Assembly (NCBI GenBank): GCA_039636795.1
Contig: CP143430.1
Location: forward strand, 5,084,001-5,148,000
DNA from: Micrococcaceae bacterium Sec5.1
GTDB lineage: Bacteria; Actinomycetota; Actinomycetes; Actinomycetales; Micrococcaceae
Direction of reading: 5' to 3'
DNA: 64,000 nt
This document shows positions 1 to 64,000 of the stretch, in pieces. The notes under the pieces were generated by a model, which had not been told where the DNA came from, made no database searches, and worked only from the letters and a program-made list of their open reading frames with translations. Made by a program: the position numbers and the translations under genes. Position 1 is the first letter of the stretch, and the number at the start of each line of letters is the position of its first letter.

Positions 1-427
1 CAAGGGCGGTCGCGACAAAGAGGGCGTTACCCAATCCCCAACCAGCACGGAAACCCACCAACTGCTCAACACTGCCGGACAAACCGGACAACGATGCGAA
101 CACCACGATCACGGCCAGCCCGATCAGTAGCGTCTTCTTCCCGCCGATGCGCGAGGACACGAAGCCGCTGATCAACATCGCAATCGCCGTCACCAGGAAG
201 TAGCTCGTAAAGAGCAAGGAAACTTCGCTGGTGGACGCGTCCAGGTTCTTGGCGATTGCCGGCAGGATCGGGTCCACGAGTCCGATGCCCATGAACGCGA
301 ATACGGCTGCGAGCGCGGTGGCCCACACGGCCTTCGGCTGTTTGAGGAATGAAGCCTTTTCAGCTTCGAGGGTGGTTTCAGTAGTTGTCTCGGCGCTTTC
401 TGAAGCGTCAGCCAGTTGGCGTGACAT
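1..427 (-). CDS. MFS transporter, N-terminal part (cut by window edge)
   Basis: This is the first 142 residues of a major facilitator superfamily transporter; the rest lies outside the window. After a polar N-terminus of about 30 residues a first membrane helix leads into the stretch DPILPAIAKNLDAS, typical of drug-efflux type MFS proteins, followed by helix 2, the loop SSRIGGKK (the family's conserved loop between helices 2 and 3) and helix 3. The start is the ATG at 427. It lies 33 bp downstream of a MarR-type regulator on the same strand, so the two probably form one operon in which the regulator controls export. The substrate cannot be told from this fragment. Confidence 0.88.
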   Translation of the reverse strand, partial: MSRQLADASESAETTTETTLEAEKASFLKQPKAVWATALAAVFAFMGIGLVDPILPAIAKNLDASTSEVSLLFTSYFLVTAIAMLISGFVSSRIGGKKTLLIGLAVIVVFASLSGLSGSVEQLVGFRAGWGLGNALFVATAL

Positions 428-460
428 TCAAGGGCTCCTTGTCGGTGCGTTTAGTTCTGA

Positions 461-910
461 TTAGTTCTGGAATGAGCTGTTGAGTTTGCTGATGATAGGG
501 AGCGCCGCGGCGAGCTGCTCGATTTCATCGCTGCTGAGCTCCTGGAGCAACCCCGCCACCATCGCGTTTCGGCGCTGGTTGGCAGATTCGACGGCGGCGG
601 TCCCGGCTTTAGTGATAACCACCTGGACTGCGCGGGAATCGTTGACGTCGGGCTGCCTGCTGACGAGGCCTGAGCGTTCGAGCTTGATGATCTGCTCCGT
701 GGCGCTGGGGACCTTGATCCCCAGGTTCTTGGCGATGTCACCTACGCGGAGTCCGCCGTCGGAAATCATGGAGAGCAGGCTGAGCTGCGCTGCGGTGAGT
801 TCACCTTCCGGATCGAGGCGGCGAAACATATACACGCCCAGCCGCAAAGACTCGCGGAATTCCTGGGCGATATGGAGAAGCCGGGGGTCGGAAGCCGAAG
901 TGCTCATCAT
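461..910 (-). CDS. MarR family transcriptional regulator
   Basis: A 149-residue winged-helix repressor of the MarR family. Residues about 45-105 hold the DNA-binding part: the recognition helix region around VGDIAKNLGIKVPSATEQ and the wing with the NDSRAV turn, which matches the family's D-x-R motif. Flanking helices would make the dimer. Two ATG codons stand in tandem at 910 and 907, either of which could start it. It is followed by the MFS exporter gene, and two TTAGG-type dyads lie immediately upstream, so autoregulation and ligand-released control of the exporter is the likely scheme. The ligand is unknown. Confidence 0.9.
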   Translation of the reverse strand: MMSTSASDPRLLHIAQEFRESLRLGVYMFRRLDPEGELTAAQLSLLSMISDGGLRVGDIAKNLGIKVPSATEQIIKLERSGLVSRQPDVNDSRAVQVVITKAGTAAVESANQRRNAMVAGLLQELSSDEIEQLAAALPIISKLNSSFQN

Positions 911-912
911 AT

Positions 913-941
913 TTAGGTAGCCTAATAGTTAGGTGACCTAA
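913..941. promoter_or_regulatory. Paired MarR operator candidates
   Basis: Two near-identical perfect dyads, TTAGGTAGCCTAA at 913-925 and TTAGGTGACCTAA at 929-941, sit directly upstream of the MarR gene. Centres are 16 bp apart. Size, symmetry and position fit binding sites for the MarR dimer encoded next door. No other copy was noticed in the window. Confidence 0.7.
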
Positions 942-959
942 GAGTCAAGCGTAAGCGGG

Positions 960-1484
960 TCAAAGCTTTAGTTTCATGCCCTCATGGCTAGCGACAAAAC
1001 CCAATCGCTCGTAGAAACGATGTGCAGCCGCGCGGGACTTGTCAGTGGTCAGTTGGACCAGGGAGCATCCCCGCGCCCGCGCCTGATCGATCGCCCACTG
1101 GACCATGAGCGCGCCCACCCCCTGCCCGCGGAGCGCATCGTCCACACGGACCGCCTCGATCTGGGCACGCAACGATCCCCTGCGCGACAGGCCTGGGAGA
1201 TAGCTGAGCTGGAAAGTGGCAACGACCTCCCCGCCGAGTTCGCCCACCACCAAAAGGTGCGCGGGGTCGCCGTCGATCATTTCAAAAGCACGCTCGTACG
1301 GCGCAAGGTCGTCCAGATTTTCGCGGGTAGCGCCCAGCTGGTCATCCACCAGCAACGCAAGGATTCGCGGCACATCGGCCTTGGTAGCGCGCCGAAGACT
1401 AAACGTTCCAGAGTCGACGGCGGCAGTCATCAAAGCGGGCGCGGCAGCAGGGTCTGTGGTCACCACCCCAGCATGCCATTTCAT
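960..1484 (-). CDS. GNAT family N-acetyltransferase
   Basis: A GCN5-related acetyltransferase of up to 174 residues. The C-terminal half carries the acetyl-CoA signature: a beta strand ending in VRVDDALRGQGVGALMVQWA (the R/Q-x-x-G-x-G/A pyrophosphate loop), then QLTTDKSRAAAHRFYERLGF, the usual GNAT end with a conserved YERLGF turn. The substrate cannot be deduced; many such single-domain enzymes act on small amines. The start is uncertain: ATG at 1484 gives the full length, but ATG at 1430 (MTAAVDSG) is nearer to where family similarity begins, and neither has a clear ribosome site. It is divergent from the PadR gene at 1570. Confidence 0.85.
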   Translation of the reverse strand: MKWHAGVVTTDPAAAPALMTAAVDSGTFSLRRATKADVPRILALLVDDQLGATRENLDDLAPYERAFEMIDGDPAHLLVVGELGGEVVATFQLSYLPGLSRRGSLRAQIEAVRVDDALRGQGVGALMVQWAIDQARARGCSLVQLTTDKSRAAAHRFYERLGFVASHEGMKLKL

Positions 1485-1500
1485 TCAGAACTCGGTATTG

Positions 1501-1531
1501 CTAAGTACCGGTACTTAGTTCTACTATGTAG
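1501..1531. promoter_or_regulatory. Palindromes between GNAT and PadR genes
   Basis: A perfect 18-bp palindrome CTAAGTACCGGTACTTAG (1501-1518) is followed at 1521-1531 by the dyad CTAC-tat-GTAG. Both lie in the divergent intergenic region ahead of the PadR gene. They are the natural candidates for the PadR operator; which one is bound is inference. Confidence 0.5.
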
Positions 1532-1569
1532 TGGTAGCTAGTAATACTGAGTAGTGAAGGAGGTGTCCG

Positions 1570-1899
1570 ATGGGCAAGCAGATGACGGAGATGCTCAAAG
1601 GCACATTGGAGGGCATCGTGCTGGCCCTCCTGACCGGAAAGGCAGCGTATGGATACGAGATCACCACGCTGCTCCGGGAGCAGGGCTTCACCGAGATCGC
1701 TGAGGGCACTGTGTACGCACTGCTCGTCAGGATCGAACAAAAGGGGCTGGTAGACGTCGAAAAGCGCCCGTCTGAAAAAGGACCACCCCGCAAGGTGTAC
1801 ACGCTCAACGCGCAGGGCAAAAACGAGCTGGACGAATTCTGGAACACCTGGAGCTTCTTGTCCGAACGGCTTGAAGAGCTCCGCAAGGAAGGAAACTGA
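1570..1899 (+). CDS. PadR family transcriptional regulator
   Basis: A 109-residue PadR-like winged-helix regulator. The family hallmarks are present: LLTGKAAYGYEITTLL in the first helix pair, EGTVYALLVRIEQKGLV in the recognition helix region, and RKVYTLNAQGKNEL in the wing and final helix. A strong ribosome site (GAAGGAGG) precedes the ATG at 1570. It heads a tight operon with a DUF1048 protein and a two-gene ABC exporter; this arrangement is common for PadR repressors of drug-efflux pumps, which are induced when the regulator binds the drug. Confidence 0.92.
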   Translation: MGKQMTEMLKGTLEGIVLALLTGKAAYGYEITTLLREQGFTEIAEGTVYALLVRIEQKGLVDVEKRPSEKGPPRKVYTLNAQGKNELDEFWNTWSFLSERLEELRKEGN

Positions 1900-1900
1900 C

Positions 1901-2266
1901 ATGGCAGCAAAATGGATCGAACTGGTGACCGGTTCGCTCGAGCAGAAGAAGCAGTACAAGCAGGCCAAGTCGCGGCTGGATGCCCTGCCTGAGCCCTACC
2001 TCACCGTGGCCACAGCCTTCAACCGGTACCTCATGTACTACGGCGGGGTTACCGAAGGGGACACCATGGTGCAGATGTTCACGGACTTGGCTGACCTGTG
2101 GGAACGAGCCGCAGTCGACGGAACGCCCGTGAGCGGGATCGTGGGCGAAGATCCGATCGAATTCGCGGAGGCCTTTGCCCAGGCCTACGGCGGAAAGCGC
2201 TGGATTGATAAGGAACGCGAACGCCTCACGAAGGCTGTCGATAAAGCCAAGGAGGCTGAATCATGA
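1901..2266 (+). CDS. DUF1048 family protein
   Basis: A 121-residue, helix-rich cytoplasmic protein of the DUF1048 family. The start MAAKWIELVTGSLEQKKQYKQ and the FNRYLMYYGG stretch are typical. These proteins are found next to PadR regulators and ABC efflux genes; their role is not established. The ATG at 1901 follows the PadR stop almost at once and has AAGGAAGG upstream. The stop overlaps the next start by 4 bp (ATGA), indicating translational coupling to the exporter ATPase. Confidence 0.85.
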   Translation: MAAKWIELVTGSLEQKKQYKQAKSRLDALPEPYLTVATAFNRYLMYYGGVTEGDTMVQMFTDLADLWERAAVDGTPVSGIVGEDPIEFAEAFAQAYGGKRWIDKERERLTKAVDKAKEAES

Positions 2267-3042
2267 CCGCAACGGCAATCCGGGTAGAGGGCATCGAGAA
2301 GTCGTACAAGGATCTCCATGTTCTGCGCGGGGTGGATTTTGAGGTAGCGGCCGGCAGCATTTTCGCCCTCCTCGGCTCCAACGGAGCGGGCAAGACCACC
2401 ATGGTGAAGATCCTGTCCACCCTTCTGAAAGCCGACGCCGGCGCTGCCGCCGTCGAGGGTTTTGATGTTGCCACCGAATCGCTCCAAGTAAGGCAGTCCA
2501 TCAGCCTGACCGGGCAGTTCGCCGCAGTGGACGAGGTCCTGTCCGGCAAGGAGAACCTGATCCTGGTGGCGAAGCTGCGTCACCTGAAAAACCCAGGCAT
2601 GATCGCCGACGAGTTACTGGCTCAGTTCAGCCTCACTGAGGCAGGATCCCGCAAGGTGTCGACATACTCCGGTGGTATGCGTCGCCGCCTGGACATCGCC
2701 ATGAGCCTGATCGGCAACCCGAAGGTGATCTTCCTGGACGAACCGACCACCGGCCTCGATCCTGAAGCCCGCCTCGACGTGTGGCAGATCGTCAAGAACC
2801 TCGCGAACCAAGGGACCACGGTCCTGCTCACCACGCAGTACCTCGACGAAGCAGAGCAACTCGCGGACCGGATTGCCATTCTGCATGAGGGACGCATTAT
2901 CGCGAACGGCACCCTTGCCGAGCTCAAGCAACTGCTGCCGCCGGCCAAGATCGAGTATGTCGAGAAGCAGCCGAGCCTGGAGGACATCTTCCTGGCACTG
3001 GTTGGCACTGGTAACAACGAGTCAGTAAAGGACAGGTCATGA
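2263..3042 (+). CDS. ABC exporter ATP-binding protein (DrrA-like)
   Basis: ATPase subunit, 259 residues, of an ABC-2 type exporter. Visible motifs: Walker A GSNGAGKTT near residue 40, Q-loop around LTGQFAAVDEVLSG, signature YSGGMRRRLDIA near 138, Walker B VIFLDEP followed by the D-loop TTGLDP, and a switch histidine position occupied by Gln in LLTTQYLDEAEQLADR, as in DrrA (daunorubicin resistance) relatives. It energises the permease encoded next, from which it is separated by a 4-bp overlap. The exported compound is unknown; drugs or lipids are typical of this group. Confidence 0.92.
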   Translation: MTATAIRVEGIEKSYKDLHVLRGVDFEVAAGSIFALLGSNGAGKTTMVKILSTLLKADAGAAAVEGFDVATESLQVRQSISLTGQFAAVDEVLSGKENLILVAKLRHLKNPGMIADELLAQFSLTEAGSRKVSTYSGGMRRRLDIAMSLIGNPKVIFLDEPTTGLDPEARLDVWQIVKNLANQGTTVLLTTQYLDEAEQLADRIAILHEGRIIANGTLAELKQLLPPAKIEYVEKQPSLEDIFLALVGTGNNESVKDRS

Positions 3043-3800
3043 GCACCCACTTCTTCGCCGACACGTCCGTGCTGCTGGGCCGCTCCATGCGGCACATCTT
3101 CCGCAGCGTGGACACCATCATCACCACAGCGATCACTCCGATCGCCCTCATGTTGTTGTTCGTCTACGTATTCGGTGGCGCCATCAGGACCGATACGGAC
3201 AACTACGTGAACTACCTCCTGCCGGGCATCATGCTGATCGCGATCGCCTCCGGCATCGCCTACACGGCGGTCCGCTTGTTCACGGACATGCAGAGCGGCA
3301 TCTTCGAGCGGTTCCAGTCCATGCCGATTGCACGATCTTCGGTGCTGTGGGCCCACGTTCTCACTTCGCTGGTAGCCAACGGGCTCTCGCTGGTGATCAT
3401 TGTGGCCGTGGCCCTCCTTATGGGATTCCGGACTTCGGCAAGCGTGCTGGACTGGCTGGCAATTGCGGGAATCCTGGCGCTCTTCACCTTGGCGCTCACC
3501 TGGATCGCCATCATCGCGGGCCTTTCTGCGAAGTCCGTGGATGGTGCCGGCGGGTTCTCCTACCCGCTGATCTTCCTGCCATTCATCAGCTCGGCCTTTG
3601 TCCCCACGGAGACCATGCCCGGCCCGGTCCGATGGTTCGCCGAGAACCAGCCAGTCACCTCCATTGTGAACACCATCCAGGATCTGTTCGCGCAGCGCCC
3701 CGTTGGCGGCGACATCTGGGTTGCCCTGGCATGGTGCCTGGGGATCCTCGTACTCGCCTACGCATTCGCAGCGGCAGCGTATCGGCGGCAGATCGCCTAA
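3039..3800 (+). CDS. ABC-2 type exporter permease (DrrB-like)
   Basis: Membrane subunit, 253 residues, with about six transmembrane helices, of the ABC-2 family. The region FERFQSMPIARSSVLWAHV between helices 2 and 3, and the sequence near YPLIFLPFISSAFVPTETMPGPVRWFAENQPVT before the last helix, are characteristic of DrrB-type permeases. It pairs with the preceding ATPase to form the exporter under PadR control. A hairpin terminator follows 25 bp after the stop, ending the operon. Confidence 0.92.
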   Translation: MSTHFFADTSVLLGRSMRHIFRSVDTIITTAITPIALMLLFVYVFGGAIRTDTDNYVNYLLPGIMLIAIASGIAYTAVRLFTDMQSGIFERFQSMPIARSSVLWAHVLTSLVANGLSLVIIVAVALLMGFRTSASVLDWLAIAGILALFTLALTWIAIIAGLSAKSVDGAGGFSYPLIFLPFISSAFVPTETMPGPVRWFAENQPVTSIVNTIQDLFAQRPVGGDIWVALAWCLGILVLAYAFAAAAYRRQIA

Positions 3801-3824
3801 GGACTTGCCGTTTGAACTAGGCCT

Positions 3825-3852
3825 AAGCTCCCTTTTATCCACAGGGGAGCTT
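3825..3852 (+). terminator. Hairpin terminator after the PadR-ABC operon
   Basis: AAGCTCCC (3825-3832) pairs with GGGAGCTT (3845-3852) around a 12-base loop. It stands between the exporter operon and cycA, both on the plus strand, and would end the first transcript. There is no long U tract, as is usual in high-GC actinobacteria. Confidence 0.65.
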
Positions 3853-3963
3853 TCGCCGTGAGAGCCGATTAGCCATTGGTCAGACATTAGCTATAGCTTT
3901 ATCGAAACAGATTTGTAACGGCCGTCACCATTTTGGTGGGCTCTTCGAAGGGTTCTTGAACTA

Positions 3964-5424
3964 ATGTCCGATCAGACAACACAGGCGCAGACCGGCGTCT
4001 CCAGCAGGGACAGCGAGCCCCATCTGTCACGCTCGCTCAGCAACCGCCACATCCAGCTCCTGGCCATCGGCGGGGCCATCGGAACGGGCCTCTTCATGGG
4101 CTCGGGCAAAACCATCTCCGTGGCTGGACCCTCCGTGATCTTCGTGTACATGATCATCGGCTTCATGCTCTTCTTCGTCATGCGCGCCATGGGCCAACTC
4201 CTGTTGTCCAACCTGAACTACAAGTCCTTCAGCGACTTCGCCGGCGATCTCCTTGGCCCGTGGGCAGGCTTCTTCACCGGCTGGACCTACTGGTTCTGCT
4301 GGGTGGTCACCGGTGTTGCAGACGTTATCGCGATTGCCGGTTATGCCAATGAGCTGTGGCCAGGCGTTCAACTGTGGGTCCCGGGAATTGCGACGATCAT
4401 CATCCTGCTCCTCCTGAACCTCCCCACCGTGAAGGCATTCGGCGAGACCGAGTTCTGGTTCGCGCTCATCAAGATCGTTGCAATCGTCGCGCTGATCGTC
4501 GTTGGCTTGGTCATGATCTCCACCGGCTTCCAGTCCAACGCCGGCACCGCCAGCTTCACCAACCTCTGGAGCCATGGCGGATTCTTCCCCAAGGAATTCA
4601 TGGGCTTCGTGGCGGGCTTCCAGATCGCTGTCTTCGCGTTCGTGGGCATCGAATTGGTGGGCACTGCCGCAGCCGAAACCAAGAACCCGGAGCACAACCT
4701 TCCCCGCGCCATCAACGCTATCCCCCTGCGCGTCATGCTCTTCTACGTAGGCGCCCTCGTCATCCTCATGTCCGTCACCCCATGGACCGAGTTCAAGGCA
4801 GGACACAGCCCGTTCATCGCCATGTTCTCCCTGGCGGGCCTGGGTATGGCGGCCACGGTGGTCAACCTCGTGGTGCTCACCTCGGCCATGTCCTCGGCCA
4901 ACTCGGGCATCTACTCGACGTCGCGGATGGTGTTCGGCCTGGCCAACGATGGCGACGCACCCAAGGTCTTCGGCCGGCTCTCCAGCCGCAAAGTACCCCA
5001 GAACGCACTGTTCCTTTCCTGCGTCCTGCTGCTGGCCGGCGTCGTACTCCTCTACGCGGGCAAGGACGTCGGCGCAGCGTTCGACATGGTGACCACAGTG
5101 TCAGCGGTCTGCTTCATGTTTGTTTGGTCCATCATCCTGGCCAGCTACCTCGTGTACCGCAAGCGCCGTCCCGAGCAGCACGCGGCGTCGCCGTTCAAGA
5201 TGCCCGGCGGCATTCCGATGGTGTGGGTTGTGTTCGCCTTCTTCGCGTTCCTGGTCTGGGCCCTCACCACGCAGCCGGACACGCTCACGGCCCTGCTGGT
5301 GACGCCTATCTGGTTCGCGATTCTTGGCATCGCTTACGCCGTGGTCCGCAAATCACCGCTGCACCAGGCGCGCGTGGCCGAATGGAAGGCGATGGCGGAA
5401 GCCGAGACGGCGGCAGCGCGCTAA
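3964..5424 (+). CDS. cycA: D-serine/D-alanine/glycine permease CycA
   Basis: A 486-residue amino acid:proton symporter of the APC superfamily (AAT group) with about twelve membrane helices. It is strikingly like E. coli CycA over its whole length, for example SNRHIQLLAIGGAIGTGLFMG at the first helix, the block YMIIGFMLFFVMRAMGQLLLSN, and GWTYWFCWVVTG. Expected role is uptake of D-alanine, D-serine and glycine for catabolism or wall synthesis. The ATG at 3964 is taken because it opens the family-typical cytoplasmic N-terminus. An alanine dehydrogenase lies at 35.2 kb, but is not linked. A 32-bp-period repeat follows its stop. Confidence 0.93.
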   Translation: MSDQTTQAQTGVSSRDSEPHLSRSLSNRHIQLLAIGGAIGTGLFMGSGKTISVAGPSVIFVYMIIGFMLFFVMRAMGQLLLSNLNYKSFSDFAGDLLGPWAGFFTGWTYWFCWVVTGVADVIAIAGYANELWPGVQLWVPGIATIIILLLLNLPTVKAFGETEFWFALIKIVAIVALIVVGLVMISTGFQSNAGTASFTNLWSHGGFFPKEFMGFVAGFQIAVFAFVGIELVGTAAAETKNPEHNLPRAINAIPLRVMLFYVGALVILMSVTPWTEFKAGHSPFIAMFSLAGLGMAATVVNLVVLTSAMSSANSGIYSTSRMVFGLANDGDAPKVFGRLSSRKVPQNALFLSCVLLLAGVVLLYAGKDVGAAFDMVTTVSAVCFMFVWSIILASYLVYRKRRPEQHAASPFKMPGGIPMVWVVFAFFAFLVWALTTQPDTLTALLVTPIWFAILGIAYAVVRKSPLHQARVAEWKAMAEAETAAAR

Positions 5425-5437
5425 CCCCCTCCCGATC

Positions 5438-5510
5438 CTCTCTCACATCCTGCGGCTTTTTGGGCGACGTTCTCTCACGTCCTGCGGGTTTCGGGTGAGT
5501 TCATCTCGGC
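5438..5510. repeat. 32-bp phased repeat, copy A
   Basis: Just after cycA the sequence reads CTCTCTCAC (ending 5446) and TTCTCTCAC (ending 5478), i.e. two reverse-strand GTGAGAGAR words exactly 32 bp apart, with the spacer CGTCCTGCGG-type sequence; a decayed third word lies at 5502-5510. It belongs to the same family as the loci at 6018, 16039 and 40627. It overlaps slightly with the end of the minus-strand gene ending at 5501. Confidence 0.75.
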
Positions 5511-5839
5511 TGGGACGGATTGCCCGGAACCCCCTGCGACGGCGGGTTGATAGGCGGCCCCGCAGTTGCGGGGCTGACATGCGAACCCGTGCTGGTTTGG
5601 CTGACTTCCGGGGTGGTCGGGGAGCTCGTGCCGCTCGGCTCAGCGCCGTTCTTGAGTGCTTCCAGCCGGTGCTCAAGTACCTGGATGACGGGGAGTCTGC
5701 TGCCGTGTGCCCGTTCGTAGCTGAGCAGCTGCTCGATGCCGTTCTGATCGAGGCCAGAAATGCGTGACGGCAAGGTTCCACTGGGAATATGGTCGTAATC
5801 CACCAAGGGCAACTCGCTGTGCTGAGGGATTTCGTTCAC
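5501..5839 (-). CDS. Conserved actinobacterial protein of unknown function (DUF8129-like)
   Basis: A 112-residue protein with a conserved first half: LPLVDYDHIPSGTLPSRISGL, then QLLSYERAHGSRLPVIQVLEHRLEAL, followed by a low-complexity Ser/Thr/Pro/Gly tail. The DYDH-L and YE-AHg-R pattern is a recurring actinobacterial family that I associate with DUF8129; this is from memory. No signal peptide or catalytic motif is visible; a small helical cytoplasmic protein is likely. The start is GTG at 5839, chosen for its clear AGGAGG ribosome site 7 bp upstream. The 3' end touches the phased repeat array. Confidence 0.7.
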   Translation of the reverse strand: MNEIPQHSELPLVDYDHIPSGTLPSRISGLDQNGIEQLLSYERAHGSRLPVIQVLEHRLEALKNGAEPSGTSSPTTPEVSQTSTGSHVSPATAGPPINPPSQGVPGNPSQPR

Positions 5840-5971
5840 TGAAGACCTCCTGTTGTCCGCTGCGGGTCAGCGTCCTGACCGGCAATCAACGTCAGCTAAC
5901 AATGCCAACGTAGCAGCGTTCAGAGAAGAAAATAAGGCTGCTGACCTTTTCAGAGGAGCGGTATAACGGCC

Positions 5972-6004
5972 GACGTCGGCACCCAAGGGTTGGGTGCCGA
6001 CGTC
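5972..6004. terminator. Strong bidirectional hairpin
   Basis: GACGTCGGCACCCAA (5972-5986) and its exact complement TTGGGTGCCGACGTC (5990-6004) form a 15-bp perfect stem with a 3-base loop, followed by gcgcTTTTcTT. It lies downstream of mtlD (minus strand, ends 6094), although the T tract is on the plus-strand side. Most likely it is a terminator or barrier between the mannitol operon and the gene at 5839. Confidence 0.6.
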
Positions 6005-6017
6005 GCGCTTTTCTTAT

Positions 6018-6090
6018 GTGAGAGAACGTCTGGCAAAAAGCCGCAGGACGTGAGAGAACGTCCGGCAAAAAGCCGCAGGACGTGAGAGAA
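6018..6090. repeat. 32-bp phased repeat, copy B
   Basis: Three GTGAGAGAA words start at 6018, 6050 and 6082, exactly 32 bp apart. The two spacers are nearly identical and contain the small hairpin GGC-aaaaa-GCC. The array abuts the 3' end of mtlD. This is the best-preserved array of the four found in the window. Confidence 0.85.
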
Positions 6091-6093
6091 GAA

Positions 6094-7242
6094 TCAGGCC
6101 TCGGCTTTGCGGTCCTCTATGAGCTTCTGGATCGCCGGGAACAGCGGGTGCGACGCCGGAAGTTCGGTAATGCGCTCGACGGCGGCGGCCGCGTCGAGCT
6201 CGGAGAGCATGTTGGCGAGTTCCACGGCTTCGTCGTCGGATCCGTCGTCGAAACGAAGGGCAGCCGACATCGCCTCCAGCAGGGCAACCGGCGTGACACC
6301 ACGCTCGGCAAGCTCAGCCGCTGGGCCGACAAACCTCTCGTGCCGGCCAAGCTTCCGCAGCGGTGCCCGGCCGACGCGAACCACGGTATCCGGCAGGTAC
6401 GGGTTGGTGAAGCGGGACAGGATCTTCTGCACGTACGCTTCCTGCTCGGCCTCCACGAATCCGTGTTTGGCCACCAGAAGTTCCTTGGTCTCTTCAAGAA
6501 CAGCCCTGACCTTCGCCGCAACGGACGGATCGGCCATGGCATCGGAGATCTTCTCCAGGCCCGCCGCGTACCCGAAGTACGCGGCAGACGCATGCCCGGT
6601 GTTCACTGTGAACAGCTTGCGCTCGATGTACGGGCCAAGCTCGTCCACGAAAGTGGCTCCCGGAATGACGGGGACGCGATCACCAAACGGCGTGCGGTCG
6701 ATGACCCATTCGTAGAACGTCTCCACCGTGACATCCAGGCCCTGGCCCGGCTCCTGATTCGGGACAATGCGGTCCACTGCCGTATTGGCAAAGACAGCCA
6801 CTGAGTCCAAATCAGCCGCGGAGTCGTCCCAGGCCGCACGGACCTCCACTTCCAGGAGGTGCGTCGCGTTGATGGCGTTCTCGCACGCCATCACCTGCAA
6901 CGGTGGCAACGAAGGCTCCCGTGCCGCCAGCCCACGTGCGATCACCGGTGCCACGAACTTCAGGATGTGTGGCCCCACCGCAGTGGTGACCACATCCGCC
7001 GTCGAAATTTCCTCAACAACGGCATCTTCCTGCGTACTCGAGTTCAGCGCACGGAACCCGTCCACGGTTTTGACCGCCGGGTTCTCGCCCACCTCATGGA
7101 CGTCGTAGCTGCTGGCGGAGGCGAGCTGGCTGATCAGTGCATCCGCAACGTCGGCGAACACCACTTCATAGCCGGCTTCGTGCAGCAACAGCCCCACAAA
7201 GCCGCGTCCAATGTTGCCTGCCCCAAAATGGACTGCCTTCAC
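6094..7242 (-). CDS. mtlD: Mannitol-1-phosphate 5-dehydrogenase
   Basis: A 382-residue NAD-dependent polyol dehydrogenase that oxidises mannitol-1-phosphate, the product of the mannitol PTS, to fructose-6-phosphate. The N-terminus [17 protein letters not shown] is the dinucleotide-binding Rossmann loop of MtlD. Further marks are [22 protein letters not shown] and [17 protein letters not shown], the last two lying in the conserved substrate/catalytic region of the long-chain mannitol dehydrogenase family. The start is GTG at 7242, overlapping the mtlA stop by one base (TAGTG), so the two are translationally coupled. Confidence 0.95.
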
Positions 7243-9308
7243 TATGCGTTGACCTTTCCGAACAGCTCCAGCACTTCCTCAACGGTGGTCGCTTCCTCCA
7301 GCTGGGCCACCTGGGCCTTGTCGGTGAAGATCTTGGCGATCGAGGACAGGATGTGGAGGTGCTCATTGTTGAGGCCAGCGACGCCGACCACGAACTTCAC
7401 TTGCTTGCCGCCCCAGTCGATGCCCTCGGGATACCGAATGATGGAAACTGCGGAGTGCCGGATGTGTTCCTTGGCATCGTTGGTGCCGTGCGGGATCGCC
7501 AGGAAGCTGCCCATGTACGTGGACACTGATTCCTCGCGTTCGTGCATGGCGTGCACGTAGCTGACATCCACGGCGCCGCGGTCCAGCAGGAGCTGCCCGG
7601 CTTCGTCGATCGCAGCATCGCGGTCATGCGCCATTCCGTTCAGCACAACGCTTTCGGGCAGCAGGACTCCCTTACCCCCGACGGCGGGAGCTGGCTCGGC
7701 GGCATGGGCACCGTGCGTGGCGGCTGCTCCGGCCGCGGCAGCTGCGGCGGGCTGGGCACCGGCGGTGGGCTCCGCCGTCGTGCTTGTGTCAGAAGCGGCG
7801 CCTTCCTCGGTGTTGCTTGCCTTGACCAACTCAACGATTTCGTCGTACTTCGGGCTGTTCATGAAGTTGTCCACCGAGAAGTGCATGGCGCTGGCCGTCC
7901 TCGGCTGGGCGCGTTCGGTGAGGTCTTCATGGGTAATGACGACGTCGTAGGAATCGCTGAGGTTGGCGATTGCCGAGTTGGTGACCTTGACCTCCGGGAA
8001 GCCGGCAGCCTTGATCTTGTTGCGCAGGACCGAGGCACCCATGGCGCTGGAGCCCATGCCGGCGTCGCAGGCGAACACAATGTTCTGGACGGGACGGGTC
8101 AGGACGGTGCCGCTGCGGTCGCTGGTCCGATCGCCAACCCTGTCGCCAACCAAGGCTGAAGAGACGGAGCTCTTCTTGCCCTTCATGGCTTCCATGCGGG
8201 ATGTGGCTTCGGAAAGATCGTCCTCGCCCTTGTTCTTGGAGGTGCGCAGGATCAGTGAAGCAATCAGGAAGGAAACAGTGGCTGCCAGGACTACGGCCAG
8301 GATCACGCCGACATAGCTGTCACGGGAGGTCTGGGCGATCACGGCGATGATGGATCCTGGCGCGGCGGGAGCCACGAGGCCGGAGTTGGTGATCGCCAGG
8401 GTTGCGATGCCCGTCATGCCGCCACCGATGGCAGCGAGGATCAGGATCGGCTTCATCAGGACGTACGGGAAGTAGATCTCGTGGATGCCACCGAAGAAGT
8501 GGATGATCGCTGCGCCTGGTGCCGAAGCCTTCGCTGCGCCGCGGCCGAAGAACATGTAAGCCAGCAGGATACCCAGGCCCGGGCCAGGGTTGGCCTCAAG
8601 CAGGAACAGGATGGACTTGCCGTGATCCAGGGATTGTTGGATGCCAAGTGGGGTCAGCACGCCGTGGTTGATGGCGTTGTTGAGGAAGAGAACCTTTGCC
8701 GGCTCAATGAAGATGCTGGTCAGTGGGAGCAGGCCATTGTTGACCAGGAACTGGACCACCGTTCCTGCGCCGTCGGTGAAGATCTTGACGATATATGAGA
8801 GGCCGTAGAAGCCACCCAAGGCCAGTGCTGCGCCCCAGATGCCGGCGGAAAAGTTGTTCACCAGCATTTCGAAGCCGGGGCGGATCTTGCCATCCCACAG
8901 GCGGTCAAGCTGCTTGATGGTCCAGCCACCCAGCGGGCCCATGATCATGGCGCCAATAAACATCGGAGAGCTTGTACCCGCGATGACACCCATGGTGGCA
9001 ATAGCGCCCACCACGCCGCCGCGGACGTCGTAGACCATGCGGCCGCCAGTATAGGCAATCAGCAGCGGCAACAAGTACTTGACCATAGGGCCAACGAGGC
9101 CCGGGTTGGCCACCCCCTCAGCGTTGGTCCCGAAACCGCCAAGTTCCGCGACTGGAATCCACCCTTCTTTGATGAACAGGGCCGTGATGAGGCCCCAGGC
9201 GATGAAGGCGCCAATGTTGGGCATGATCATGCCGGACAGGAATGTTCCGAACTTTTGGACGCCCACGCGCAGGCTGGTGCGGGGCTTCGCAACGGTCTCT
9301 GTTGCCAT
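7242..9308 (-). CDS. mtlA: Mannitol-specific PTS enzyme IICBA
   Basis: A 688-residue three-domain permease that imports mannitol and phosphorylates it on entry. Residues 1 to about 350 form the membrane IIC domain ([29 protein letters not shown]; later [13 protein letters not shown], the GIxE substrate motif). The IIB domain follows with the phosphoryl-accepting cysteine at residue 414 in [13 protein letters not shown]. After an Ala/Pro/Thr-rich linker near 515-545 comes IIA, with active histidine 607 in LAIPHGTND. It lies between a TetR regulator and mtlD, all on the minus strand, and divergent from the general PTS genes that feed it. Confidence 0.95.
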
Positions 9309-9374
9309 GTGAATTCCTAACGTGTGTCCCGCGGCGGCGCGGGGTCAGTCGATATAGATCGAGAGAGAACAGCC

Positions 9375-10097
9375 TTAGGAGCTGCTGGAAATGCGGTGAA
9401 GCCACTCAAGGAAGAGCTTCAATTCAGAGCTGGAAAGTTGGTCCGAATGCGAGGCCTGCAGTGCCGCATTCAGGGCGATTGCCGCAACAACCACGGAGGA
9501 CTTACCGGAGTCCTCCGCTGCGGCGCCACGGGCGGTATCCGTGGAGACGGCGAAAATCATGGAATCCCGGGTCATCGTTGAGAGCTCGAGGTTCCGTTCT
9601 TCCACCGGTTCGGCGATGAGCATCAGCGTTACACCCACGTTGGCCGCGAGGATGCTTCGTGCCGCTTCGCGGGGCGGCACGTTGATCTGGCCGGCGATGG
9701 CGGCCTTGTTCAGCATTTCTTCGAGAAGCGCTTCAGCATCGGCCACGATGGCTGGGCGGCTTTCCGGCCGGATGTTGCCGAACATCACCAGATAGAGGTG
9801 GGGTTGGGTGAGCCCGAACTGGACGTGGTTGTCCCACATCCGCCGGACATCTTCCAAGGGCTCCCCGGACGGGGCAAAGTCCCGCTCCCCCGCCACGTAC
9901 TCTTCAAAGCCGGCGGAAACGACGGCGTCGAACAGTCCTTCTTTGTCTCCAAAGTGGTGGTAGAGCGTTGGGGCCGTAACCCCGGCCAACGCTGTGATCT
10001 GGCGCGTAGAGACCGCTGACCCCTCCGAATTTGCCAGCAATTCAGCAGCTGCACGGAGCAACCGAATTTTTGGCGGAAGCTGGTCATCGAAACTCAT
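9375..10097 (-). CDS. TetR/AcrR family regulator of the mannitol module
   Basis: A 240-residue repressor. The N-terminal helix-turn-helix is evident at residues about 25-62 (TRQITALAGVTAPTLYHHFGDKEGLFDAVV); the rest is the helical ligand-binding and dimer domain. It stands first in the minus-strand group with mtlA and mtlD, 66 bp ahead of mtlA, and back to back with ptsI. A perfect TATAGC-gtt-GCTATA dyad in the shared upstream region is the likely operator. Mannitol systems are more often ruled by MtlR or DeoR/LacI proteins, so control by TetR here is inferred from position only. Confidence 0.85.
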   Translation of the reverse strand: MSFDDQLPPKIRLLRAAAELLANSEGSAVSTRQITALAGVTAPTLYHHFGDKEGLFDAVVSAGFEEYVAGERDFAPSGEPLEDVRRMWDNHVQFGLTQPHLYLVMFGNIRPESRPAIVADAEALLEEMLNKAAIAGQINVPPREAARSILAANVGVTLMLIAEPVEERNLELSTMTRDSMIFAVSTDTARGAAAEDSGKSSVVVAAIALNAALQASHSDQLSSSELKLFLEWLHRISSSS

Positions 10098-10115
10098 AAC
10101 CGCTACCCTAGCACC

Positions 10116-10130
10116 TATAGCGTTGCTATA
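10116..10130. promoter_or_regulatory. Candidate TetR operator between mtl and pts genes
   Basis: Perfect dyad TATAGC-gtt-GCTATA, 19 bp upstream of the TetR start and about 100 bp upstream of ptsI. TetR dimers bind dyads of about this size. Its position would let one repressor affect both divergent transcripts. Confidence 0.6.
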
Positions 10131-10226
10131 TGAAGTGGCTCACAACAGAATTTTGTAGGCTAATTTCGCAGGCTCGTGGTGCCGTCGCCGGTGGGTCTGA
10201 ACCAACACGCAGGAACAGAGGATTCA

Positions 10227-11927
10227 GTGCAGAATTTCCAAGGAGTAGGGGTAAGCCCTGGCCGCATCATTGGTTCCGTCCGCCAGATGCCCAAACCGGT
10301 GAGTGAACCGCCGTCGGGCGAGCGGTTGGCCGCAGACGTCAGTCCGGAGGACGCCGTCGCGGGCTTGAAAGCCGCAGCGCAAGCCGTCCACGACGAACTC
10401 AAGGGGCGCGCGGACTCTGCCTCCGGCGACGGCAAGGCCGTCCTCGAGGCCACCGCGCTCATGGCCAAGGACACCATGCTCCTGAAATCCGCGGCCAAGC
10501 TCATCAACGCGGGCTCATCCGCGGAACGCGCCATCTGGGAAGCCGGCGCCTCCGTTTCCGAAATGCTGCACAACCTGGGCGGGTACATGGCCGAACGCGC
10601 CACGGACGTACTGGACGTGCGCGCCCGCATTGTGGCTGAGCTGCGTGGAGTCCCCGCGCCAGGCATCCCTTCTTCGGAGACGCCCTTCATTTTGCTGGCG
10701 GAGGACCTTGCCCCCGCGGATACCGCAACTCTTGACCCCGAGAAGGTGCTGGCCCTGGTGACCTCGGGCGGCGGGCCGCAGTCGCACACGGCGATCATCG
10801 CCCGCTCGCTCGGCCTTCCTGCTGTTGTCGCGGCTCATGGTGTTGATTCTGTTGTAGATGGCAGCGAGGTTTACGTAGACGGGGCCGCTGGCCTCGTGGT
10901 TGTTTCCCCCTCGGAGGAGCAGCGCTCATTTGCGGCAGCCTGGGCGGAAACGTCCGCAACATTGGCCGCCTTCGACGGAAACGGCACGACGGCGGACGGC
11001 CACTTGGTCCCGCTCCTCGCCAACGTGGGCGGAGCCAAGGATGCAGTGGCAGCAGCTGGCCTCGGCGCCCAGGGTGTTGGCCTGTTCCGCACCGAGTTCT
11101 GCTTCCTCGAGCGCGATACCGAACCCTCTGTCGACGAACAGGCCGCAGCGTACAAGGCCGTATTTGATGCCTTCCCGGGCAAGAAAGTTGTGCTTCGGAC
11201 CCTCGACGCCGGCGCGGACAAGCCCCTCCCCTTCCTCACCGACGCCACCGAACCCAACCCTGCCCTTGGCGTCCGCGGCTACCGGACAGACTTCACCACG
11301 CCCGGTGTTTTGGAACGTCAACTCGAAGCCATTGCCCGGGCCGCTGCTGAGTCCGAGGCCGACGTCTGGGTCATGGCACCCATGATCTCCACGGCTGCCG
11401 AAGCCGGCCGGTTCGCCTCATTGTGCGCAGCTGCAGGCATCCAAACCCCGGGTGTCATGGTGGAAGTTCCCTCGGCTGCGTTGACCGCGGCCTCCGTGCT
11501 CCGGGAAGTTGGCTTCGCTTCGCTGGGCACCAATGACCTCACCCAGTACGCCATGGCCGCCGACCGCCAACTCGGGCCACTCGCGGAACTGAACACTCCG
11601 TGGCAGCCAGCCGTCCTGAGGCTGGTGCAGCTCACGGTGGAAGGTGCAGCGCAGGAAGCATCCGGCCGGGAGGGCTCCGCAAAGCCCGTTGGCGTCTGCG
11701 GTGAGGCAGCCGCGGACCCGGCCCTCGCCGTCGTACTTACCGGACTCGGCGTCAGCACACTGTCCATGACCGCACGCTCGTTGGCCGCCGTCGGGACTGT
11801 GCTGAAGACCATCACTTTGGAGCAGGCACAGGAACTCGCCCGGCTGGCCCTCACCGCGCCGAGCGCTACCGAGGCCCGCGACTGGGTCCGGGCCAAGCTC
11901 CCCGTGCTCGAAGAGCTCGGCCTTTAA
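10227..11927 (+). CDS. ptsI: Phosphoenolpyruvate-protein phosphotransferase (PTS enzyme I)
   Basis: Enzyme I takes phosphate from phosphoenolpyruvate and passes it to HPr, the entry to all PTS sugar uptake. The phosphorylated histidine is residue 187 in GGGPQSHTAIIARS. The C-terminal PEP-binding barrel shows GVGLFRTEFCFLER, LRTLDAGADKPLPF, MVEVPSAALTA, SLGTNDLTQYAMAADR and VGVCGEAAADP, all enzyme I signatures. Length 566 residues matches the family. I place the start at GTG 10227, giving the usual N-terminus QNFQGVGVSPGRIIG, rather than the GTG 17 codons upstream. ptsH follows 29 bp after the stop. Confidence 0.95.
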   Translation: MQNFQGVGVSPGRIIGSVRQMPKPVSEPPSGERLAADVSPEDAVAGLKAAAQAVHDELKGRADSASGDGKAVLEATALMAKDTMLLKSAAKLINAGSSAERAIWEAGASVSEMLHNLGGYMAERATDVLDVRARIVAELRGVPAPGIPSSETPFILLAEDLAPADTATLDPEKVLALVTSGGGPQSHTAIIARSLGLPAVVAAHGVDSVVDGSEVYVDGAAGLVVVSPSEEQRSFAAAWAETSATLAAFDGNGTTADGHLVPLLANVGGAKDAVAAAGLGAQGVGLFRTEFCFLERDTEPSVDEQAAAYKAVFDAFPGKKVVLRTLDAGADKPLPFLTDATEPNPALGVRGYRTDFTTPGVLERQLEAIARAAAESEADVWVMAPMISTAAEAGRFASLCAAAGIQTPGVMVEVPSAALTAASVLREVGFASLGTNDLTQYAMAADRQLGPLAELNTPWQPAVLRLVQLTVEGAAQEASGREGSAKPVGVCGEAAADPALAVVLTGLGVSTLSMTARSLAAVGTVLKTITLEQAQELARLALTAPSATEARDWVRAKLPVLEELGL

Positions 11928-11956
11928 TTTTCGTTTCCGACCTTTAGGAGAAACCC

Positions 11957-12235
11957 ATGCCCGAACGCACAGCCACCATCGCCAGCCGCTCCGGCCTGCA
12001 CGCCCGGCCCGCCGCCCTGTTCGCCGAAGCGGCAGGCGAGCAGCCGGTGGAAGTCACCATTGCCATGCAGGGCGAACCCGCCGACGAAGCCCTCGACGCC
12101 GCGAGCATCCTCTCGCTCATGACGCTCGGTGCCGCTAAGGGCGACGTCGTCGTGCTGCGGGCCGAGGGCGACGGCGCCGACGCTGCCCTGGACGCGCTGG
12201 TGGCGTTGCTGGAGACGGATTTGGACGCGGAGTAG
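11957..12235 (+). CDS. ptsH: Phosphocarrier protein HPr
   Basis: A 92-residue HPr that relays phosphate from enzyme I to sugar-specific IIA domains such as that of MtlA. His15 in SGLHARPAALFAEAA is the phosphorylated residue with the neighbouring conserved arginine. The DAASILSLMTLGA helix matches the region around the regulatory serine-46 site of Firmicutes HPr; whether it is phosphorylated in this organism is not known. ATG 11957 has AGGAG upstream. It is second in the ptsI-ptsH operon, which ends at a large hairpin. Confidence 0.95.
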   Translation: MPERTATIASRSGLHARPAALFAEAAGEQPVEVTIAMQGEPADEALDAASILSLMTLGAAKGDVVVLRAEGDGADAALDALVALLETDLDAE

Positions 12236-12257
12236 TTCTTGCGCGGCGGGTTCGGCT

Positions 12258-12329
12258 GCCCGATTCGATGATGCGCTGCGTACTAGACGGTAGGAGTCGT
12301 CTGGTCTGCAGCGGGTCATCGAATCGGGC
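12258..12329. terminator. Large multi-stem hairpin element, copy 1
   Basis: Between the convergent ptsH and secreted fructanase genes, GCCCGATTCGATGA (12258-12271) pairs perfectly with TCATCGAATCGGGC (12316-12329). Inside it CGCTGC (12274) pairs with GCAGCG (12308), and AGACG (12285) with CGTCT (12298). The whole can fold as one 72-nt extended hairpin, serving as a bidirectional terminator. The inner part recurs inverted at 26293. Confidence 0.7.
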
Positions 12330-12338
12330 TCGCCCGGC

Positions 12339-15300
12339 CTATGGCAGCGCGGACACCACCACGTCTTGGTAGGCCGCACGGCCATCGAACACGTTGACGC
12401 CAACCTTGCCCGATGTGAGCGCCGAGTCCGTGACATCGATCAGCTGCGTTCCATCAACAGAGACGGTGATCCTGTTGCCAACAACCGACGTGTCCAGTGC
12501 ATAGCTCACTCCGTGGCTCAAGGCCGCCGGAACGCTCGCGAGCACCGTAAACACGCCGTTGTTCAACGAGAACACCCGCGCCATGCGGAGATTCGGGTCC
12601 AGATTCACGTAGTAGGCGCTGGATCCATCGGCGGAGGATCTGAGCAACACCGAACCCGCACCGCCGTACCCTTTCTCTGGAGCCAGGTCCCGGTTGAGCA
12701 TCTCGCCGGCATAGGCCTCACCGCCGAACCGTACAGTTGCCTGCACCCGCACATTGGTGAATGCGGCTGCGCTCATGGCCGTCGAATCTTTGTCGAATGT
12801 ACCGGCCAGCCCTGCGCCTGTGCTCTCCCACATGCCCCCGGGGACCACCGAATATGCGCCGAGGTCATGGCGTGCCGTCCCGCCAGCAGCAGGCACAACG
12901 TTCGACGGCGGCGCGGTAGTCAGGCGTGCCGTGTCGCTGAGCTGGTGTACTTTGACGGACACCAGCCGGGCATTCCCTCCGGTGGCTGTGAAGGACAGGC
13001 CTGTGGAGGAAGGGTCAGGGAAGATCAGCGAGGTAATGGCCCCTGTACCGTCCCCACCGAAGACTTCCACAGAGGATGCGTCCACCAGGATTCGGAGCTT
13101 CACGCGACGCTCGGAACCCACCACAGTGGAACTCCACGGTGCTGTGGAATTGTCCGCTGCGGAACCCGCGAAGTACCGGGTGAAGTCCTCGCGTCCGGCA
13201 TTGCCGCGATCCACGGTGAGTGCGGCAGCACCGGCGTCGTACCTAACGGTTGCTTCCTGAGCCGTTGTTTCTTGAGCGCCGGTTGAGCCGGCCCCTTTCC
13301 TCAGCCCGAACGCGAAGGAAGTGGCCCCGCCGGAAGTAGGAATCCCAACCTCCGCTTCGAGCTCGAAGGAGCGGCCCGAAACACCCACGAGCGCGTTCGC
13401 CGAGCTTGGCGTCACCGTGACATCGGAGGCCTGCCACGTCCACGTGCGCAGCGACTCTTCCTCCACAATGGGAGTCTGTGTCAGCCGGAGCCCGGCGCCG
13501 GGAACATCGGCGAGTTTGAGCTCGCGCGGGATGGACAATTGCCCATTCCAGCGTCCTGTGGGCGGGCTGAACGCATAGTCCCAGTTGCTCATCCAACCGA
13601 TCATGATCCGTCGGCCATCGGGCGCGCCAAAGAAGCTCATCGCTGCGTAGTAGTCCCGGCCGTGATCAGCCTGCAATACCTGAGAAGCGGGGGTGTCGGG
13701 CGTAAATGCGGTACCGTTCCACGTGCCCGTCACGTATTGCGCCACGGAGCCGTTGGTAGAGCGGACCGCTCCAGTACTCCACCACAGCACCCAGCGCTTA
13801 ACGCCGGACTGTCCCTCCACAGGCATTTCGAAGAAGTCCGGGCATTCCCACACGCCCCCACGGGCCCAGTCGCCGTAGCCGAAGGTGCTGGCGAACGTCC
13901 AGTGGATGAGGTCTGTGGAGGAGTAGAAGCGGATGTGGTCGCCCGCAGCCACCACCATCACCCATTTACTGGAAGCCGCATCCCAGTTGACCTTGGGATC
14001 GCGGAAGTCCCAACCGCCGTCGGGGCCACCCGGGTTTTCCAGCACCGGAGCTGCCTGGACCGTCTGCCAGGTGCGCCCCTTGTCCTTGCTGTAGGCGGCG
14101 CGAACTGATTGGTTTCCGTTCCAGGCATCGTGGTTGAAGCTGGTGTAGTAGGCGATGAGCCCGGATCCGCCGTCGAACAGGCCGCTGGAATCGGAGGCGT
14201 CCACCACGGCCGAGCCAGACCACGACTCCCCCGCGGCCATATGCGGGAGGGCGATGGGCAGTTGCTTCCAGTGCATCAGGTCGGTGCTGACGGCATGCGC
14301 CCAGCGTCCGCGGTCCTGGTGGAAGAGATGATATTCGCCGTCGAAAAAGACCAGTCCGTTGGGGTCTGAGCTGTTCCCGGAGTTCTGGCTGTAGTGGTAG
14401 CCAGGCTGGTAGAGGCCGTTCATATACTGATTCACATCGTCTGCACGGACGTTCTGGAACCAGGCCGTTCCGGTAGCCAGCAGGGCGAAACCCTCTCCGG
14501 CGGAGGCCGGTACTGCGCCATTTAGCACGGGCGTGCCATTAATCAACACAGACGCTTCGCTGCCCTGGACAGTGAGCTGGACGCGGTTGAGTTGGCCGGC
14601 TTTGAAGCTTGTGGAGGGAAGGTTGCCGGAGTGCAGCAACGCCCCGGTGGCCCGGTTGTACAGCTTCGCCGTGCCCGCTCCTGGGTCGATCCTCAGTTCC
14701 ACGCCGCCGCTGCCGTCGGCACCGCTGCGGACCACCACTGAGGCGGTTGCCGGGGAGGTGACAGTCAGGTCCAAGGAGGCAACGACGTCGGACGCCACCG
14801 CCGGAATGAACCGCGCCGCTGTGCCACTCGCCGCGTAGGTGCGCAGGCCAGCGGAGTCGGGTTCCCACGAACCGGAGGCAACACGCCAACCCTGCAACGA
14901 CGACTCGAGGCCTCGAAGCGTCATGCTCTGGAACACGGCAGTGCCGTTGAAGGAGCCCAAGCCCACATGCCCGGAAGCATAGGTGGAATCCGTGGCGATG
15001 ATAGCCGGGTTGGCGCCGTTCGGGTCCAGGAAGTCGGTCTGCCAGTAGACGGCCAACTGGTTGTCGAGCGCGGTGACCCGAAGGCGATAGACCTGGCTGA
15101 GAGTGATGGCAGCGCTGAAGGTCCCCAGCGTGGCGTTGTCCGAGATCCTGTAGAGGCGCAAACGTCCGGCGTTCGGATCCACCTCGGCCGCGTAACCCAA
15201 TGTGCCCGTGGCATTGGTGCGGAACAGCACGGTCCCCACGCCGTACAGCGAGGTGACTTGGATGTCTGTGGAAAAGTCGACGTCGGTTGGTGACTGCCCC

Positions 15301-16016
15301 GTCGCGATGGCCCGGATGTTGCTGTTCGACGGCGCGACGCCGCGGAAGCCAGTGGCCGAGGCAAGCCAGCCCGTGCCCGTCAAGGCCCATCCACTCACGT
15401 TCGCGTCAATGCTCCGCACGCCGGGAGTGCCGAAAGACACTGTCCCGTTGAACGCGTGCAGCCCCACACGGCCCGATTCGTAGCGATAGTCCTTGGCGTC
15501 AATCCTGTTGATTCCATCGACGGCCACATAGATTCGAGGGCCGTCCACATGGACATCCACTGTGTAGGACTGCCCCGTATTCAGCGGGAGGGACACAGGG
15601 GTTATAACGTCCTGTCCGGTCGCGAGGTCGAACAACCTCACCCGGTCCAGGTTGGGGTCGATCGTCGCGGCGTAACCCGCACCGGCGTCGGGAGTTGCGC
15701 GGAAGACAAGCGCGCCCACACCGTAGGGACTCCCGGCGTCGACCGTCACAGAGGCCGTATACCGGGCGGTTCCCGCAACCACTTGCTCGCTGGTGGCCGC
15801 CGCATTCTGGCCGGAAGGCGCGACGGCGGTGTACCCGCCCTGCGCTGTGCGGGTCCACGAGCCGCTGACTCCGACGACATCCGGAATGGGGCTCGTGGTG
15901 CTGTTGAGGGTGACCGGCGCGGGATCGAGGGCCACCGCCGGAGCAGTGACCCCCGTCCCGGCCAAGCCAACACCAAGGACCGTGGCCGTGAGGCCGGCAA
16001 CTATTCTCTTATGCAT
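12339..16016 (-). CDS. Secreted GH32 exo-fructanase (levanase/inulinase) with LamG-like modules
   Basis: A 1225-residue secreted enzyme predicted to cut fructose units from levan or inulin. A signal peptide (MHKRIVAGLTATVLGVGLAGTGVTAPAVA) is followed by three related concanavalin/LamG-like beta-sandwich modules (about 50-208, 209-375, 376-535), then the GH32 five-blade catalytic domain. Its triad is intact: nucleophile Asp551 in SSDPNG, Asp673 in FRDPK and acid/base Glu724 in WECPDFF. The GH32 C-terminal sandwich ends near SSVEVFGGDG (about 1000), and a fourth LamG-like module fills about 1065-1225. Such modules may hold polymer. It follows the importer/GH32 operon and may share its promoter, though phased repeat copy C lies between. 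Levan versus inulin preference is not readable. Confidence 0.9.
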   Translation of the reverse strand: MHKRIVAGLTATVLGVGLAGTGVTAPAVALDPAPVTLNSTTSPIPDVVGVSGSWTRTAQGGYTAVAPSGQNAAATSEQVVAGTARYTASVTVDAGSPYGVGALVFRATPDAGAGYAATIDPNLDRVRLFDLATGQDVITPVSLPLNTGQSYTVDVHVDGPRIYVAVDGINRIDAKDYRYESGRVGLHAFNGTVSFGTPGVRSIDANVSGWALTGTGWLASATGFRGVAPSNSNIRAIATGQSPTDVDFSTDIQVTSLYGVGTVLFRTNATGTLGYAAEVDPNAGRLRLYRISDNATLGTFSAAITLSQVYRLRVTALDNQLAVYWQTDFLDPNGANPAIIATDSTYASGHVGLGSFNGTAVFQSMTLRGLESSLQGWRVASGSWEPDSAGLRTYAASGTAARFIPAVASDVVASLDLTVTSPATASVVVRSGADGSGGVELRIDPGAGTAKLYNRATGALLHSGNLPSTSFKAGQLNRVQLTVQGSEASVLINGTPVLNGAVPASAGEGFALLATGTAWFQNVRADDVNQYMNGLYQPGYHYSQNSGNSSDPNGLVFFDGEYHLFHQDRGRWAHAVSTDLMHWKQLPIALPHMAAGESWSGSAVVDASDSSGLFDGGSGLIAYYTSFNHDAWNGNQSVRAAYSKDKGRTWQTVQAAPVLENPGGPDGGWDFRDPKVNWDAASSKWVMVVAAGDHIRFYSSTDLIHWTFASTFGYGDWARGGVWECPDFFEMPVEGQSGVKRWVLWWSTGAVRSTNGSVAQYVTGTWNGTAFTPDTPASQVLQADHGRDYYAAMSFFGAPDGRRIMIGWMSNWDYAFSPPTGRWNGQLSIPRELKLADVPGAGLRLTQTPIVEEESLRTWTWQASDVTVTPSSANALVGVSGRSFELEAEVGIPTSGGATSFAFGLRKGAGSTGAQETTAQEATVRYDAGAAALTVDRGNAGREDFTRYFAGSAADNSTAPWSSTVVGSERRVKLRILVDASSVEVFGGDGTGAITSLIFPDPSSTGLSFTATGGNARLVSVKVHQLSDTARLTTAPPSNVVPAAGGTARHDLGAYSVVPGGMWESTGAGLAGTFDKDSTAMSAAAFTNVRVQATVRFGGEAYAGEMLNRDLAPEKGYGGAGSVLLRSSADGSSAYYVNLDPNLRMARVFSLNNGVFTVLASVPAALSHGVSYALDTSVVGNRITVSVDGTQLIDVTDSALTSGKVGVNVFDGRAAYQDVVVSALP

Positions 16017-16038
16017 TCAGATCGCCTTTGATCTCAGG

Positions 16039-16111
16039 GTGAGAGAGCGTTCGCCAAAACCTCCCCTGATGTGAGAGAAGATCGGCGGAAAACGCTCGGG
16101 ATGTGAGAGAA
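16039..16111. repeat. 32-bp phased repeat, copy C
   Basis: GTGAGAGAG at 16039 and GTGAGAGAA at 16071 and 16103 keep the exact 32-bp period although the spacers have diverged from copies A and B. The array occupies the gap between the two GH32 genes, immediately upstream of the secreted enzyme. Confidence 0.75.
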
Positions 16112-16143
16112 GGATGGTTGTGCGGTTGGTGTTAGGGGCGGTG

Positions 16144-17694
16144 TTAGGGGAAGAGCGGGCGCGGGCCTCCCCAGGAATCGGCCATGGTCCAGGCGTCGAA
16201 GCTCGCCAGGTTGACGGTGCCCTCTGCGGCTGTCAGGGTCACGCGCTCGCCTCCCAGAGTTGGATAAACCCGGGCGGTGAGCGGCTTGCCATTCGCGAAA
16301 ATCTCGACGGCGGACCGGTCCACCAGGACGCGTAGGCGCACTCGCCCGTCGGGCATCGGGACGGGGCCGGACTTGTCCTCCACATCCACCTCGGAGTCAA
16401 GGCTGCTCCGGGTGCGGTCGAGTCGGAGGATGCTTTTGTCCTCAAGAGAGCGGCTGAGTTCGATCACCGTCTCCTCAGCACCATCCCCCGAGCCCAAGAT
16501 GCCCAGTCGCAGCACCGCACCCGGTGCCAACTGCACGTCCAGCTCAAGGTCCAACTGGTTCCCTGAGACACCGGTATCTATAGGCGTACCGCCCCCGACG
16601 AGCACCTTGCCCGGTACGCTTACGTGGTTCCGTCGGAGCTTCTCAACCTCAGGAACCGGCGCAAACTCCAGCGTTCCGTCATCGGCCAAAGTGGTGACGC
16701 GCGGCAGGCTCATCACGCCCGACCACCCTGCCTCCACCATGGCGGCATCGCTGCGGCCTTCCTGCATCCAACCGAACATAATGCGCCGGCCTGATTCATC
16801 CTCGAACGATTGAGGGGCGTAGAAGAACCGTCCGCCGTAGTCGAGCCGGTGCAGGGCAGCAGGTTCGAAGGTGTCCCCGGAGTAGCGGCCGGTCCAGTAC
16901 AAGGGGTGGCGGGTCTCGCCGTCGTCCCAGGCAGAGAAAACCAGCACATCAGGATCCTCACCCGCCCCAACGGAAGCGAGCGGGGCAGAACCCAGAGCAC
17001 CGCCACCTGCCCTGAACAGGTCCACGCATTCCCACATGGTTCCGGTCCAGTCGGTATCTGCAGGATCGCCCTTGGATGCGTCGCCAATGAACAAAGGACC
17101 CACATAGGTCCACGAACGCAGATCCGAAGACTCGTAGAGGAACGCCGTCCCACCGCGCCCCCGAATGCCCGAGCCAACCAGCTGCCGCCAGGTGGTGCCC
17201 TCGCGCCATACGCAGTGGTCCCGGTAGGCGGTGATGTCGACGCCGGCCGGAGGGGCAGCGATCACCGGGTTTTCGGGAATTTTGGTCCACGTCATGAGGT
17301 CGTCAGATCCCACGGCAACGCACGGCAGCTCACGCTCGTCGAGTCGTCCCGAGTACACCAAGGTGGGCGTACCGCCGTCGTTCACCAACACACCTGACCA
17401 GCAACCGTCCGCATCTGCACCAGCCGACGGTTCCAAAGCAATTGGCTGGTCCGTCCATGTAACGAGGTCCGTGCTGGTGGCGTGGCCCCACTGGATGCGG
17501 TGGTGGAAGGCGCCCTCCGGGTTGTACTGGTAGAAGAGATGGTAGACGCCGTTCCACTGGCTGACGCCATTGGGGTCGTTGAGCCAGCCCGCCGGGGAAA
17601 CGAAGTGGAATCGCGGCCGCAGGGGATCGGCTTCGGCGCGGGCAACCAGCTCGTCACGCGGAACGGTGGCGAGCGGGTGGGTCAGTTCAGTCAT
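16144..17694 (-). CDS. Cytoplasmic GH32 beta-fructosidase
   Basis: A 516-residue GH32 enzyme without signal peptide, expected to split imported fructo-oligosaccharides or sucrose-like sugars. The nucleophile is Asp40 in WLNDPNG, and the acid/base Glu222 lies in MWECVDLF. The transition-state aspartate is Asp159, but in the motif YRDH rather than the usual RDP, and ECV replaces ECP, so it is a divergent GH32 branch. The C-terminal sandwich shows RVLVDRSAVEIFANG, the family's usual end. The ATG at 17694 overlaps the upstream ATPase stop by 4 bp, so it is the last gene of the importer operon. Confidence 0.92.
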   Translation of the reverse strand: MTELTHPLATVPRDELVARAEADPLRPRFHFVSPAGWLNDPNGVSQWNGVYHLFYQYNPEGAFHHRIQWGHATSTDLVTWTDQPIALEPSAGADADGCWSGVLVNDGGTPTLVYSGRLDERELPCVAVGSDDLMTWTKIPENPVIAAPPAGVDITAYRDHCVWREGTTWRQLVGSGIRGRGGTAFLYESSDLRSWTYVGPLFIGDASKGDPADTDWTGTMWECVDLFRAGGGALGSAPLASVGAGEDPDVLVFSAWDDGETRHPLYWTGRYSGDTFEPAALHRLDYGGRFFYAPQSFEDESGRRIMFGWMQEGRSDAAMVEAGWSGVMSLPRVTTLADDGTLEFAPVPEVEKLRRNHVSVPGKVLVGGGTPIDTGVSGNQLDLELDVQLAPGAVLRLGILGSGDGAEETVIELSRSLEDKSILRLDRTRSSLDSEVDVEDKSGPVPMPDGRVRLRVLVDRSAVEIFANGKPLTARVYPTLGGERVTLTAAEGTVNLASFDAWTMADSWGGPRPLFP

Positions 17695-18851
17695 GCGGAA
17701 GCCTTCTTGTCAGTCTTTTCGGTCGCCAGGGGTTCAGTCGTCGCGGGTCCAGTCGTCCCAGCCGATACAGCCTCAGCCGGTTCAGTAGCCAGCGCATGTC
17801 CGCCCGCTCCGGCCCGCGGCCGGTAGAGGTGGCAGCGCACCCAGTGGCGGTTTGCGGCATCGCCCACCTGATGGCGTACAGGTTCGGAAGCGGAGCAGGC
17901 CTGGTTCGGGTCGCCGTCGAAAGCGCAGCCCGTGGAAGCCATGACGGCCTGCCGCAGTTCAGCGCGGCGGACAGGATCGTAGGAACCTGCGCGTGCCGGG
18001 TCCGGAACGGCCGACACCAAGAGTTGCGTGTAGGGGTGGGCCGGGTTGGCCAGCAGGTCCAGGGACTCCCCCTCCTCCACGAGTTCGCCGGCAAACATCA
18101 CCGCGGTGCGGTCGGCCAGGTAGCGTGCCGACGCGAGGTCGTGGGTGATGTAGAGCATGGAAATGCCTTGCTCGTCGCGGAGTTTCCGCATCAGATTCAG
18201 CACGCCGATCCGCACTGACACGTCCAACATGGAGGTGGGTTCGTCAGCCAGGATGACCTCCGGCTCCACGGCGAGCGCACGGGCGATCGCGACGCGCTGG
18301 CGCTGCCCACCCGAGAGTTCGTGCGGGTAGGAGTTGAGCATGTCCGCCTGCAGGCCAACGGTGGTCATGAGTTCTTCAAGCCGGCGCTGCGTCTCGGACT
18401 CCGAACCGCCCTTCCCGTGGATGGCCAAGGACCTCCGCAGGAAGTGCTCGATCCTGTGGGCCGGATTCAGGGAACCGAACGGATCCTGGAAGACCATCTG
18501 CAGTTGTGACCGGAAGGCACGTGACGCTTGGAACCGGTCGCGCTTGAGGACGTCGACGCCGTCAACCAGGATCGCGCCGGAGCTCGGCTTTTCGAGCCGG
18601 GCAACACAGCGGGCCAGGGTGCTCTTGCCGGAACCGGACTCCCCCACGAGTGCCACGATTTCACCGCGGCCAATGGTGAGGTCCACGCCGTGCAGGGCGC
18701 GTACGGACTGCCGGGAGAACAGGCCTCCGATGGGGAACGACTTGCCCAGACCGCGGACTTCCAAGGCTGGCGTTTGGGAAGCACCGGCGTGGCGCGCCGA
18801 ACCTTCGATCGCAGGGGACAGTGACGTAGTGGACACGGCAGAGTGGCTCAT
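17691..18851 (-). CDS. Opp/Dpp-type ABC importer ATPase (second)
   Basis: A 386-residue ATPase of the oligopeptide/dipeptide importer class. Motifs: Walker A GESGSGKST (about residue 74), Q-loop QMVFQDPFGSLNPAHRI, signature LSGGQRQRVAIARAL, Walker B EVILADEPTSMLD and switch histidine in YITHDLASARYLADR. The C-terminal oligo-ABC region has CAFDGDPNQACSASEP, a variant of the Cys-rich tail, followed by an Ala/Thr/Glu-rich extension of about 45 residues. It works with the neighbouring ATPase as a heterodimer. Linkage to GH32 genes and a LacI regulator points to oligosaccharides rather than peptides as cargo. Confidence 0.92.
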   Translation of the reverse strand: MSHSAVSTTSLSPAIEGSARHAGASQTPALEVRGLGKSFPIGGLFSRQSVRALHGVDLTIGRGEIVALVGESGSGKSTLARCVARLEKPSSGAILVDGVDVLKRDRFQASRAFRSQLQMVFQDPFGSLNPAHRIEHFLRRSLAIHGKGGSESETQRRLEELMTTVGLQADMLNSYPHELSGGQRQRVAIARALAVEPEVILADEPTSMLDVSVRIGVLNLMRKLRDEQGISMLYITHDLASARYLADRTAVMFAGELVEEGESLDLLANPAHPYTQLLVSAVPDPARAGSYDPVRRAELRQAVMASTGCAFDGDPNQACSASEPVRHQVGDAANRHWVRCHLYRPRAGAGGHALATEPAEAVSAGTTGPATTEPLATEKTDKKASA

Positions 18852-19846
18852 CGTGCGACTCCTTCCAGGATTGCGGGATCGACCGTGGAACCACCGGCAA
18901 CCGTTGAAGCGCCGGGCACCGTCAAGGCATCCGTATCAAAAGGTGCCACCAGATGGCCGGGCGCCACCTCGGTGAGGTCCGGGATGTTCCGGAACTTCAC
19001 GCCGTCGGGCAGTCCTGTGAGCGGAACGCGAGGACCGGTGAGTGGCGGGAACGCACCCATGAGGGCCTGCGTGTAAGGGTGCCTCGGGTTCGCGTAAACG
19101 TCTTGCGCCTTCGCGGTTTCCACAATCCGGCCGCCGTACATGACGGCCATGCGGTGCGAGAGCTCCACCATGAGGGACATGTCGTGCGTAATGAAGAGGA
19201 CGGAGAACCCGAGTTCGCGCTGGAGTTCCTTGATTTGGGCCATGATTTCCTGCTGCACCACAACGTCCAGTGCAGTAGTTGGCTCGTCCAGGATCAGCAA
19301 CGACGGCTTGAGGGCGACGGCCATGGCAATCACTGCGCGCTGCCGCATGCCACCGGAGAGCTGGTGCGGGTAGGACTTGAGGCGCGCGGGGTCGATTCTC
19401 ACGAGTTCCAGCAACTCGCCCGCCCGGCGGAGTGATTCCTTGCGCGAGTAGCCGGCGTGTGTGGTGAAGATGTCCACGATCTGCTCGCCGATGGTCAGCA
19501 CCGGGTTGAGCGAATTCATGGCCGACTGGAACACCATGGCCACGTCCTGCCACCGGAAGCGCCGCAGTTCCTCCGGGCTCATGGCCAGGACGTCCTTGCC
19601 ACCAAAGGAGATGCTGCCCCCGGCGATCTTGGCTGGGTCCTTCAGGAGCCGCATGATCGAGTTGGCGATGGTCGACTTCCCACAGCCCGATTCGCCAGCC
19701 AGCCCGAACACCTCACCGGTGCCGATGCTGAAGGAAACGCGGTCGACGGCGGTGGTTGAGCGGGTATCGCCCACGTACTTTACGGTGAGGTTCTTGACGT
19801 CCAGGACGGGCTCGTGGGAGCCGAAGGAGACTTGGGAGACAGTCAC
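18848..19846 (-). CDS. Opp/Dpp-type ABC importer ATPase (first)
   Basis: A 332-residue ATPase paired with the next one. Walker A GESGCGKST, Q-loop VFQSAMNSLNPV, signature LSGGMRQRAVIAMAVAL, Walker B SLLILDEPTTALD and switch His FITHDMSLMVELSHR are present; the C-terminal RHPYTQALMGAFPPLTGPRVPL region is the usual oligo-ABC tail. I set the start at GTG 19846 (VTVSQVSFGSHEPVLDVKN), which overlaps the permease stop by 4 bp (GTGA) and has AAAGGAG upstream; a longer reading frame extends to 19996 but runs inside the permease gene. It ends overlapping the second ATPase by 4 bp. Confidence 0.9.
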   Translation of the reverse strand: MTVSQVSFGSHEPVLDVKNLTVKYVGDTRSTTAVDRVSFSIGTGEVFGLAGESGCGKSTIANSIMRLLKDPAKIAGGSISFGGKDVLAMSPEELRRFRWQDVAMVFQSAMNSLNPVLTIGEQIVDIFTTHAGYSRKESLRRAGELLELVRIDPARLKSYPHQLSGGMRQRAVIAMAVALKPSLLILDEPTTALDVVVQQEIMAQIKELQRELGFSVLFITHDMSLMVELSHRMAVMYGGRIVETAKAQDVYANPRHPYTQALMGAFPPLTGPRVPLTGLPDGVKFRNIPDLTEVAPGHLVAPFDTDALTVPGASTVAGGSTVDPAILEGVAR

Positions 19847-20778
19847 TTGGCGGCGCTCCTTTCGGTGGTTGCAGGGGTCTTGGGTGTTTTGATCTTCCGC
19901 AGCCGCGGGTTCGTGACCTCGTCCACGGCGTAGTTGATAAGTGCCAGAGCGAAGGCGACTAAAGCGATGCAGACACCGGAGGGAACAAAGACCCACCAGC
20001 TTCCTGTCAGCAGGGCGCCTTCATTGCCGGCCCAGAAGAGGTTGTTGCCCCACGAGACCGTGCTGACGTCGCCCAGGCCGAGGAACTCCAGGCCAGCCTG
20101 GGCTCCGATGCCGTAGATGACGCAAGCCAGCAGCGTGCCCATGACGATCGAGGCCATGTTCGGCAGTATCTCGCGGAACATGATCCGGCCCGCCCGTTCA
20201 CCGGACACCACGGCCGCGGCCACGAAGTCCTTGGAACGGATGGACAATGCTTGCGAGCGCAGCACGCGTGCCGAGCCGGCCCATCCCGTCACCACGAGGA
20301 CCAGGATCACTGTGCCAAGGCCCGGTGGCAGGAAGGCGGCCAGGATGACGAGCAACGGCAGGCCGGGAAGGAGCAGGAAGACGTTGGTCACCAAAGAGAG
20401 TGCTTCGTCGATGAACTTGCCGAAGTAGGCAGAAGCCAGGCCCACCAGGATGCCGACGAACGTGGACGCGAAGCCCACAGTCAGCCCGACAAAGAGGGAA
20501 CTCCGCGAGCCGTGGACGGTCAGCGCCAACACGTCCTGTCCCTTGGCGGTGGTGCCCAGCCAGTGCTCGGGGGAAGGTTCCAAGGAGGCCATCCCTGTGA
20601 TGCGCGACGGGTCGCCAGGGAACAGCACGGGCGCCAGCAACGCAAGTGCGATGAACACGAACATCACGGCCATGCCCAGCATGGCCTTCTTATTGGTGAG
20701 GAGTCCGTGGACGAAGCTGCGGTTGGGCTTGCGGACAGCCGGGGTTGGAGTTGGCTGCTTCAGAAGTGCGGTTGTCAT
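19843..20778 (-). CDS. Opp/Dpp-type ABC importer permease (DppC-like)
   Basis: A 311-residue inner-membrane permease. A cytoplasmic N-terminus leads to the first helix (MLGMAVMFVFIALALLAPVLF), the periplasmic segment with SLEPSPEHWLGTTAKGQDVLALTVHGSRSSL (typical DppC/OppC entry, usually HxLGTDxxGRD), and the EAA-type coupling loop near VVSGERAGRIMFREILPNMAS. It forms the membrane channel with the DppB-like protein. Position between the other permease and two ATPases fits the standard Opp order. Confidence 0.92.
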   Translation of the reverse strand: MTTALLKQPTPTPAVRKPNRSFVHGLLTNKKAMLGMAVMFVFIALALLAPVLFPGDPSRITGMASLEPSPEHWLGTTAKGQDVLALTVHGSRSSLFVGLTVGFASTFVGILVGLASAYFGKFIDEALSLVTNVFLLLPGLPLLVILAAFLPPGLGTVILVLVVTGWAGSARVLRSQALSIRSKDFVAAAVVSGERAGRIMFREILPNMASIVMGTLLACVIYGIGAQAGLEFLGLGDVSTVSWGNNLFWAGNEGALLTGSWWVFVPSGVCIALVAFALALINYAVDEVTNPRLRKIKTPKTPATTERSAAK

Positions 20779-20788
20779 GATCTGTCCT

Positions 20789-21766
20789 CTAGTTGCTGCG
20801 CACGCGCGGGTCGAGGCGGACGTAGAGGATGTCCACCAGGAAATTCGCCAGCAGCACGGCTGCGGTGATGGTCAGGAACAGGCCCTGCATGAGGGGGTAG
20901 TCCAGGCCTTGGACGGCGTTGAGGAGTTGGTAGCCCACGCCGGGATACGCGAACACCACTTCGGTGAGCAGCGCACCACCGACCACGAAACCCAGTCCCA
21001 TGCCGAAGCTCGTGACGGACGGCAGCATCGCATTCCGGGCTGCGTACCGGAGCATGATGCGGCCCGGACGCAGCCCCTTGGCCTCGGCCATGGTGATGTA
21101 GTCCTCCGAGTTCGTGGCGATCATGGTGTTGCGCATGCCCAACATCCAGCCACCAATGGAAACCAGTACGATCGTTAGCGCCGGCAGCACGAGGTGCGCA
21201 CCGACGTCGCCGATGAACTCGGAGGTAAACCCGGGTTCCAAACCATCCGTGAACGCGTGGCGGATCGGGAACCAACCCAGCACCACGCCAAACAGGTACA
21301 GCGCACCCATCGCGAGCCAGAAGTACGGGAACGAGCCGATGAACACGAGCACCGGCGGCAGTGCCGAGTCGATCGCGCCGCCCCGCCGCCAAGCGGCCAG
21401 GATGCCCAGCAGGTTACCCACGACGGCGGCAATCACCAGCGCGGTTCCGCCCAGCAGGAGGGTCCAACCGATCTGGGAGGAGATGACCTCTGTGACCGGT
21501 GTTGGGAAACGGGAGATGGAGACGCCCATCTGGCCCGTGAAAATGTTGTGCATGTAGTCGATGTATTGCTCCCAAATGGGCCGATCGTCCACGCCAAGAA
21601 GCTTGCGCAGTGCCTCGATCTGTTCGGGCTGCATTCTGTCCTGGGAGCGGGCAAACATGCGGGAGACGGGGTCGCCGGGCATGAAGCGCGGGAGCAGGAA
21701 ATTCAGGGTGATGGATGCCCAGAAGGCGATCAGGTAGAAACCCAGGCGGCGCAGGATAAAGCGCAC
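20789..21766 (-). CDS. Opp/Dpp-type ABC importer permease (DppB-like)
   Basis: A 325-residue permease partner of the DppC-like gene 10 bp downstream. The start MRFILRRLGFYLIAFWASITLNFLLPRFMPGDPV is the classic DppB/OppB beginning, which is why I take GTG 21766, backed by GGAGGG 6 bp upstream, and not the longer frame to 21856. The coupling loop EAKGLRPGRIMLRYAARNAMLPSVTSFG and the final helices with QGLFLTITAAVLLANFLVDILYVRLDPRVR are conserved. The solute-binding protein gene precedes it. Confidence 0.92.
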   Translation of the reverse strand: MRFILRRLGFYLIAFWASITLNFLLPRFMPGDPVSRMFARSQDRMQPEQIEALRKLLGVDDRPIWEQYIDYMHNIFTGQMGVSISRFPTPVTEVISSQIGWTLLLGGTALVIAAVVGNLLGILAAWRRGGAIDSALPPVLVFIGSFPYFWLAMGALYLFGVVLGWFPIRHAFTDGLEPGFTSEFIGDVGAHLVLPALTIVLVSIGGWMLGMRNTMIATNSEDYITMAEAKGLRPGRIMLRYAARNAMLPSVTSFGMGLGFVVGGALLTEVVFAYPGVGYQLLNAVQGLDYPLMQGLFLTITAAVLLANFLVDILYVRLDPRVRSN

Positions 21767-21874
21767 GGTTTCCCTCCATTCGGGAATTACGGAAAGTTTG
21801 GGGGCACGCCCGGCGGACTGATCCTTCGACGACGCGTGGCGCCGCCGGGCGTGCAATGTAGTGCCGAGTTGCGG

Positions 21875-23551
21875 TTACTTACGCGGTTCCAGCGTGGTCA
21901 GCACCAGCACCGTTGTGGGTGACCGTACCGAGAGGGTTGCGTACGGGTTGCCCTCGGTGGGCCAGCCCGTGAAGCGGGTGTCGTTGAAGGCACCCCATTC
22001 CGGTCCGGAGAACAGCGGCACCAGCGGTGCGACGTCGTTGTACTCTTCCTGGAGCTTGTTGGCGATGTCCTTCTGCTTGGACTCGTCGGCCTCAGCTGCA
22101 AAGTCGGCGAGCAGGGCATCAGCCTTGGTGTCACCGAAGCGGTGGTAGTTATCGAACGTCTTGGTTCCCACCGGCTTCACGGTTGCCGTGCCCATGGAGG
22201 TGTTGAAGTACTTGTACGGGCTGGGGTCGTTGGCGCTCCAGACGATGCCGGAATCGAAATCGCCCGTCTCGTAACCCGCAACCACGGCAGCCCAGTCCGG
22301 GGAGTCAACCTTGGCCGTGACGCCAACCTCGGCGAGGTTCTGCGAAATCACGTTGGCTACTGAAAGCCAGTCGGAAGACGAGGCGCCCACGGAGATCTTG
22401 AACTCGAACGGTGAGCCGTCCTTCAGCTTGCGCTTGCCGTCGGCACCCTTGGCGTAGCCGGCCTTGTCCAGCAGCTCGTTGGCCTTCTGCACATCCAGCT
22501 TGGTCCAGGTGCAGTTGTCCTTGACCTCGGAGTTCTTCCACTTCTCGTAGTTCCCGGAAAGGCCGGTGCAGTCGGCAGGCTTGGCGTAGCCGCTCATGCC
22601 GATCTTGGTGACCTGGTCGCGGTCAACGGCCATGCTCAGTGCCTTGCGCACATCAACATCGTTGAAGGGAGCCTTGGCGGTGTTGAGCTGCCAGTTGATC
22701 ATGGCGCCCGTTGCCGGGAACCAGTACTGACGGTGTTCCTTGTCCTTGGAAACGAACGTCTTTTCGATGTTCGGGATGTACTGCGGGGCCCAGTCGACGT
22801 CCCCGTTCGCAGCGGCGAGGTTGGCGCCGTCGTTCCCTGCAAAAGCGAGCATCTTGATGCCGGCGATCTTCTGCTTTTCCGGCTGCCAGTAGTTGGGGTT
22901 CTTCTTCAGCACGAAGGACTGGGCCTGGAAGCTGTCCACTTCCGTGTAGGGGCCGGTGCCCACGGGCTTGGCATTGGCATCCTTCTCCGGGTCGGCCAGA
23001 GCGGACCAGATGTGCTTGGGCAGGATGCTGAGCTGACCGACGTCGTAAAGGGCCGGCGACCACGGCTTGTTGAAGTTGAAGGTGACCTTGTTGGTTCCCT
23101 CGGCAGTCACGCTATCCAGGTACTCATAGCCACCCTTGATCTTCTTCTGAAGCTCGAACGTGTAAGCCACGTCGTCAGCGACGAAGGGCTGGCCGTCGGA
23201 CCACTTCACGCCGTCACGCAACGTGAAGGTGATCGATTTGCCGTCGTCGGCGGCCTTCCACTCAGTTGCGAGCCACGGCACCGTGTCTCCCTTTGCCGGG
23301 TTGAAGATCAGCAAGGACTCGTAAATGGACTGCTGGACCATCGGGTTGACGGTGGGTGCGAACGGGTTGAAGTTCTGCACGAACGTGCCCATGTCCTCAC
23401 GAGGAATGGTGAGGAACGCGCTCGCGTTCGCTGCGGCGTCCGTGCCGGCGGTCTTGTTGACGGTGGCGGCACAGCCGGTCAGCAGCATCGCGCCCACCGC
23501 CAGTCCGGCCGCCGTGATGCGGGCAGACCTCAGGAATCGGGGTTGTGTCAT
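21875..23551 (-). CDS. Family 5 extracellular solute-binding lipoprotein
   Basis: A 558-residue lipoprotein receptor for the importer. The signal peptide ends in the lipobox LLTGCA, so the mature Cys is lipid-anchored outside the membrane. Family 5 features include TPMVQQSIYESLLIFNPAKG-like opening, FTLRDGVKWSDGQPFVADDVAYTFEL (the conserved WxDGxP region), and the late segment with LQEEYNDVAPLVPLFSGPEW. Family 5 binds peptides, nickel or oligosaccharides; context here favours fructo-oligosaccharides or difructose anhydrides. ATG 23551 is chosen because it starts the signal peptide; a longer frame to 23584 lacks support. Confidence 0.92.
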   Translation of the reverse strand: MTQPRFLRSARITAAGLAVGAMLLTGCAATVNKTAGTDAAANASAFLTIPREDMGTFVQNFNPFAPTVNPMVQQSIYESLLIFNPAKGDTVPWLATEWKAADDGKSITFTLRDGVKWSDGQPFVADDVAYTFELQKKIKGGYEYLDSVTAEGTNKVTFNFNKPWSPALYDVGQLSILPKHIWSALADPEKDANAKPVGTGPYTEVDSFQAQSFVLKKNPNYWQPEKQKIAGIKMLAFAGNDGANLAAANGDVDWAPQYIPNIEKTFVSKDKEHRQYWFPATGAMINWQLNTAKAPFNDVDVRKALSMAVDRDQVTKIGMSGYAKPADCTGLSGNYEKWKNSEVKDNCTWTKLDVQKANELLDKAGYAKGADGKRKLKDGSPFEFKISVGASSSDWLSVANVISQNLAEVGVTAKVDSPDWAAVVAGYETGDFDSGIVWSANDPSPYKYFNTSMGTATVKPVGTKTFDNYHRFGDTKADALLADFAAEADESKQKDIANKLQEEYNDVAPLVPLFSGPEWGAFNDTRFTGWPTEGNPYATLSVRSPTTVLVLTTLEPRK

Positions 23552-23631
23552 GATGGTTATCTCTTTCCTATCTTCATCGTCCAAGGTGAAGGGGTGGGTA
23601 AGGGGTTTGCTCTTCGAGGTTGATTTCGCGG

Positions 23632-24702
23632 TCAGACCGAAGAGCGTTCTAGCAGCGGACAGTCGACCAATTGCTGGTCGGCAATGATCGGCTGTCCTGC
23701 TGTAAGAGCGGCGAGCGTCTGGACTCCCAGGGCTCCCATTTTTTGGAACGGCAAGGCAACGGTGGTCAGTTTTGGCCTCAGATAGGCCGCAATCAACTCC
23801 TGGTTGTCGAAGCCGATCACGGCGATGTCTCCGGGGATGGTCAGGCCCCGTTCTTTGATGGCGTCGTACGCGCCCATCGCCATGCGGTCGTTGAGGCAGA
23901 ACAGTGCGGTTGGCCTGTCCTTTTCCGGATAGCGGTCCAGGATTTCGCAGGCGGCCTCGTAGCCGCCGTCGGCCGTTGCATATCCGGCCACCACCAGTTC
24001 CGGGTCCAGCTCCAGCCCGGCTTTGGCGAGTGCTTCGCGGGCACCCTCCAAACGTCCGACTGCTGCAGGAATGACCGGGTCAAGGTTGATGATTCCGATC
24101 CGGGTGTGGCCGGCTTGAAGCAAGCGCTCGACGGCGACCCTGCCGCCCGCACGCTCGTCAGGGACGATCGAGGGCAGCTTTCCGTCCGCGTCGAAGCAGT
24201 TGATCAAGACGGTTGGTACTTCGTTGGCACTCTGCGGAACGTGCACGCCCCGGTGAAAGGTGGCTGCGTAGAGAAGTCCTTCCACTCGTTGTTCCAGCAG
24301 CTTTTCAATGGCGGCATCTTCCAAGCCTTTGTTGGGTCCTACGGCATCGGCCTGGTCGGAGGGCGCGATGAGCAGGAACCGACGGTCGAGCCAGGCCTGG
24401 TCCTGGGCACCTTTGATGATGTCGACGGCGAACGGTGCCGTCACAATCTCGGTGACAAGCCCGTACCAATCACTGCGCTGGGATGCCAGCGCCCGTGCTC
24501 CGGCGTTCGGGCGGTAGCCCAGTGCCTGCACGGCATCGTTGATACGGGTACGGGTTTCCTCGGAGATGCTGGCGTTTTCGCGGTTGCTCAGCACGAACGA
24601 GACTGCGGTCCGGGAGACGCCGGCGTGCTTGGCGACGTCATTCATGGTGACTCCCCGCTGCCGCACAGCCGCAGCTTTGTTGGGGGTGGTGCTTTTCGCC
24701 AT
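23632..24702 (-). CDS. LacI family repressor of the fructan-use operon
   Basis: A 356-residue LacI/GalR regulator. The N-terminal helix-turn-helix and hinge (TMNDVAKHAGVSRTAVSFVLSNR, then AVQALGYRPNAGARALAS) bind DNA; the remainder is the periplasmic-binding-protein-like sensor with GDIAVIGFDN and the family-typical end ALTAGQPI. It is the first gene of a leftward transcript that runs through the importer to the GH32 genes. Two operators of the GTAACGCGCGTTAC type flank its promoter, so it represses itself and the whole set until an oligosaccharide binds. Confidence 0.93.
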   Translation of the reverse strand: MAKSTTPNKAAAVRQRGVTMNDVAKHAGVSRTAVSFVLSNRENASISEETRTRINDAVQALGYRPNAGARALASQRSDWYGLVTEIVTAPFAVDIIKGAQDQAWLDRRFLLIAPSDQADAVGPNKGLEDAAIEKLLEQRVEGLLYAATFHRGVHVPQSANEVPTVLINCFDADGKLPSIVPDERAGGRVAVERLLQAGHTRIGIINLDPVIPAAVGRLEGAREALAKAGLELDPELVVAGYATADGGYEAACEILDRYPEKDRPTALFCLNDRMAMGAYDAIKERGLTIPGDIAVIGFDNQELIAAYLRPKLTTVALPFQKMGALGVQTLAALTAGQPIIADQQLVDCPLLERSSV

Positions 24703-24752
24703 TGAATGCTCCGGGTGTTGGTTCGGGTTGGTTCTGGTTGAGGATACTTTTG

Positions 24753-24812
24753 GTAACGCGCGTTACTTGGAACGTGTGATTTAGGTTACGCGCGTTACCT
24801 GTTTCCTGTCAA
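24753..24812 (-). promoter_or_regulatory. LacI-controlled promoter with two operators
   Basis: Reading leftwards, a consensus -35 box TTGACA (24812-24807) and a -10 box TAACCT (24788-24783) are separated by 18 bp. Operator 2, GTTACGCGCGTTAC (24785-24798), overlaps the -10 and spacer; operator 1, the perfect palindrome GTAACGCGCGTTAC (24753-24766), lies downstream of it. Centres are 32 bp apart, about three helical turns, so two repressor dimers would lie on the same face. No further copies were seen in front of the solute-binding or GH32 genes. Confidence 0.8.
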
Positions 24813-24820
24813 CGTCTCGC

Positions 24821-26229
24821 GTTGACTCATTGAAAACCTCCGCGTAGCCGGATACGTTGCCTCATTTGAAAACCTCCGCGTAACGGCGTGGTTCGCAAGT
24901 GTGGCGGCGGTTCGGGGCTATGCCCGTTTTCATGGAGCTAACGATGGCCCAGCGGCAAGCTGTGACGAAGAAGAAAGCCCTCGCCTATAAGGGTGCTGAT
25001 CGGTCAGGGAAGTCCCGGATCCTGAACGAACTGGTCGAGCTGACCGGTTGGCACCGCGACTACGCCCGGGCAGCGCTGCGGGAGGCTCTGGTCCTGAAAG
25101 TTGTCAGGCCCAGGCCGGGCAGGACCCCGGTCTACGGCCCCGATCTGGTGCCGCCGCTGATCAAATGCTGGGCGGTGCTGCGCGCCCCTGCCGGCAGGCT
25201 GTTGGCCCCGATGCTGCCTGTCTTGGTGCCGCTGCTGCGCCGGGACAAAGAGCTTGAGATCACCGACGGGCAGGCGGATTTGCTGATGCGAATGAGCGCG
25301 GCAACCATCGACCGCAAACTCGCCGGCGAACGGTCGAAGATGGTCCTGCGGGGCCGATCCCACACGAAGCCGGGCACTCTCCTGAAATCCCAGATCCCGA
25401 TCCGTACGTGGGCCGAGTGGGACGACGCCGTCCCGGGATTTGTGGAGATCGATCTGGTCGGCCACGAGGGAGGCAACAGCTTCGGGGAGTTCTGCTGCAC
25501 CCTGACGGTGACGGACATCGCCACGGGCTGGACCGTGAACCGGTCGGTGCGGAACAAGGCCGCCAAATGGGTCTTCGAGGCCCTTGAACACGTCACTGCG
25601 GTCTTTCCGTTCCCCATCATCGGCATCGATTCGGACAACGGTTCCGAGTTCATCAACGAGCATCTGCTGGCCTACTGCCACGCGCACCAAATCACGTTCA
25701 CCAGATCCAGGCCAGGCAACAAGAACGACGGAGCCCACGTGGAGCAGAAGAACTGGGCCAGGGTCCGGGAACTGGTCGGCTACCTGCGCTACGACACCAC
25801 CGCGGAGTTGGAGAAACTCAACGAGATCTGGGAGCTGGACCGTGTCTTCACCAACTACCTGCTGCCCCAGCAGAAGCTACTCTCCAAGCAGCGGCACGGC
25901 GCGAAAGTCACCAAGAAACACGACGCGCCAGCCACACCCCACCAACGCGCGATCCGGCATGAACGGATGCACAAACGCCCTGTCATCCAGATGAACGCCG
26001 CCTTCAAACGCATCAAGCCCGGAGCCCTCTCACGTCAGATTCTGGCGCTCACCGGACAGCTGGAAACACTGGCCCTGGTCAAGAAACCAGCACCCCTCAA
26101 ACCCGTAAACCGAGCCTGGAACGGCTAGGCAATCCGGAGGTTCTTCAACGAGGCAACGAAGCCACTCATCCGGAGGTTTTCAAATGAGGCAACGTATTAC
26201 TCTTCCCGGAGGTATTGCAATGAGGCAAC
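24821..26229 (+). mobile_element. Insertion sequence with multiple terminal repeats (IS1202/ISNCY-like)
   Basis: A 1.41-kb element with one integrase-core transposase gene. Its ends carry tandem copies of a roughly 23-bp word: two on the left (GTTGACTCATTGAAAACCTC at 24821 and GTTGCCTCATTTGAAAACCT at 24856, 35 bp apart) and three inverted on the right (ending at 26157, 26193 and 26229, 36 bp apart). No clear target duplication could be read. The left end lies 8 bp beyond the -35 box of the lacI promoter. Family assignment to the IS1202 or unclassified ISNCY group is tentative and rests on the transposase type. Confidence 0.85.
24920..26128 (+). CDS. Integrase-core (DDE) transposase
   Basis: About 400 residues. 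An N-terminal helix-turn-helix region (residues 20-70: SGKSRILNELVELTGWHRDYARAAL) precedes the rve catalytic core, whose acidic triad is seen at EIDLVGHEGG, GIDSDNGSEF and KNDGAHVEQKNW. All three acidic residues are intact and the frame is open, so the element may be active. ATG 24920, 24935 or 24947 could start it; I list the first ATG. It lies wholly inside the terminal repeats of the insertion sequence. Confidence 0.9.
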   Translation: MPVFMELTMAQRQAVTKKKALAYKGADRSGKSRILNELVELTGWHRDYARAALREALVLKVVRPRPGRTPVYGPDLVPPLIKCWAVLRAPAGRLLAPMLPVLVPLLRRDKELEITDGQADLLMRMSAATIDRKLAGERSKMVLRGRSHTKPGTLLKSQIPIRTWAEWDDAVPGFVEIDLVGHEGGNSFGEFCCTLTVTDIATGWTVNRSVRNKAAKWVFEALEHVTAVFPFPIIGIDSDNGSEFINEHLLAYCHAHQITFTRSRPGNKNDGAHVEQKNWARVRELVGYLRYDTTAELEKLNEIWELDRVFTNYLLPQQKLLSKQRHGAKVTKKHDAPATPHQRAIRHERMHKRPVIQMNAAFKRIKPGALSRQILALTGQLETLALVKKPAPLKPVNRAWNG

Positions 26230-26290
26230 AGGCGTCTTCTTTTTATCCGCCCGCGCCCTGCCCAGCCCCGAATAGACGACGCCCTGCCCA

Positions 26291-26336
26291 CAAGACGACT
26301 CCTACCGTCTAGCATGCAGCGAACCATCGAGTCGGG
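26291..26336. repeat. Hairpin element, copy 2 (partial)
   Basis: AGACGACTCCTACCGTCT (26293-26310) followed by TAGCATGCAGCG and CATCGAGTCGGG matches the reverse complement of the element at 12258-12329 over about 46 bp. The left arm is not preserved. The AGACG/CGTCT inverted repeat at its heart is kept. It lies between the insertion sequence and the next gene. Confidence 0.7.
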
Positions 26337-26369
26337 TGATCTCCCCCAGCACCGCGCTAGGCTTCTGCC

Positions 26370-26777
26370 ATGGCATTGATTGCTCCCCGCGTTACAGCCG
26401 GGCTCCCCGCCGACGACGCCCGGAATCTGGCACGCTCCCTCCAGGACAGCGACGACATCACCGTGTTCGTCGATGGCACGGTCCACCGCCTGCCCGATCA
26501 GGCGAGGGACGCCGTCGTCGATCTTCTTGCACGGCTGAGCCGGGGCGAAACCATCACGGTCAGCAGCGTGGAGGAAATGCTCACGACGTCTCAGGCGGCG
26601 GAACTCGCGGGCATCTCACATACATACCTGCGCAATATGACCGACCGCGGAGAGATCCCCGTGGAATACCGCGGCACGCACCGGCGAATCCGCCAGGCTG
26701 CGATCATGGCGTGGCTGGAAACGCAGAAGCGGAAGCAGGCTGAGATCTCCGCGGGAAATGACGCTCCGAGCGACTAA
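26370..26777 (+). CDS. Helix-turn-helix (excisionase-type) protein, possible orphan antitoxin
   Basis: A 135-residue protein. Residues about 70-125 form a MerR/excisionase-like DNA-binding domain (MLTTSQAAELAGISHTYLRNMTDRGEIPVEYRGTHRRI), the type called helix-turn-helix domain-containing or SinI/Xis-like. Proteins of this layout commonly act as antitoxin next to a PIN-domain nuclease. No PIN gene follows here; the next frame is a small membrane protein. It is therefore either an orphan antitoxin or a stand-alone regulator. ATG 26370 fits the conserved first half (VTAGLPADDARNLARSL). Confidence 0.75.
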   Translation: MALIAPRVTAGLPADDARNLARSLQDSDDITVFVDGTVHRLPDQARDAVVDLLARLSRGETITVSSVEEMLTTSQAAELAGISHTYLRNMTDRGEIPVEYRGTHRRIRQAAIMAWLETQKRKQAEISAGNDAPSD

Positions 26778-26856
26778 AGCGTCGGAGTGATAAGGATCAA
26801 GCAACGATCCCAGCCAACGGGCCAGCACCTGATTAGGCCGGGGTTACGCTTGTTTG

Positions 26857-27108
26857 GTGGGCAATTTCAAAGGGTGGCATATAGTGGCCGGGGTGGCCGC
26901 AATGGCCCTTGCCGCACCCTTGGGATCGGCCATGGGGTTGAACTTCGTAGCCACGTTCATGTTTGCCTGCGTTGTCTTCGTGGCGGTCGCCATGTGGACA
27001 GAATCCAAGATCGCCCGACGCCGGGAAGCAGCTGATGCTGCCGCCGCCCTTGATACTTCGCATCCGGCCGGCGACCCCACTGAGTCCGACGACGTCACCC
27101 GGGACTAG
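26857..27108 (+). CDS. Small membrane protein of unknown function
   Basis: About 83 residues with two predicted membrane helices (WHIVAGVAAMALAAPLGSAMG and LNFVATFMFACVVFVAVAMW) and a charged C-terminal tail (ESKIARRREAADAA, then an acidic end). No family is recognised. GTG 26857 is preferred over the TTG immediately before it, but no convincing ribosome site is seen for either. It may be co-transcribed with the gene ending at 26777. Confidence 0.55.
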   Translation: MGNFKGWHIVAGVAAMALAAPLGSAMGLNFVATFMFACVVFVAVAMWTESKIARRREAADAAAALDTSHPAGDPTESDDVTRD

Positions 27109-27161
27109 GTTCCGGGAGTCGGATTTGGAACCCACTTCAGCATGCGGCACCTCTTCCTTCT

Positions 27162-27899
27162 CTAGCAGGGGCGGGCTGACAACACTTGAGGGAGTTGAGT
27201 GGTTGCCGCCAGCCACTCTGCAAGATCCCGGTCCAGAATCCGAGCCAACTTCAGACAAGCCTCATGCCCCTGCTCTGCAGTGAGCCTCTGACGCTGCCCA
27301 GGTAGGGGAAAACCCGCTACGAACGGCTCATGGTGGGCAGCACGGTTCCGTACAGCATGAACCATTGCCACAACGCCTAGGGTCCAAGACCTCGTGAATC
27401 GTTCGCCATCTGCGGCAGCCACGGTCCTGCCGCCGCGGAATGCCTTATTCAGGCACGAGTTCCATAGATTTTCATGAGACATGTGAAATCTTTGCGGTTC
27501 TCTGCCTACGTAGCCGCCTGGCTCAAGCAGACCTTTCCAGAAGCCGAACATCAGCCCAGCGATAAGATGACCAGATGTTCGTCGGTCTTGGCCCAGCTTG
27601 GACCACGCTTCGGCCAACTTACTCCGGCTAGGGCCATCAAGGCCTATGTCGTTCGCATACCAGAATCGACCAAAGACAGTGTCCAGCTGCTTGGCCATCG
27701 CATTCCTCAGAGCTACCTCGACGATTGCAATATCAGCAAGAAGTGCGATCGCCACGTCGCGGTCCCAGACATAGAGCCGCCTGGCCAGCGACGCATCGTG
27801 GGAGGCAGCAGCCGCGTAAGTTGCCATCCGGACAGACGTAATTGCCTCATCGAGAGCTCGGTTGTGAGCACCGTTGGACCATGTTTCAAGATTGGCCAA
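27162..27899 (-). CDS. Abi-like HEPN-domain protein
   Basis: A 245-residue protein resembling the Abi-like (AbiD/AbiF) group linked to abortive phage infection. The first half holds LYVWDRDVAIALLADIAIVEVALRNAMAKQL, the usual Abi helix with paired Arg and Glu/Asn; near residue 195 AVRNRAAHHEPF gives the HEPN nuclease motif R-N-x-x-x-H. HEPN proteins cleave RNA, so a role as phage-triggered RNase is plausible but inferred. The start is TTG 27899 with GGAG upstream. It has no obvious partner; the base composition is lower in GC than in the neighbouring fructan genes. Confidence 0.7.
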   Translation of the reverse strand: MANLETWSNGAHNRALDEAITSVRMATYAAAASHDASLARRLYVWDRDVAIALLADIAIVEVALRNAMAKQLDTVFGRFWYANDIGLDGPSRSKLAEAWSKLGQDRRTSGHLIAGLMFGFWKGLLEPGGYVGREPQRFHMSHENLWNSCLNKAFRGGRTVAAADGERFTRSWTLGVVAMVHAVRNRAAHHEPFVAGFPLPGQRQRLTAEQGHEACLKLARILDRDLAEWLAATTQLPQVLSARPC

Positions 27900-28196
27900 G
27901 TCCTCATGCTCCTTGCTAGGCTGAGTGCGAAGTCCCCGGACCCGCCTCTCTGGACCAGAGCCATGATGCGGCCGGGGTTATTTCTTTGAATTGCCAGTCT
28001 AAGCACGTGATTTGCCTGGCCTTCCTCAGATCCGGGTTTATCCACAGCAGGGCTACCGCGGCGCTGTGTATGATCTGCAACCGCGCCGCGAATTTCCCAT
28101 CTGCCAGCTCCTCCCTTACAGGAAGCCTCGGGCGCTATTCTCAACAAACAGGCAAGAAGAGCTATGGAGTCGCAGGGCTATCCAAAGCACAATTGA
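27900..28196. other. Gap without a supported gene
   Basis: About 300 bp between the Abi-like gene and the hydrolase. No frame shows convincing coding character. A short frame from ATG 28164 (ten codons, preceded by a weak purine run) ends at TGA 28194 directly before the hydrolase frame, which is open in the same phase. Confidence 0.4.
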
Positions 28197-29033
28197 GAAC
28201 CGGAGGTTCGGGAGCTGACGACGCTACTATCTGCCGACGTCGAGGCCTGCGGGCTGACCGGCAGGATTCTGTGGACGGATGGAACGGCACCGCCGCGGCC
28301 GGGCAGCCATGCCAACCCCGAGCCTGCCGAATCCGGGGACCCGAGGGAGCCCGCTTACATTCTCATCCACGGTATCGGCGTTTCGCACCGCTACCTGGCC
28401 AGGCTTCATGCCGTCCTCGCCGCCAGCGTCCCCACCTATTCACTGGATCTTCCAGGCTTTGCCGGGACGCCTAAACCGGGCCGGCAACTGTCCGTTGAGG
28501 ACTATGGCGCATTCATTGCTGAGGCACTCAAGGTGTGCGGCATCGATTCGTACATTCTGGTGGGTCACTCGATGGGCGTGCAGTTCGCTATCGAAGCGGC
28601 CCTCCACGAGCCCGAATGCGCCCAGCAACTGGTGCTCATGGGCCCTGTGGTGGACTCCCGGCACAAGAACGTCGCCCGGCAGTCGCTTGCCCTGTTCCTG
28701 GACGGCCTTCTCCGGGAAAGCCCGTCGTCCAACTGGATTGTGGTCACGGACTACCTGCAATGTGGGCCGCGCTGGTACCTCACGGAGCTGCCCGTGATGA
28801 TGAAGTACCCGACGGAGAAGCAGCTGGCCAAAGTCCGAACTCCCGTGCTGGTGCTCCGAGGGAGCCGCGATCACGTCGCCGGGCCGGACTGGGCTCTTCG
28901 CCTCTCGCGGGCAATTCCTCAAGGGCGGCTGGTGGAGATCCCGGGCGTGGGCCATGTTGCACAGCACATGCGCCCCAAGGCCGTGGCGGACGCTATCAGG
29001 AGCTTTGTCGCGGCGACATCCCGGCAGAGTTAG
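28164..29033 (+). pseudogene. Alpha/beta hydrolase, no intact start (probable pseudogene)
   Basis: The frame from 28197 to 29033 encodes about 278 residues of a typical alpha/beta hydrolase: oxyanion region ILIHGIGVSHRYLARLH, strand SLDLPGFAG, nucleophile elbow SYILVGHSMGVQFAIEAA, acidic residue in VLRGSRDHV and catalytic His in IPGVGHVAQHMRP. But the first in-frame ATG, GTG or TTG after the stop at 28194 is GTG 28533, which would remove the oxyanion loop. An ATG at 28164 in the same phase, ten codons before that TGA, would give a full protein if the TGA were sense. So it is either a nonsense mutant or uses an unusual start (CTG 28215). The rest is intact, suggesting recent damage. Confidence 0.65.
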
Positions 29034-29145
29034 GCACTAGTGCACGACGTCGAATCCCGGCATGGGTGCCCCTTGTTGGGTTTGCGATCTGGAGACTAGG
29101 CTGGCCGGGCAAGCACAATAGTAAGTTTGCTTAGGAAGGGCGACC

Positions 29146-29421
29146 ATGACCAGCTATGACCCAGAGGACGATCCCCGGACCTTCGGCGTCTCGGGCGCAG
29201 CCGAGCCGGATGACACCGCGGGCGACACTGCCGGCGATCCGGATGATGTCCACACCGACCCAGACATGCGCCAGGACGAAGACGACGATCCCGCAGCTTC
29301 CGCCAACCCCGATCCCCTGGATGGCAACGTCACGGGACTTGAGCCTGGCGGCGGCGTACCCCCAGGCGAAACCCCGCCTGCAGAGGACAGCATGAGCAGC
29401 GATCAGGGGCACGAAGAGTAG
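29146..29421 (+). CDS. Acidic DUF6480-like small protein
   Basis: A 91-residue, very acidic protein (many Asp and Glu) with no membrane segment. The end [21 protein letters not shown] is a conserved actinobacterial pattern that I recall as DUF6480. Function is unknown. ATG 29146 is preceded by GGAAGGG. It stands alone between the broken hydrolase and the DNA ligase. Confidence 0.75.
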
Positions 29422-29443
29422 GTTGTCGCCAAGCCGCTAATAC

Positions 29444-29500
29444 GTTGTTGGCCAACAACTTAACAGCGGTCGAACAACGTAACAGCGGCTCAACAAAACT
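29444..29500. repeat. Palindrome and short tandem repeat
   Basis: A perfect palindrome GTTGTTGGCCAACAAC (29444-29459) runs into a 19-bp tandem pattern, AACAAC-TTAACAGCGG-TCG then AACAAC-GTAACAGCGG-CTC. It lies between convergent genes and may act in transcript ending. The word CGTAACAGCGG also occurs, inverted, in the terminator after ald (36395). Confidence 0.45.
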
Positions 29501-29527
29501 AGAACCACACCTGAGGAGCAACAAAGG

Positions 29528-30595
29528 CTACGGCAACCTCAGGATCTCCCCGAGGTCATAATCAGCAGGCTCTTCGAGTTGTGAGTAAGTGCAGCTCTCC
29601 GGAGTCCGGTCCGGCCGCCACCGACGAAACTGGGTGGTGTGCCGGAACCGCTCGCCCTCCATGTAGTCGTAGGCAACCTCGATGACGAGCTCCGGCCGGA
29701 GGGGAACAAAGGAGAAGTCCTTACCGCCGCTCCACCGGCTCTGTGCGCCCGGCATTCGAGAACCTGTAGCTGCCGCGTCTCCTTGATCGGCCCATTGACC
29801 CCAAGGATGTTCGCTGAACTCCGTCTGGTACGGCTCGAGTTCGGCCACCAGGCTTTCGCGCTTGGCCATGGGAAATGAAGCCACCACCCCCACGTGCTGC
29901 AGCTGGCCGGCGTCGTTGTATAGCCCGAGCAGCATCGACCCCACAACCTTTCCCGTTTTGTGCCAGCGAAATCCAGCCACCACACAGTCCGCGGTCCGTT
30001 CATGCTTGGTCTTGAACATGACGCGCTTATTCGGCTGGTACGTCCCTCCGAGCGGTTTGGACAGTATGCCGTCGAGCCCAGCCCCCTCCAGCTTCACGAA
30101 CCACTCCTGCGCTTGGTCAAGTTCCGCCACGGCAGGCGTAACGTACACGGGCGCCTCAGCCCTGGCGAGCGCCTTCTCCAAGGCGGCTCGACGCTCGGAA
30201 AACGGCTTGTCCATGAGGTTCTCCCCGCCCAGGGCAAGGATGTCGAATCCGATGAAGGAGGACGGTGTCTTTTCGGCAAGCATCCGCACACGGCTATCGG
30301 CAGGATGGATGCGCTGCTGAAGGCCCTCGAAATCGAGCCTGTTGTCAGCTATGAGGACGATCTCGCCGTCGATCACGCATTTGTCCGGAAGGTTCTTCTG
30401 AAGGGCTTCCACCAACTCGGGAAAGTACCGTGTCATGGGACGTTCGTTGCGGCTGCCCAGGATGATCTCGTCACCATCTTTGAAAACGATGGTCCTGAAC
30501 CCGTCCCACTTTGGCTCAAAATGGCCCACATCAGGGATCGAAGGAACGGACTTGGCAAGCATGGGCGAAATGGGCGGCATCACTGGGAGGTCCAT
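29528..30595 (-). CDS. ATP-dependent DNA ligase (LigC type)
   Basis: A 355-residue ATP-dependent DNA ligase that seals nicks. The adenylated lysine is in FEPKWDGFR (motif I, K-x-D-G). Further motifs: ILGSRNERPMTRYFPELV (Ia region), CVIDGEIVL (III), SSFIGFDILALGG (IIIa), LDGILSKPLGGTYQPNKR (IV) and MFKTKHERTADCVVAGFRWH (V). The OB-fold follows. Length and lack of nuclease or polymerase domains match the actinobacterial LigC accessory ligase. I use ATG 30595 (MDLPVMPPISPMLAKS), the normal family start, and not an upstream extension to 30811 that is rich in Arg and antisense to the next gene. Confidence 0.92.
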   Translation of the reverse strand: MDLPVMPPISPMLAKSVPSIPDVGHFEPKWDGFRTIVFKDGDEIILGSRNERPMTRYFPELVEALQKNLPDKCVIDGEIVLIADNRLDFEGLQQRIHPADSRVRMLAEKTPSSFIGFDILALGGENLMDKPFSERRAALEKALARAEAPVYVTPAVAELDQAQEWFVKLEGAGLDGILSKPLGGTYQPNKRVMFKTKHERTADCVVAGFRWHKTGKVVGSMLLGLYNDAGQLQHVGVVASFPMAKRESLVAELEPYQTEFSEHPWGQWADQGDAAATGSRMPGAQSRWSGGKDFSFVPLRPELVIEVAYDYMEGERFRHTTQFRRWRPDRTPESCTYSQLEEPADYDLGEILRLP

Positions 30596-30642
30596 ACGAC
30601 TATGTTCTACCTGCCAGCCGCGGCGGAAGCTAGTCTTGGGCG

Positions 30643-30876
30643 ATGGATATCTTGGCCGTTCTAGTGGCTGTACTGGCAGCACCTGCCTTCGTTGCGGCCC
30701 TTTGGTTCTGGGTCTCGCGACAGAACAGCAAGGGGAAAGTCCGGCGCGGCGCCATGGCCGGGATGCTGGGCGTGACGGACGAAATCTTCCGTCCAGAGAC
30801 CCATTACGCACACCAAGTCCAAAGGATCCAGCACGAGCTGCCAGCCCCGGCTCCGGCCCCGGAGCCTAAGTCCTAA
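30643..30876 (+). CDS. Small single-helix membrane protein
   Basis: A 77-residue protein with one N-terminal membrane helix (MDILAVLVAVLAAPAFVAALWFWV) and a basic, then Pro/Ala-rich, cytoplasmic tail (NSKGKVRRGAMAGMLGVTDEIFRPETHYA). It is divergent from the ligase gene. The pattern GVTDEIFRPE looks conserved among Micrococcaceae, from memory; no function is known. A hairpin follows the stop. Confidence 0.7.
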   Translation: MDILAVLVAVLAAPAFVAALWFWVSRQNSKGKVRRGAMAGMLGVTDEIFRPETHYAHQVQRIQHELPAPAPAPEPKS

Positions 30877-30910
30877 CGGGCCTTCGCGCTGGAAGGCGTC
30901 CCGCCCGTTA
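30874..30910 (+). terminator. Hairpin terminator
   Basis: TAACGGGC (30874-30881) pairs with GCCCGTTA (30903-30910), with an inner stem CCTTC/GGAAGG. It overlaps the stop codon of the small membrane protein and precedes the riboswitch transcript. Confidence 0.6.
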
Positions 30911-30957
30911 CATTAATGTGACTTTACTATGGCGCTCATGTACGGTCTAAGAGCGAC

Positions 30958-31148
30958 CCGTATCTCCGCTGGGCCGCTTCCGGGTTGACGCCGAGCTCTG
31001 CCGCAAACCGGGATCCGCCAGACTAGCGGCAGAGACGGGGGACCCAGAGTTCCCGGGCCTGATTTTCCATGGGCCCTTGGGGTGAAGCCGCCATGTGCGG
31101 CCGGACGGCCTCGTCCGAACCCGACAGCTAACCTCGCAGGCGTTGAGA
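30958..31148 (+). promoter_or_regulatory. c-di-AMP riboswitch (ydaO-yuaA class)
   Basis: The leader has the conserved blocks of the actinobacterial c-di-AMP riboswitch in order: CGCTTCCGGGTTGACGCC near 30978, the GAGCTCTGCCGC arm with its partner GCGGCAGAGACGGGGGACCC near 31028-31045, TTGGGGTGAAGCCGC near 31077, a GGCCGGACGGCC hairpin near 31097, and CCGAACCCGACAGCTAACCTCGCAGGCG near 31115-31143. In this phylum it usually controls wall hydrolases and turns genes off when c-di-AMP is high. The aptamer ends only about 11 bp before the ATG at 31159; its AACCTC block could pair with the GAGAGG ribosome site, though that is inference. Exact ends are approximate. Confidence 0.88.
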
Positions 31149-31158
31149 GGCAACCACC

Positions 31159-32535
31159 ATGTCCCCAACCATGGATCAGCCGCGCCGCGCCCAAATAGCG
31201 CGCGAGCGTACCCAGCCAACCGGACGCCGTCGGGCCCAACCCAGCGGATCCTCCACCAGCACGCCGGAAGCAGAATCAGGTTCTACAAGCACGACGCCGG
31301 AACCCGCCACTGCTCCTGTTCCCACCCCTGCGGCACCCACCACGCGTGCAGCCGCTCGCGCGGCAGAGCGTGAACGGGCAGCCCAAGCTGTAATCGCTCC
31401 TGAAACAGCTCCGGCAGAAACTGCCCCAGTAGACTCCGCTCCTCTGGAGCCGGCTACGGCTGCGATTCCAACAGTTCTGGCGCCCACGCCGGTCGCTCCC
31501 GAACCGGCTGCAGATCCCGAGCCCGCCACCGCTGCCATCCCGATGGTGGCTTCTGCCGCACCCACCCCCGCCGCACACGAACCCGAGCCCGCCACCGCTG
31601 CCATCCCGATAGTGCAGGCGCCCACGCCCGGCACTGGGGATCCGGTCACAGCCGAAATTCCGACCGTTGCCGCCCCTCTTCCCACGCCTGCGGCTCCGGC
31701 GTTCCCTGCTTCGCCGGCGGAGTCAAAGAGCCCTGCCCAGCTCGCGGCAGCCGCCACCGCCGCAGCTGGTCTCGCAAGCCGGAAAGCCCTTCGTGCCCAA
31801 GCACCCGGGAGCGGGACAGCCTCTTCCGCGACAACGGCTGCCGAGTCCCCGACGGGCGTTGCCCCCACGTTTGGAGCGTCGTCCTTCAGCCACGAACCAC
31901 ATGCAGTCCTCACCAAGGCCGCCTCGGTCAAGACAATGGGCCAGCGCATGGCAGTCGTCGCTGGGGCATTGGGCCTGGTATTGACCGTTGGCACCATGAG
32001 CCAGGCCTTCGAGCTTCCCTTCTTCGGGCAGGAAACACCGGCTCAGGAAGCCAGTGACGCAAAGACGGGTGGCGACAGCAGGCAGTCAACCTCGGCCACC
32101 CCCGCACCCAGCTCGTCCAGCTCTACTGCATCAGCGTCGTCGGCGACCAGCGAGGCCGGACAGCCGGCAACTGTTGCAACGCAGTCGTCAGAAGAGGCAC
32201 CTGCTCAGGCATCGCCGTCGTCCCTTCCGACTCCGCAAGTTTCACTCGCGGATCCTGTTTGGGTCCCTTCGGCAGTCCCGTCGGCAGTTGTTCCTGTCCC
32301 GGGCGTGACAACTCCTGTCCCAACCCAGCCGGCCCCGAGCCCGGTTCCCTCGGACACGGTTACCACCCCACCTGCCACGACGACACCGACTCCTACGACC
32401 ACTCCGACGCCTACCCAACCACAGACTCCGACGCCAAAGCCAAAGCCGACAGGGAGCCCCAGCACCACGCCGTCAAGTGGTTCAGCCTTGGACCTGGACG
32501 GCATACTTGACGGCGCCACAGGGATCTTGAAGTGA
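31159..32535 (+). CDS. Riboswitch-controlled low-complexity membrane protein
   Basis: A 458-residue protein under the c-di-AMP riboswitch. The long N-terminal part (1 to about 255) is rich in Ala, Pro, Thr and Glu and contains four degenerate repeats built on EPATAAIP-type words, spaced about 30 residues. One membrane helix follows (MAVVAGALGLVLTVGTM, about 262-278). The C-terminal 180 residues, probably outside the cell, are Ser/Thr/Pro-rich with TPTPTTTPTPTQPQTPTPKPKP and resemble a wall-spanning stalk; the last 15 residues (ALDLDGILDGATGILK) are more ordered. No LysM, NlpC/P60, peptidase or other enzyme domain is visible. ATG 31159 or 31171 may start it. Confidence 0.75.
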   Translation: MSPTMDQPRRAQIARERTQPTGRRRAQPSGSSTSTPEAESGSTSTTPEPATAPVPTPAAPTTRAAARAAERERAAQAVIAPETAPAETAPVDSAPLEPATAAIPTVLAPTPVAPEPAADPEPATAAIPMVASAAPTPAAHEPEPATAAIPIVQAPTPGTGDPVTAEIPTVAAPLPTPAAPAFPASPAESKSPAQLAAAATAAAGLASRKALRAQAPGSGTASSATTAAESPTGVAPTFGASSFSHEPHAVLTKAASVKTMGQRMAVVAGALGLVLTVGTMSQAFELPFFGQETPAQEASDAKTGGDSRQSTSATPAPSSSSSTASASSATSEAGQPATVATQSSEEAPAQASPSSLPTPQVSLADPVWVPSAVPSAVVPVPGVTTPVPTQPAPSPVPSDTVTTPPATTTPTPTTTPTPTQPQTPTPKPKPTGSPSTTPSSGSALDLDGILDGATGILK

Positions 32536-32691
32536 GCACGCAACTTCCCAGGACCAGCAAGCACGTCGGATGGCACGGCCGGTACTGCAGCAGCAGCCGC
32601 ACTGCCACCTTCCGCAGTCGGATGGGCCGTTGGAGCTGCCAACGGCTGCGTCGGGCCTAAGGAATCACAGCTACAGCAATCACGGCAACAA

Positions 32692-32723
32692 GATGAGGCA
32701 GGCACCCGGGTGCCTGCCTCATC
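32692..32723 (+). terminator. Perfect 32-bp palindromic terminator
   Basis: A 16-bp arm beginning GATGAGGCAGGCACCC is followed without spacer by its exact complement, then by T-rich sequence. It lies between the riboswitch gene and the convergent AEC transporter and would stop transcripts from either side. Confidence 0.75.
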
Positions 32724-32774
32724 TGTTCCGTCTTGCTTTCTGTTTCGTGTGGCTTTTTTCCTGGCATGGCGTTT

Positions 32775-33695
32775 CTAACCCAGCAGCCAAGCGACCATGA
32801 CCAGCGCCCCGATGCAGAGCACCGTTGTGCAGAGGATGACGTCCCTGGCCATTGTCATTCCGCGTCCGTAGGGAGAAGCGAAAAGGAAGACGTTCTGGGC
32901 GGTTGGAAGTGCGGCCATGATGACGCTGGCCAAGAGGTGCTGACCCTCCAAGCCGAACACAAAGCGTCCCAGCGCCCAGACCACCACGGGCATGCCCGCC
33001 ACCTTCAGGGTGGTTGCCACCACGGTCTCCACGCGGCCATCCCCCTTTTGGAGAGGTGCCTTGCCTGCCAGCGACATGCCAAAAGCCAACAGAACCATGG
33101 GCACGGCCGCGCCGGCCAGCATGTCGATGGGTTTCTGGACGAGTTCCGGAGCCTCCCACCCCGTCAGAGCCATCACCACTCCCAGCCCCGAGGCGATAAT
33201 CATGGGATTGGAGAAGGGCTGCAACAACATTCGTTTCCACGAGATTTTTGTGCCACCTGCCACGCCCAGGACGCTGAGGTAGAAGGGTGCCATGATCAGG
33301 AGTTGAACCAGAAGGACTGGAGCAACGTGCTGCGCCGTGCCCACTGCATACAACGAGACAGGAATGCCAATGTTGTTCGCGTTGGCATAACTGCTTGCCA
33401 TGGCACCTACTGCCGTTTCCGCGACTGGCCGCCGGAAGAACACGAAGCTCAGCAAACAATAGAGAAGGCCTATAACGGCTGCTGACAGGAGCGCAAGAGG
33501 GGCGTCGACCCCGAGCGCGGCACGGATATCGCTTTTCCCTACCACGGTGAACAGCAGCGCAGGATTGGTGATGTAGAAGGCCGTTCGAGTCAGTGCACTT
33601 TGGACATCAGGGGCCAGCACTTTGTAGCGGGCGGCGAAATATCCCACCGCAATGACCGAAGCGACGATGAGGATCCCCGAGACAACGCCGCCCAC
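32775..33695 (-). CDS. AEC (auxin efflux carrier) family transporter
   Basis: A 306-residue membrane protein with about ten helices in two inverted halves, as in the AEC/bile-acid-sodium superfamily. Recognisable parts are VIAVGYFAARYKVL and YITNPALLFTVVGKSD in the first half, ASSYANANNIGIPVSLY with its crossing-helix Asn/Gly/Pro, and the matching second-half region VIMAALPTAQNVFLFASPYGRG. Bacterial members move malate, malonate or other organic acids; substrate here is unknown. GTG 33695 is taken for its AGGAG site. Confidence 0.9.
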   Translation of the reverse strand: MGGVVSGILIVASVIAVGYFAARYKVLAPDVQSALTRTAFYITNPALLFTVVGKSDIRAALGVDAPLALLSAAVIGLLYCLLSFVFFRRPVAETAVGAMASSYANANNIGIPVSLYAVGTAQHVAPVLLVQLLIMAPFYLSVLGVAGGTKISWKRMLLQPFSNPMIIASGLGVVMALTGWEAPELVQKPIDMLAGAAVPMVLLAFGMSLAGKAPLQKGDGRVETVVATTLKVAGMPVVVWALGRFVFGLEGQHLLASVIMAALPTAQNVFLFASPYGRGMTMARDVILCTTVLCIGALVMVAWLLG

Positions 33696-33713
33696 CGCGC
33701 TCCTAAAAATTGT

Positions 33714-33731
33714 TGAGAAACCGCTTTCTCA
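33714..33731. promoter_or_regulatory. Inverted repeat upstream of AEC gene
   Basis: TGAGAAA-ccgc-TTTCTCA is a perfect 7-bp dyad 19 bp upstream of the AEC start. It may be an operator or leader hairpin. The regulator is unknown. Confidence 0.4.
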
Positions 33732-33823
33732 GCGTAAGGGACGCCTGCGTGGGTGTCCACTTCAGCGCTACCGTTCCACAACACGCGTTCCACAGCACTT
33801 GGCGAGTCAGCGGTGCGCACCCG

Positions 33824-35038
33824 CTAGATCCGGGGCCGCGAGGCCCACCTTTGGGCCTTCAATGCAGCGTGCAACTCGAGCCGGATCCCACCGCTCAACG
33901 GATCAGCTCCGATGAGTTGGCGGATCCGGCCGAGGCGGTTGTAGATGCTGCTCCTGTGGAGGTGGAGTTTCGCTGCGACGTCCTGCACCGAGCTGTCGTT
34001 GTCGTAGAGCAGTTCCAGCACGGGCAGGAGTTCGCCGTTCTTGTCCGCGTCTTCCAAGGTGCGGAAATGAACGGAGCCCGTGTCATCCCAGCCGCCCGGC
34101 GCTTGAAGACGATCGAAGAGTTGATACACGCCAACCGCCCGGCTCTCCACCAGCTCCCCAAGGGGCGGATCCACGGCCGCGGCCTGTGCTGCTACTTTCG
34201 ATTGCCTGTAGGCGCCTGCCAACTGCCGAATGACTTGGAACGGCTCGCTAATGCCCAAGATCACACGGTCCACCGCGCGGCCCGCCCGCTTAGCGAGCTC
34301 CAATTGATAGTGCACCAGGACCTGGGCGTGGTCCGCCCGGCCTCCGGATTCCCGGAACAGAACGACCGAATGCGTCTCCGTCCCAGCGCTGAATAGCGCG
34401 GCATTCACACCAATAGTAGACTGCAACGCTGCTGTCCGGTGGGTTAGCGTTGCGGCAATGGGGTCGACGTCGGTTCCCCCACCATCCGCATCCAGGATAG
34501 TCACCAGTTGCCACGGACCGCGGCCCTGGATCTCTTTCCAACCGGCCACCGCTGCCACTGCGTTCGACTCCCCGGCGCAGGCAGCCAGGAACTCCTGCTC
34601 CCGCCTCCTTCGGAACTCTGATTCGGCCGTGTTGGAATCGAGCAGCAAACCAGCCAACAAGTCCAGTTCGTCACGCACGCCGGGCAATTCGGCGAGTATC
34701 GCCGTCGCGGTTTGCTCCTCAAGGTCCTGCTGCACCCACAAGTAGCCCACCCGAAAACCGCGCACGAGCAGCGGGACGCAGACCCGGCCGAGCATGCCCA
34801 GCTCGTCGTTCGCCGGAACAACAACGGGGCGCACCGCCGTCGAGATGCCGTGCGAGAGCTGCCAAGCGCTGACATCGCTCGGAACGCGCTTGCTCAGGAG
34901 GAAGTTCACCCGGACGCGGTCGGCGTGGGATTGGTTGGAACTGTAGGCGAGGAGGACGCCGTCGAGGTCCTCCAGGGACAGCCCCCTGCCCAGCTTGAGC
35001 GCCACGCGTTCAACGATCTCCTCGACGTCCTGCTGCAT
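33824..35038 (-). CDS. PucR family regulator, likely controlling ald
   Basis: A 404-residue regulator. The N-terminal part (about 1-130) looks like the sensor region with VPLLVRGFRVGYLWVQQD, a GAF-like strand pattern; the end carries the CdaR/PucR helix-turn-helix near 340-385: SVQDVAAKLHLHRSSIYNRLGRIRQLIGADPL. It is back to back with alanine dehydrogenase, and two dyads lie between. PucR-type proteins often activate the divergent amino acid catabolic gene. The pairing with ald, and autoregulation, are inferred from context. Confidence 0.9.
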   Translation of the reverse strand: MQQDVEEIVERVALKLGRGLSLEDLDGVLLAYSSNQSHADRVRVNFLLSKRVPSDVSAWQLSHGISTAVRPVVVPANDELGMLGRVCVPLLVRGFRVGYLWVQQDLEEQTATAILAELPGVRDELDLLAGLLLDSNTAESEFRRRREQEFLAACAGESNAVAAVAGWKEIQGRGPWQLVTILDADGGGTDVDPIAATLTHRTAALQSTIGVNAALFSAGTETHSVVLFRESGGRADHAQVLVHYQLELAKRAGRAVDRVILGISEPFQVIRQLAGAYRQSKVAAQAAAVDPPLGELVESRAVGVYQLFDRLQAPGGWDDTGSVHFRTLEDADKNGELLPVLELLYDNDSSVQDVAAKLHLHRSSIYNRLGRIRQLIGADPLSGGIRLELHAALKAQRWASRPRI

Positions 35039-35056
35039 CCAGAAAGCGTACCAACA

Positions 35057-35097
35057 TCAGGCGACACCTGACGCTCTAGCACTCGACAAATGTCGAG
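35057..35097. promoter_or_regulatory. Two dyads between pucR-like gene and ald
   Basis: TCAGG-cgaca-CCTGA (35057-35071) and CTCGACA-aa-TGTCGAG (35082-35097). The second is a perfect 16-bp palindrome. Both contain CGACA. They are 20 to 60 bp upstream of the regulator start, and over 140 bp from ald, so self-control by the regulator plus activation of ald is plausible. Confidence 0.55.
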
Positions 35098-35246
35098 CTC
35101 AATGGAAGAAGATCCTTGAATTTACGGGGTTTTCGCTTCAGCTGGGCTGGAGGATCATGTCGCCTGCCTCACAGCCGGATTTATTCTGGAATCACAGCCC
35201 GCAGCAAATATCCGGCCGAAAATGCCGCTAACGATGGAGCCAGCAA

Positions 35247-36365
35247 ATGATCATCGGCGTCCCTAAAGAAATCAAGAACAACGAGTTCCGCGTAGCCATC
35301 ACGGCCGCCGGTGTCCACGAGTTCCGCACTCACGGACACACCGTTCTGGTTGAGCGGGGCGCGGGCTTGGGCTCTGGCATCACGGACGAGGAGTACTCGA
35401 TCGCCGGCGCCGAAATCGTTGCCGACGCGGACGACGTCTGGGGCCGGGCCGACATGGTTATGAAGGTCAAGGAACCCATCAAGGCCGAGTACCACCGCTT
35501 CCGCAAGGGCCTGATCCTCTTCACGTACCTGCACCTGGCCGCCGAGCCCGAGCTCACCGCCGAGCTCATCAACTCCGGTGTCACGGCCATCGCCTACGAA
35601 ACGGTCCAGGAAGGACGCACCCTTCCGCTGCTCGCCCCGATGTCAGAGGTTGCAGGGCGCCTGTCCGTGGTTGTCGGCGCTTCCTCGCTGATGGCACCGG
35701 CCGGCGGCAAGGGCATCCTCCTTGGCGGCGTACCGGGTGTCCGTCCGGCCAAAGTTGTTGTCCTCGGCGCAGGTGTTGCGGGAACCAACGCCGCCGCCAT
35801 GGCACTGGGCCTCGGTGCTGATGTCACCATCATGGACATCAACATCAACCGGCTGCGGGAACTCGACGCTCTCTACCAGGGCCGCTTGAAGACCGTGGCA
35901 TCCAACGCCTACGAGATCGAGAAGTCAGTTGTCGACGCAGATCTCGTGATCGGTTCCGTCCTGATCCCCGGCGCCAAGGCGCCCAAGCTCGTCACCAACG
36001 AACTTGTTTCCCGTATGAAGCCGGGCTCTGTCCTGGTGGACATCGCCGTGGACCAGGGCGGTTGCTTCGAGGACACACACCCCACCACCCACCAGGAACC
36101 GACGTACAAGGTCCACAACTCGATCTTCTACTGCGTTGCCAACATGCCAGGCGCTGTTCCCAACACCTCCACGTACGCACTGACCAACGTCACCCTGCGC
36201 TACGCCGTGGCACTGGCCAACCTGGGCGTCAAGGCCGCATTCGACCGCGACCCCGCCCTGGCCGCAGGCCTCAACATCGCTGCAGGCCACGTGGCACACC
36301 ACTCGGTTTCGGAGGCGCACAACCTGCCCCTCGTGGCCGACTGGCACAGCGTGGTTACCGCCTAG
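35247..36365 (+). CDS. ald: Alanine dehydrogenase
   Basis: A 372-residue NAD-dependent enzyme that interconverts L-alanine and pyruvate plus ammonia. The N-terminus [19 protein letters not shown], the substrate-site [11 protein letters not shown] with its His, and the Rossmann region [30 protein letters not shown] are diagnostic, as are [24 protein letters not shown] and [19 protein letters not shown] 35247 has GGAG upstream. Its expression is probably driven by the divergent PucR-type regulator when alanine is present. A hairpin terminator ends the single-gene unit. Confidence 0.97.
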
Positions 36366-36394
36366 GCTTTGCCCTGGCGTTGACAAGTCGCTGA

Positions 36395-36454
36395 CCCGCT
36401 GTTACGTCGCTGCCCCCCCTGTGCGTCAGGGCCAGCGACGAAACAGCGGGTTTT
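36395..36454 (+). terminator. Terminator after ald
   Basis: CCCGCTGTT-a-CGTCGCTG (36395-36412) pairs with CAGCGACG-a-AACAGCGGG (36433-36450), followed by TTTT. A strong long-stem terminator serving ald and perhaps the convergent minus-strand gene ending at 36491. Confidence 0.8.
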
Positions 36455-36490
36455 CCACGTTCTGGGGATTGGTGAGCGTCAACGGGCTCT

Positions 36491-37408
36491 CTAGCCGTTG
36501 CCGGGAGTGACTGGTTCCTCAGGGACAACGTGAGTGGGAACCGGCACGGGGACATCCGACTGCCGCAGGGTTGGCGGGGTTACATTGGGCGCCTCGATGC
36601 CGGGAGGCGTGATGGGTGCCGCGGGGGTTGGAATACTGATGTTGCCGGGCTGACCATTTCCGGGGATCTTCGGTGTTTCGGGCATTCCCCCGTTGGGAGC
36701 CTTGGGCGAGTTGGGATGTCCTGACGCGCCATTTGTGCCGCCTTGAGGCTCCTGACTCGGGTTCGTAGTTTTCCCAGTGGTGGTGTTGCCCGCAGGGTTG
36801 TGACCGGATGGGTAAGGGTACGCCGGAGTGACATCGCGACCACGCTGCTCTTCCGAGGGGGAACCAGGATTCTGCCTTGATCCATTGCCTGATCCGGGCG
36901 TCAGCTGCGAAACTACTGTGCCGATTGTGGAGCCCAGGTGTTGGAAAGCTCCCGGGATGCCGCCCTCGGAAGCGGCTGCAGCCGTAGCACCGCCTGCCAA
37001 TGACACTGCCACAGCGAACCCGGCGATCGCAGCACGGCGCTTACGACGACGGCGGGCCGCGAGTTCGTCAGTAGTCGTTGAGTCTGCAAGGGTTGAGTCA
37101 GTGGGCGTTGGGTCAGTGGGCCCTTGGACTGACGTAAGTATCGCCGTCGGTGCACCTGCCACCGCGGAGGTGACGTCCGCCGTCGTGCTTCTGCTGCTGG
37201 CAGCCGGGTCACTGATCATCAACGCACGGACGGCCGCGGAGGGCGTCGGAGGGGTGCTGGCGAGGGAGCGCAGTTCAAGAAGTTCGGCACGGATGTCGAG
37301 GGCGTCGTCGAGTCCGGAATCGGCCAACAGGCGGTCAACAGCCTGCTCGCCTGTATTACCGTCGGTGCGACCGGTCCGCCGTCCGGCCGGGGTGATGTGT
37401 TCACTCAT
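36491..37408 (-). CDS. Probable membrane anti-sigma factor partner
   Basis: A 305-residue protein encoded directly after, and overlapping by 4 bp with, an ECF-type sigma factor. Residues 1-150 are cytoplasmic (QAVDRLLADSGLDDALDIRAELLELRSLA may be the sigma-binding helices); a basic stretch ELAARRRRKRRAAIAG leads into one membrane helix (FAVAVSLAGGATAAAAS); the outside part is rich in Pro, Gly, Asn and Thr. No zinc-binding anti-sigma motif (H-x3-C-x2-C) is seen. The role as anti-sigma factor is inferred from operon and topology. Confidence 0.7.
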   Translation of the reverse strand: MSEHITPAGRRTGRTDGNTGEQAVDRLLADSGLDDALDIRAELLELRSLASTPPTPSAAVRALMISDPAASSRSTTADVTSAVAGAPTAILTSVQGPTDPTPTDSTLADSTTTDELAARRRRKRRAAIAGFAVAVSLAGGATAAAASEGGIPGAFQHLGSTIGTVVSQLTPGSGNGSRQNPGSPSEEQRGRDVTPAYPYPSGHNPAGNTTTGKTTNPSQEPQGGTNGASGHPNSPKAPNGGMPETPKIPGNGQPGNISIPTPAAPITPPGIEAPNVTPPTLRQSDVPVPVPTHVVPEEPVTPGNG

Positions 37409-37953
37409 GGTGTGCCATTCCTTCGTAGTGCACTTTTCCTCAGTGCACTCAATGCCCTGCGCTGCAGTTGTTTTATTGCACCTTGGGATTTGCCCATGAT
37501 GGCCGCCGTTTCTTCCACGGAGAGGTCAGCCACCACCCTCAATGCCAGGACCTCGCGATAATCCGCAGCGAGGTCCTCCAGAAGTTCCGTGACACCCAGG
37601 CTGCCGCGGCCAAATGCCTGGTCTTCTGCCGAGGGCGCCCGCCGCGCGTCCAGCTCTGCCTCGTATGGAGCTGAATCCGGGGTCCGTTCACGCTTGCGAT
37701 AATGGTCCACCATGCGCGCGTGGGCGATCGAGAACAGCAGGGTCCTGGCCCCTTGGAGGCCACCCTGCAGGTCCGGCAGCTTCGGATACAGGGCAAGGAA
37801 GACATCCTGCGTGACGGCTTCGGGATCGTCCACACCACGGGCGCGGAGGTAACCGAAAACCGGCCCTGAGAACTGGTTGTAGGCATCGGTGAAGAGCAGA
37901 GCGGGATCGTCGTCGTCCGTCTGCACATATTCATCAGCTAGTGGGTTTAGCAC
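37405..37953 (-). CDS. RNA polymerase sigma factor, ECF-like
   Basis: A 182-residue two-domain sigma-70 family protein. Region 2 spans about 22-95 (AYNQFSGPVFGYLRARGVDDPEAVTQDVFLALYPKLPDL, then LFSIAHARMVDHYRKRER, the -10 recognition helix). Region 4 spans about 125-178 (LEDLAADYREVLALRVVADLSVEETAAIMGKSQGAIKQLQRRAL), which reads the -35 box. The ATG at 37953 starts a Asp-rich leader. The membrane protein encoded next is its likely inhibitor. The regulon is not apparent; the Ala/Pro-rich protein at 38.1 kb stands close by. Confidence 0.92.
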   Translation of the reverse strand: MLNPLADEYVQTDDDDPALLFTDAYNQFSGPVFGYLRARGVDDPEAVTQDVFLALYPKLPDLQGGLQGARTLLFSIAHARMVDHYRKRERTPDSAPYEAELDARRAPSAEDQAFGRGSLGVTELLEDLAADYREVLALRVVADLSVEETAAIMGKSQGAIKQLQRRALSALRKSALRRNGTP

Positions 37954-38076
37954 CCGTGGATGCCTCCATCCCGCGCAGCGCAGCGGCCTCTTTGGAGCAC
38001 CGTCCCCGGTTGTTTTCCGGGCTCAGGACATCCATTGCCACTGCGGTCTGTTACGTACTCCGCCGTCCGTAAAGTG

Positions 38077-38110
38077 GTGGGGCTCCTCGGTCCAAGCCAA
38101 GGAGCCCCAC
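38077..38110. terminator. Hairpin terminator upstream of the sigma gene
   Basis: GTGGGGCTCCT (38077-38087) pairs with AGGAGCCCCAC (38100-38110). Since all nearby genes run leftwards, it lies upstream of the sigma gene and 25 bp past the 3' end of the gene at 38135-38842, which it would terminate if read leftwards. Confidence 0.6.
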
Positions 38111-38134
38111 CCTTAAACCGTAACCGCTGGGTCT

Positions 38135-38842
38135 TTAGCGGACCGAATCGAGGCCTGCACCGGGAGCGGCAGGAACATCGGTGGGCACCTGCGTCGGCAG
38201 CGCGGGGGCGGCCGGTGCTGCAGGGACGGCCGGTGTTGCGGGGACAGCCGGGGCACCGTCCGTTCCCGGAACGGCCGGGACAGCCGGAACGGCAGGCACC
38301 TTGGATGCAACCGAAGCGTCAGCGTTCGCGTTTGCGTTTGCGGAGCCGTCAGCCTTCAGACCGGCAGCCTTGCCGGCGTCGACTACGGCCTGGCAGTGCG
38401 ATTCAACGTTGGCTTCGCCGCCTGCGGCCACCACGATGGACTGGAAACCCGGCACCTTGGTGTCAGTCTTGAGTCCACCATGGATGAAGGCGGTGCAGAG
38501 ACCGAATGCTTCAGGGGTTGTAGCGAGGGTGTCTTCAGCCTTGGACTTCGCAGCGTCAACAGCGTCGGTTGCCTTGTCTTCGCCAGCCTTGGCAGCGTCG
38601 GTTGCCTTCGCCTGGACGGTCTTGACGGCGTCAGTCGCCTTGGCCTGGCCAGCTTCGGCTGCGTCAGCTGCCTTCGTGGCGAGGGGAGCGGGTGCGCCGA
38701 CGAGGTCGTGGGCGCTCTGCTGGATTTCGGTGGGAAGCGCGCCATTGAAGGCAGCGACACCGGTTCCGCCGGCAGCTACAGCTCCGGCAGCCAGGACGCC
38801 CGCGGCGACTTTGCTGGTGGCAAGGACAGTGAACAAGGACAT
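38135..38842 (-). CDS. Ala/Pro-rich secreted or surface protein, function unknown
   Basis: A 235-residue protein. It begins with a hydrophobic segment (VAAGVLAAGAVAAGGTGVAAF), either a signal peptide or anchor. Then come several 10-residue repeats of the KATDAVKT/KATDAAKA type (about 65-100), a compact region with two cysteines (FGLCTAFIHGGL and VESHCQAVVDAGKAAG) and a Pro/Ala/Val tail with PAVPAVP repeats. The FGLCTAF..GG pattern recurs in actinobacterial proteins near ECF sigma genes; function is unknown. ATG 38842 is chosen for GGAGG upstream rather than the frame start at 38857. Confidence 0.75.
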   Translation of the reverse strand: MSLFTVLATSKVAAGVLAAGAVAAGGTGVAAFNGALPTEIQQSAHDLVGAPAPLATKAADAAEAGQAKATDAVKTVQAKATDAAKAGEDKATDAVDAAKSKAEDTLATTPEAFGLCTAFIHGGLKTDTKVPGFQSIVVAAGGEANVESHCQAVVDAGKAAGLKADGSANANANADASVASKVPAVPAVPAVPGTDGAPAVPATPAVPAAPAAPALPTQVPTDVPAAPGAGLDSVR

Positions 38843-38958
38843 AAAAGCCTCCGACAAACGATGTGGGGATTGCCCCGGCAGCGTTTGGGTCGCTGCCGGA
38901 TGATCAGCGTGCGGACGTGGCCCGCACTCCCTCTACATCGTTCCGGGCACGGTTGAGG

Positions 38959-40029
38959 TTACGCCTTCCCCAAAATATTTTTCCTGGCCGCGGCACGTGC
39001 CTGTTCGATCAGCTTCAGCACTTCCACTGAGTCAGCCGGATCCACAGGTGCGGAACGCGCGGAGGCCGCACCGCCGTCGTTGATCTTTTCGGCCAAGAGG
39101 CGATAGAACTCAGGATATGCGCCGCGCTCGGTGGTGATGGTTCGGCGCTGGCCAGCCGACTCAAGGGTCCCGTAATTTTCGGTAGGTTCGACGCCGTACT
39201 CAGCATCCGTCGGCAGTCCACCGCCCAGAACAAAGGGCTCCTGTGGATCGGTGCCGAACTTTACAAATCCACCGTTGGTGCCCAGCACGCGAAAACGCGG
39301 TCCGTGAAGGTGGCTGTTGAGGTTCATGGTCACGTGGCTGACGACGCCGGATTCGTGCTGAAGCGCGATGAAGACGTCGTCGTCGGCCTTCTCCTGCGGA
39401 CGTCGTGCCATGATCTCGGCATAGGTGACGTGCGCCGGTCCGAAGAACTGGACGGCCAGGTCCAGCACGTGTGCACCGAGGTCGAACAGGACCCCACCGC
39501 CGACCTCGGCAGTAGCGCTAGCCTTCCACGCTTTGGCGATCTCGGGTGCCCAGCGCTCCATCCCCGCTTCAAACCTGGTCACGGTGCCCAGCGTCCCGGC
39601 GTCGAGCAGTTTCTTCAGGGTGAGCGCGTCTCCGTCCCAGCGGCGGTTTTGGTAGACAGTGAGAACGCGGCCCGCTTCTGCGGCGAGTTGGATCAGCTCC
39701 TCACCTTGCTCGCTGTGGACAACAAACGGCTTATCGACGACGACGTCGAGCCTGGCTTCCAGCGCGGCTCTCGCCAGCGGATAGTGAGTCGCAGGCGGTG
39801 TGCCAAGAACGACGAGATCCAGTTCGTCGGCTAGTGCCAGGATGTCCTGCGGCGTGTTGACTATCTTTGCCTGCGGGTACCGTTCAGCCGCCTTTGCCTG
39901 CCTTTGGGCGTCTGATGTGGCAATGACGGCAAGGTCATACGAAGTGTTGCTTGCAATGAAGGGCGCATGGAACACGCTGCCCGATAACCCAAAACCTGCG
40001 ATGGCGGTGCGGATCGGCCTGGAAGTCAT
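38959..40029 (-). CDS. Gfo/Idh/MocA family oxidoreductase
   Basis: A 356-residue NAD(P)-dependent sugar or polyol dehydrogenase. Rossmann start IRTAIAGFGLSGSVFHAPFI, then DLVVLGTPPATHYPLARAALEA and VVDKPFVVHSEQGEEL, containing the family's conserved Lys-Pro (EKP-like, here DKP). The C-terminal domain includes GVLFDLGAHVLDLAVQFFG with the conserved D-x-G-x-H motif. Closest in character to scyllo-inositol or glucose-fructose oxidoreductase-like enzymes, but the substrate cannot be told. It stands alone between the repeat-rich protein and the toxin-antitoxin pair. Confidence 0.93.
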   Translation of the reverse strand: MTSRPIRTAIAGFGLSGSVFHAPFIASNTSYDLAVIATSDAQRQAKAAERYPQAKIVNTPQDILALADELDLVVLGTPPATHYPLARAALEARLDVVVDKPFVVHSEQGEELIQLAAEAGRVLTVYQNRRWDGDALTLKKLLDAGTLGTVTRFEAGMERWAPEIAKAWKASATAEVGGGVLFDLGAHVLDLAVQFFGPAHVTYAEIMARRPQEKADDDVFIALQHESGVVSHVTMNLNSHLHGPRFRVLGTNGGFVKFGTDPQEPFVLGGGLPTDAEYGVEPTENYGTLESAGQRRTITTERGAYPEFYRLLAEKINDGGAASARSAPVDPADSVEVLKLIEQARAAARKNILGKA

Positions 40030-40043
40030 GCCCCAAGGCTAAT

Positions 40044-40301
40044 TCAGTAAACCTCCCTCCGGCGCGCGCTGCGGAAGATCAGGACGACGAGTTCGTCTTC
40101 GTGAATCTCGTAGAGCACCCGGTAGTCGCCTATTCGAATCCGCCAAGCATTTGATGTGCCATTGAGTTTCTTCACCCCGTCGGGTCGAGGGTTGCTTTCC
40201 AGATCGGCGATCGCCAGGAGCAATCTTCGCCGAATTGGAAGGTCGAGCTTCCGTAGCTGTTTTGCCGCGCCGCTGCTTAACTCCACACGATACGAACTCA
40301 A
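40044..40301 (-). CDS. RelE/ParE-type toxin
   Basis: An 85-residue type II toxin. The fold signature is clear: YRVELSSGAAKQLRKLDLPIRRRLLLAI, then the strand region KKLNGTSNAWRIRIGDYRVLYEI and the final VVLIFRSARRREVY with basic and tyrosine residues typical of ribosome-dependent mRNA cleavage by RelE. Its start overlaps the antitoxin stop by 4 bp. It is likely to be active, as frame and key Arg/Tyr residues are intact. Confidence 0.92.
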   Translation of the reverse strand: MSSYRVELSSGAAKQLRKLDLPIRRRLLLAIADLESNPRPDGVKKLNGTSNAWRIRIGDYRVLYEIHEDELVVLIFRSARRREVY

Positions 40302-40567
40302 CGATTGATGCCGTTCTCCTTCAGGAGTTCGTCAAGACCTACGCGGGTACCGTCGTCTTCTGCTTTAGCTTCCTTGAGGGCTCTAACGTCCGCTTCGTCT
40401 TCGAGACGCTCGAAACGTTCAAGGTCCTCGGCGCTTATCAACACCGCCGCAACCTTGCCCCGACGCGTGATGTTGATCCTCTCGTGCCCGTATGCGGCGC
40501 GATTGATCGTATCTGAGAGATGGACTCTCAGGTCAGCAACACTTACGAAGTAGTCGGCAGCACCCAT
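40298..40567 (-). CDS. Phd/YefM-RelB-type antitoxin
   Basis: An 89-residue antitoxin whose N-terminal half (FVSVADLRVHLSDTINRAAYGHERINITRRGKVAAVLISAEDLERF) is the Phd/YefM DNA-binding fold. The acidic C-terminal half would wrap the RelE toxin. The gene precedes and overlaps the toxin gene by 4 bp, the standard order. A palindrome just upstream is the probable autoregulatory operator. Confidence 0.92.
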   Translation of the reverse strand: MGAADYFVSVADLRVHLSDTINRAAYGHERINITRRGKVAAVLISAEDLERFERLEDEADVRALKEAKAEDDGTRVGLDELLKENGINR

Positions 40568-40587
40568 GCGCCTATCCTAGCGCCAGT

Positions 40588-40602
40588 TGTACCTAATGTA
40601 CA
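40588..40602. promoter_or_regulatory. Candidate toxin-antitoxin operator
   Basis: TGTAC-ctaat-GTACA lies 20 bp upstream of the antitoxin start, with another TGTACA at 40615-40620. Repeated GTACA half-sites suit cooperative binding by the antitoxin dimers. Confidence 0.6.
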
Positions 40603-40626
40603 TAAGGGACGAAATGTACAGGCCAT

Positions 40627-40700
40627 GTGGGAGAGGGATCGGGACAAGACCGCAGGACGTGAGAGAACGATCGGGGAAAGGCAGTTGGACGTGAGAGAGG
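40627..40700. repeat. 32-bp phased repeat, copy D
   Basis: GTGGGAGAG at 40627, GTGAGAGAA at 40659 and GTGAGAGAG at 40691, again exactly 32 bp apart. Spacers differ from one another but keep CGCAGGAC before the second word. It lies between the toxin-antitoxin promoter and the 3' end of the second importer operon. Confidence 0.75.
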
Positions 40701-40809
40701 GATGGCAATGGGAAGGCCGGGAGCCCTCCCGAACCGATGAACAGTTCAGGGAAGCTCCCGGCCTTCTTGTGTCTAAGCCCTCCGGTGTTCTTAGGCCTAG
40801 AGCCGGGCT

Positions 40810-42537
40810 TTACTTCTTGGCGCCTTTTTCCCATCCGAGAGTGGTCCAGTCCGGAACGTTGGACAGGCTCTTGAAGAGGGACGGGCCATAGTTGGCCAGG
40901 CCCGTGCGAACGAACTGGATCTCCGGGCCGTTGAGGACGGTGCCCATGGAGAAGTACTTCTCCATGTGCTTCTTCTCAACGTTCATGGCAGCCTTGTTGC
41001 GCTCAGCGTCATCAGCAATGGTCGCAAGACGCTTGATTTCAGCGTCGAGCTCAGCATCGCCCAGACCGTTTTCGTTGGTCGACGAATCGTAGAACTGCTT
41101 CACGGCGTCGGTGGCATCCGCGCCCACGGTGTAACCGGAGATGGTCACGTCGAACTCGCGGCCACCGATGACCTTCCCGAAGTCGGCGTCACCGCGTTGG
41201 TCGATGGTGACATCCATGCCGGCAGCCTTGAGTTGATTCTGCAGGGTCTGCGAGGTTGCGGCCGTGGTGGGGTCGTCGCCGAAGTTGGTGATCTTGAAGG
41301 CCACGGGGACGCCATCCTTCGCCATGATGCCCTTGTCATTCGGGGCATAGCCAGCATCCGTGAGGACCTTCTTGGCCTGCTCAGCTCCGGTGTCCTTCAC
41401 GGGGTAGTTGTCCTGGTAGTACTCCGAGAACGGCATGAGCATCATGGAGCCCGAGCTTTCCTCGGACCAGTTCAGGCCGTTGAAGCGGACATCGCGGATG
41501 GCCTTGCGGTCCACTGCGGTGAAGATCGCCTTGCGCACGGCAACGTCAGTAAGGGCCGGGCGCTTGGCGTTCAGGTTAAGGCCACCTGCGAACAGGCGCT
41601 GGCCACGACGAACGTCAGCGTCTTTGGTACCTTCGAGCTGCTTGTAGCGGCCGAGCGTACGGCCATTGGCGGCGTCGATTTCACCGTTCTTGAAGGCGGC
41701 AATCGTAGCGCTGGGTTCCATTTGGCGCCAGACGACCTTGTCGAGGACGGGCTTCTGTCCCCACCACTTGTCATTGGGAACCATGGTGACCGTTTTTGCT
41801 GTGGTGTCGTAGTTTTCAACCTTGAACGGGCCGGCCATCCACTCGGGGTGCATGTTGCCGGCGAAGCCCGTGTTGAAGATTTCCGCTGTGTTGATCGCGG
41901 GGTGGATCAGTCCGAAGAAGAGACCCTCCAGCGGGAAGACCGGCTGGGTGGTGGTAACAATGACTTCTTTGTCGTTGGCGCCGGCCTTGACCGAGTCAAC
42001 GAACGCGTAGGCGCCGGCGGAAACGATGTCGATTGACTTGTCTTCGCCCTTCAGCATCTTCCACGTGTTCTCGAAGGTCTTGACGTCAATCGGCGTTCCA
42101 TCGTTCCAGGTCGCCTTGTCGTTGACCTTGATGGTGATGGTCTGCTTGCCGTCCTTGACTTCGCTCTTGACGTCTTCGCAGAAGTCCTTGTTGGGCTCTG
42201 CTTTGCCGTCGAAGTCCAACTTCCAGCAGCCGCCAATGCCGCCGCTGTTGATGGAAGCCGTATTTACCGGGGTCATCAGCGCCGAGTTGTCTGCGCTGTT
42301 GCCCACATTGGAGAAGCCGTTAAAGTCCGGGCCAATGCTGCCTACAGCAAGGGTGACAGTGCCGCCCTGCTGGAGGTCTTTGGCTTCCTTGGCGTTAACG
42401 CTAATGAGCTTGCTGATGTCGCCGCCAGCTTCTTCGGCCTTCTGGGAGGCCGGACCCGACGGCGTTCCCCCGCCGCAAGCGGTCAGCAATAGTGCTGCTG
42501 CAACTGCTACGCCGCCGATCGTCGTGTACTTCTTCAT
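40810..42537 (-). CDS. Family 5 solute-binding lipoprotein, second importer
   Basis: A 575-residue lipoprotein receptor (lipobox LLTACG; mature Cys22). Family 5 signs: NDKATWNDGTPIDVKTFENTWKML, the fold's conserved region, and ALTDVAVRKAIFTAVDRKAIRDVRFNG. It is similar in class but clearly different in sequence from the fructan-locus receptor. Peptides are the default guess for cargo; nothing nearby names it. ATG 42537 begins the signal peptide; the open frame extends further upstream but that part lies in the intergenic region and previous gene. Unusually it is last in its operon, 74 bp after the ATPase gene. Confidence 0.92.
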   Translation of the reverse strand: MKKYTTIGGVAVAAALLLTACGGGTPSGPASQKAEEAGGDISKLISVNAKEAKDLQQGGTVTLAVGSIGPDFNGFSNVGNSADNSALMTPVNTASINSGGIGGCWKLDFDGKAEPNKDFCEDVKSEVKDGKQTITIKVNDKATWNDGTPIDVKTFENTWKMLKGEDKSIDIVSAGAYAFVDSVKAGANDKEVIVTTTQPVFPLEGLFFGLIHPAINTAEIFNTGFAGNMHPEWMAGPFKVENYDTTAKTVTMVPNDKWWGQKPVLDKVVWRQMEPSATIAAFKNGEIDAANGRTLGRYKQLEGTKDADVRRGQRLFAGGLNLNAKRPALTDVAVRKAIFTAVDRKAIRDVRFNGLNWSEESSGSMMLMPFSEYYQDNYPVKDTGAEQAKKVLTDAGYAPNDKGIMAKDGVPVAFKITNFGDDPTTAATSQTLQNQLKAAGMDVTIDQRGDADFGKVIGGREFDVTISGYTVGADATDAVKQFYDSSTNENGLGDAELDAEIKRLATIADDAERNKAAMNVEKKHMEKYFSMGTVLNGPEIQFVRTGLANYGPSLFKSLSNVPDWTTLGWEKGAKK

Positions 42538-42611
42538 GGTTTGCCCTTCATGTTTACGACTGGAAATCTTTACGAATTGAATACAGGGTTCAATCAATGA
42601 GTCATTTGTCG

Positions 42612-44759
42612 TCAGGCATGCACCACCAGCATGTCGGCATCTATTTCCCCGTCCGGGAAGAAGCATGCAAACTCCTGTTGACCTTCTGAAGCAAGTGGCG
42701 GCTCCAGAGTAAGGCACTTCTCCTGCTTGGCGGCAGGTAGTGCGGCGAATACGGGGCAACGCGTTGCGAAATTGCAACCCTTTGGCGCATCAAGCGGGCT
42801 GGGCAGATCGCCCTGCAGGATGATGCGTTCACGTGTGCGTTCCAGATTGGGATCCGGTACTGGGATGGCAGAGAGCAGGGCCCTGGTGTAGGGGTGCCGC
42901 GGATTGTCGAAAACTTCATCCACATCGCCGGTTTCCACGATCTTGCCCAGGTACATCACGGCCACGCGATCCGAGATGTGGCGGACCACGGAGAGATCGT
43001 GGGCAACCATCAGGTAGCTCAGGCCCAGTTCGGCGCGAAGCTGGTCCAGCAGGTTGATAACGCCGGCTTGGACGGAGACGTCCAATGCGGAAACGGGTTC
43101 ATCCAGCACCACGAGTTTTGGATTCACCGCGAGCGCCCGGGCGATGCCGATGCGCTGGCGCTGGCCTCCTGAGAATTGGTTGGGGAAGCGGTTGACGTGG
43201 TCCGCCTGCAGGCCCACGAGCCGCATGAGTTCCATGATCCGCTTCCGTACGGCGGCCTTGGGCATGCCCAGGTTTTCCAGCGGTTCGGCCAGGACTTCGT
43301 ACACCGTGAAGCGCGGATCCAGTGCACCCGTGGGGTCCTGGAACACCATCTGCATTTCCTTGCGCATGGCCATCTTGGTCTTGGAGTCGGTGGCTACCTT
43401 GTTGCTCACGCCGCCGATGACCACTTCACCCACTTGGTCCGGGTGGAACTCCATGATCTCCAGCAACGTGGTGGTCTTGCCGCAACCGGACTCGCCGACG
43501 ATTGAGAGGCACTCGCCTTCCCGGATGTCGAAACTCAGGCCATCAACGGCCTTGACCGTGCCAATCCGGCGCTTGATCAACGCGCCCTTGAGCAGAGGGA
43601 AGTGCTTCTTCACGTCCTTGAGCTCAAGGACCTTGTCGCGATCAAGGCGGGCGACGCCGTCGAACTTTGACACGGGCTTGGGCGGCGCCTGGAAAATCTG
43701 GTGCGCGTCCGCGTCGCCGGACAGCTCGTCAGTTTTGATACAGGCGGCCCGGTGGCCTAGGGAACCCGGCACCGAAAAGAGCTCGGGCTCACCGTGCAGG
43801 CAGGCATCGCTGGCGAGCGGGCAGCGCGGCGCGAACGAGCAGCCGGTTACGGGCAGGGCCAGGTTGGGCGGCGTGCCTTCGATCGGAACCAGCGACTGCT
43901 TGTTGGCAGTGTCAACGCGCGGAACGGCGCCTAGGAGACCCATAGTGTAGGGCATGCGCGGGTTGTAATAGATGTCCTCCACAGTCCCGGTTTCCACCGG
44001 CTTGCCCGCGTACATGACCATGATGTCGTCGGCCATTCCCGCTACGACGCCGAGGTCGTGGGTGATCATGACCACCGCGGCGCCGGTCTCCTCTTGTGCT
44101 GTGTGCAGGACTTCCAGCACCTGCGCCTGGATGGTGACGTCCAACGCCGTCGTGGGTTCATCCGCGATGAGTACCCGCGGATCGTTGGCGATCGCAATGG
44201 CGATCATCACGCGCTGCCGCATGCCGCCGGAGAACTCGTGCGGGAATGCCTTCAGCCGGTCCTTGGGGCTCGGGATGCCCACCATCCGCAAAAGCTCGAC
44301 GGCGCGGGCTTCTTTAGCCTGCTTGCTCATGGTGGGATTGTGGACGGTCAAGGCCTCGATGATCTGGTTCCCCACGGTGTAAACGGGGGTCAGCGACGAG
44401 AGCGGGTCCTGGAACACCATGGCGATATCGCTGCCACGGTGCTTGCACATCGCTTTGTCGCTCAGGCCGAGGAGTTCCTTGCCCTTGTAGCGCACCGAAC
44501 CGGAGATGTCAGCGGTCTCGGGGAGGAGTCCCATGATGGCCATGGACGTGACGGACTTTCCTGAGCCCGATTCACCCACTATGCCCAGGGTTTTGCCCGG
44601 CATAAGGTCGAAATCGACGCCGCGCACGGCGTGGACAACGCCGTTCTCGGAATTGAAGCGGACGTTGAGGTCGCGGACGCTAAGGACGGCGTCGCCGGGT
44701 GCGTAGAGCCCGGCGTCGCGAAGTCGCTCTGCAGGCGTGTGGGAGATGTTGGTGCTCAT
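42612..44759 (-). CDS. Fused double ATPase of Opp/Dpp importer (DppD-DppF)
   Basis: A 715-residue protein joining two ATPase halves. The first (about 25-330) has GESGSGKSV, VFQDPLSSLTPVYTVG, FSGGMRQRVMIAIAIAND, VLIADEPTTALD and ITHDLGVVAGMAD, then a Cys-rich tail SFAPRCPLASDACLHGEP. The second (about 370-700) has GESGCGKTT, VFQDPTGALDPRFTV, FSGGQRQRIGIARAL, LVVLDEPVSALD and VAHDLSVVRHISDR, and a tail FATRCPVFAALP. The two Cys-bearing tails match the iron-sulphur or zinc C-terminus of oligo-ABC ATPases. ATG 44759 overlaps the permease stop by 4 bp. Confidence 0.93.
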   Translation of the reverse strand: MSTNISHTPAERLRDAGLYAPGDAVLSVRDLNVRFNSENGVVHAVRGVDFDLMPGKTLGIVGESGSGKSVTSMAIMGLLPETADISGSVRYKGKELLGLSDKAMCKHRGSDIAMVFQDPLSSLTPVYTVGNQIIEALTVHNPTMSKQAKEARAVELLRMVGIPSPKDRLKAFPHEFSGGMRQRVMIAIAIANDPRVLIADEPTTALDVTIQAQVLEVLHTAQEETGAAVVMITHDLGVVAGMADDIMVMYAGKPVETGTVEDIYYNPRMPYTMGLLGAVPRVDTANKQSLVPIEGTPPNLALPVTGCSFAPRCPLASDACLHGEPELFSVPGSLGHRAACIKTDELSGDADAHQIFQAPPKPVSKFDGVARLDRDKVLELKDVKKHFPLLKGALIKRRIGTVKAVDGLSFDIREGECLSIVGESGCGKTTTLLEIMEFHPDQVGEVVIGGVSNKVATDSKTKMAMRKEMQMVFQDPTGALDPRFTVYEVLAEPLENLGMPKAAVRKRIMELMRLVGLQADHVNRFPNQFSGGQRQRIGIARALAVNPKLVVLDEPVSALDVSVQAGVINLLDQLRAELGLSYLMVAHDLSVVRHISDRVAVMYLGKIVETGDVDEVFDNPRHPYTRALLSAIPVPDPNLERTRERIILQGDLPSPLDAPKGCNFATRCPVFAALPAAKQEKCLTLEPPLASEGQQEFACFFPDGEIDADMLVVHA

Positions 44760-45715
44760 TTGGCAGCCTTTGCGGTCTTGGTCTTGGCCCGACCGATGGA
44801 ACTGGAGCTGGGGTCGAAGGCGTCTCGGAGGCCGTCGTTCATCATGGCCAGCGAACCGGTTAGGAGGAACATGACGGTCAGCGGTACCCAGAACATCCAC
44901 GGGAACGAGGACACTTGTCCGGTGGCCTGGCCGATGAGGACTCCCAGGCTGACATCGGGGAGTTTGATGCCGATGCCGATGAAGGAGAACGCCACTTCGG
45001 CCAGGACGGCCCCGGTAATACCGCGGGTGAAATCGAGGACCAACAGTGAGCCGATGTTGGGGACGAGGTGACGCCACACGATCTTGCGGGAGGGAACACC
45101 CATATACTTGGCGGCTTTGACGTAGTCCCGCTGCATGAGGGACATCGACAAGGAGCGCACCAGGCGGGCGGTGCCCATCCAGCTGAAGAACAGCAGCACG
45201 ATGATCAGCAGGAGCCAGCTGGGAAGGTCCTTGAGTCCGCCACCTCCGCTGGTGGCCACTGCCACCACCAGGATGGCCGGCATCATGATGAGGGCTTCAA
45301 GGATGAACAACATGACGGCGTCCACTTTGCCCCCGAAGAACGCCATGGTGCAGCCGTAGACGGCGGAGATCAGGACAGATACGCCGCCCACGATCAGGCC
45401 GATAAAGATGGAGATCCGTGTGCCTTCAACGATGAGCGCCATAAGGTCAATGCCGGCCTGCGACGTACCCAGGAAGTGATCCGGTGATGGTGCCATGCCG
45501 ATGTTGAGGGGATCGATCGTGTCCTTGTCCCAGGGCGTCAGGAATCCGCCGAACAAGGAGAAGAGGAACAGCGCCAGGAAGATGAACAAACCGGCGACGG
45601 CGGTACGGTTCCGCATGAAACGACGGAAGATAATGCGGGACTTCCCAATCACGACGTCCTGGTCGGCAACCCTTGACTCGTCGATTTCCGCAATCGGATC
45701 AATGATGTTCGTCAT
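44756..45715 (-). CDS. Opp/Dpp-type permease (DppC-like), second importer
   Basis: A 319-residue permease with a long cytoplasmic N-terminus (SRVADQDVVIGKSRIIFRRFMRNRTAVAG) before helix 1. The region MAPSPDHFLGTSQAGIDLMALIVEGTRISI is the DppC entry motif; the coupling loop AAKYMGVPSRKIVWRHLVPNIGS is clear. ATG 45715 is taken as start; it shares one base with the stop of the partner permease (TAATG), and the upstream open frame to 45856 is an antisense of it. Confidence 0.92.
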   Translation of the reverse strand: MTNIIDPIAEIDESRVADQDVVIGKSRIIFRRFMRNRTAVAGLFIFLALFLFSLFGGFLTPWDKDTIDPLNIGMAPSPDHFLGTSQAGIDLMALIVEGTRISIFIGLIVGGVSVLISAVYGCTMAFFGGKVDAVMLFILEALIMMPAILVVAVATSGGGGLKDLPSWLLLIIVLLFFSWMGTARLVRSLSMSLMQRDYVKAAKYMGVPSRKIVWRHLVPNIGSLLVLDFTRGITGAVLAEVAFSFIGIGIKLPDVSLGVLIGQATGQVSSFPWMFWVPLTVMFLLTGSLAMMNDGLRDAFDPSSSSIGRAKTKTAKAAK

Positions 45716-46698
45716 TACTGGACCCTCACTCGTGGATCGACCAGCGTCGTCGCGAAGTCGGCAAGGATGGCGCCGATTGCGAAGATCACCGAGCCGTAGG
45801 CCAACGTTGCCGTGGCGACGTTGACGTCCTGAAGACCGATTGACTGGATACTCCACAGTCCGATGCCGGGCCAGGCGAAGATCGCCTCGGCAAAGAAGCC
45901 GCCGGTAAAGATCGCGGGGATGGTGAAGGCAATGCTCTGCGCGACGGGAATGAAGGACACCCGCAGGGCGTGCCTGCGGATGGCTTGGTTGCGGGTAAGT
46001 CCCTTTGCCCTGGCGGTGCGGACGAAGTCAGCATTCACGTTGTCCAGGAGATACTGCCGCTGTGCGATCTGGTAACCGGCCCAACCGAAGATGGTCATCG
46101 CGAAGGTGGGCACGGCGTAGTGGGCCACAAGGTCAACGAAAGCCGGCCACCCCGGCTCGATCCCCGGCGTCGAGATGCCGGTGACGAAAAAGATGCGCTG
46201 GCCTACGGTTTCGTTGACGCTGATTGCGCCCAACTGGACCAGGAAGTAGGCGATAGGTGCCGGAAGGATGTGCACCAGGTAGCTGTAGGACGTGATGACG
46301 CGGTCCTGGTACTTGTATTGCCGGGCTGCTGAATAGACGCCGAGAGCGACGCCGATGATCAGCGTCAGGATGATCGAGGCGATAAACAGCCGCGTGGAAA
46401 CGAGTACCCGGTCAGCGAATTCCGCGTTGACGAATGCCCCGTTTGGGCTGCGCCCCCAGTCCCAGCGGGTGATGATGCCGCCGAGCCAGCCGATGTAGCG
46501 TTCCCATGGGTTGGCGTCGGGGTCCAGGCCCAGTCCACGGAAGGAGGCGGCTACTTGTTCCGGGGTTGGCCGCGGGATCTTCTCCTGTTCCAGGACCGCG
46601 GGTTTGAGCGTTGATACTGCCAGGAAATAGCCCGCGCTCGTCGTCAGGAAGATCATGATCAGGTAGATGCCCGACCGCTTCGTCAGATATTTCAGCAT
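45715..46698 (-). CDS. Opp/Dpp-type permease (DppB-like), second importer
   Basis: A 327-residue permease and first gene of the second importer operon. It starts MLKYLTKRSGIYLIMIFLTTSAGYFLAVSTLKPA, then has a longer than usual periplasmic segment (EQEKIPRPTPEQVAASFRGLGLDPDANPWERYIGWLGGI) before the conserved core. The coupling loop TARAKGLTRNQAIRRHALRVSFIPVAQS and the end LADFATTLVDPRVRVQ are normal. Gene order B-C-DF-A differs from the fructan importer (A-B-C-D-F). Confidence 0.92.
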   Translation of the reverse strand: MLKYLTKRSGIYLIMIFLTTSAGYFLAVSTLKPAVLEQEKIPRPTPEQVAASFRGLGLDPDANPWERYIGWLGGIITRWDWGRSPNGAFVNAEFADRVLVSTRLFIASIILTLIIGVALGVYSAARQYKYQDRVITSYSYLVHILPAPIAYFLVQLGAISVNETVGQRIFFVTGISTPGIEPGWPAFVDLVAHYAVPTFAMTIFGWAGYQIAQRQYLLDNVNADFVRTARAKGLTRNQAIRRHALRVSFIPVAQSIAFTIPAIFTGGFFAEAIFAWPGIGLWSIQSIGLQDVNVATATLAYGSVIFAIGAILADFATTLVDPRVRVQ

Positions 46699-46905
46699 GT
46701 CGGGCGGCTGCCCTGGATCGTGGCAAAGATCAATGCTCGTCCTTCCGCGGTTCCCGGCTGTGGCCGGCGTCAGCTACGAATTGGCATGAGGGGTGATGGC
46801 CCCCCAGACCCCTCCACGTGAACACCGCCCTTGTATGGCATGGGTCACATTCAAGAGGAAACTACCACAATAACTGCTTCACGTTTCGCTCAATGAGGGC
46901 CGGTT
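46699..46905. other. Upstream region of second importer operon
   Basis: About 200 bp between the importer start and the resolvase remnant. It should hold the operon promoter on the minus strand. No clear operator or gene was recognised. Confidence 0.4.
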
Positions 46906-47130
46906 TCACGCCTGCAGCCAGATTGTTATCTGTTTTCGCGTCACGATTTCGACGGCGGAGGCTCTGACTGCCGCCATCGCTTCACGTAGGCCTGCGCGGA
47001 CGCGGTTCGCTCCCGTCAGTCCGTGATCGACGAAGATCTGCTTCTGTTCAACACCAAGGGCCAGAAGAGCGTTTCATTGGGCGGTCAGGTCCTGGTGGTT
47101 TGTCGAGCCCCGGGCATAGCCGATTCTCAT
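46906..47130 (-). pseudogene. Serine recombinase (resolvase) N-terminal remnant
   Basis: Reading leftwards from ATG 47130 gives MRIGYARGSTNHQDLTAQ, an in-frame TGA, then NALLALGVEQKQIFVDHGLTGANRVRAGLREAMAAV and soon loss of similarity. This is the catalytic N-terminal region of a resolvase/invertase with the nucleophile serine in ARGST and the conserved DHGLTG. The rest, including the usual TKLDRLARS motif and the DNA-binding end, is gone. A decayed mobile element is implied, beside the duplicated segment that begins at 47302. Confidence 0.8.
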
Positions 47131-47317
47131 TCCAGCCATAGCAAACAAGGTTGCAGTAATCCCCCCATCATCGTGCATTTCATCGTGCGGGTCTTACGTA
47201 CATGGTCTGGGCCAGCAACTACTACGGGACGTGGCGGCGCGCTTCTTGGGCACGGTGATCGACCGGCTTACGGGCGCGTGATGAGGCGGCATCTGCCGTG
47301 ACTGTTATGGTCGGAGC

Positions 47318-47683
47318 ATGAAACGGGCGTTCGCGACAGGTGGGCTGCTTCTGTTGCTGACCCCACTGCTAGCTGGCTGTGTGGGCGACTACTTCGCGTC
47401 CGACGACTGCGACGGTCTTGCGAACGAGCTCTCTCCGGTCATCGAGAAGTCCATCGGGTCCGCGCCATCCATAAACAGCACTTGGGGCGACGGCGGGATG
47501 ATGCCATGGTGCCGAATCGAATTCTCGACGAACAAAGAGTATGCGCCCGACGATGAGCGCCTCAGCGCGCTGAAATCCGAAGTCGAGGCAGGAATGGCGG
47601 ACTGGTCAAGTGGCGTCGTCGTGATAATACATAGGGGTAACGACCGCAGTATTGAAGTTCTTTCGCCTGACGATAAGCGCTGA
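47318..47683 (+). CDS. Small lipoprotein, copy 1
   Basis: A 121-residue secreted lipoprotein: signal peptide MKRAFATGGLLLLLTPLLAGC with lipobox Cys21. The mature part has three further cysteines-or-aromatic landmarks (DDCDGLANELSPVIEKSIGS, WGDGGMMPWCRIEF) and ends RSIEVLSPDDKR. No family is recognised. A second copy at 51839 differs at about 16 positions, mostly conservative, so both have been under selection or the duplication is recent. It lies inside the direct repeat. Confidence 0.8.
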   Translation: MKRAFATGGLLLLLTPLLAGCVGDYFASDDCDGLANELSPVIEKSIGSAPSINSTWGDGGMMPWCRIEFSTNKEYAPDDERLSALKSEVEAGMADWSSGVVVIIHRGNDRSIEVLSPDDKR

Positions 47684-47706
47684 AACAACGCGTCACGCGA
47701 TGCAGT

Positions 47707-47726
47707 TAGAGCCCCCGGGAGCTCTA
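47707..47726 (+). terminator. Hairpin after lipoprotein copy 1
   Basis: TAGAGC-cccccggga-type loop-GCTCTA follows the lipoprotein stop by 23 bp. The same hairpin, with a one-base longer stem, follows copy 2. Confidence 0.6.
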
Positions 47727-47795
47727 GCCCTATTGTTTCCCGGCCAGGTGCATAGCTTCGTTCCTGCTCGAGGCATAAGAGCCGCACCTCATCGT

Positions 47796-48518
47796 CTATA
47801 CCCATCCCCACTTTGAAGGGAGCGTCGGGTCCACATCACTCTCCAGGAGGACTGTGGTCACGGCGAGGCCGTCTTCGCTGAGAAATGGGTCGTCTGGAAG
47901 GTAGCCAGTGTCAATTCCATAGAGGCGATGAGCCGCAGCCAGCATGTCATGGCTCCGAATGACACCCCGGCGGATCATGCTCAGAACATCCTCGGTCTCG
48001 CTGATTTCTTTGATGTGGTACTTGCGCCACACGCCGTACTGCTCATTGAGCGCAGAGTGCTCCTCGTCAAGAAGCATGCGGCCAGCTTCGCTACTGGTCC
48101 ACATTTTTAGAAGGGATTCGCTTGGCACGTCATGTGGAACTTTGGTTGCGACTGACAGCTTGTGCCTCCTTCCCCGGTAGAGTCCGATCTGAACGAAACT
48201 CCCGTCGAAAATTGCCTGTTGGTGAAGGGTTATGTTTCGAGCCCGGGCGAGAGCCTTCAGCCAGGGGTCGTCCTTGAACGGCTCTCGCACTTGGTTCCAT
48301 CGTTGAATGTCTCCTCGTTGCTCAATCTCCTTCTGGAGAATCTCGCGAATAGAGCTCACTGAGGCGAGGAACGCGTTGAGATTGAATCGAAAAGAACGGG
48401 GATCGTGATACTCGTTTTCCAGCCGATGGTTGGCATTAAACGTCTCAATCAAGCGGTCCTCCGAGTGAGGCACTGGGCACTCGGTGTTGTTGTCTTGAAC
48501 AAGCTGGCAAATGACCAT
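47796..48518 (-). CDS. HEPN-like protein of unknown function
   Basis: A 240-residue, helix-rich protein. The first half reads as a HEPN fold: a long helix (FRFNLNAFLASVSSIREILQKEIEQRGD) and then ALARARNITLHQQAIF, which contains R-N-x-x-x-H, the HEPN RNase motif. The second half (YGVWRKYHIKEISETEDVLSMIRRGVIRSHDMLAAAHRLYG) is all-helical with no known domain. Such proteins occur in defence and toxin-antitoxin systems, but the partner nucleotidyltransferase is absent. It lies in the block framed by the 440-bp repeats. RNase activity is inference from the motif alone. Confidence 0.6.
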   Translation of the reverse strand: MVICQLVQDNNTECPVPHSEDRLIETFNANHRLENEYHDPRSFRFNLNAFLASVSSIREILQKEIEQRGDIQRWNQVREPFKDDPWLKALARARNITLHQQAIFDGSFVQIGLYRGRRHKLSVATKVPHDVPSESLLKMWTSSEAGRMLLDEEHSALNEQYGVWRKYHIKEISETEDVLSMIRRGVIRSHDMLAAAHRLYGIDTGYLPDDPFLSEDGLAVTTVLLESDVDPTLPSKWGWV

Positions 48519-48654
48519 GCCGAATACTAACCCCGTGGGGTCCGAACGAGTGCGCCTTCAGTCACTCTTCCATCTTGCGTTCGCGGAATGGGCAGCGGGC
48601 GCCCGTTAGTCGGTCCTCTTCCGGAAAATACTCAACCTATGTAGAGTTAGACCT

Positions 48655-48969
48655 ATGAAGGTTACGCACTCGCTCGCGCTGGTCGCACTCACGATCCTGC
48701 AGATGACTCACGAAAATGATGGATACATCTGGGGATATCAGCTCTCCAAACGTTCCGGCGTTCGCTCCGGAGTTCTATATCCCCAGCTTGACCGCATGCT
48801 AGATGAAGGTTGGCTGGAGGACCATTGGGAGGAAAGGCCGGAAGGTCAGAAGAGGCCACCCCGGCGCTACTACACCCTGACCGATACCGGTCGAATTGAG
48901 CTCGGTGCTGTAGTTCATCGAGTCCAGACCGAGCAGCGATTTTCCACCCTCCGAGGAGCGTTCGCATGA
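48655..48969 (+). CDS. PadR family transcriptional regulator
   Basis: A 104-residue PadR regulator: ALTILQMTHENDGYIWGYQLSKRSGVRSGVLYPQLDRMLDEGWLEDHWEE and the wing RPPRRYYTLTDTGRIELG. The glycine-tyrosine and Y-P-x-L-x-R-x-L signatures are intact. A TATGTA box 17 bp upstream of the ATG suggests a leaderless or very short-leader transcript. It is coupled by a 4-bp overlap to the membrane protein that follows, which it probably regulates. Confidence 0.9.
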   Translation: MKVTHSLALVALTILQMTHENDGYIWGYQLSKRSGVRSGVLYPQLDRMLDEGWLEDHWEERPEGQKRPPRRYYTLTDTGRIELGAVVHRVQTEQRFSTLRGAFA

Positions 48970-49550
48970 TCGCCGACCTCATTTCTGCTCCAGGGGCCCT
49001 TGGCGTGTTCGGCTTGGCGGTGTTGCTGTTCGGCTTCGCGCCAGGACTGGTCCTCGCCGCAATCGTACGGCTCATACCTGATATAGATCGGCGGCGAGAA
49101 TTGCAGGCAGAACTCTACGAAGTGCCGCGATGGGAGCGCCCGTTCTGGGTGGCGCAACAATTTGAAGTCGCACTGCGCCTCGGTTTGTCGCCGCGCATTT
49201 CGTGGGCGTGGGGTCGTTACGTATGGCATCGTTCCACGATCGAATCAGGCCTGCAGCGCCACCTGGAGTCGCCGGAGACATTCGAAATTCCGGACGTTGA
49301 ACTCAAAGAACTGATCGGACCCGGTGACTTGGTGAAGCTTGCGTGGGCGGTAGCGCGATTCCCAGGGGAACGCATGTGGGTGAGGGTGACGCACCGCGAT
49401 GGAGATCGGCTTAAAGGAAATCTGGAGAACTGGCCACTGTACGTTCACCTGCATCCGGGCGAACGGGTGACCTTCCTCATCGACGACATTATCGATTGCC
49501 ATCTCATCGAAGTCACCTCAGGAGAGGTGCTGACGAATCAGGCAGCCTGA
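48966..49550 (+). CDS. Membrane-anchored protein of unknown function
   Basis: A 194-residue protein with one N-terminal membrane helix (GALGVFGLAVLLFGFAPGLVLAAIVRL) followed by a soluble region. The first soluble part (DIDRRRELQAELYEVPRWERPFWVAQQFEVALRLGL) resembles a short helical segment seen in PadR-linked proteins; the end (MWVRVTHRDGDRLKGNLENWPLYV, TFLIDDIIDCHLIEV) is a beta-rich SH3-like fold. No function is known. Its ATG overlaps the PadR stop (ATGA), so the two form an operon. Confidence 0.75.
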   Translation: MIADLISAPGALGVFGLAVLLFGFAPGLVLAAIVRLIPDIDRRRELQAELYEVPRWERPFWVAQQFEVALRLGLSPRISWAWGRYVWHRSTIESGLQRHLESPETFEIPDVELKELIGPGDLVKLAWAVARFPGERMWVRVTHRDGDRLKGNLENWPLYVHLHPGERVTFLIDDIIDCHLIEVTSGEVLTNQAA

Positions 49551-49584
49551 TCGAAAAAAATGGCCGATAAAAGCATGCGGGTGC

Positions 49585-49640
49585 CCGTAAGCCTATTCAC
49601 CACCGGACGTGCCTGCGCCCGATAGCGGATAGGCTTACGG
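49585..49640. terminator. 12-bp inverted repeat after the PadR operon
   Basis: CCGTAAGCCTAT (49585-49596) and its exact complement ATAGGCTTACGG (49629-49640) enclose 32 bases. It lies 35 bp after the operon stop; likely a terminator, though such perfect spaced repeats can also mark mobile-element ends. Confidence 0.5.
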
Positions 49641-49813
49641 ATGGCGGATCAGGTCCTGAGGAAGTCCCACTCGCTATACCCACCGCAGCGCGCTCATCTT
49701 CCCGCTTCTGAATCCTGGTTGCATGAGGGAGCTTCCACCCAGTGCGTAGGTAACTGACTCCGGCGCCCTTCCGGTGCCTCCGGCGGCCATATTGACGAGC
49801 AGAGGTCGTTGTA

Positions 49814-51553
49814 ATGGGGAGACAGAGCAGAGCCAAACGTGAGCGACAGGAGGCAGGGCTTCCTCACCCCTCTGTGGAGAAGAGGAGGATGGCCGAAGGT
49901 TGGCTCGCGCAGGATCGTGGGATGACGCTTGGGCCCACGATTATGGACTTTCTTGCGGCGACAGAAGTCGACGGGCACCTGTGGATTCGACAACGACTTA
50001 TCGCGAACCACAACGTTCGTATGGTGGCAACTGCACGTTTCCCAGCCCAGTACCTTGTGGAATGCTGGACGCCCCTGAGACACCTGAGTCTGCTCTACAT
50101 TGGACTCTGCCAATCTGGCTACGATCGTGACCAACACCCATCTAGTCACTCCGGTGAATGGGCGGATCAACTCCAGTGGGGACTCGACAGTATTCAGCAA
50201 TCCGTGCGACTTCTCCTCTCCGGTCAGTTGGTCGGAGCCGCCGTTATCGCGAGAAGCCAACTCGAGCGCTGGACCCTAAACCGAGCCTTCCAAACCGACC
50301 TACATCAACACCCAAAGGAGTCAATGGCAGATTTCGTGGGCAGGGTCTGGAAAAAACGACCGTTCGATCGATACCGCTTTGGCCAGACCGACCTGCTCGT
50401 CGACGGACGGGAAATACTCCCTGAGGAGGTCATGCAGGGTCTGCACGATATCATCCACGCTAGGGCGCACATAGACGTCTTGGACTGGGCCAACGGTGGG
50501 TTTATCGATACGAAAGTTGACGCACGTCCTGCGCTGAGAGTGGTTTCAGACGCCTTGGTGCTCGCAACTCAGCAACTTACACTCTGCGTCGCTACCCTGT
50601 TGCAGGAAAACGGGAAACCGAGCATTGCTCGGGCTCTAGTAGAAAACATCCCTTCCATCGAGCGAATTGGTGTTTCGCCTAGGCCGGGTACTTGGTGGCC
50701 AGTCAATCTCCTGTTGATTCAGGGTTCCGCCGCAGTCCAGATTCACCGGGCCGCTGCCAACTTTGACGCAGTCTGCCGCGGGGAAAGACCCGCCGGCCGG
50801 GCCTACAACAACGGAGAATTGATGGAACTTTGCTTCACTAACTACCGGTCCAGATCCATTAGGACCGCTGAGGCAGCCTTCCACAGAGAATTCGAGAAGG
50901 TGGGTCGTCCCCTCACGCAGGACAACCTAGATGGAAGCGAAACTCCGCCGCTTGTGACTAGTGAAATGGCAGCAGTTTTGGCGTCCTGGCTTCCTTTGGG
51001 GAGTCCGATCCATGCAGCAGCAGCAGCGGTGTCGGACGCGCTCCGGGGGTCCTATTGGCTCTGGCTCGAGGACGACATGCGCGCTATGGCGACGCTACGC
51101 GTCGTTCTCGAACAAACCGCCAGAATGAGGGTTTGGAGACTGAAACCCCAGCAGGCTGTCGGCCTTGAAGAGAATTCGACTCCCACCCGGTGGTTGGAAC
51201 GCGCTGGGTGGCGGCGCCTAGCCTCGCTGAATCGGGTGTTGGGGGAGATGTCCCACCTCCGCATAGGCGTGGGATGGGGGGAAGCGTTCAATCTGCTAGT
51301 GCTGTTGAACCCCGATGCGTCTCCCGAAGAAGCGCCATATACAGCCCGCCGACATGCGCTTGAGGCAGTAACGCGATTGGTCATGAAGGAACTTCGTGAA
51401 CAGGTGCGTGATCTAGGCTCAGGCGTGGGATCGGCATTCGACGCGATAGCGGAAGAAATCTTTGCGGGTGGTCCTGCTGTTGACAAACAACTCGACGATT
51501 ACCTGAATCATGTCCAAACGTTTCGTTCATACACTTTCCCGATGGGAAGCTGA
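49814..51553 (+). CDS. Large unknown protein with internally repeated halves
   Basis: A 579-residue cytoplasmic protein that I cannot place. A basic start (MGRQSRAKRERQEAG) precedes two helical halves with a shared pattern: GQLVGAAVIARSQLERWTLNRAF near 140 and DDMRAMATLRVVLEQTARMRVWR near 420, each followed some 60-70 residues later by a His-containing helix (LHDIIHARAHIDV; LGEMSHLRIGVGW). The R-x-x-L-E pattern recalls DUF5677-type helical proteins linked to HEPN folds; that resemblance is weak. It lies in the same repeat-framed block as the HEPN-like gene. ATG 49814 has GGAGA nearby but spacing is long. Confidence 0.65.
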   Translation: MGRQSRAKRERQEAGLPHPSVEKRRMAEGWLAQDRGMTLGPTIMDFLAATEVDGHLWIRQRLIANHNVRMVATARFPAQYLVECWTPLRHLSLLYIGLCQSGYDRDQHPSSHSGEWADQLQWGLDSIQQSVRLLLSGQLVGAAVIARSQLERWTLNRAFQTDLHQHPKESMADFVGRVWKKRPFDRYRFGQTDLLVDGREILPEEVMQGLHDIIHARAHIDVLDWANGGFIDTKVDARPALRVVSDALVLATQQLTLCVATLLQENGKPSIARALVENIPSIERIGVSPRPGTWWPVNLLLIQGSAAVQIHRAAANFDAVCRGERPAGRAYNNGELMELCFTNYRSRSIRTAEAAFHREFEKVGRPLTQDNLDGSETPPLVTSEMAAVLASWLPLGSPIHAAAAAVSDALRGSYWLWLEDDMRAMATLRVVLEQTARMRVWRLKPQQAVGLEENSTPTRWLERAGWRRLASLNRVLGEMSHLRIGVGWGEAFNLLVLLNPDASPEEAPYTARRHALEAVTRLVMKELREQVRDLGSGVGSAFDAIAEEIFAGGPAVDKQLDDYLNHVQTFRSYTFPMGS

Positions 51554-51704
51554 GGCTCGGGAGAATTATCTCAAGCTTAGAGGCCAGAGGACACCGCAGG
51601 GTGATGCCACCTTTGCTCGTAGAAAGTCACCGGCGTCACTGAAAGGACGCACCCGGTCTAAAGGAGGCCGATTGCCTCATAACTTCCTTCTGCCGGTTGG
51701 ATGT

Positions 51705-51822
51705 TCAGGGGCCCTTTCTGAGAGCTTCTTCGTAAAAGGCGAGTCGCGTAGCGGCTCGCGCCATGTCACGTTGTTCCTTGATGTAGGAGTACGCGATCCA
51801 GCAGCCGGCGACGAGAATGTGG
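51705..51822 (-). pseudogene. Gene remnant cut by the 440-bp repeat
   Basis: Leftwards, the frame reads HILVAGCWIAYSYIKEQRDMARAATRLAFYEEALRKGP and stops at 51705. It looks like a membrane helix plus a charged helix with good codon use. Its N-terminal end is lost exactly where the direct repeat begins (51823), suggesting the repeat was inserted into, or recombined with, this gene. Confidence 0.5.
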
Positions 51823-51838
51823 CTGTTATGGTCGGAGC

Positions 51839-52204
51839 ATGAAACGCGCGTTCGCGACAGGTGGGCTGCTTCTGGTGCTGACCCCACTCCTGGCTGGCTG
51901 TATGGGCGACTACTTTGCGTCCGACGACTGCGACGGTCTTGCGAACGAGCTCTCTCTGGTCATCGGGGAGTCCATCGAGTCCTCGCCATCCATAAACAGC
52001 ACTTGGGGCGACGGCGGGATAATGCCGTGGTGCCGGATCGACTACTCAACGACCAAAGACCATGCGCCGGACGATGAGCGCCTCAGCGCGATGAAATCAG
52101 AAGTCGAGGCCGGAATGGCGGACTGGTCAAGTGGCGTCGTCGTGACAATACATTTGGGCACCGACCGCAGCATTGAAGTTCTTTCGCCTGACGATAAGCG
52201 CTGA
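51839..52204 (+). CDS. Small lipoprotein, copy 2
   Basis: Same length (121 residues) and signal peptide with lipobox Cys21 as copy 1; differences include V/M at 22, SPVIEKSIGSA against SLVIGESIESS, and IEFSTNKEY against IDYSTTKDH. Function unknown. It is preceded by the same 15-bp leader GTTATGGTCGGAGC and followed by the same hairpin, so each copy is a complete transcription unit. Confidence 0.8.
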   Translation: MKRAFATGGLLLVLTPLLAGCMGDYFASDDCDGLANELSLVIGESIESSPSINSTWGDGGIMPWCRIDYSTTKDHAPDDERLSAMKSEVEAGMADWSSGVVVTIHLGTDRSIEVLSPDDKR

Positions 52205-52226
52205 AACAACGCGTCTCGCGATGCAG

Positions 52227-52248
52227 CTAGAGCCCCCGAGAGCTCTAG
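52227..52248 (+). terminator. Hairpin after lipoprotein copy 2
   Basis: CTAGAGC (52227-52233) pairs with GCTCTAG (52242-52248), equivalent to the hairpin after copy 1. Confidence 0.6.
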
Positions 52249-52359
52249 CCCGAATTGTTTCCCACAATAAAAAGGGCTTCACATCGTCTTCGCCGAGATT
52301 CTAAGGCGCAAGCGGAGGCCCGCTCGGCACCCGAAAGTCCAGACGGAGGCATTAAGTGA

Positions 52360-52382
52360 CCGGTGAAGGATCGGCTTAGGGG
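52360..52382. repeat. GGATCC palindromic element, copy 1 (decayed)
   Basis: CCGGTGAAGGATCGGCTTAG keeps the left arm of the family consensus but the right arm is altered. It lies between the lipoprotein and RidA genes. Confidence 0.55.
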
Positions 52383-52464
52383 CTTTTGAAGTGTCCGAGG
52401 GGCAGTCCTTGGTGCGCCCCCGTTGCTAGGCTGCAACAGCCACTCCCCCTACAGAAGGACACTC

Positions 52465-52872
52465 ATGTCGCGCGCGGTCACCCTCATACGTTCCAACGCA
52501 CTTTCAGATACAGCTCAGTACGCCTATGCGGCAACCGCTCCCAGCAACGCACGGCTTATCTTCTTGGCCGGCGCGTGTCCTTTGAATGAGGACGGGTCGA
52601 CGGCGGGTGTCGGGGACTACGCGGCGCAGGCTGAGAAGGCGGTCCACAACCTGTGCCTCGCCTTGGAAGCCGCCGGCGCGAGCCTTGAGGACGTGGTCTC
52701 CACCCGCGTTCTTGTCGCATCAACTCACCAGGACGATTTGGTTACCGCATGGGACGTAGTCCGGGCGGCTTTTGGCACCCACGACGCTCCGAGCACTTTG
52801 ATGGGCGTAAGGGTTCTTGGTTACATCAGCTAGCTTGTTGAAATTGAAGCGATCGCCGCAGTCCTCGACTGA
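52465..52872 (+). pseudogene. RidA (YjgF/UK114) family gene with in-frame stop
   Basis: ATG 52465 opens a RidA-type enamine/imine deaminase frame (SDTAQYAYAATAPSNARLIFLAGACPLNEDGST, YAAQAEKAVHNLCLALEAAGASLEDVVSTRVLV). At 52831 a TAG interrupts it right after VRVLGYIS. The same frame then continues LVEIEAIAAVLD to a TGA at 52870, which is exactly the family's normal C-terminus, where Q usually precedes LVEIEA. So a single CAG-to-TAG change explains the break. The 122-residue product lacks the last strand and Glu used at the active site. The RGN-type arginine (here STRVLV) is present. Confidence 0.85.
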
Positions 52873-52882
52873 ACGGTCATTT

Positions 52883-52910
52883 GACCGCTCAGGGATCCTT
52901 CAGCGGGCAC
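52883..52910. repeat. GGATCC palindromic element, copy 2
   Basis: CCGCT-cAGGGATCCTTc-AGCGG with the family's trailing GCAC, 11 bp after the old RidA stop. Confidence 0.7.
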
Positions 52911-52941
52911 GCAATCCAGCAGACCTTTTGCTTCCGTCCGT

Positions 52942-53148
52942 ATGTCCTTGGCTCCCCGTGAAGAAGCGTTCCAGACTGCGCCTGATCAAACCCGAGCCTG
53001 GTCCAAGGCACCCATCAGCCTCGTCACCCACAACCTCCTTCGCGCCCGCCGCTTCGCTCGTGTTGGTGGCAGGCCGGCTCGTTATGTTGATCCTGCCCAA
53101 CTTCCCGCGCTCAATAGATTCATGGACGGTATAAGGATTTTGCCGTGA
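52942..53148 (+). CDS. Short doubtful frame before the next gene
   Basis: A 68-codon frame whose TGA overlaps the GTG of the next gene by 4 bp. The reading (SLVTHNLLRARRFARVGGRPARYVDPAQLPALNRFMDG) has fair codon use but no recognisable family. It may be a coupled small gene or chance; the 270 bp between RidA and the next gene hold nothing better. Confidence 0.25.
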   Translation: MSLAPREEAFQTAPDQTRAWSKAPISLVTHNLLRARRFARVGGRPARYVDPAQLPALNRFMDGIRILP

Positions 53149-53489
53149 GACCTGAATACAGGGATCAAGCATCCGGACTAATCCGCTGGTACTCCCCCGG
53201 CGAAGGAGGTCGGCCGAACGGGCCGCCTTCGGGTCCAAGTTATGCTTCGACGGCCGTTTTCGCAGACGCATCCATGGATAGGGAGGTTCAACAGATCGTC
53301 AATGTTGAGCCATACAGTGTGGTGGTTACATTCGGGAAATCGGATGGAAAGGGTCGTACTGAGGCAAAGTTCAGGTTTCTCGCTTTGGACGTAATGGGCT
53401 CCCGGTTGCAACCAGGCGCGACCTTCTATCTGATGGAAGGATCGCATGTCGTGGGCGAGGCGCTAGTAATTGAGCTTCTCAAACTGTAG
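53145..53489 (+). CDS. Unknown protein, EF-Tu-domain-like, immunity-type
   Basis: A 114-residue protein with SGLIRWYSPGEGGRPNGPPSGPSYASTAVFAD at the start, central strands (YSVVVTFGKSDGKGRT, FRFLALDVMGSRLQPGATFYLMEGSHVVGEALVIELL). The GGRpnGPPsGPxYxxTAvF and final PGxxxxxMEGxxVVGxAxI pattern recurs in many actinobacterial small proteins and resembles a beta-barrel of translation-factor domain II. These are often in immunity-gene clusters; I infer an immunity role only weakly. GTG 53145 is the likely start. Confidence 0.65.
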   Translation: MRPEYRDQASGLIRWYSPGEGGRPNGPPSGPSYASTAVFADASMDREVQQIVNVEPYSVVVTFGKSDGKGRTEAKFRFLALDVMGSRLQPGATFYLMEGSHVVGEALVIELLKL

Positions 53490-53545
53490 ATCTCAAAGCT
53501 GGGAGCAAATCAGGGTAGGGTGGCCCACCGTGCGTTACAGCGCGC

Positions 53546-53567
53546 GATTGGGGATCCCTAACCGGAC
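53546..53567. repeat. GGATCC palindromic element, copy 3
   Basis: GATTGGGGATCCCTAACCGG lies between two small genes, keeping the GGGGATCCC centre and ACCGG arm. Confidence 0.6.
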
Positions 53568-53666
53568 GTTGCCCATCTGGTCTAAGGACGCTCGATTGAG
53601 GCCGCGACATGGCGCGCAGTTTTTCAGCGGCGGGCCGGGATCTCCGCTCAGGACTAGTATTCGGTC

Positions 53667-53975
53667 ATGTCAGACAAACCAGGTCGTCGCGTTATCCGCC
53701 TATTCCCTGATTACGGGCATCTATGGCCACTTTGGGAGAACAGCACGGCCGAGCATCCGACTAAATACACCATGGAGCCGGCGGATTTCGGACTCTCTCA
53801 GGAGCTCACCAGCCGGCTTCGAGCTTGGTATGACGCCTGGGAAGCAGAGAAATTGCATGTGAGCGGTTGGAGTTCGCGGGACGCGGAGAACGCGTGGAGA
53901 GCTGAGGGAGCCAGGATTGCGGAGCAGCTTCGCGACGAGATCAAGGCCTTCGCTGATGTGGAATACGACGAGTAA
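53667..53975 (+). CDS. Unknown small acidic protein
   Basis: A 102-residue protein, rich in Trp and acidic residues: RVIRLFPDYGHLWPLWENSTAEHPTKYTMEPADFGLSQELTSRLRAWYDAWEAEKL. The opening R-V-I-R-L-F-P-D-Y-G-H-x-W-P-L-W-E pattern is familiar from actinobacterial small genes near polymorphic toxins. It has no signal peptide or membrane helix. A cytosolic immunity protein is possible but unproven. It stands between two GGATCC elements. Confidence 0.65.
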   Translation: MSDKPGRRVIRLFPDYGHLWPLWENSTAEHPTKYTMEPADFGLSQELTSRLRAWYDAWEAEKLHVSGWSSRDAENAWRAEGARIAEQLRDEIKAFADVEYDE

Positions 53976-54003
53976 CAGCCCCGGTGACTAAGACGGCACT
54001 ATA

Positions 54004-54035
54004 GAAGTGTCCTTGGGATCCTTCAACGGGCACGG
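54004..54035. repeat. GGATCC palindromic element, copy 4
   Basis: GAAGTGTCCTTGGGATCCTT followed by CAACGGGCACGG. It keeps TTG-GGATCC-TTCAA symmetry and the trailing GGGCACGG shared with copy 9. Confidence 0.7.
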
Positions 54036-54081
54036 TTGTTCCTTGTCCGCTGTGCTCCCTTGCTGCGGCTATGCTCGTGCC

Positions 54082-54537
54082 GTGAGCATCGTTGGAGGCA
54101 CTGCGCAGGACCACTTTCGTTCGATGGTGCGCACGGAATTGGCGCCGGAGCTGCGTCGCCTTGGTTTCCGCGGAAGCGGTGCACAGTTCGAACTTCCATC
54201 CGCCAGTCATTGGTTATTACTGGGCATTCAGAGATCAACGTCCAGTACCGCGGATGAGGTGCGCTTCACGGTGAACCTTTCTGCAGTCGACCGCCAGGCG
54301 TGGATCACCAAGCGTGAGACGGAGAAGTGGATGGGTGTGCGGCCTAGCGCAAACGTCTTGGGTCCTGTCACGACATCAATGCGTTTGGGAGTACTCATAT
54401 GGGGAACTGACACCTGGTTTGCTATCCAGCCGAACCGATCCACTAAGGACGTCGCCTTTGAGGTCTTGGACGCCATTAGCGACAAAGGCATCTCCTGGTT
54501 ACGCTCCCAGGAGTCTTCCAATGAGTCCCGCCCGTAA
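54082..54537 (+). CDS. DUF4304-like protein
   Basis: A 151-residue protein resembling DUF4304: FRSMVRTELAPELRRLGFRGSGAQFELPSASHWLLLGIQRSTSSTADEVRFTVNLSAV, then WFAIQPNRSTKDVAFEVLDAIS. The LRRLGFRGSG..F pattern at the start and VRFTVNL strand are the family's marks. Function is not known; members occur near toxin-immunity loci. GTG 54082 is preferred over the upstream in-frame ATG at 54007, because that extension would cross the GGATCC element. Confidence 0.75.
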   Translation: MSIVGGTAQDHFRSMVRTELAPELRRLGFRGSGAQFELPSASHWLLLGIQRSTSSTADEVRFTVNLSAVDRQAWITKRETEKWMGVRPSANVLGPVTTSMRLGVLIWGTDTWFAIQPNRSTKDVAFEVLDAISDKGISWLRSQESSNESRP

Positions 54538-54665
54538 GGCGATCCACTATGCCTCACGCTTCGGTGTGCTCCTCCAACCGTCCTCGAAAGATGCGGCCAA
54601 AGCGCCTCTATTAACCCTGAACAAAACGGCGTTCCCAACTAACCGTCACGGAATCCCTCAGGACT

Positions 54666-55598
54666 TCACCGGCCCGTGACTAGGAAAAGAACTGCCATGA
54701 GCGCGTAGACGCCCCCAAGGATAAGGCCAAGGATCGCAAATATTCGATACTTCTTTGGCGTTCCATACGCTTGGGGCAGGCCCATAGCTGACAGCACAAT
54801 GGCCGCCAGCGAGAGAATCAGCCCAAATATAGGGATTGAAAATAGAAAACAGGACGCAACTCCCAGTGCGAACCCAGTCGCTGCGACCGGATTCGCTGGT
54901 GGATTGACGGCGGCCTGCGCGTGCGTGTGCCGGGTCCAGGCTCCACCGTCCCACCATCGCTGTTGGGAGGAGCTGTTGGGGTCGGCGTACCAACCTGCCG
55001 CCGGCTTATTCATCTGAAGTCGGCCTTTTGCTTCGGATTGGGGATCAATGTTTGCGGATGTCGCTGGTTGGAAATTTCGTGAGAGTTCCGGCTTAGCAGA
55101 CTTCGAAGCACGGAGCTTCACTCCAGCAACCCAGAAGAGGACGAGCCCTGCGACATCGAACGGGATCCAGAACTCCCGCGTGGCATACACCGGAACAAGC
55201 GGGTTGAACAGAACGGCTATAGCCACAAAGACACCAGCCCAAAGTGTTCTTTTCTGGGTGCCAGCAATGACGGCCACCCAGATTGCCGCCGCAGTCACAG
55301 CCCACCGCATGATGATGTACAACTCGTACTGGCCGCCCAAGTATGCCAGTAGCAGGAAGAACGCCCCGATGATGGCCGGCACCGTGGCCGGATGAGCCAT
55401 GACCAGTGGCACGCCGTGTAACTGCTCCTCGGATCGCGGAGCAGTTGCGTGTCGTTGACCCCGGGACGGGTATGGGTCGAACGCAACCGGTGTTGTCGAA
55501 CGGTGTACTACGTGCGAAGTCCATGCCTGCCCATCCCACCATCTCTGCTGTGATGGTTCGCTGGGATCGCTGTACCAGCCTGCAGCCGGACTACTCAT
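54666..55598 (-). CDS. Double DUF2510 membrane protein (fusion)
   Basis: A 310-residue protein that looks like two proteins joined. Each half starts with a DUF2510 domain: AAGWYSDPSEPSQQRWWDGQAWTSHV at 5-30 and AAGWYADPNSSSQQRWWDGGAWTRHT at about 200-225. The first is followed by four membrane helices of DUF6804 type (PAIIGAFFLLLAYLGGQYELYIIMRWA, FVAIAVLFNPLVPVY), the second by DUF4190-like helices (GFALGVASCFLFSIPIFGLILSLAAIVLSAMGL). DUF2510 is a short outside or inside Trp-rich domain of unknown role. Gene fusion or duplication is likely. Confidence 0.8.
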   Translation of the reverse strand: MSSPAAGWYSDPSEPSQQRWWDGQAWTSHVVHRSTTPVAFDPYPSRGQRHATAPRSEEQLHGVPLVMAHPATVPAIIGAFFLLLAYLGGQYELYIIMRWAVTAAAIWVAVIAGTQKRTLWAGVFVAIAVLFNPLVPVYATREFWIPFDVAGLVLFWVAGVKLRASKSAKPELSRNFQPATSANIDPQSEAKGRLQMNKPAAGWYADPNSSSQQRWWDGGAWTRHTHAQAAVNPPANPVAATGFALGVASCFLFSIPIFGLILSLAAIVLSAMGLPQAYGTPKKYRIFAILGLILGGVYALMAVLFLVTGR

Positions 55599-55617
55599 GG
55601 AAACCGCCCTTTCACGT

Positions 55618-55854
55618 TCAACCTGAGGTCACTGTAGGCCACGGAAGGGCTGCTTTGGCTAACGCTTCGATGGCCGCCTTCGCCTCTTCTCGTAGTGAAG
55701 CCGCCCAAGGCCAACGGTCTGTCGTGCCTGTCAAAGTGCCCATTGGCCGATCCCTTCCGGACGCTTGAAGCGTCGGTAAGACCACCGGCTTATGGGCACA
55801 TAATTTGATAAACGGGCCCCATGGCTGGCCCACCAAGTCGTGCAAAGGAACCAC
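55618..55854 (-). CDS. Possible small gene coupled to its upstream neighbour
   Basis: A 78-codon frame starting at GTG 55854, 3 bp past the upstream gene's stop. It reads VPLHDLVGQPWGPFIKLCAHKP, later RWPWAASLREEAKAAIEALAKAALP. Codon use is mixed, yet the Trp/Pro-rich opening looks like a protein and the end like an amphipathic helix. No family recognised; could be chance. Confidence 0.35.
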   Translation of the reverse strand: MVPLHDLVGQPWGPFIKLCAHKPVVLPTLQASGRDRPMGTLTGTTDRWPWAASLREEAKAAIEALAKAALPWPTVTSG

Positions 55855-55856
55855 TA

Positions 55857-56216
55857 CTAGTCCGAGAGGTCCTCTCCTTCGGCTTCATATTGGTGCGCGA
55901 GGGTCTCTCCTCGCCGCGTTAGCCTCAGCCAAAAGCCTTCACCCATCGGTCGCCACTCTAGAGCATCGAGTGCCATCTCTGACCAAATAACCCATGTTTC
56001 TGACGGAGGCGTCCAATCCTCAAAGCCCGTCTCCCCGAGCTCTCCAGGCACCAGGAGCCCCTCCGAATAAACGGAGTGAAGGACGTCCAGGACTACCTGC
56101 TTCGTATCCGGACTAATTGTGCCTCTAGTGCCCCACCACACGACGTTATGCAATGAAACCCAGTCGGCTAGGCCCGATACGACTAACTTACGGATGACTT
56201 CGTCTTTGCTTACCAC
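55857..56216 (-). CDS. Unknown protein, immunity-type
   Basis: A 119-residue acidic protein: KDEVIRKLVVSGLADWVSLHNVVWWGTRGTISPDTKQVVLDVLHSVYSEGLLVPGELGETGFEDWTPPSETWVIW then GFWLRLTRRGETLAHQYEAEGEDL. The W-V-S-L-h-x-v-v-W pattern and E-x-G-F-x-x-W are familiar from small actinobacterial immunity-like proteins. GTG 56216 is chosen for its GGAAGG site; an upstream open stretch to 56339 lacks coding character. Confidence 0.65.
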   Translation of the reverse strand: MVSKDEVIRKLVVSGLADWVSLHNVVWWGTRGTISPDTKQVVLDVLHSVYSEGLLVPGELGETGFEDWTPPSETWVIWSEMALDALEWRPMGEGFWLRLTRRGETLAHQYEAEGEDLSD

Positions 56217-56417
56217 GGCACGCCTTCCGCCAGATGTACGTCCGGCCTGATCCCGTTGCAGGGAAGATGTCGGTCGATAGTCCACTGGTCCCGGCATTAG
56301 GACTTTCACAAGAGCCTTGCGCCATCGAGCAAAGGACAATCGCTTAGAGTTCTGCCGCGTATCCCGTCGTCTCAGAGATGGTCCAAGCTCATACTAGTCA
56401 GGGCTGATTGGCTGCTG

Positions 56418-56765
56418 CTATGTCCGTAGAAGCGTGTCGTGCACCGTCACGTGCTCGCCGACCTGAACGGTCAATAGACCGTCCAGTCCCTCACAGCGGG
56501 ACCACACTCGGAACTCTATGCGTCCATGCTCGTCACGCACGGAGATCTTCGATGCTGTCTCCCGCTCAAGAGAAAGCCGCACGTCGTCACCGTCACGCCA
56601 ACGGACGCTTGCTGACCCAGCGATCTCATCCCAGGTCAGCTTGACGGTGCACCCATCGTTCGCCCACGCGATCACTGATACCACCCACGGCTGGCTGGAC
56701 GGCTCGATCACAATTCCGAGATCATCCAGGTCTTCTAGCCGCGGAACCTCAAGTTGCGCGCTCAT
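56418..56765 (-). CDS. Unknown small beta-rich protein
   Basis: A 115-residue protein from ATG 56765. It alternates beta-like strands with acidic turns (WVVSVIAWANDGCTVKLTWDEIAGSASVRWRDGDDVRLSLERET, IEFRVWSRCEGLDGLLTVQVGEHVTVHD). No known domain. Lack of signal peptide or membrane helix suggests a cytosolic location. Confidence 0.6.
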   Translation of the reverse strand: MSAQLEVPRLEDLDDLGIVIEPSSQPWVVSVIAWANDGCTVKLTWDEIAGSASVRWRDGDDVRLSLERETASKISVRDEHGRIEFRVWSRCEGLDGLLTVQVGEHVTVHDTLLRT

Positions 56766-56811
56766 AACCACATGCTGTCACACTCGGCATGCGCAATGAC
56801 CTGGGCTAGCT

Positions 56812-56837
56812 GCACGCTTAGGGATCCGTTACCGTGC
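56812..56837. repeat. GGATCC palindromic element, copy 5
   Basis: GCACGctTAgGGATCCgTTA followed by cCGTGC; inverted arms GCACG/CGTGC flank the GGATCC centre. Confidence 0.65.
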
Positions 56838-56889
56838 GCCGCTGCTTCTGCGAACGACTCCGCAACGGCGGTCGCCAGGTCAATTCATC

Positions 56890-57408
56890 TCAGTCATCTG
56901 AAGCGACAATGACGTGGAGCGTGCCGAGAATCCGATCAATCACAATGTACTCGTGGAAACCCAAGCTGCCGGTGACGAAGCCGTAGTCATGTTCAGCTTC
57001 ACGCGGGGGATTGTGCAGCTTCAGGACAGGACCTGAGTCCAAGAGTGAATAGATGGTTCCCAACCGTTGAATGGCATCGGCGGGTTGGGAGAATTCCGGG
57101 TCCGTCCAATCTTGGTCATTTGCCCAGACATCGATCTCGGCTCTCGCGGCCTCGGCCGTCGATGCCTCGAACAGACCCGGATGGATGGCATCAATCCTCC
57201 ACCGCCCGTGGATGCCCCATGCGCGGACTTCCGTCGCCGGAGGAAAGGGGGATGCATAGTCGTGCTGATACCCGGGGCTCTGTATCAGGCTCTCGAGAAT
57301 GGACTGGCTGTCCTGGCCTGGGTCGATGAGGAAATGCGTCAGGGCGACCCACATAAAAGTACCGGGCCCTAGATGGACGGTGTCTTCTCCAACAAGGGGC
57401 AATGTCAT
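56890..57408 (-). CDS. Unknown protein, immunity-type
   Basis: A 172-residue protein: VALTHFLIDPGQDSQSILESLIQSPGYQHDYASPFPPATEVRAWGIHGRWRIDAIHPGLFEASTAEAARAEIDVW and LGFHEYIVIDRILGTLHVIVASDD. The final D-R-x-x-x-x-L-H-V-I-V-A-S-D-D pattern recurs in small immunity-like proteins of Actinobacteria, in my recollection. Mixed alpha/beta, cytosolic. Function unproven. Confidence 0.65.
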   Translation of the reverse strand: MTLPLVGEDTVHLGPGTFMWVALTHFLIDPGQDSQSILESLIQSPGYQHDYASPFPPATEVRAWGIHGRWRIDAIHPGLFEASTAEAARAEIDVWANDQDWTDPEFSQPADAIQRLGTIYSLLDSGPVLKLHNPPREAEHDYGFVTGSLGFHEYIVIDRILGTLHVIVASDD

Positions 57409-57594
57409 TGCTCAAATGTATTTCAAGGTTCGGTGGCTGGGCCGTTGGCGGCGCGTGCACCAAGTAGATCGCCACTCGGCAATGTCTTGCCATAAGGCGA
57501 TCCTCAAGGGGACGCTGGGCGTCCGGTGGGCACCGTTCAAGTTTGACGCGCACTCAGAGGTGCGGAGCACCTCCTTTCTTGTCTAGAAACGGAT

Positions 57595-57622
57595 GCCCGG
57601 TGAAGGATCCCTTACCGAACGC
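57595..57622. repeat. GGATCC palindromic element, copy 6
   Basis: GCCCGGTGAAGGATCCCTTA then CCG, one mismatch from a perfect palindrome over 20 bp. Confidence 0.75.
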
Positions 57623-57664
57623 CCGAATCCATGGCATCGGATCTGGAAACGGGCACCACTGATC

Positions 57665-58309
57665 TCACAGCTCTGGGCGATTTGAAGATACAAGGAATGG
57701 GTTAGTCAGAGCCCTAAGACTGTTGAGTGCTGCAATCTGTGGGTACTGATCCCTGTGGAATCGCCATCGATCATAGGCATTCCAGTAGCTCAGCGCCCTT
57801 TGAACTGTCAGGCTTATGAATGCCGGATTGTCCTTGGTGAATTGGACATAGGCCTGTTGGAGTTCGGGTCGCTCAGCTAGCGTCGTCCCAAAGAACTGCT
57901 TTAGATCGTTGCCGATTTCGATGACGTATTCACCGCAGAGCTGGACCACGAACGGAATCGTCCACGAGGCATTCGCTTCGAGGAGATCCCGGAGAGCCGC
58001 TTGGCGGATTCGTCCGTCACCGTGTCTGGACATCCAAGCTGCGAGGATGAGTAATTGCTCTGGTCCCAGATTTTGAGTGCGACTAACCTCCGGCCACTGG
58101 TAGTAGGTCCTGTACGGGATTTGAACCAACTCACCCGAGATGTGAATTTTGATGGGGGACGGAGACCGGCCGTTTGTGTCTTGGATGAGTAGCGACATAG
58201 TTGGATGGTTTGGACACGCCAGAGCACGGAGTGCGGCGTTGGCATCCGCGCGAAACTCCAAGGGCACGGCGCCGAGGAGAAGAGGATCCATTATGGACGA
58301 CTCGTTCAT
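57665..58309 (-). CDS. Unknown protein, immunity-type
   Basis: A 214-residue helix-rich protein. Its middle (VQIPYRTYYQWPEVSRTQNLGPEQLLILAAWMSRHGDGRIRQAALRDLL, then WTIPFVVQLCGEYVIEIGNDLKQFF) is conserved-looking: a strand with Y-R-x-Y followed by HEAT-like helices. I recall similar unnamed proteins in Microbacteriaceae and Streptomyces near toxin loci. No enzyme motif is seen. Either ATG 58309 or ATG 58291 may start it. Confidence 0.65.
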   Translation of the reverse strand: MNESSIMDPLLLGAVPLEFRADANAALRALACPNHPTMSLLIQDTNGRSPSPIKIHISGELVQIPYRTYYQWPEVSRTQNLGPEQLLILAAWMSRHGDGRIRQAALRDLLEANASWTIPFVVQLCGEYVIEIGNDLKQFFGTTLAERPELQQAYVQFTKDNPAFISLTVQRALSYWNAYDRWRFHRDQYPQIAALNSLRALTNPFLVSSNRPEL

Positions 58310-58372
58310 TGGCTCATTAAAGCAGCGCCAAAACCCTCATCACCGAAAGGGATGCCTTCGCCGTCACTGGTA

Positions 58373-58394
58373 TCCCATTTCCTTGGAATTGGAA
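58373..58394. repeat. Second palindrome family, copy 1 (inverted)
   Basis: TCCCATTTCCTTGGAATTGG is an inverted, diverged copy of the TTCCACTTCCTTGGAAGTGG element at 59467. It lies between two minus-strand genes. Confidence 0.5.
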
Positions 58395-58420
58395 CAGGGA
58401 GGGGACGCGGGCCGGAACAT

Positions 58421-58771
58421 TCAGCCATTCGTGTCTTCGGAGATGGCTTCCAGGGCAAGGAGCATCGCGTGGGCTTCCTCAACCGAGAAGCGGGTGACAA
58501 GAGGCCACTCCCACCCGGCGCCGTAGTAATCATCGGTCACAGCAATACGAGCGATACGGATTGCTACTGGCAAGTCACTGATGTCCAAACCTTCCCCGCT
58601 GTCCAGTGCATCGATAAGGCTGTGGCGCTTCGAGTGGAAGGCCGTGTTATCCGCAAAGTCCAGCTTTCGAGCGAAGTGGTCCGACGACGACGCTGGGCCC
58701 CTCCAAACACGGAGCGCCGTCAGCAGGAAATCGCATAGGTCATCAGTAGGGTTTGTCAGCACTCTGGTCAC
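58421..58771 (-). CDS. Unknown protein, immunity-type
   Basis: A 116-residue protein ending AVTDDYYGAGWEWPLVTRFSVEEAHAMLLALEAISED. The W-x-W-P-L-V-T-R-F-S-x-x-E-A-h-x-M-L pattern is a recognisable but unnamed actinobacterial family. The start is uncertain (GTG 58771 or GTG 58762). Cytosolic, acidic. Its upstream region holds a copy of the second palindrome. Confidence 0.6.
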   Translation of the reverse strand: MTRVLTNPTDDLCDFLLTALRVWRGPASSSDHFARKLDFADNTAFHSKRHSLIDALDSGEGLDISDLPVAIRIARIAVTDDYYGAGWEWPLVTRFSVEEAHAMLLALEAISEDTNG

Positions 58772-58802
58772 CCATGAAGCTAACCATGCTCCGTTGAGGG
58801 AT

Positions 58803-58826
58803 GTTCCACTTCCTTGTGAGTGGGAC
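58803..58826. repeat. Second palindrome family, copy 2
   Basis: GTTCCACTTCCTTGTGAGTG followed by GGAC; one altered pair in the centre compared with the copy at 59467. It lies between the divergent genes at 58771 and 58881. Confidence 0.65.
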
Positions 58827-58880
58827 GGTGGCAGTTTCGGTATCTCCCATGCTGCCCGGGGCTCCGCGTAGAGTCTGAGA

Positions 58881-59423
58881 ATGAATCCTCTGGTGCAGCC
58901 TGTACTCGTTGCGTCCCCTTACAGGCTCCGCCCGTTTACGGCAGCCGATGTTCCAGTGGTCCAGGAAGCCTCGAGCGATCCACTAATTCCTGCCATCACG
59001 ACGGTTCCCGCCAGCGGTTCACGCCAGGCAGCTCTGGCCTTCATCGAAAGACAGCACCGGCGCTTAGTTGATGGCACCGGGTACTCCTTCGCGATTGCTG
59101 ATTCCTCCTCTGATCAGGCGGTTGGCCAAATCGGACTGTGGCTGAAGAACCTCAGCCAAGGCCGGGCGAGCATTGGCTACTGGGTGGCACCAGCCCATCG
59201 AGGGAAGGGAGCTGCTTCTTCTGCTTTAGGTGCCCTCGCCGCCTGGGGTCTTGCGCACCCCGGGATTCATCGACTGGAACTCTACGTCGAGCCTTGGAAT
59301 GAGGGCTCCTGGCGCGCAGCCGAGCGCAGCGGGTTCGTACGTGAAGGGACGATGAGGAGCTGGCTAGAGATTGGCGGCAAGCGCAAGGACATGTACATGT
59401 ACTCGCGCCTTCCTGCTCGCTAG
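58881..59423 (+). CDS. GNAT acetyltransferase, RimJ/RimL-like
   Basis: A 180-residue GNAT enzyme of the RimJ/RimL class, which acetylate protein N-termini or small molecules. YRLRPFTAADVPVVQEASSDPLIPAI opens the family fold; ASIGYWVAPAHRGKGAASSALGALAAWGL is the acetyl-CoA loop (R-G-K-G-A), and RLELYVEPWNEGSWRAAERSGFVREGTMRSW the typical RimJ/L ending. ATG 58881. It is one of few clear enzymes in the accessory stretch. Confidence 0.9.
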   Translation: MNPLVQPVLVASPYRLRPFTAADVPVVQEASSDPLIPAITTVPASGSRQAALAFIERQHRRLVDGTGYSFAIADSSSDQAVGQIGLWLKNLSQGRASIGYWVAPAHRGKGAASSALGALAAWGLAHPGIHRLELYVEPWNEGSWRAAERSGFVREGTMRSWLEIGGKRKDMYMYSRLPAR

Positions 59424-59466
59424 GAATCACGCTTCGCGGACCTCCCTGCTCTGCCGCGGTTTCGGT

Positions 59467-59490
59467 GTTCCACTTCCTTGGAAGTGGGAC
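59467..59490. repeat. Second palindrome family, copy 3
   Basis: GTTCCACTTCCTTGGAAGTG followed by GGAC; nearly perfect 24-bp palindrome, 43 bp after the GNAT stop. Confidence 0.7.
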
Positions 59491-59526
59491 ATCATTGACA
59501 GGCACACTCCTCAATCGCGCATCTGA

Positions 59527-59793
59527 TTGTCAGCCAAGGTTCCTCTGGTACCGTTCGATGCCGCGCGGGTGCCCGTAGGGGGATCCCTTACCGGGCATCA
59601 GATCAAGAAGGTCTACCCCGCCGTCTGGCAGGAGTTGGGCGGAGTCCCCGATCGCTCCCGTAGAGTGGTGGTCCTCCCGGACCTGGCCTGGCTCGAACAG
59701 GCGACCACCCTCACCAAACTACGGGCAGGACACGCACTTACCGGGTATACGCATCTTGGGCAGGTTCGTACTGAGCATATGTTGCCTAATTGA
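59527..59793 (+). CDS. Frame of unknown function running through a palindrome (possible fragment)
   Basis: An 88-codon frame. From residue 20 it reads LTGHQIKKVYPAVWQELGGVPDRSRRVVVLPDLAWLEQATTLTKLRAGHALTGYTHLGQ, with strong GC third-position bias, so this part was surely coding once. Its beginning runs through a GGATCC element at 59571-59596, and no ribosome site is seen, so it is probably the tail of a gene cut off at that element. No family recognised. Confidence 0.4.
   Translation: MSAKVPLVPFDAARVPVGGSLTGHQIKKVYPAVWQELGGVPDRSRRVVVLPDLAWLEQATTLTKLRAGHALTGYTHLGQVRTEHMLPN
59571..59596. repeat. GGATCC palindromic element, copy 7
   Basis: GCCCGtaGGGGGATCCCtta followed by CCGGGC; outer arms GCCCG/CGGGC and centre GGGATCCC are paired. 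Confidence 0.7.
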
Positions 59794-59852
59794 AGAATTG
59801 AATTGGGCACCAATTGAGCCGTATGGGTTACACCTAGGCGAAGATTCTTCAT

Positions 59853-60206
59853 ATGCACGATTCGATCCTTCCCGCGCAGATCCAGCTGACCACCAGGTTC
59901 GGGGCTGTTCCAGCACCGCCCTCGCAAGGAGTGAACGTAGGAGTTTCCGAAAACCTGCGGTCACCGCATCTTCTACCCCTCAACGGTCTAAGGCATCCCG
60001 CCGCAACCGGGGCCAGTGGCTGGTTCATTTGGCGCGGCGAAGAGCTCGGAACCGCGCACGACTTCTTCGTTCCCTTGCACGTCGAGCATCTGACGACCTG
60101 GTGTCCGGAAGTCCTTCCCTATCTCGCGTTGCCTCCGGGGTGGCGATTCCTCTTAGCACCCGGCTACGAAGATGTCTGGTTCGACGAGTCGTTGTTGAAT
60201 GCCTAA
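59853..60206 (+). CDS. Imm33-like immunity protein
   Basis: A 117-residue protein. The second half, GWFIWRGEELGTAHDFFVPLHVEHLTTWCPEVLPYLALPPGWRFLLAPGYEDVWFD, matches the immunity-type family I know as Imm33-like (W-x-F-x-P-L-H-v-x-H-L, C-P, Y-L-x-L-P-P-G-W-R-F, G-Y-E-D-V-W-x-D). Such proteins neutralise contact-delivered toxins; no cognate toxin gene is seen in this window. ATG 59853 gives the usual length. Confidence 0.75.
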   Translation: MHDSILPAQIQLTTRFGAVPAPPSQGVNVGVSENLRSPHLLPLNGLRHPAATGASGWFIWRGEELGTAHDFFVPLHVEHLTTWCPEVLPYLALPPGWRFLLAPGYEDVWFDESLLNA

Positions 60207-60249
60207 GGGAAGCTGATGATCCGGCTCAAGCTCCCTTCCAGTTCGCCGT

Positions 60250-60276
60250 CCGGTGAAGGATCCTTCACCGGGCACG
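60250..60276. repeat. GGATCC palindromic element, copy 9 (perfect)
   Basis: GTGAAGGATCCTTCAC (60254-60269) with three more paired bases on each side: a perfect 22-bp palindrome, followed by GGCAC. It is the best copy and may represent the intact element. Confidence 0.8.
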
Positions 60277-60521
60277 GTTGCCCGTTGGTGGGCGGGAATC
60301 TGCAACAGGGTGACCATGGCCTGGAGGCACGTAATGGGCCGCCGGTTCTCTGGGGGCACGGAGCCGAGTAAGTGAGACTGGGCTCCGGATTTCTGGTCCT
60401 GGCTGGCCCGTCTTGCTGGTCCTGGCTCCCCCGTCTTAAGAGAACGTGCATTCCGTTTGACATCGACGAAACTAGAGGAAGACTATGGGCAAACAAAATC
60501 GTCGTCTTCTATGGAGTTCTC

Positions 60522-60809
60522 ATGGCGGGAATCATGCTGGTCAAGCAGCGCGTCGCCGACGTCGCCCAATGGGATGCGGTGTTTCACGACCCGGAGTTGG
60601 ACGCGGTGCGTCGCCGCCACGGGCTGGTGGTCACCGGAACCTACCTCGACGCGGAGACTCCGAACACCGTCATTGTTGCGATGGACATGGCCGATCTCGA
60701 CCTGGCCCGGCAGTTCGCTTCCTCCGCCACGTTGGCCGACGCCCGCGAGAGGGCCGGAGCGATCGGCCCACCGGAGGGCGTCTGGTATGGCCCGAGAGAG
60801 GTTCGTTGA
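60522..60809 (+). CDS. Small protein of ferredoxin-like (DUF3764-like) fold
   Basis: A 95-residue protein: VKQRVADVAQWDAVFHDPELDAVRRRHGLVVTGTYLDAETPNTVIVAMDMADLDLARQFASSATLADARERAGAIGPPEGVWYG. The H-x-V-x-D, F-x-D pattern with V-x-x-a-x-D-m-x-x-A-x-x-F resembles dimeric alpha/beta-barrel proteins, including DUF3764. No catalytic residue can be named. ATG 60522 is the likely start; the longer frame upstream has no coding character. Confidence 0.65.
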   Translation: MAGIMLVKQRVADVAQWDAVFHDPELDAVRRRHGLVVTGTYLDAETPNTVIVAMDMADLDLARQFASSATLADARERAGAIGPPEGVWYGPREVR

Positions 60810-60915
60810 CCGTGCACGGCGAGGCCGACCGGGCGCTGCCACGCTCATGGATCGGCGCAACCCCGCTCGGGATGGCGCGGCTTCGGGCCAAAAGATCGAA
60901 GTCGATTTCACATAC

Positions 60916-60941
60916 GCCCGTTGAGGGATCCTCTACCGGGC
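60916..60941. repeat. GGATCC palindromic element, copy 10
   Basis: GCCCGttGAGGGATCCTCta followed by CCGGGC, then ACTGAAGTGCCCC; arms and centre are paired. Confidence 0.75.
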
Positions 60942-61004
60942 ACTGAAGTGCCCCTTGATTCCGGCCTACTTGGCAGTGCCCCTCCAGGACCATATCCGCG
61001 TAGC

Positions 61005-61484
61005 ATGACGGCATGCCTGACCGGGACGAGACCGAAGCCGCTTCAATTACTCCCTCCTGGCACGGCCCGGAGTTATGCGGAGTACAAGCCTGCCACTGAT
61101 AAACCCTCTCCTGCGCCAATCAACGTTGGCGGTTACGACGAGCTCCTCACCTGCTGCCAAGGGAAACGAGTGGTCCTTCCCCGCTCACGCGAGGGCCTTG
61201 TTGTAATTGATGCGCTGACTGTGGACCCGGAGGCGATGAAAGATCTAACCTGACTCGCTGCGGCCGTTGGCATGTTCTACGGAGACGTTCTCACTCACGC
61301 CATCCCGGGAGCTCATTGGGAAGTTATCGAAGTGGGCTTCCCAATGGTCCGGATAAGCAGAAACACAAGCATTTCGGTTATTCATGTGGCTCAACGATGG
61401 CTTGATGTAGGCTTCCCGACCCTGGTGATGAACTTCGACCACGCAACCGACCTCATTGACGAAGAGAGACTCCGAGGCAACTAG
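61005..61484 (+). pseudogene. DUF6278-like immunity-type gene, broken
   Basis: One frame gives INVGGYDELLTCCQGKRVVLPRSREGLVVIDALTVDPEAMKDLT, then TGA at 61251, then in the same phase LAAVGMFYGDVLTHAIPGAHWEVIEVGFPMVRISRNTSISVIHVAQRWLDVG to 61484. Together these read as one protein of a family I recall as DUF6278 (L-P-R-s-x-x-g-L, F-Y-G-D-V-L-x-H-x-i-P-G-a-x-W, V-I-x-V-A-Q-R). The TGA therefore splits it. The N-terminal end also seems out of phase: ATG 61013 in another frame reads PDRDETEAASITPSWHGPE before a stop. Likely a frameshift plus nonsense mutation. Confidence 0.65.
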
Positions 61485-61508
61485 GCACTGCTGATGTGCG
61501 GGAATGAG

Positions 61509-61536
61509 TGTCCAGTGAAGGATCCTCAAACGGCGC
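61509..61536. repeat. GGATCC palindromic element, copy 11 (decayed)
   Basis: TGTCCAGTGAAGGATCCTCA then AACGGCGC. Left arm and centre preserved, right arm altered. Confidence 0.6.
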
Positions 61537-61607
61537 TTGTCGTGCGCTGTTCAGCCGCGCAGCGAAAGGTGGCGCGCTTAGGAAGACCATTTGCGGAAGC
61601 CCGTCAC

Positions 61608-62753
61608 TTATCCCTGTGAATCTCGGTTTCGTCGGTTGCTCCGGAAGGGAAGGGCGTTTAGCGCAGCATTGCGTATCGTGATGCCCGACCGGGTCTTGGG
61701 TACAAGGAGGCGGGATGCGATGCCGGCGCCTCGTTGTTGCTGTCGAACGTGTTTGTGGTGTTTGTGTTCATAGTCGGCGAAAGCGGCGGTGTGGTCATCA
61801 GGGTGCGCGGCAATGGAGTCGGCGAGGGTCTTGGCTCCAACGATCGCGTTGCTGGATCCTTCACCGAACAGCGAGATACAACTTGCCGCGTCACCGAGCA
61901 GCACGACTCGGCCGGCAGCCCACTGCGGTACGTCCACGTGTGTGACGGCGTCGAAGTACCTATCGTCGGACGCGCCCCATTCCTTAAGGGCGAGCGTTGT
62001 GAGCCATCCGCCGCCGGCGTAGGCGGACTCGACGATGCGTCTGCCGTGTTCGGCGTCCCGGTAGTCGAAATCGTGCTGTCCCCGGAAGATGAATGCGAAC
62101 CCGGGCTTCCCACCTGCCGGATGGATGGTCAGGGAGGTTCCTGGTTCGTTGTACAACAGCACAGTGCGCGGATCTTCGATCGGCGCAGGCGCGCGCACCG
62201 TACCGACGAACATGCCGAAGGGGCGGGAAAAACGTTCTTCGGGGCCGAATGCCAAGCGGCGAACGGTGGAGTGGAGTCCGTCCGACCCGATGATCAAGTC
62301 ATAGCGACGGGAAGGGGTCCGCTGAAACTGGACGTCGATACCCCTGTCGTCCTGGTGCAAAGCGGTGATCGAGTCGTCCCGGATGATGAGGCTTGTCTCG
62401 TGTGCCTTCTCAAGCAACACGTCGACGAGTTCATTTCGTGCGACCTCGACCTCCTGTGGGCTGCCACCGCGTAGCCGCGTGGGGATCTTTGCCTGTGCAC
62501 GCCCGTCGGCGTCGACGAAGACCAAGCGTTCGACTCCGGTCGCGACCTCTTCCAGGTGGGACCAGATGCCCATTTGCCGTGCAATAGCGACGGCTCCTCC
62601 ACGTACGTCAATAGGGTTGCCACTAGATCGGATGTCGGCCGCTCGTTCCACAACCGTGACCGACCAACCTGCCTTCGCCAGCCAATACGCGGCCGTGGAA
62701 CCGGCAATGCCAGCGCCGGAGATCAGTATGTTGCGGTCCACCATGCATTTCAT
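61608..62753 (-). CDS. FAD-dependent aromatic-type monooxygenase
   Basis: A 381-residue flavoprotein hydroxylase. FAD-binding motifs are clear: ILISGAGIAGSTAAYWLAKAGWSVTVVERA (G-x-G-x-x-G), DLIIGSDGLHSTVRRLAFG (D-G motif) and RVVLLGDAASCISLFGEGSSNAIVGAKTLADSI (G-D motif). This single-component class hydroxylates phenols, polyketides or tetracyclines; tetracycline-inactivating enzymes and TetX-like proteins are in the same group, but the substrate cannot be fixed. ATG 62753 or 62744 starts it. It is divergent from nothing recognisable; about 300 bp without genes precede it. Confidence 0.92.
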   Translation of the reverse strand: MKCMVDRNILISGAGIAGSTAAYWLAKAGWSVTVVERAADIRSSGNPIDVRGGAVAIARQMGIWSHLEEVATGVERLVFVDADGRAQAKIPTRLRGGSPQEVEVARNELVDVLLEKAHETSLIIRDDSITALHQDDRGIDVQFQRTPSRRYDLIIGSDGLHSTVRRLAFGPEERFSRPFGMFVGTVRAPAPIEDPRTVLLYNEPGTSLTIHPAGGKPGFAFIFRGQHDFDYRDAEHGRRIVESAYAGGGWLTTLALKEWGASDDRYFDAVTHVDVPQWAAGRVVLLGDAASCISLFGEGSSNAIVGAKTLADSIAAHPDDHTAAFADYEHKHHKHVRQQQRGAGIASRLLVPKTRSGITIRNAALNALPFRSNRRNRDSQG

Positions 62754-63057
62754 TCAAGCACTCAGCCCTGGCGTATCCCGCGTATTGACCCCAATTTGCT
62801 CGGGCAAGTCAGCGGCAATCATGCGGGCAAGGATCAAAGTGGTCCCAGTTCCACGAGACACAGATGAGTACGAGCCGATGCTGTTGGCTGCTCCCTGGCA
62901 CCACATGCAGAGGAGGACCCTGGGCAGCCGACAGGGGCCGCATTCACACGGGCCCTGCTGTTGTAAACATCCTCCTGCCTACAACTTTGAGCTTCCCACG
63001 CCGATGCCAAACTACAGAGTGCTATCCCAGTCCCCTCACTTTTCCGCCATTTGGAGC
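62754..63057. other. Gap without a supported gene
   Basis: About 300 bp between the monooxygenase start and the ester-cyclase fragment. No frame, repeat or operator stood out on either strand. It should contain the monooxygenase promoter. Confidence 0.4.
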
Positions 63058-63280
63058 TCAATTTGGAGAGCCGCTGGGCATTAGGCGTCTCAGTACACCC
63101 GTCTGCTGGAGTAGGGAGAAACGGTCCGGAACGCCCCAATGCTCGGAGATACGTCCGTCGACGACGACGGCAATGTCGATGACCGTCACCTCGACCGGCT
63201 TCCCGCTGGGTGGTCCGAAGAACGGTCCCGTGTTTGTTCCTCGTCCGTGGAAACGCACCCAGGCCGTAGTGCCTCGGGTG
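63058..63280 (-). pseudogene. SnoaL-like/ester cyclase C-terminal fragment
   Basis: Leftwards, the last 70 codons of a frame read GTTAWVRFHGRGTNTGPFFGPPSGKPVEVTVIDIAVVVDGRISEHWGVPDRFSLLQQTGVL. This is the C-terminal half of a SnoaL-type NTF2-fold protein (G-x-F-x-G-x-P-x-x-G-K-x-V, h-v-d-G-x-I-x-E-H-W-x-x-x-D). The N-terminal half is missing; upstream the frame turns into antisense of another fragment. Hence a truncated gene. Confidence 0.7.
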
Positions 63281-63289
63281 GCCCAGTCC

Positions 63290-63549
63290 TTGCTACCGAC
63301 GAGAGCCCCCAGACGCGGGAGCTGCTGCGCGCCAAACTCGCAGGCCGGGACCAGATCATGGACGCGATGATCGCCGCGCTCGGGGGCGAACTCACCGTAC
63401 CCCTGGACGAGGCACAGGCAATATTCCGCGGCCTGGCCGCCCCCGGCCTCTACCGGGAACTCGTAGAGCAACTCGGCTGGACCCCGCATCGCCTCGCCGA
63501 TTGGATGAGTGAGACGCTCCAGCACCACCTGCTTCGAGCAAAAGACTGA
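63290..63549 (+). pseudogene. Truncated regulator-like gene, C-terminal part
   Basis: The plus-strand frame TRELLRAKLAGRDQIMDAMIAALGGELTVPLDEAQAIFRGLAAPGLYRELVEQLGWTPHRLADWMSETLQHHLL looks like the ligand-side C-terminal helices of a TetR- or MerR-type regulator. Its DNA-binding N-terminus is not present; upstream sequence belongs antisense to the ester-cyclase fragment. Assignment is tentative. Confidence 0.45.
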
Positions 63550-63793
63550 TGTAAGGACGTTGTCCAGGAGTCAGGTCCGCCCCGGTCAATCATCGTCTGC
63601 ACTACCGAGCGCGTGGGTGCCTGGACCTGCCGCAGCCACTCCGATGAATGGCTGCGCGGACCCAGAAACGCAGCCAGGTCGATGCTGTCAGGCCCGACCC
63701 GTACTGGTGCAGCTACCGCCTGCTCGCGGGGGATCGGGATGCCGTTGCGGTACGTCTGGCGCCGCGGGCTTGTCCTAGGGCAGGATCGTTGCC
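63550..63793. other. Gap, possible coding relic on the minus strand
   Basis: About 240 bp. On the minus strand a frame reads TYRNGIPIPREQAVAAPVRVGPDSIDLAAFLGPRSHSSEWLRQVQAPTRSVVQTMIDRGGPDSW with fair codon use, but no start, family or clear end. It may be another fragment from the same rearrangement. Confidence 0.3.
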
Positions 63794-64000
63794 ATGACAC
63801 AGATGCTCCCCGCCCCGCGTCTGCTTGCGGACGGCTTCGCGATGATTGAGTCCGGACGTTGGCACGAAGGCCGCCTGTGGTTCGCTCACTGGGGTGCCGG
63901 TGAGGTGTTGGCCGTCGACCTCCTGGGCCAAACTGAAGTCATGGCATCCGGACCGACGAGGATGGGCTGGGCCATCGACTGGTTGCCCGACGGCGATTTG
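63794..64000 (+). CDS. SMP-30/gluconolactonase family protein, N-terminal part (cut by window edge)
   Basis: The first 69 residues of a six-blade beta-propeller lactonase: LLADGFAMIESGRWHEGRLWFAHWGAGEVLAVDLLGQTEVMASGPTRMGWAIDWLPDG. The E-s-x-R-W-x-x-g-R-L-W-F-x-x-w strand, with its metal-binding Glu, and W-x-I-D-W-L-P-D-G are family marks. Members hydrolyse sugar lactones. ATG 63794. The remainder lies beyond the window. Confidence 0.85.
   Translation, partial: MTQMLPAPRLLADGFAMIESGRWHEGRLWFAHWGAGEVLAVDLLGQTEVMASGPTRMGWAIDWLPDGDL

Follow-up and report, generated by a model that had tools for sequence, protein, structure and literature searches.

In integrons, gene cassettes stand mostly in one orientation. 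In pdif/dif modules, the host tyrosine recombinases XerC and XerD act at sites that have a central spacer and that alternate in orientation. The site of the small serine DNA invertases and resolvases is, in turn, a short dyad with a 2-bp centre. The known systems of this last kind work on two or a few sites and perform inversion or resolution, rather than building arrays of many cassettes.

The IntegronFinder 2.0 survey reported no complete integron in Actinobacteria (PMC9024848). For Acinetobacter, a pdif/dif study describes accessory modules bounded by these sites, whose shuffling among plasmids comes with deletion and inversion events there, and it knows such modules from reports in Acinetobacter only (PMC13141974). 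Polyimmunity loci are described as strain-variable clusters of small, polycistronic immunity genes, Imm33, SuFu and ankyrin types among them, with recombinases nearby in several cases whose role was only conjectured (PMC3482391). A search of the open-licence PMC literature, which leaves subscription journals mostly outside, found no report of cassette arrays served by a serine recombinase.

Here, we describe a candidate for such an array in a stretch of 64,000 nucleotides from Micrococcaceae bacterium Sec5.1, called the window below. The array is integron-like in its working, yet it is not an integron. A cassette system that occurs across the genus is present here in decayed form. Its repeated elements are very probably the crossover sites of that system, worked by a small serine recombinase; this reading is built on comparisons of sequence.

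The element is a near-symmetric dyad of about 30 bp centred on GGATCC, conserved as sequence, with the consensus GYGYCCGNTRRRGGATCCYYYANCGGRCRC. Its exact ideal form occurs once, at 60253, and one sub-form carries the half-site GTAAGCC. An earlier note had listed ten copies, and the analysis confirms them. A pattern scan of the window gave 20 matches, where shuffled sequence gave 1.9 on average; as each strand of a palindrome is counted, the 20 amount to 13 distinct places. Ten of the 13 are the places already listed, and the remaining three have three mismatches. A covariance model built from 21 copies, nine of the ten listed places included, matches those nine; the tenth, at 54004..54033, was found by the pattern scan and the position-specific score (11.1), and keeps GGATCC and a good right arm beside a decayed left arm, with 4 of 15 pairs formed.

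Matched by the model in the region listed earlier are the elements at 52356..52385 (sub-form GGATCGGCTTA), 52881..52910, 53540..53569, 56810..56839, 57593..57622, 59569..59598, 60246..60275 (a perfect core), 60914..60943 and 61508..61537, the last of the array. A weak element at 55736..55765 (model match 55733-55767) marks the end of a shared cassette whose block starts at 55749. No copy had been noticed in the first 52 kb, but the array in fact begins with a first site of the GTAAGCC sub-form at 47248..47277, followed by copies at 48599..48628 and, as a pair 34 bp apart, at 49581..49610 and 49615..49644. In the first 47 kb of the window, the model finds no element at E<=1. A second dyad family, unrelated to the element, lies at 58372, 58803 and 59467.

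An RNA-like hairpin was considered as the form of the element and rejected. The first 21 copies hold no base-pair covariation beyond that in shuffles; 92 copies exceed the shuffles by a small yet significant margin, with the strongest pairs at 8:29, 16:21 and 17:20, but that set was itself gathered with a structure model.

Good copies in this genome make up two arrays, one in the window at 47.2-61.5 kb and a second at about 596-607 kb. All eight genome places that match the simple pattern with no or one mismatch lie inside these arrays, as do all 21 distinct places that the covariance model returns at E<1, of which 20 are training copies. Thus, a genome-wide search for the consensus reveals clustering rather than an even spread. 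The genus survey extends this picture: 82 of 121 genomes, this one included, have a match at E<=0.05, and 25 have eight or more rows of matches. The window array stands on a segment of about 18 kb that is absent from all 17 relatives fetched, where the site is empty; the part inside the window is 46968..64000, and the segment ends about 935 bp beyond it. For the second array, the left flank was not found in nine relatives compared in the same way.

These observations bear on the suggestion that a transposase has spread the palindromes as REP-like or miniature inverted-repeat elements. In its favour, several genomes have palindromes between their genes. The genome, however, has no match to a Y1 transposase at E<=0.001, the good copies keep to two arrays instead of spreading through the genome, and it is the DNA between elements that moves, not the element itself. 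Among the readings weighed here, this one is the hardest to credit. The leading idea raised for these palindromes, recombination sites of a cassette array, gains from the same clustering and from the breakpoints described next.

When gene content is compared between genomes, many breakpoints fall at elements. Of 111 ends of homologous blocks, 47 coincide with an element in each of the two sequences, where 0.17 would be expected; for the other 64 this does not hold. Averaged over 44 ends, identity falls from 0.90 in the cassette-side arm to 0.62 in the far arm and 0.27 beyond it. The switch falls 1-5 bp past the element centre at 10 of 10 ends of blocks that are at least 98% identical. The changepoint is 0-6 bp past the centre in 25 of 44 cases, at 11-15 bp in 12, and within the cassette in seven. 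Duplications within genomes are also seen: 777 bp at 98.3% in G033, and a 3368-bp block at 99.8% in G110.

As far as the compared sequences go, cassette orientation is random. The 22 shared blocks divide 12:10 between the same and the opposite orientation, and the genes in arrays divide 126:121. Three blocks of the window serve as examples. The cassette at 55750..56824, with two minus-strand genes (55857-56339 and 56418-56771), is inverted in G115 (88%), and part of it recurs in this genome's second array (90%). The block at 58803..59598, which holds a GNAT acetyltransferase gene (58881-59423), has a 94% copy in the opposite orientation in G112; its right end is an element and its left end a dyad of the second family. 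The block at 53553..53998, with a gene for 102 amino acids, has an 84% copy in G066, and its left end is an element centre.

Such exchange might be ascribed to short repeats that recombine by a RecA-dependent or slippage route, as the elements are repeated sequences and multi-cassette blocks, such as the 3368-bp one, are shared. However, the sites are only about 30 bp long, the far arms are about 60% alike at the junctions while the switch still falls at the centre, and inverted blocks are about as frequent as those in the same orientation. This origin of the cassette movement is therefore quite improbable. Still less probable is the proposal that the palindromes simply separate single genes, as bidirectional terminators or as insulators bound by a protein. 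They do lie between genes of both strands, and the covariation excess in the 92 copies might be cited in favour, although the first 21 copies and the manner of gathering the 92 weaken that support. The terminator idea, already raised in the earlier note, predicts neither a recombinase at the edge nor exchange at the centre, and exchange mapped from centre to centre is what it leaves unexplained. A terminator function may, of course, exist in addition to exchange.

The candidate enzyme stands at the edges of the arrays. Small serine recombinases of one clade, clade I, lie there and read away from the array. Elements are found near 17 of 21 clade-I loci (the other four lack a canonical element) versus two of 19 control loci with other serine recombinases. 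They lie 5' of the clade-I gene in 48 of 52 cases, and all 13 elements found in four plasmid records have this position too. Intact clade-I genes exist, for example, on the Arthrobacter plasmids p3132-53 and pAO1 and in strains of the G120, G038 and G110 types. Among relatives below 80% identity, an upstream element stands at only 14 of 60 named loci, and 24 elements lie downstream in nine loci, of which three, from Frigoribacterium, account for 14. When palindromes around recombinases were sought de novo, those returned were mostly GC-rich, and the shuffled controls gave six clusters; the single one of apparent interest was L096, GCCTCGAATCCCTAGGGATTCGAGAC, in four copies.

The enzyme has a Resolvase domain (PF00239) and a C-terminal helix-turn-helix (HTH_7, PF02796). 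R7, S9 and R68, which we take to be active-site residues, are invariant across 20 aligned sequences. Its nearest solved relatives are the DNA-invertase chains 4m6f and 3uj3, with gamma-delta resolvase next.

In this genome, PF00239 has two matches, both fragments, at the left edges of the two arrays, and the search found no intact serine recombinase. The earlier note had pointed to a REP-associated transposase or a recombinase as something to look for in the genome; the former is missing as noted above, and the latter is present in these broken remains of a serine enzyme of the resolvase/invertase family. The window's fragment (46936..47133, minus strand; PF00239 40.4 bits) retains the N-terminal part only, with one in-frame TGA, reads away from the array, and aligns at 77% identity with residues 6-71 of its intact counterpart in G120. 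Between its start and the first site lies a leader (47134..47247), perhaps res-like, whose similarity by descent with other leaders extends as far as about 47277; in relatives, a conserved leader with the first site often precedes the intact recombinase. That first site presumably has a role in the system. Its centre, GG^TC, is non-palindromic and its outer half is also conserved, so it is no more than a possible insertion point.

Could some other enzyme exchange the elements, be it a tyrosine recombinase, Xer of the host or another kind of serine recombinase, so that the clade-I gene is a passenger, as a plasmid resolvase might be? Relatives of the gene are indeed common on plasmids (565 records at E<=1e-40, a minority of which the check for arrays covered), and the conserved leader resembles a resolvase res region. 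Of nine serine recombinases first noticed near arrays, three are clade-I and six come from different subfamilies; of these six, three are about 0.3 kb or less from an element, so the link between recombinase and element may not be exclusive. The genome also has 11 tyrosine-recombinase matches (PF00589). None of the 11, however, lies within 1 Mb of either array, whereas the two matches to the resolvase domain each adjoin an array. The contrast with control loci and the 5' bias argue for a specific clade-I link, and exchange at the centre of a dyad is in keeping with a small serine recombinase. A passenger role is thus unlikely, if less so than the alternatives above, and the clade-I recombinase would be the agent of exchange.

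If so, a recombinase dimer would bind the 30-bp dyad and cut at its central 2 bp, the AT of GGATCC, with a presumed 2-bp overlap. Any two sites could be joined, so that the DNA between them would be excised, inserted or inverted, and centre-to-centre units would pass between arrays, probably through circular intermediates. Because site and centre are palindromic, units would insert in either orientation. Where relatives keep the gene intact, the recombinase flanks the array on one side and reads away from it. Both arrays of the present genome look like relics, with a broken recombinase fragment at each left edge. Since the genome holds no intact serine recombinase, the array in the window is probably inactive, short of an enzyme supplied in trans.

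What do the cassettes carry? The elements had been said to alternate with single small genes, which holds for most cassettes; some, by their open reading frames, have two. Immunity-like genes, the description first given, are a minority within broader contents. The window array has a RidA/L-PSP-like gene (52468..52833, plus), a DUF4304 gene (54082..54537, plus) and an Imm33-like gene (59853..60206, plus), the last being the one Imm33-like among 16 proteins scanned. Other arrays yielded, in the 113 of 120 sampled proteins counted against Pfam (the seven left out are all from L044), SUFU 3, Barstar 2 and ankyrin 2 among 25 listed of 58 families. PADLOC defence models matched none of ten window proteins.

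The array shares with integrons (IntI/attI/attC) its small, mostly single-gene units, its content that varies between genomes, and a recombinase at one end that diverges from the array and has a site beside it. It differs in having serine recombinase remnants and no nearby tyrosine integrase, in its random gene orientation, and in its site, a conserved dyad of about 30 bp with little covariation where attC varies in sequence and conserves a folded structure. As in pdif modules, accessory genes are bounded by short recombination sites; unlike there, a serine recombinase gene lies beside the chromosomal and plasmid arrays. The enzyme belongs to the same family as the small serine invertases and resolvases, and the element has the short-dyad form expected of their sites, but here there are arrays of many gene cassettes. 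Polyimmunity loci are similar as strain-variable clusters of small genes with Imm33, SUFU and ankyrin types and, in several cases, recombinases nearby, and different in that the genes here run in both orientations, mostly one per unit, with broader contents.

The balance tips slightly towards a separate class of gene capture, a small serine recombinase with orientation-free palindromes, that fills the integron's role in Actinobacteria; related recombinase subclades would have different dyads (perhaps the second family, GTCCCACTTCC-TT-GGAAGTGGGAC) and would be spread over plasmids and many genera of the phylum.

The textbook example of a bacterial library of swappable genes is the integron, and the large survey has no complete one in Actinobacteria. 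Here, many genomes of a common genus of soil bacteria have arrived at an integron-like layout by way of an unrelated class of enzyme and a simpler site. This offers a concrete, testable mechanism for the pile-up of small immunity-like and unknown genes in variable clusters, which the earlier account had only conjectured, and cassette boundaries can now be read from sequence.

The element is a palindromic dyad centred on GGATCC. Its consensus, GYGYCCGNTRRRGGATCCYYYANCGGRCRC, built on 92 distinct copies (found among the 150 highest-ranking of 272 matches in 23 sources), is 30 bp long and has sharp ends. A covariance model recovers nine of the ten positions first listed for it in the window; in the tenth, 54004, the left arm is decayed. 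A short pattern gives 20 matches in the window, at 13 distinct places, against a shuffle mean of 1.9. The earlier note began the array at 52360. A refined search moves its start to 47248 and also shows a sub-form with a GTAAGCC half-site. Two window elements lie only 34 bp apart (49581 and 49615). Similar pairs occur in other fetched loci (L009, at 14763 and 14797; L043; L054; L057), and 7 of 210 gaps between elements are 34-35 bp long. Such a pair may be an empty cassette of minimal size or else a double site that is functional.

The element arrays and their surroundings also contain, at low copy, another dyad family, GTCCCACTTCC-TT-GGAAGTGGGAC, whose 11-bp arms flank a TT centre. The window has three copies in the same orientation (58372-58395, 58803-58826 and 59467-59490), one of which marks a block end. 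Others are found in loci L047, L057, L062, L101, L104 and L105 and in the control locus L122; shuffled loci gave 3 matches.

Searched for across the whole 5.43-Mb genome (one contig), as the earlier note had proposed, good copies of the GGATCC dyad prove to be concentrated in two arrays, that of the window and a second near 600 kb. The simple pattern, allowing up to two mismatches, matches 32 times, against 6 for a reversed control pattern. All eight matches with 0-1 mismatch lie in the window array or the region near 600 kb, as do eight others; the 16 scattered matches all have two mismatches. At E<1 the covariance model gives 31 rows. They represent 21 distinct places, of which the window array accounts for 14 and the second array for 7; three scattered places come up at no better than E 1.9-7.1. 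Because 20 of the 21 places had served to train the model and scoring covered 150 of 1095 first-look candidates, the informative point is that no stronger place is found elsewhere. Within the genus, 82 of 121 genomes, this one included, are matched at E<=0.05, where chance would give about 6 (the E-values are rough), and 25 of the 121 have at least 8 rows, many of them clustered. In a wider sample of the order, 15 of 297 genomes have a match at E<=0.005.

If the elements bound cassettes, breakpoints between strains were to be sought there. Across all arrays compared (20 stretches from 15 other genomes of the genus, and later 20 more loci), homologous blocks do often terminate at elements. A cassette of 777 bp, ending at elements, is duplicated inside one genome (G033) at 98.3% identity. 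In another, G110, a block of 3368 bp is present in two arrays (99.8% identity), and a block of 3346 bp is common to G110 and a 95-kb replicon of G096 (99.4%). The genomes G080 and G115 have a 501-bp cassette in common (98.0%). Their arrays sit between common outer flanks (91% and 96%), each terminating at an element; between these, only two blocks are common, at differing positions.

This can be made quantitative. At a threshold of >=80% identity and >=250 bp, 193 blocks place 111 ends inside array spans. For 47 of these ends, an element centre is no more than 18 bp away in both sequences, where 0.17 would be expected from 3.9% coverage; for 64 this holds in at least one (8.4 expected). Seventy ends were element-centred, of which 26, out of register, were dropped. 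Averaged over the remaining 44, identity drops from 0.90 in the cassette-side arm to 0.62 in the far arm and to 0.27 past that arm. By maximum likelihood, the changepoint falls 0-6 bp past the centre in 25, at 11-15 bp in 12, and inside the cassette in 7. At ends with >=98% identity, one of them from the dropped set, 10 of 10 switch 1-5 bp past the centre, and base-level alignments put the switch at GA^TC.

The genes between elements had been called immunity-like. Some contents are indeed of this type; the majority are not. Sixteen proteins scanned from the window array include RidA-like, DUF4304, DUF2510/DUF6804, GNAT acetyltransferase and Imm33-like proteins, with no Pfam match for 11. Among 113 proteins from other arrays, with 58 families of which 25 were listed, are SUFU (3), ankyrin, Barstar, NUDIX, Tautomerase and HxlR (2 each), plus singletons. 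In arrays outside the window, the median predicted gene is 148 aa and the median centre-to-centre distance 783 bp. A gene for a 121-aa lipoprotein has two window copies (47318-47683 and 51839-52204; 92% DNA identity over 445 bp) and is also found at G120 and G038 loci.

When array-region proteins are clustered, small serine recombinases rank first, with nine members from six genomes; those of the window's own genome (G000), G115 and G120 share one type, and the remaining six are of other types. When the genus is searched with the intact G120 protein, its clade (clade I) stands apart at about 65-100% identity, the others reaching 36-47%. Among the top 30 clade-I matches, 21 loci were chosen, omitting G120, G110, G099 and G096, which are beside or near fetched arrays, and five more by a choice unrelated to elements; 19 loci of the 36-47% group served as controls. 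Elements are present in 17/21 clade-I loci vs 2/19 controls (Fisher P 8e-6). Of the 52 elements in clade-I loci, 48 lie 5' of the recombinase gene. Among 22 upstream regions, 14 contain a first site resembling CCCGTAAGCCGGTCGATCACCGTGC (<=6 mismatches), which in 10 of the 14 precedes the gene by 112-115 bp. A conserved leader follows the first site, toward the gene; sequences outside are unrelated. The leader contains additional half-site-like motifs, which suggests from sequence a resolvase res region. The clade-I protein has Resolvase and HTH_7 domains, and its nearest solved structures are DNA-invertase chains (4m6f, 3uj3), then gamma-delta resolvase. Serine recombinases of other subfamilies lie near elements at L046, L043, L056 and L059, 174-266 bp away in three cases. 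At L096, where a clade-I recombinase has only one canonical element, another dyad, GCCTCGAATCCCTAGGGATTCGAGAC, is present nearby in four copies.

Relative to the recombinase, 12 common blocks run in the same direction and 10 in the opposite (22 with assigned direction, not all independent; in G066, G080, G110a and G112 array direction was assigned by leader or fragment homology). Genes predicted with a simple gene caller inside 12 arrays divide 126:121 by orientation. The window cassette at 55750-56824 is inverted relative to its G115 copy.

At E<=0.001, the window's genome gives exactly two PF00239 matches. Each array has one of them at its left edge, incomplete and directed away from the array. 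Of 11 tyrosine-recombinase matches, none lies within 1 Mb of either array. A REP-like element with its associated transposase had also been entertained; the genome gives zero matches to a Y1 transposase. These results make the array in the window a probable relic. The left flank of the window array is matched in 166 of 206 genus genomes, this one included. Among the 29 relatives that match it best, the locus was fetched from 17. All 17 have the left flank (ending at 46932-46968), 10-276 bp, and then the right flank, whose start at 64933-64989 falls just past the window end, with no element at the locus. Since the flanks are thus joined, the segment of about 18 kb is most simply read as an insertion in this lineage.

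In GTDB genomes, at least 581 stretches were confirmed to encode a relative of the recombinase. The best 80, some from genomes that also carry a G number here, come from Arthrobacter, Pseudarthrobacter, Paenarthrobacter, Sinomonas, Nesterenkonia, Microbacterium, Cryobacterium, Frigoribacterium and others. Within these 80, canonical elements lie upstream in 18/20 loci at >=80% identity and 14/60 below. In total, 69 elements lie upstream. Another 24 lie downstream, and three Frigoribacterium loci (L205, L207, L216), where element-like sites lie 3' of the recombinase rather than 5', contribute 14 of these. Clade-I relatives also occur in records titled Vibrio cholerae 35D (L188) and Planococcus (L163), likely contamination. 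The recombinase is also encoded on plasmids. Four plasmid records have elements on its 5' side only: six in pAO1, one in p3132-53, two in pZXY24 and four in a plasmid of Arthrobacter sp. FW306-07-I. On pAO1 (L248, 15183-18734), genes for a resolvase, a Mu-type transposase and an AAA ATPase lie directly upstream of the clade-I recombinase, the arrangement expected for a Tn5053/Tn402-like "res hunter" insertion.

The cassette system described here works like an integron, yet by the tests that define integrons it is not one. We infer the role of the enzyme, and regard the system as another kind of cassette array built by a recombinase. It may represent a separate class of gene-capture platform in Actinobacteria.
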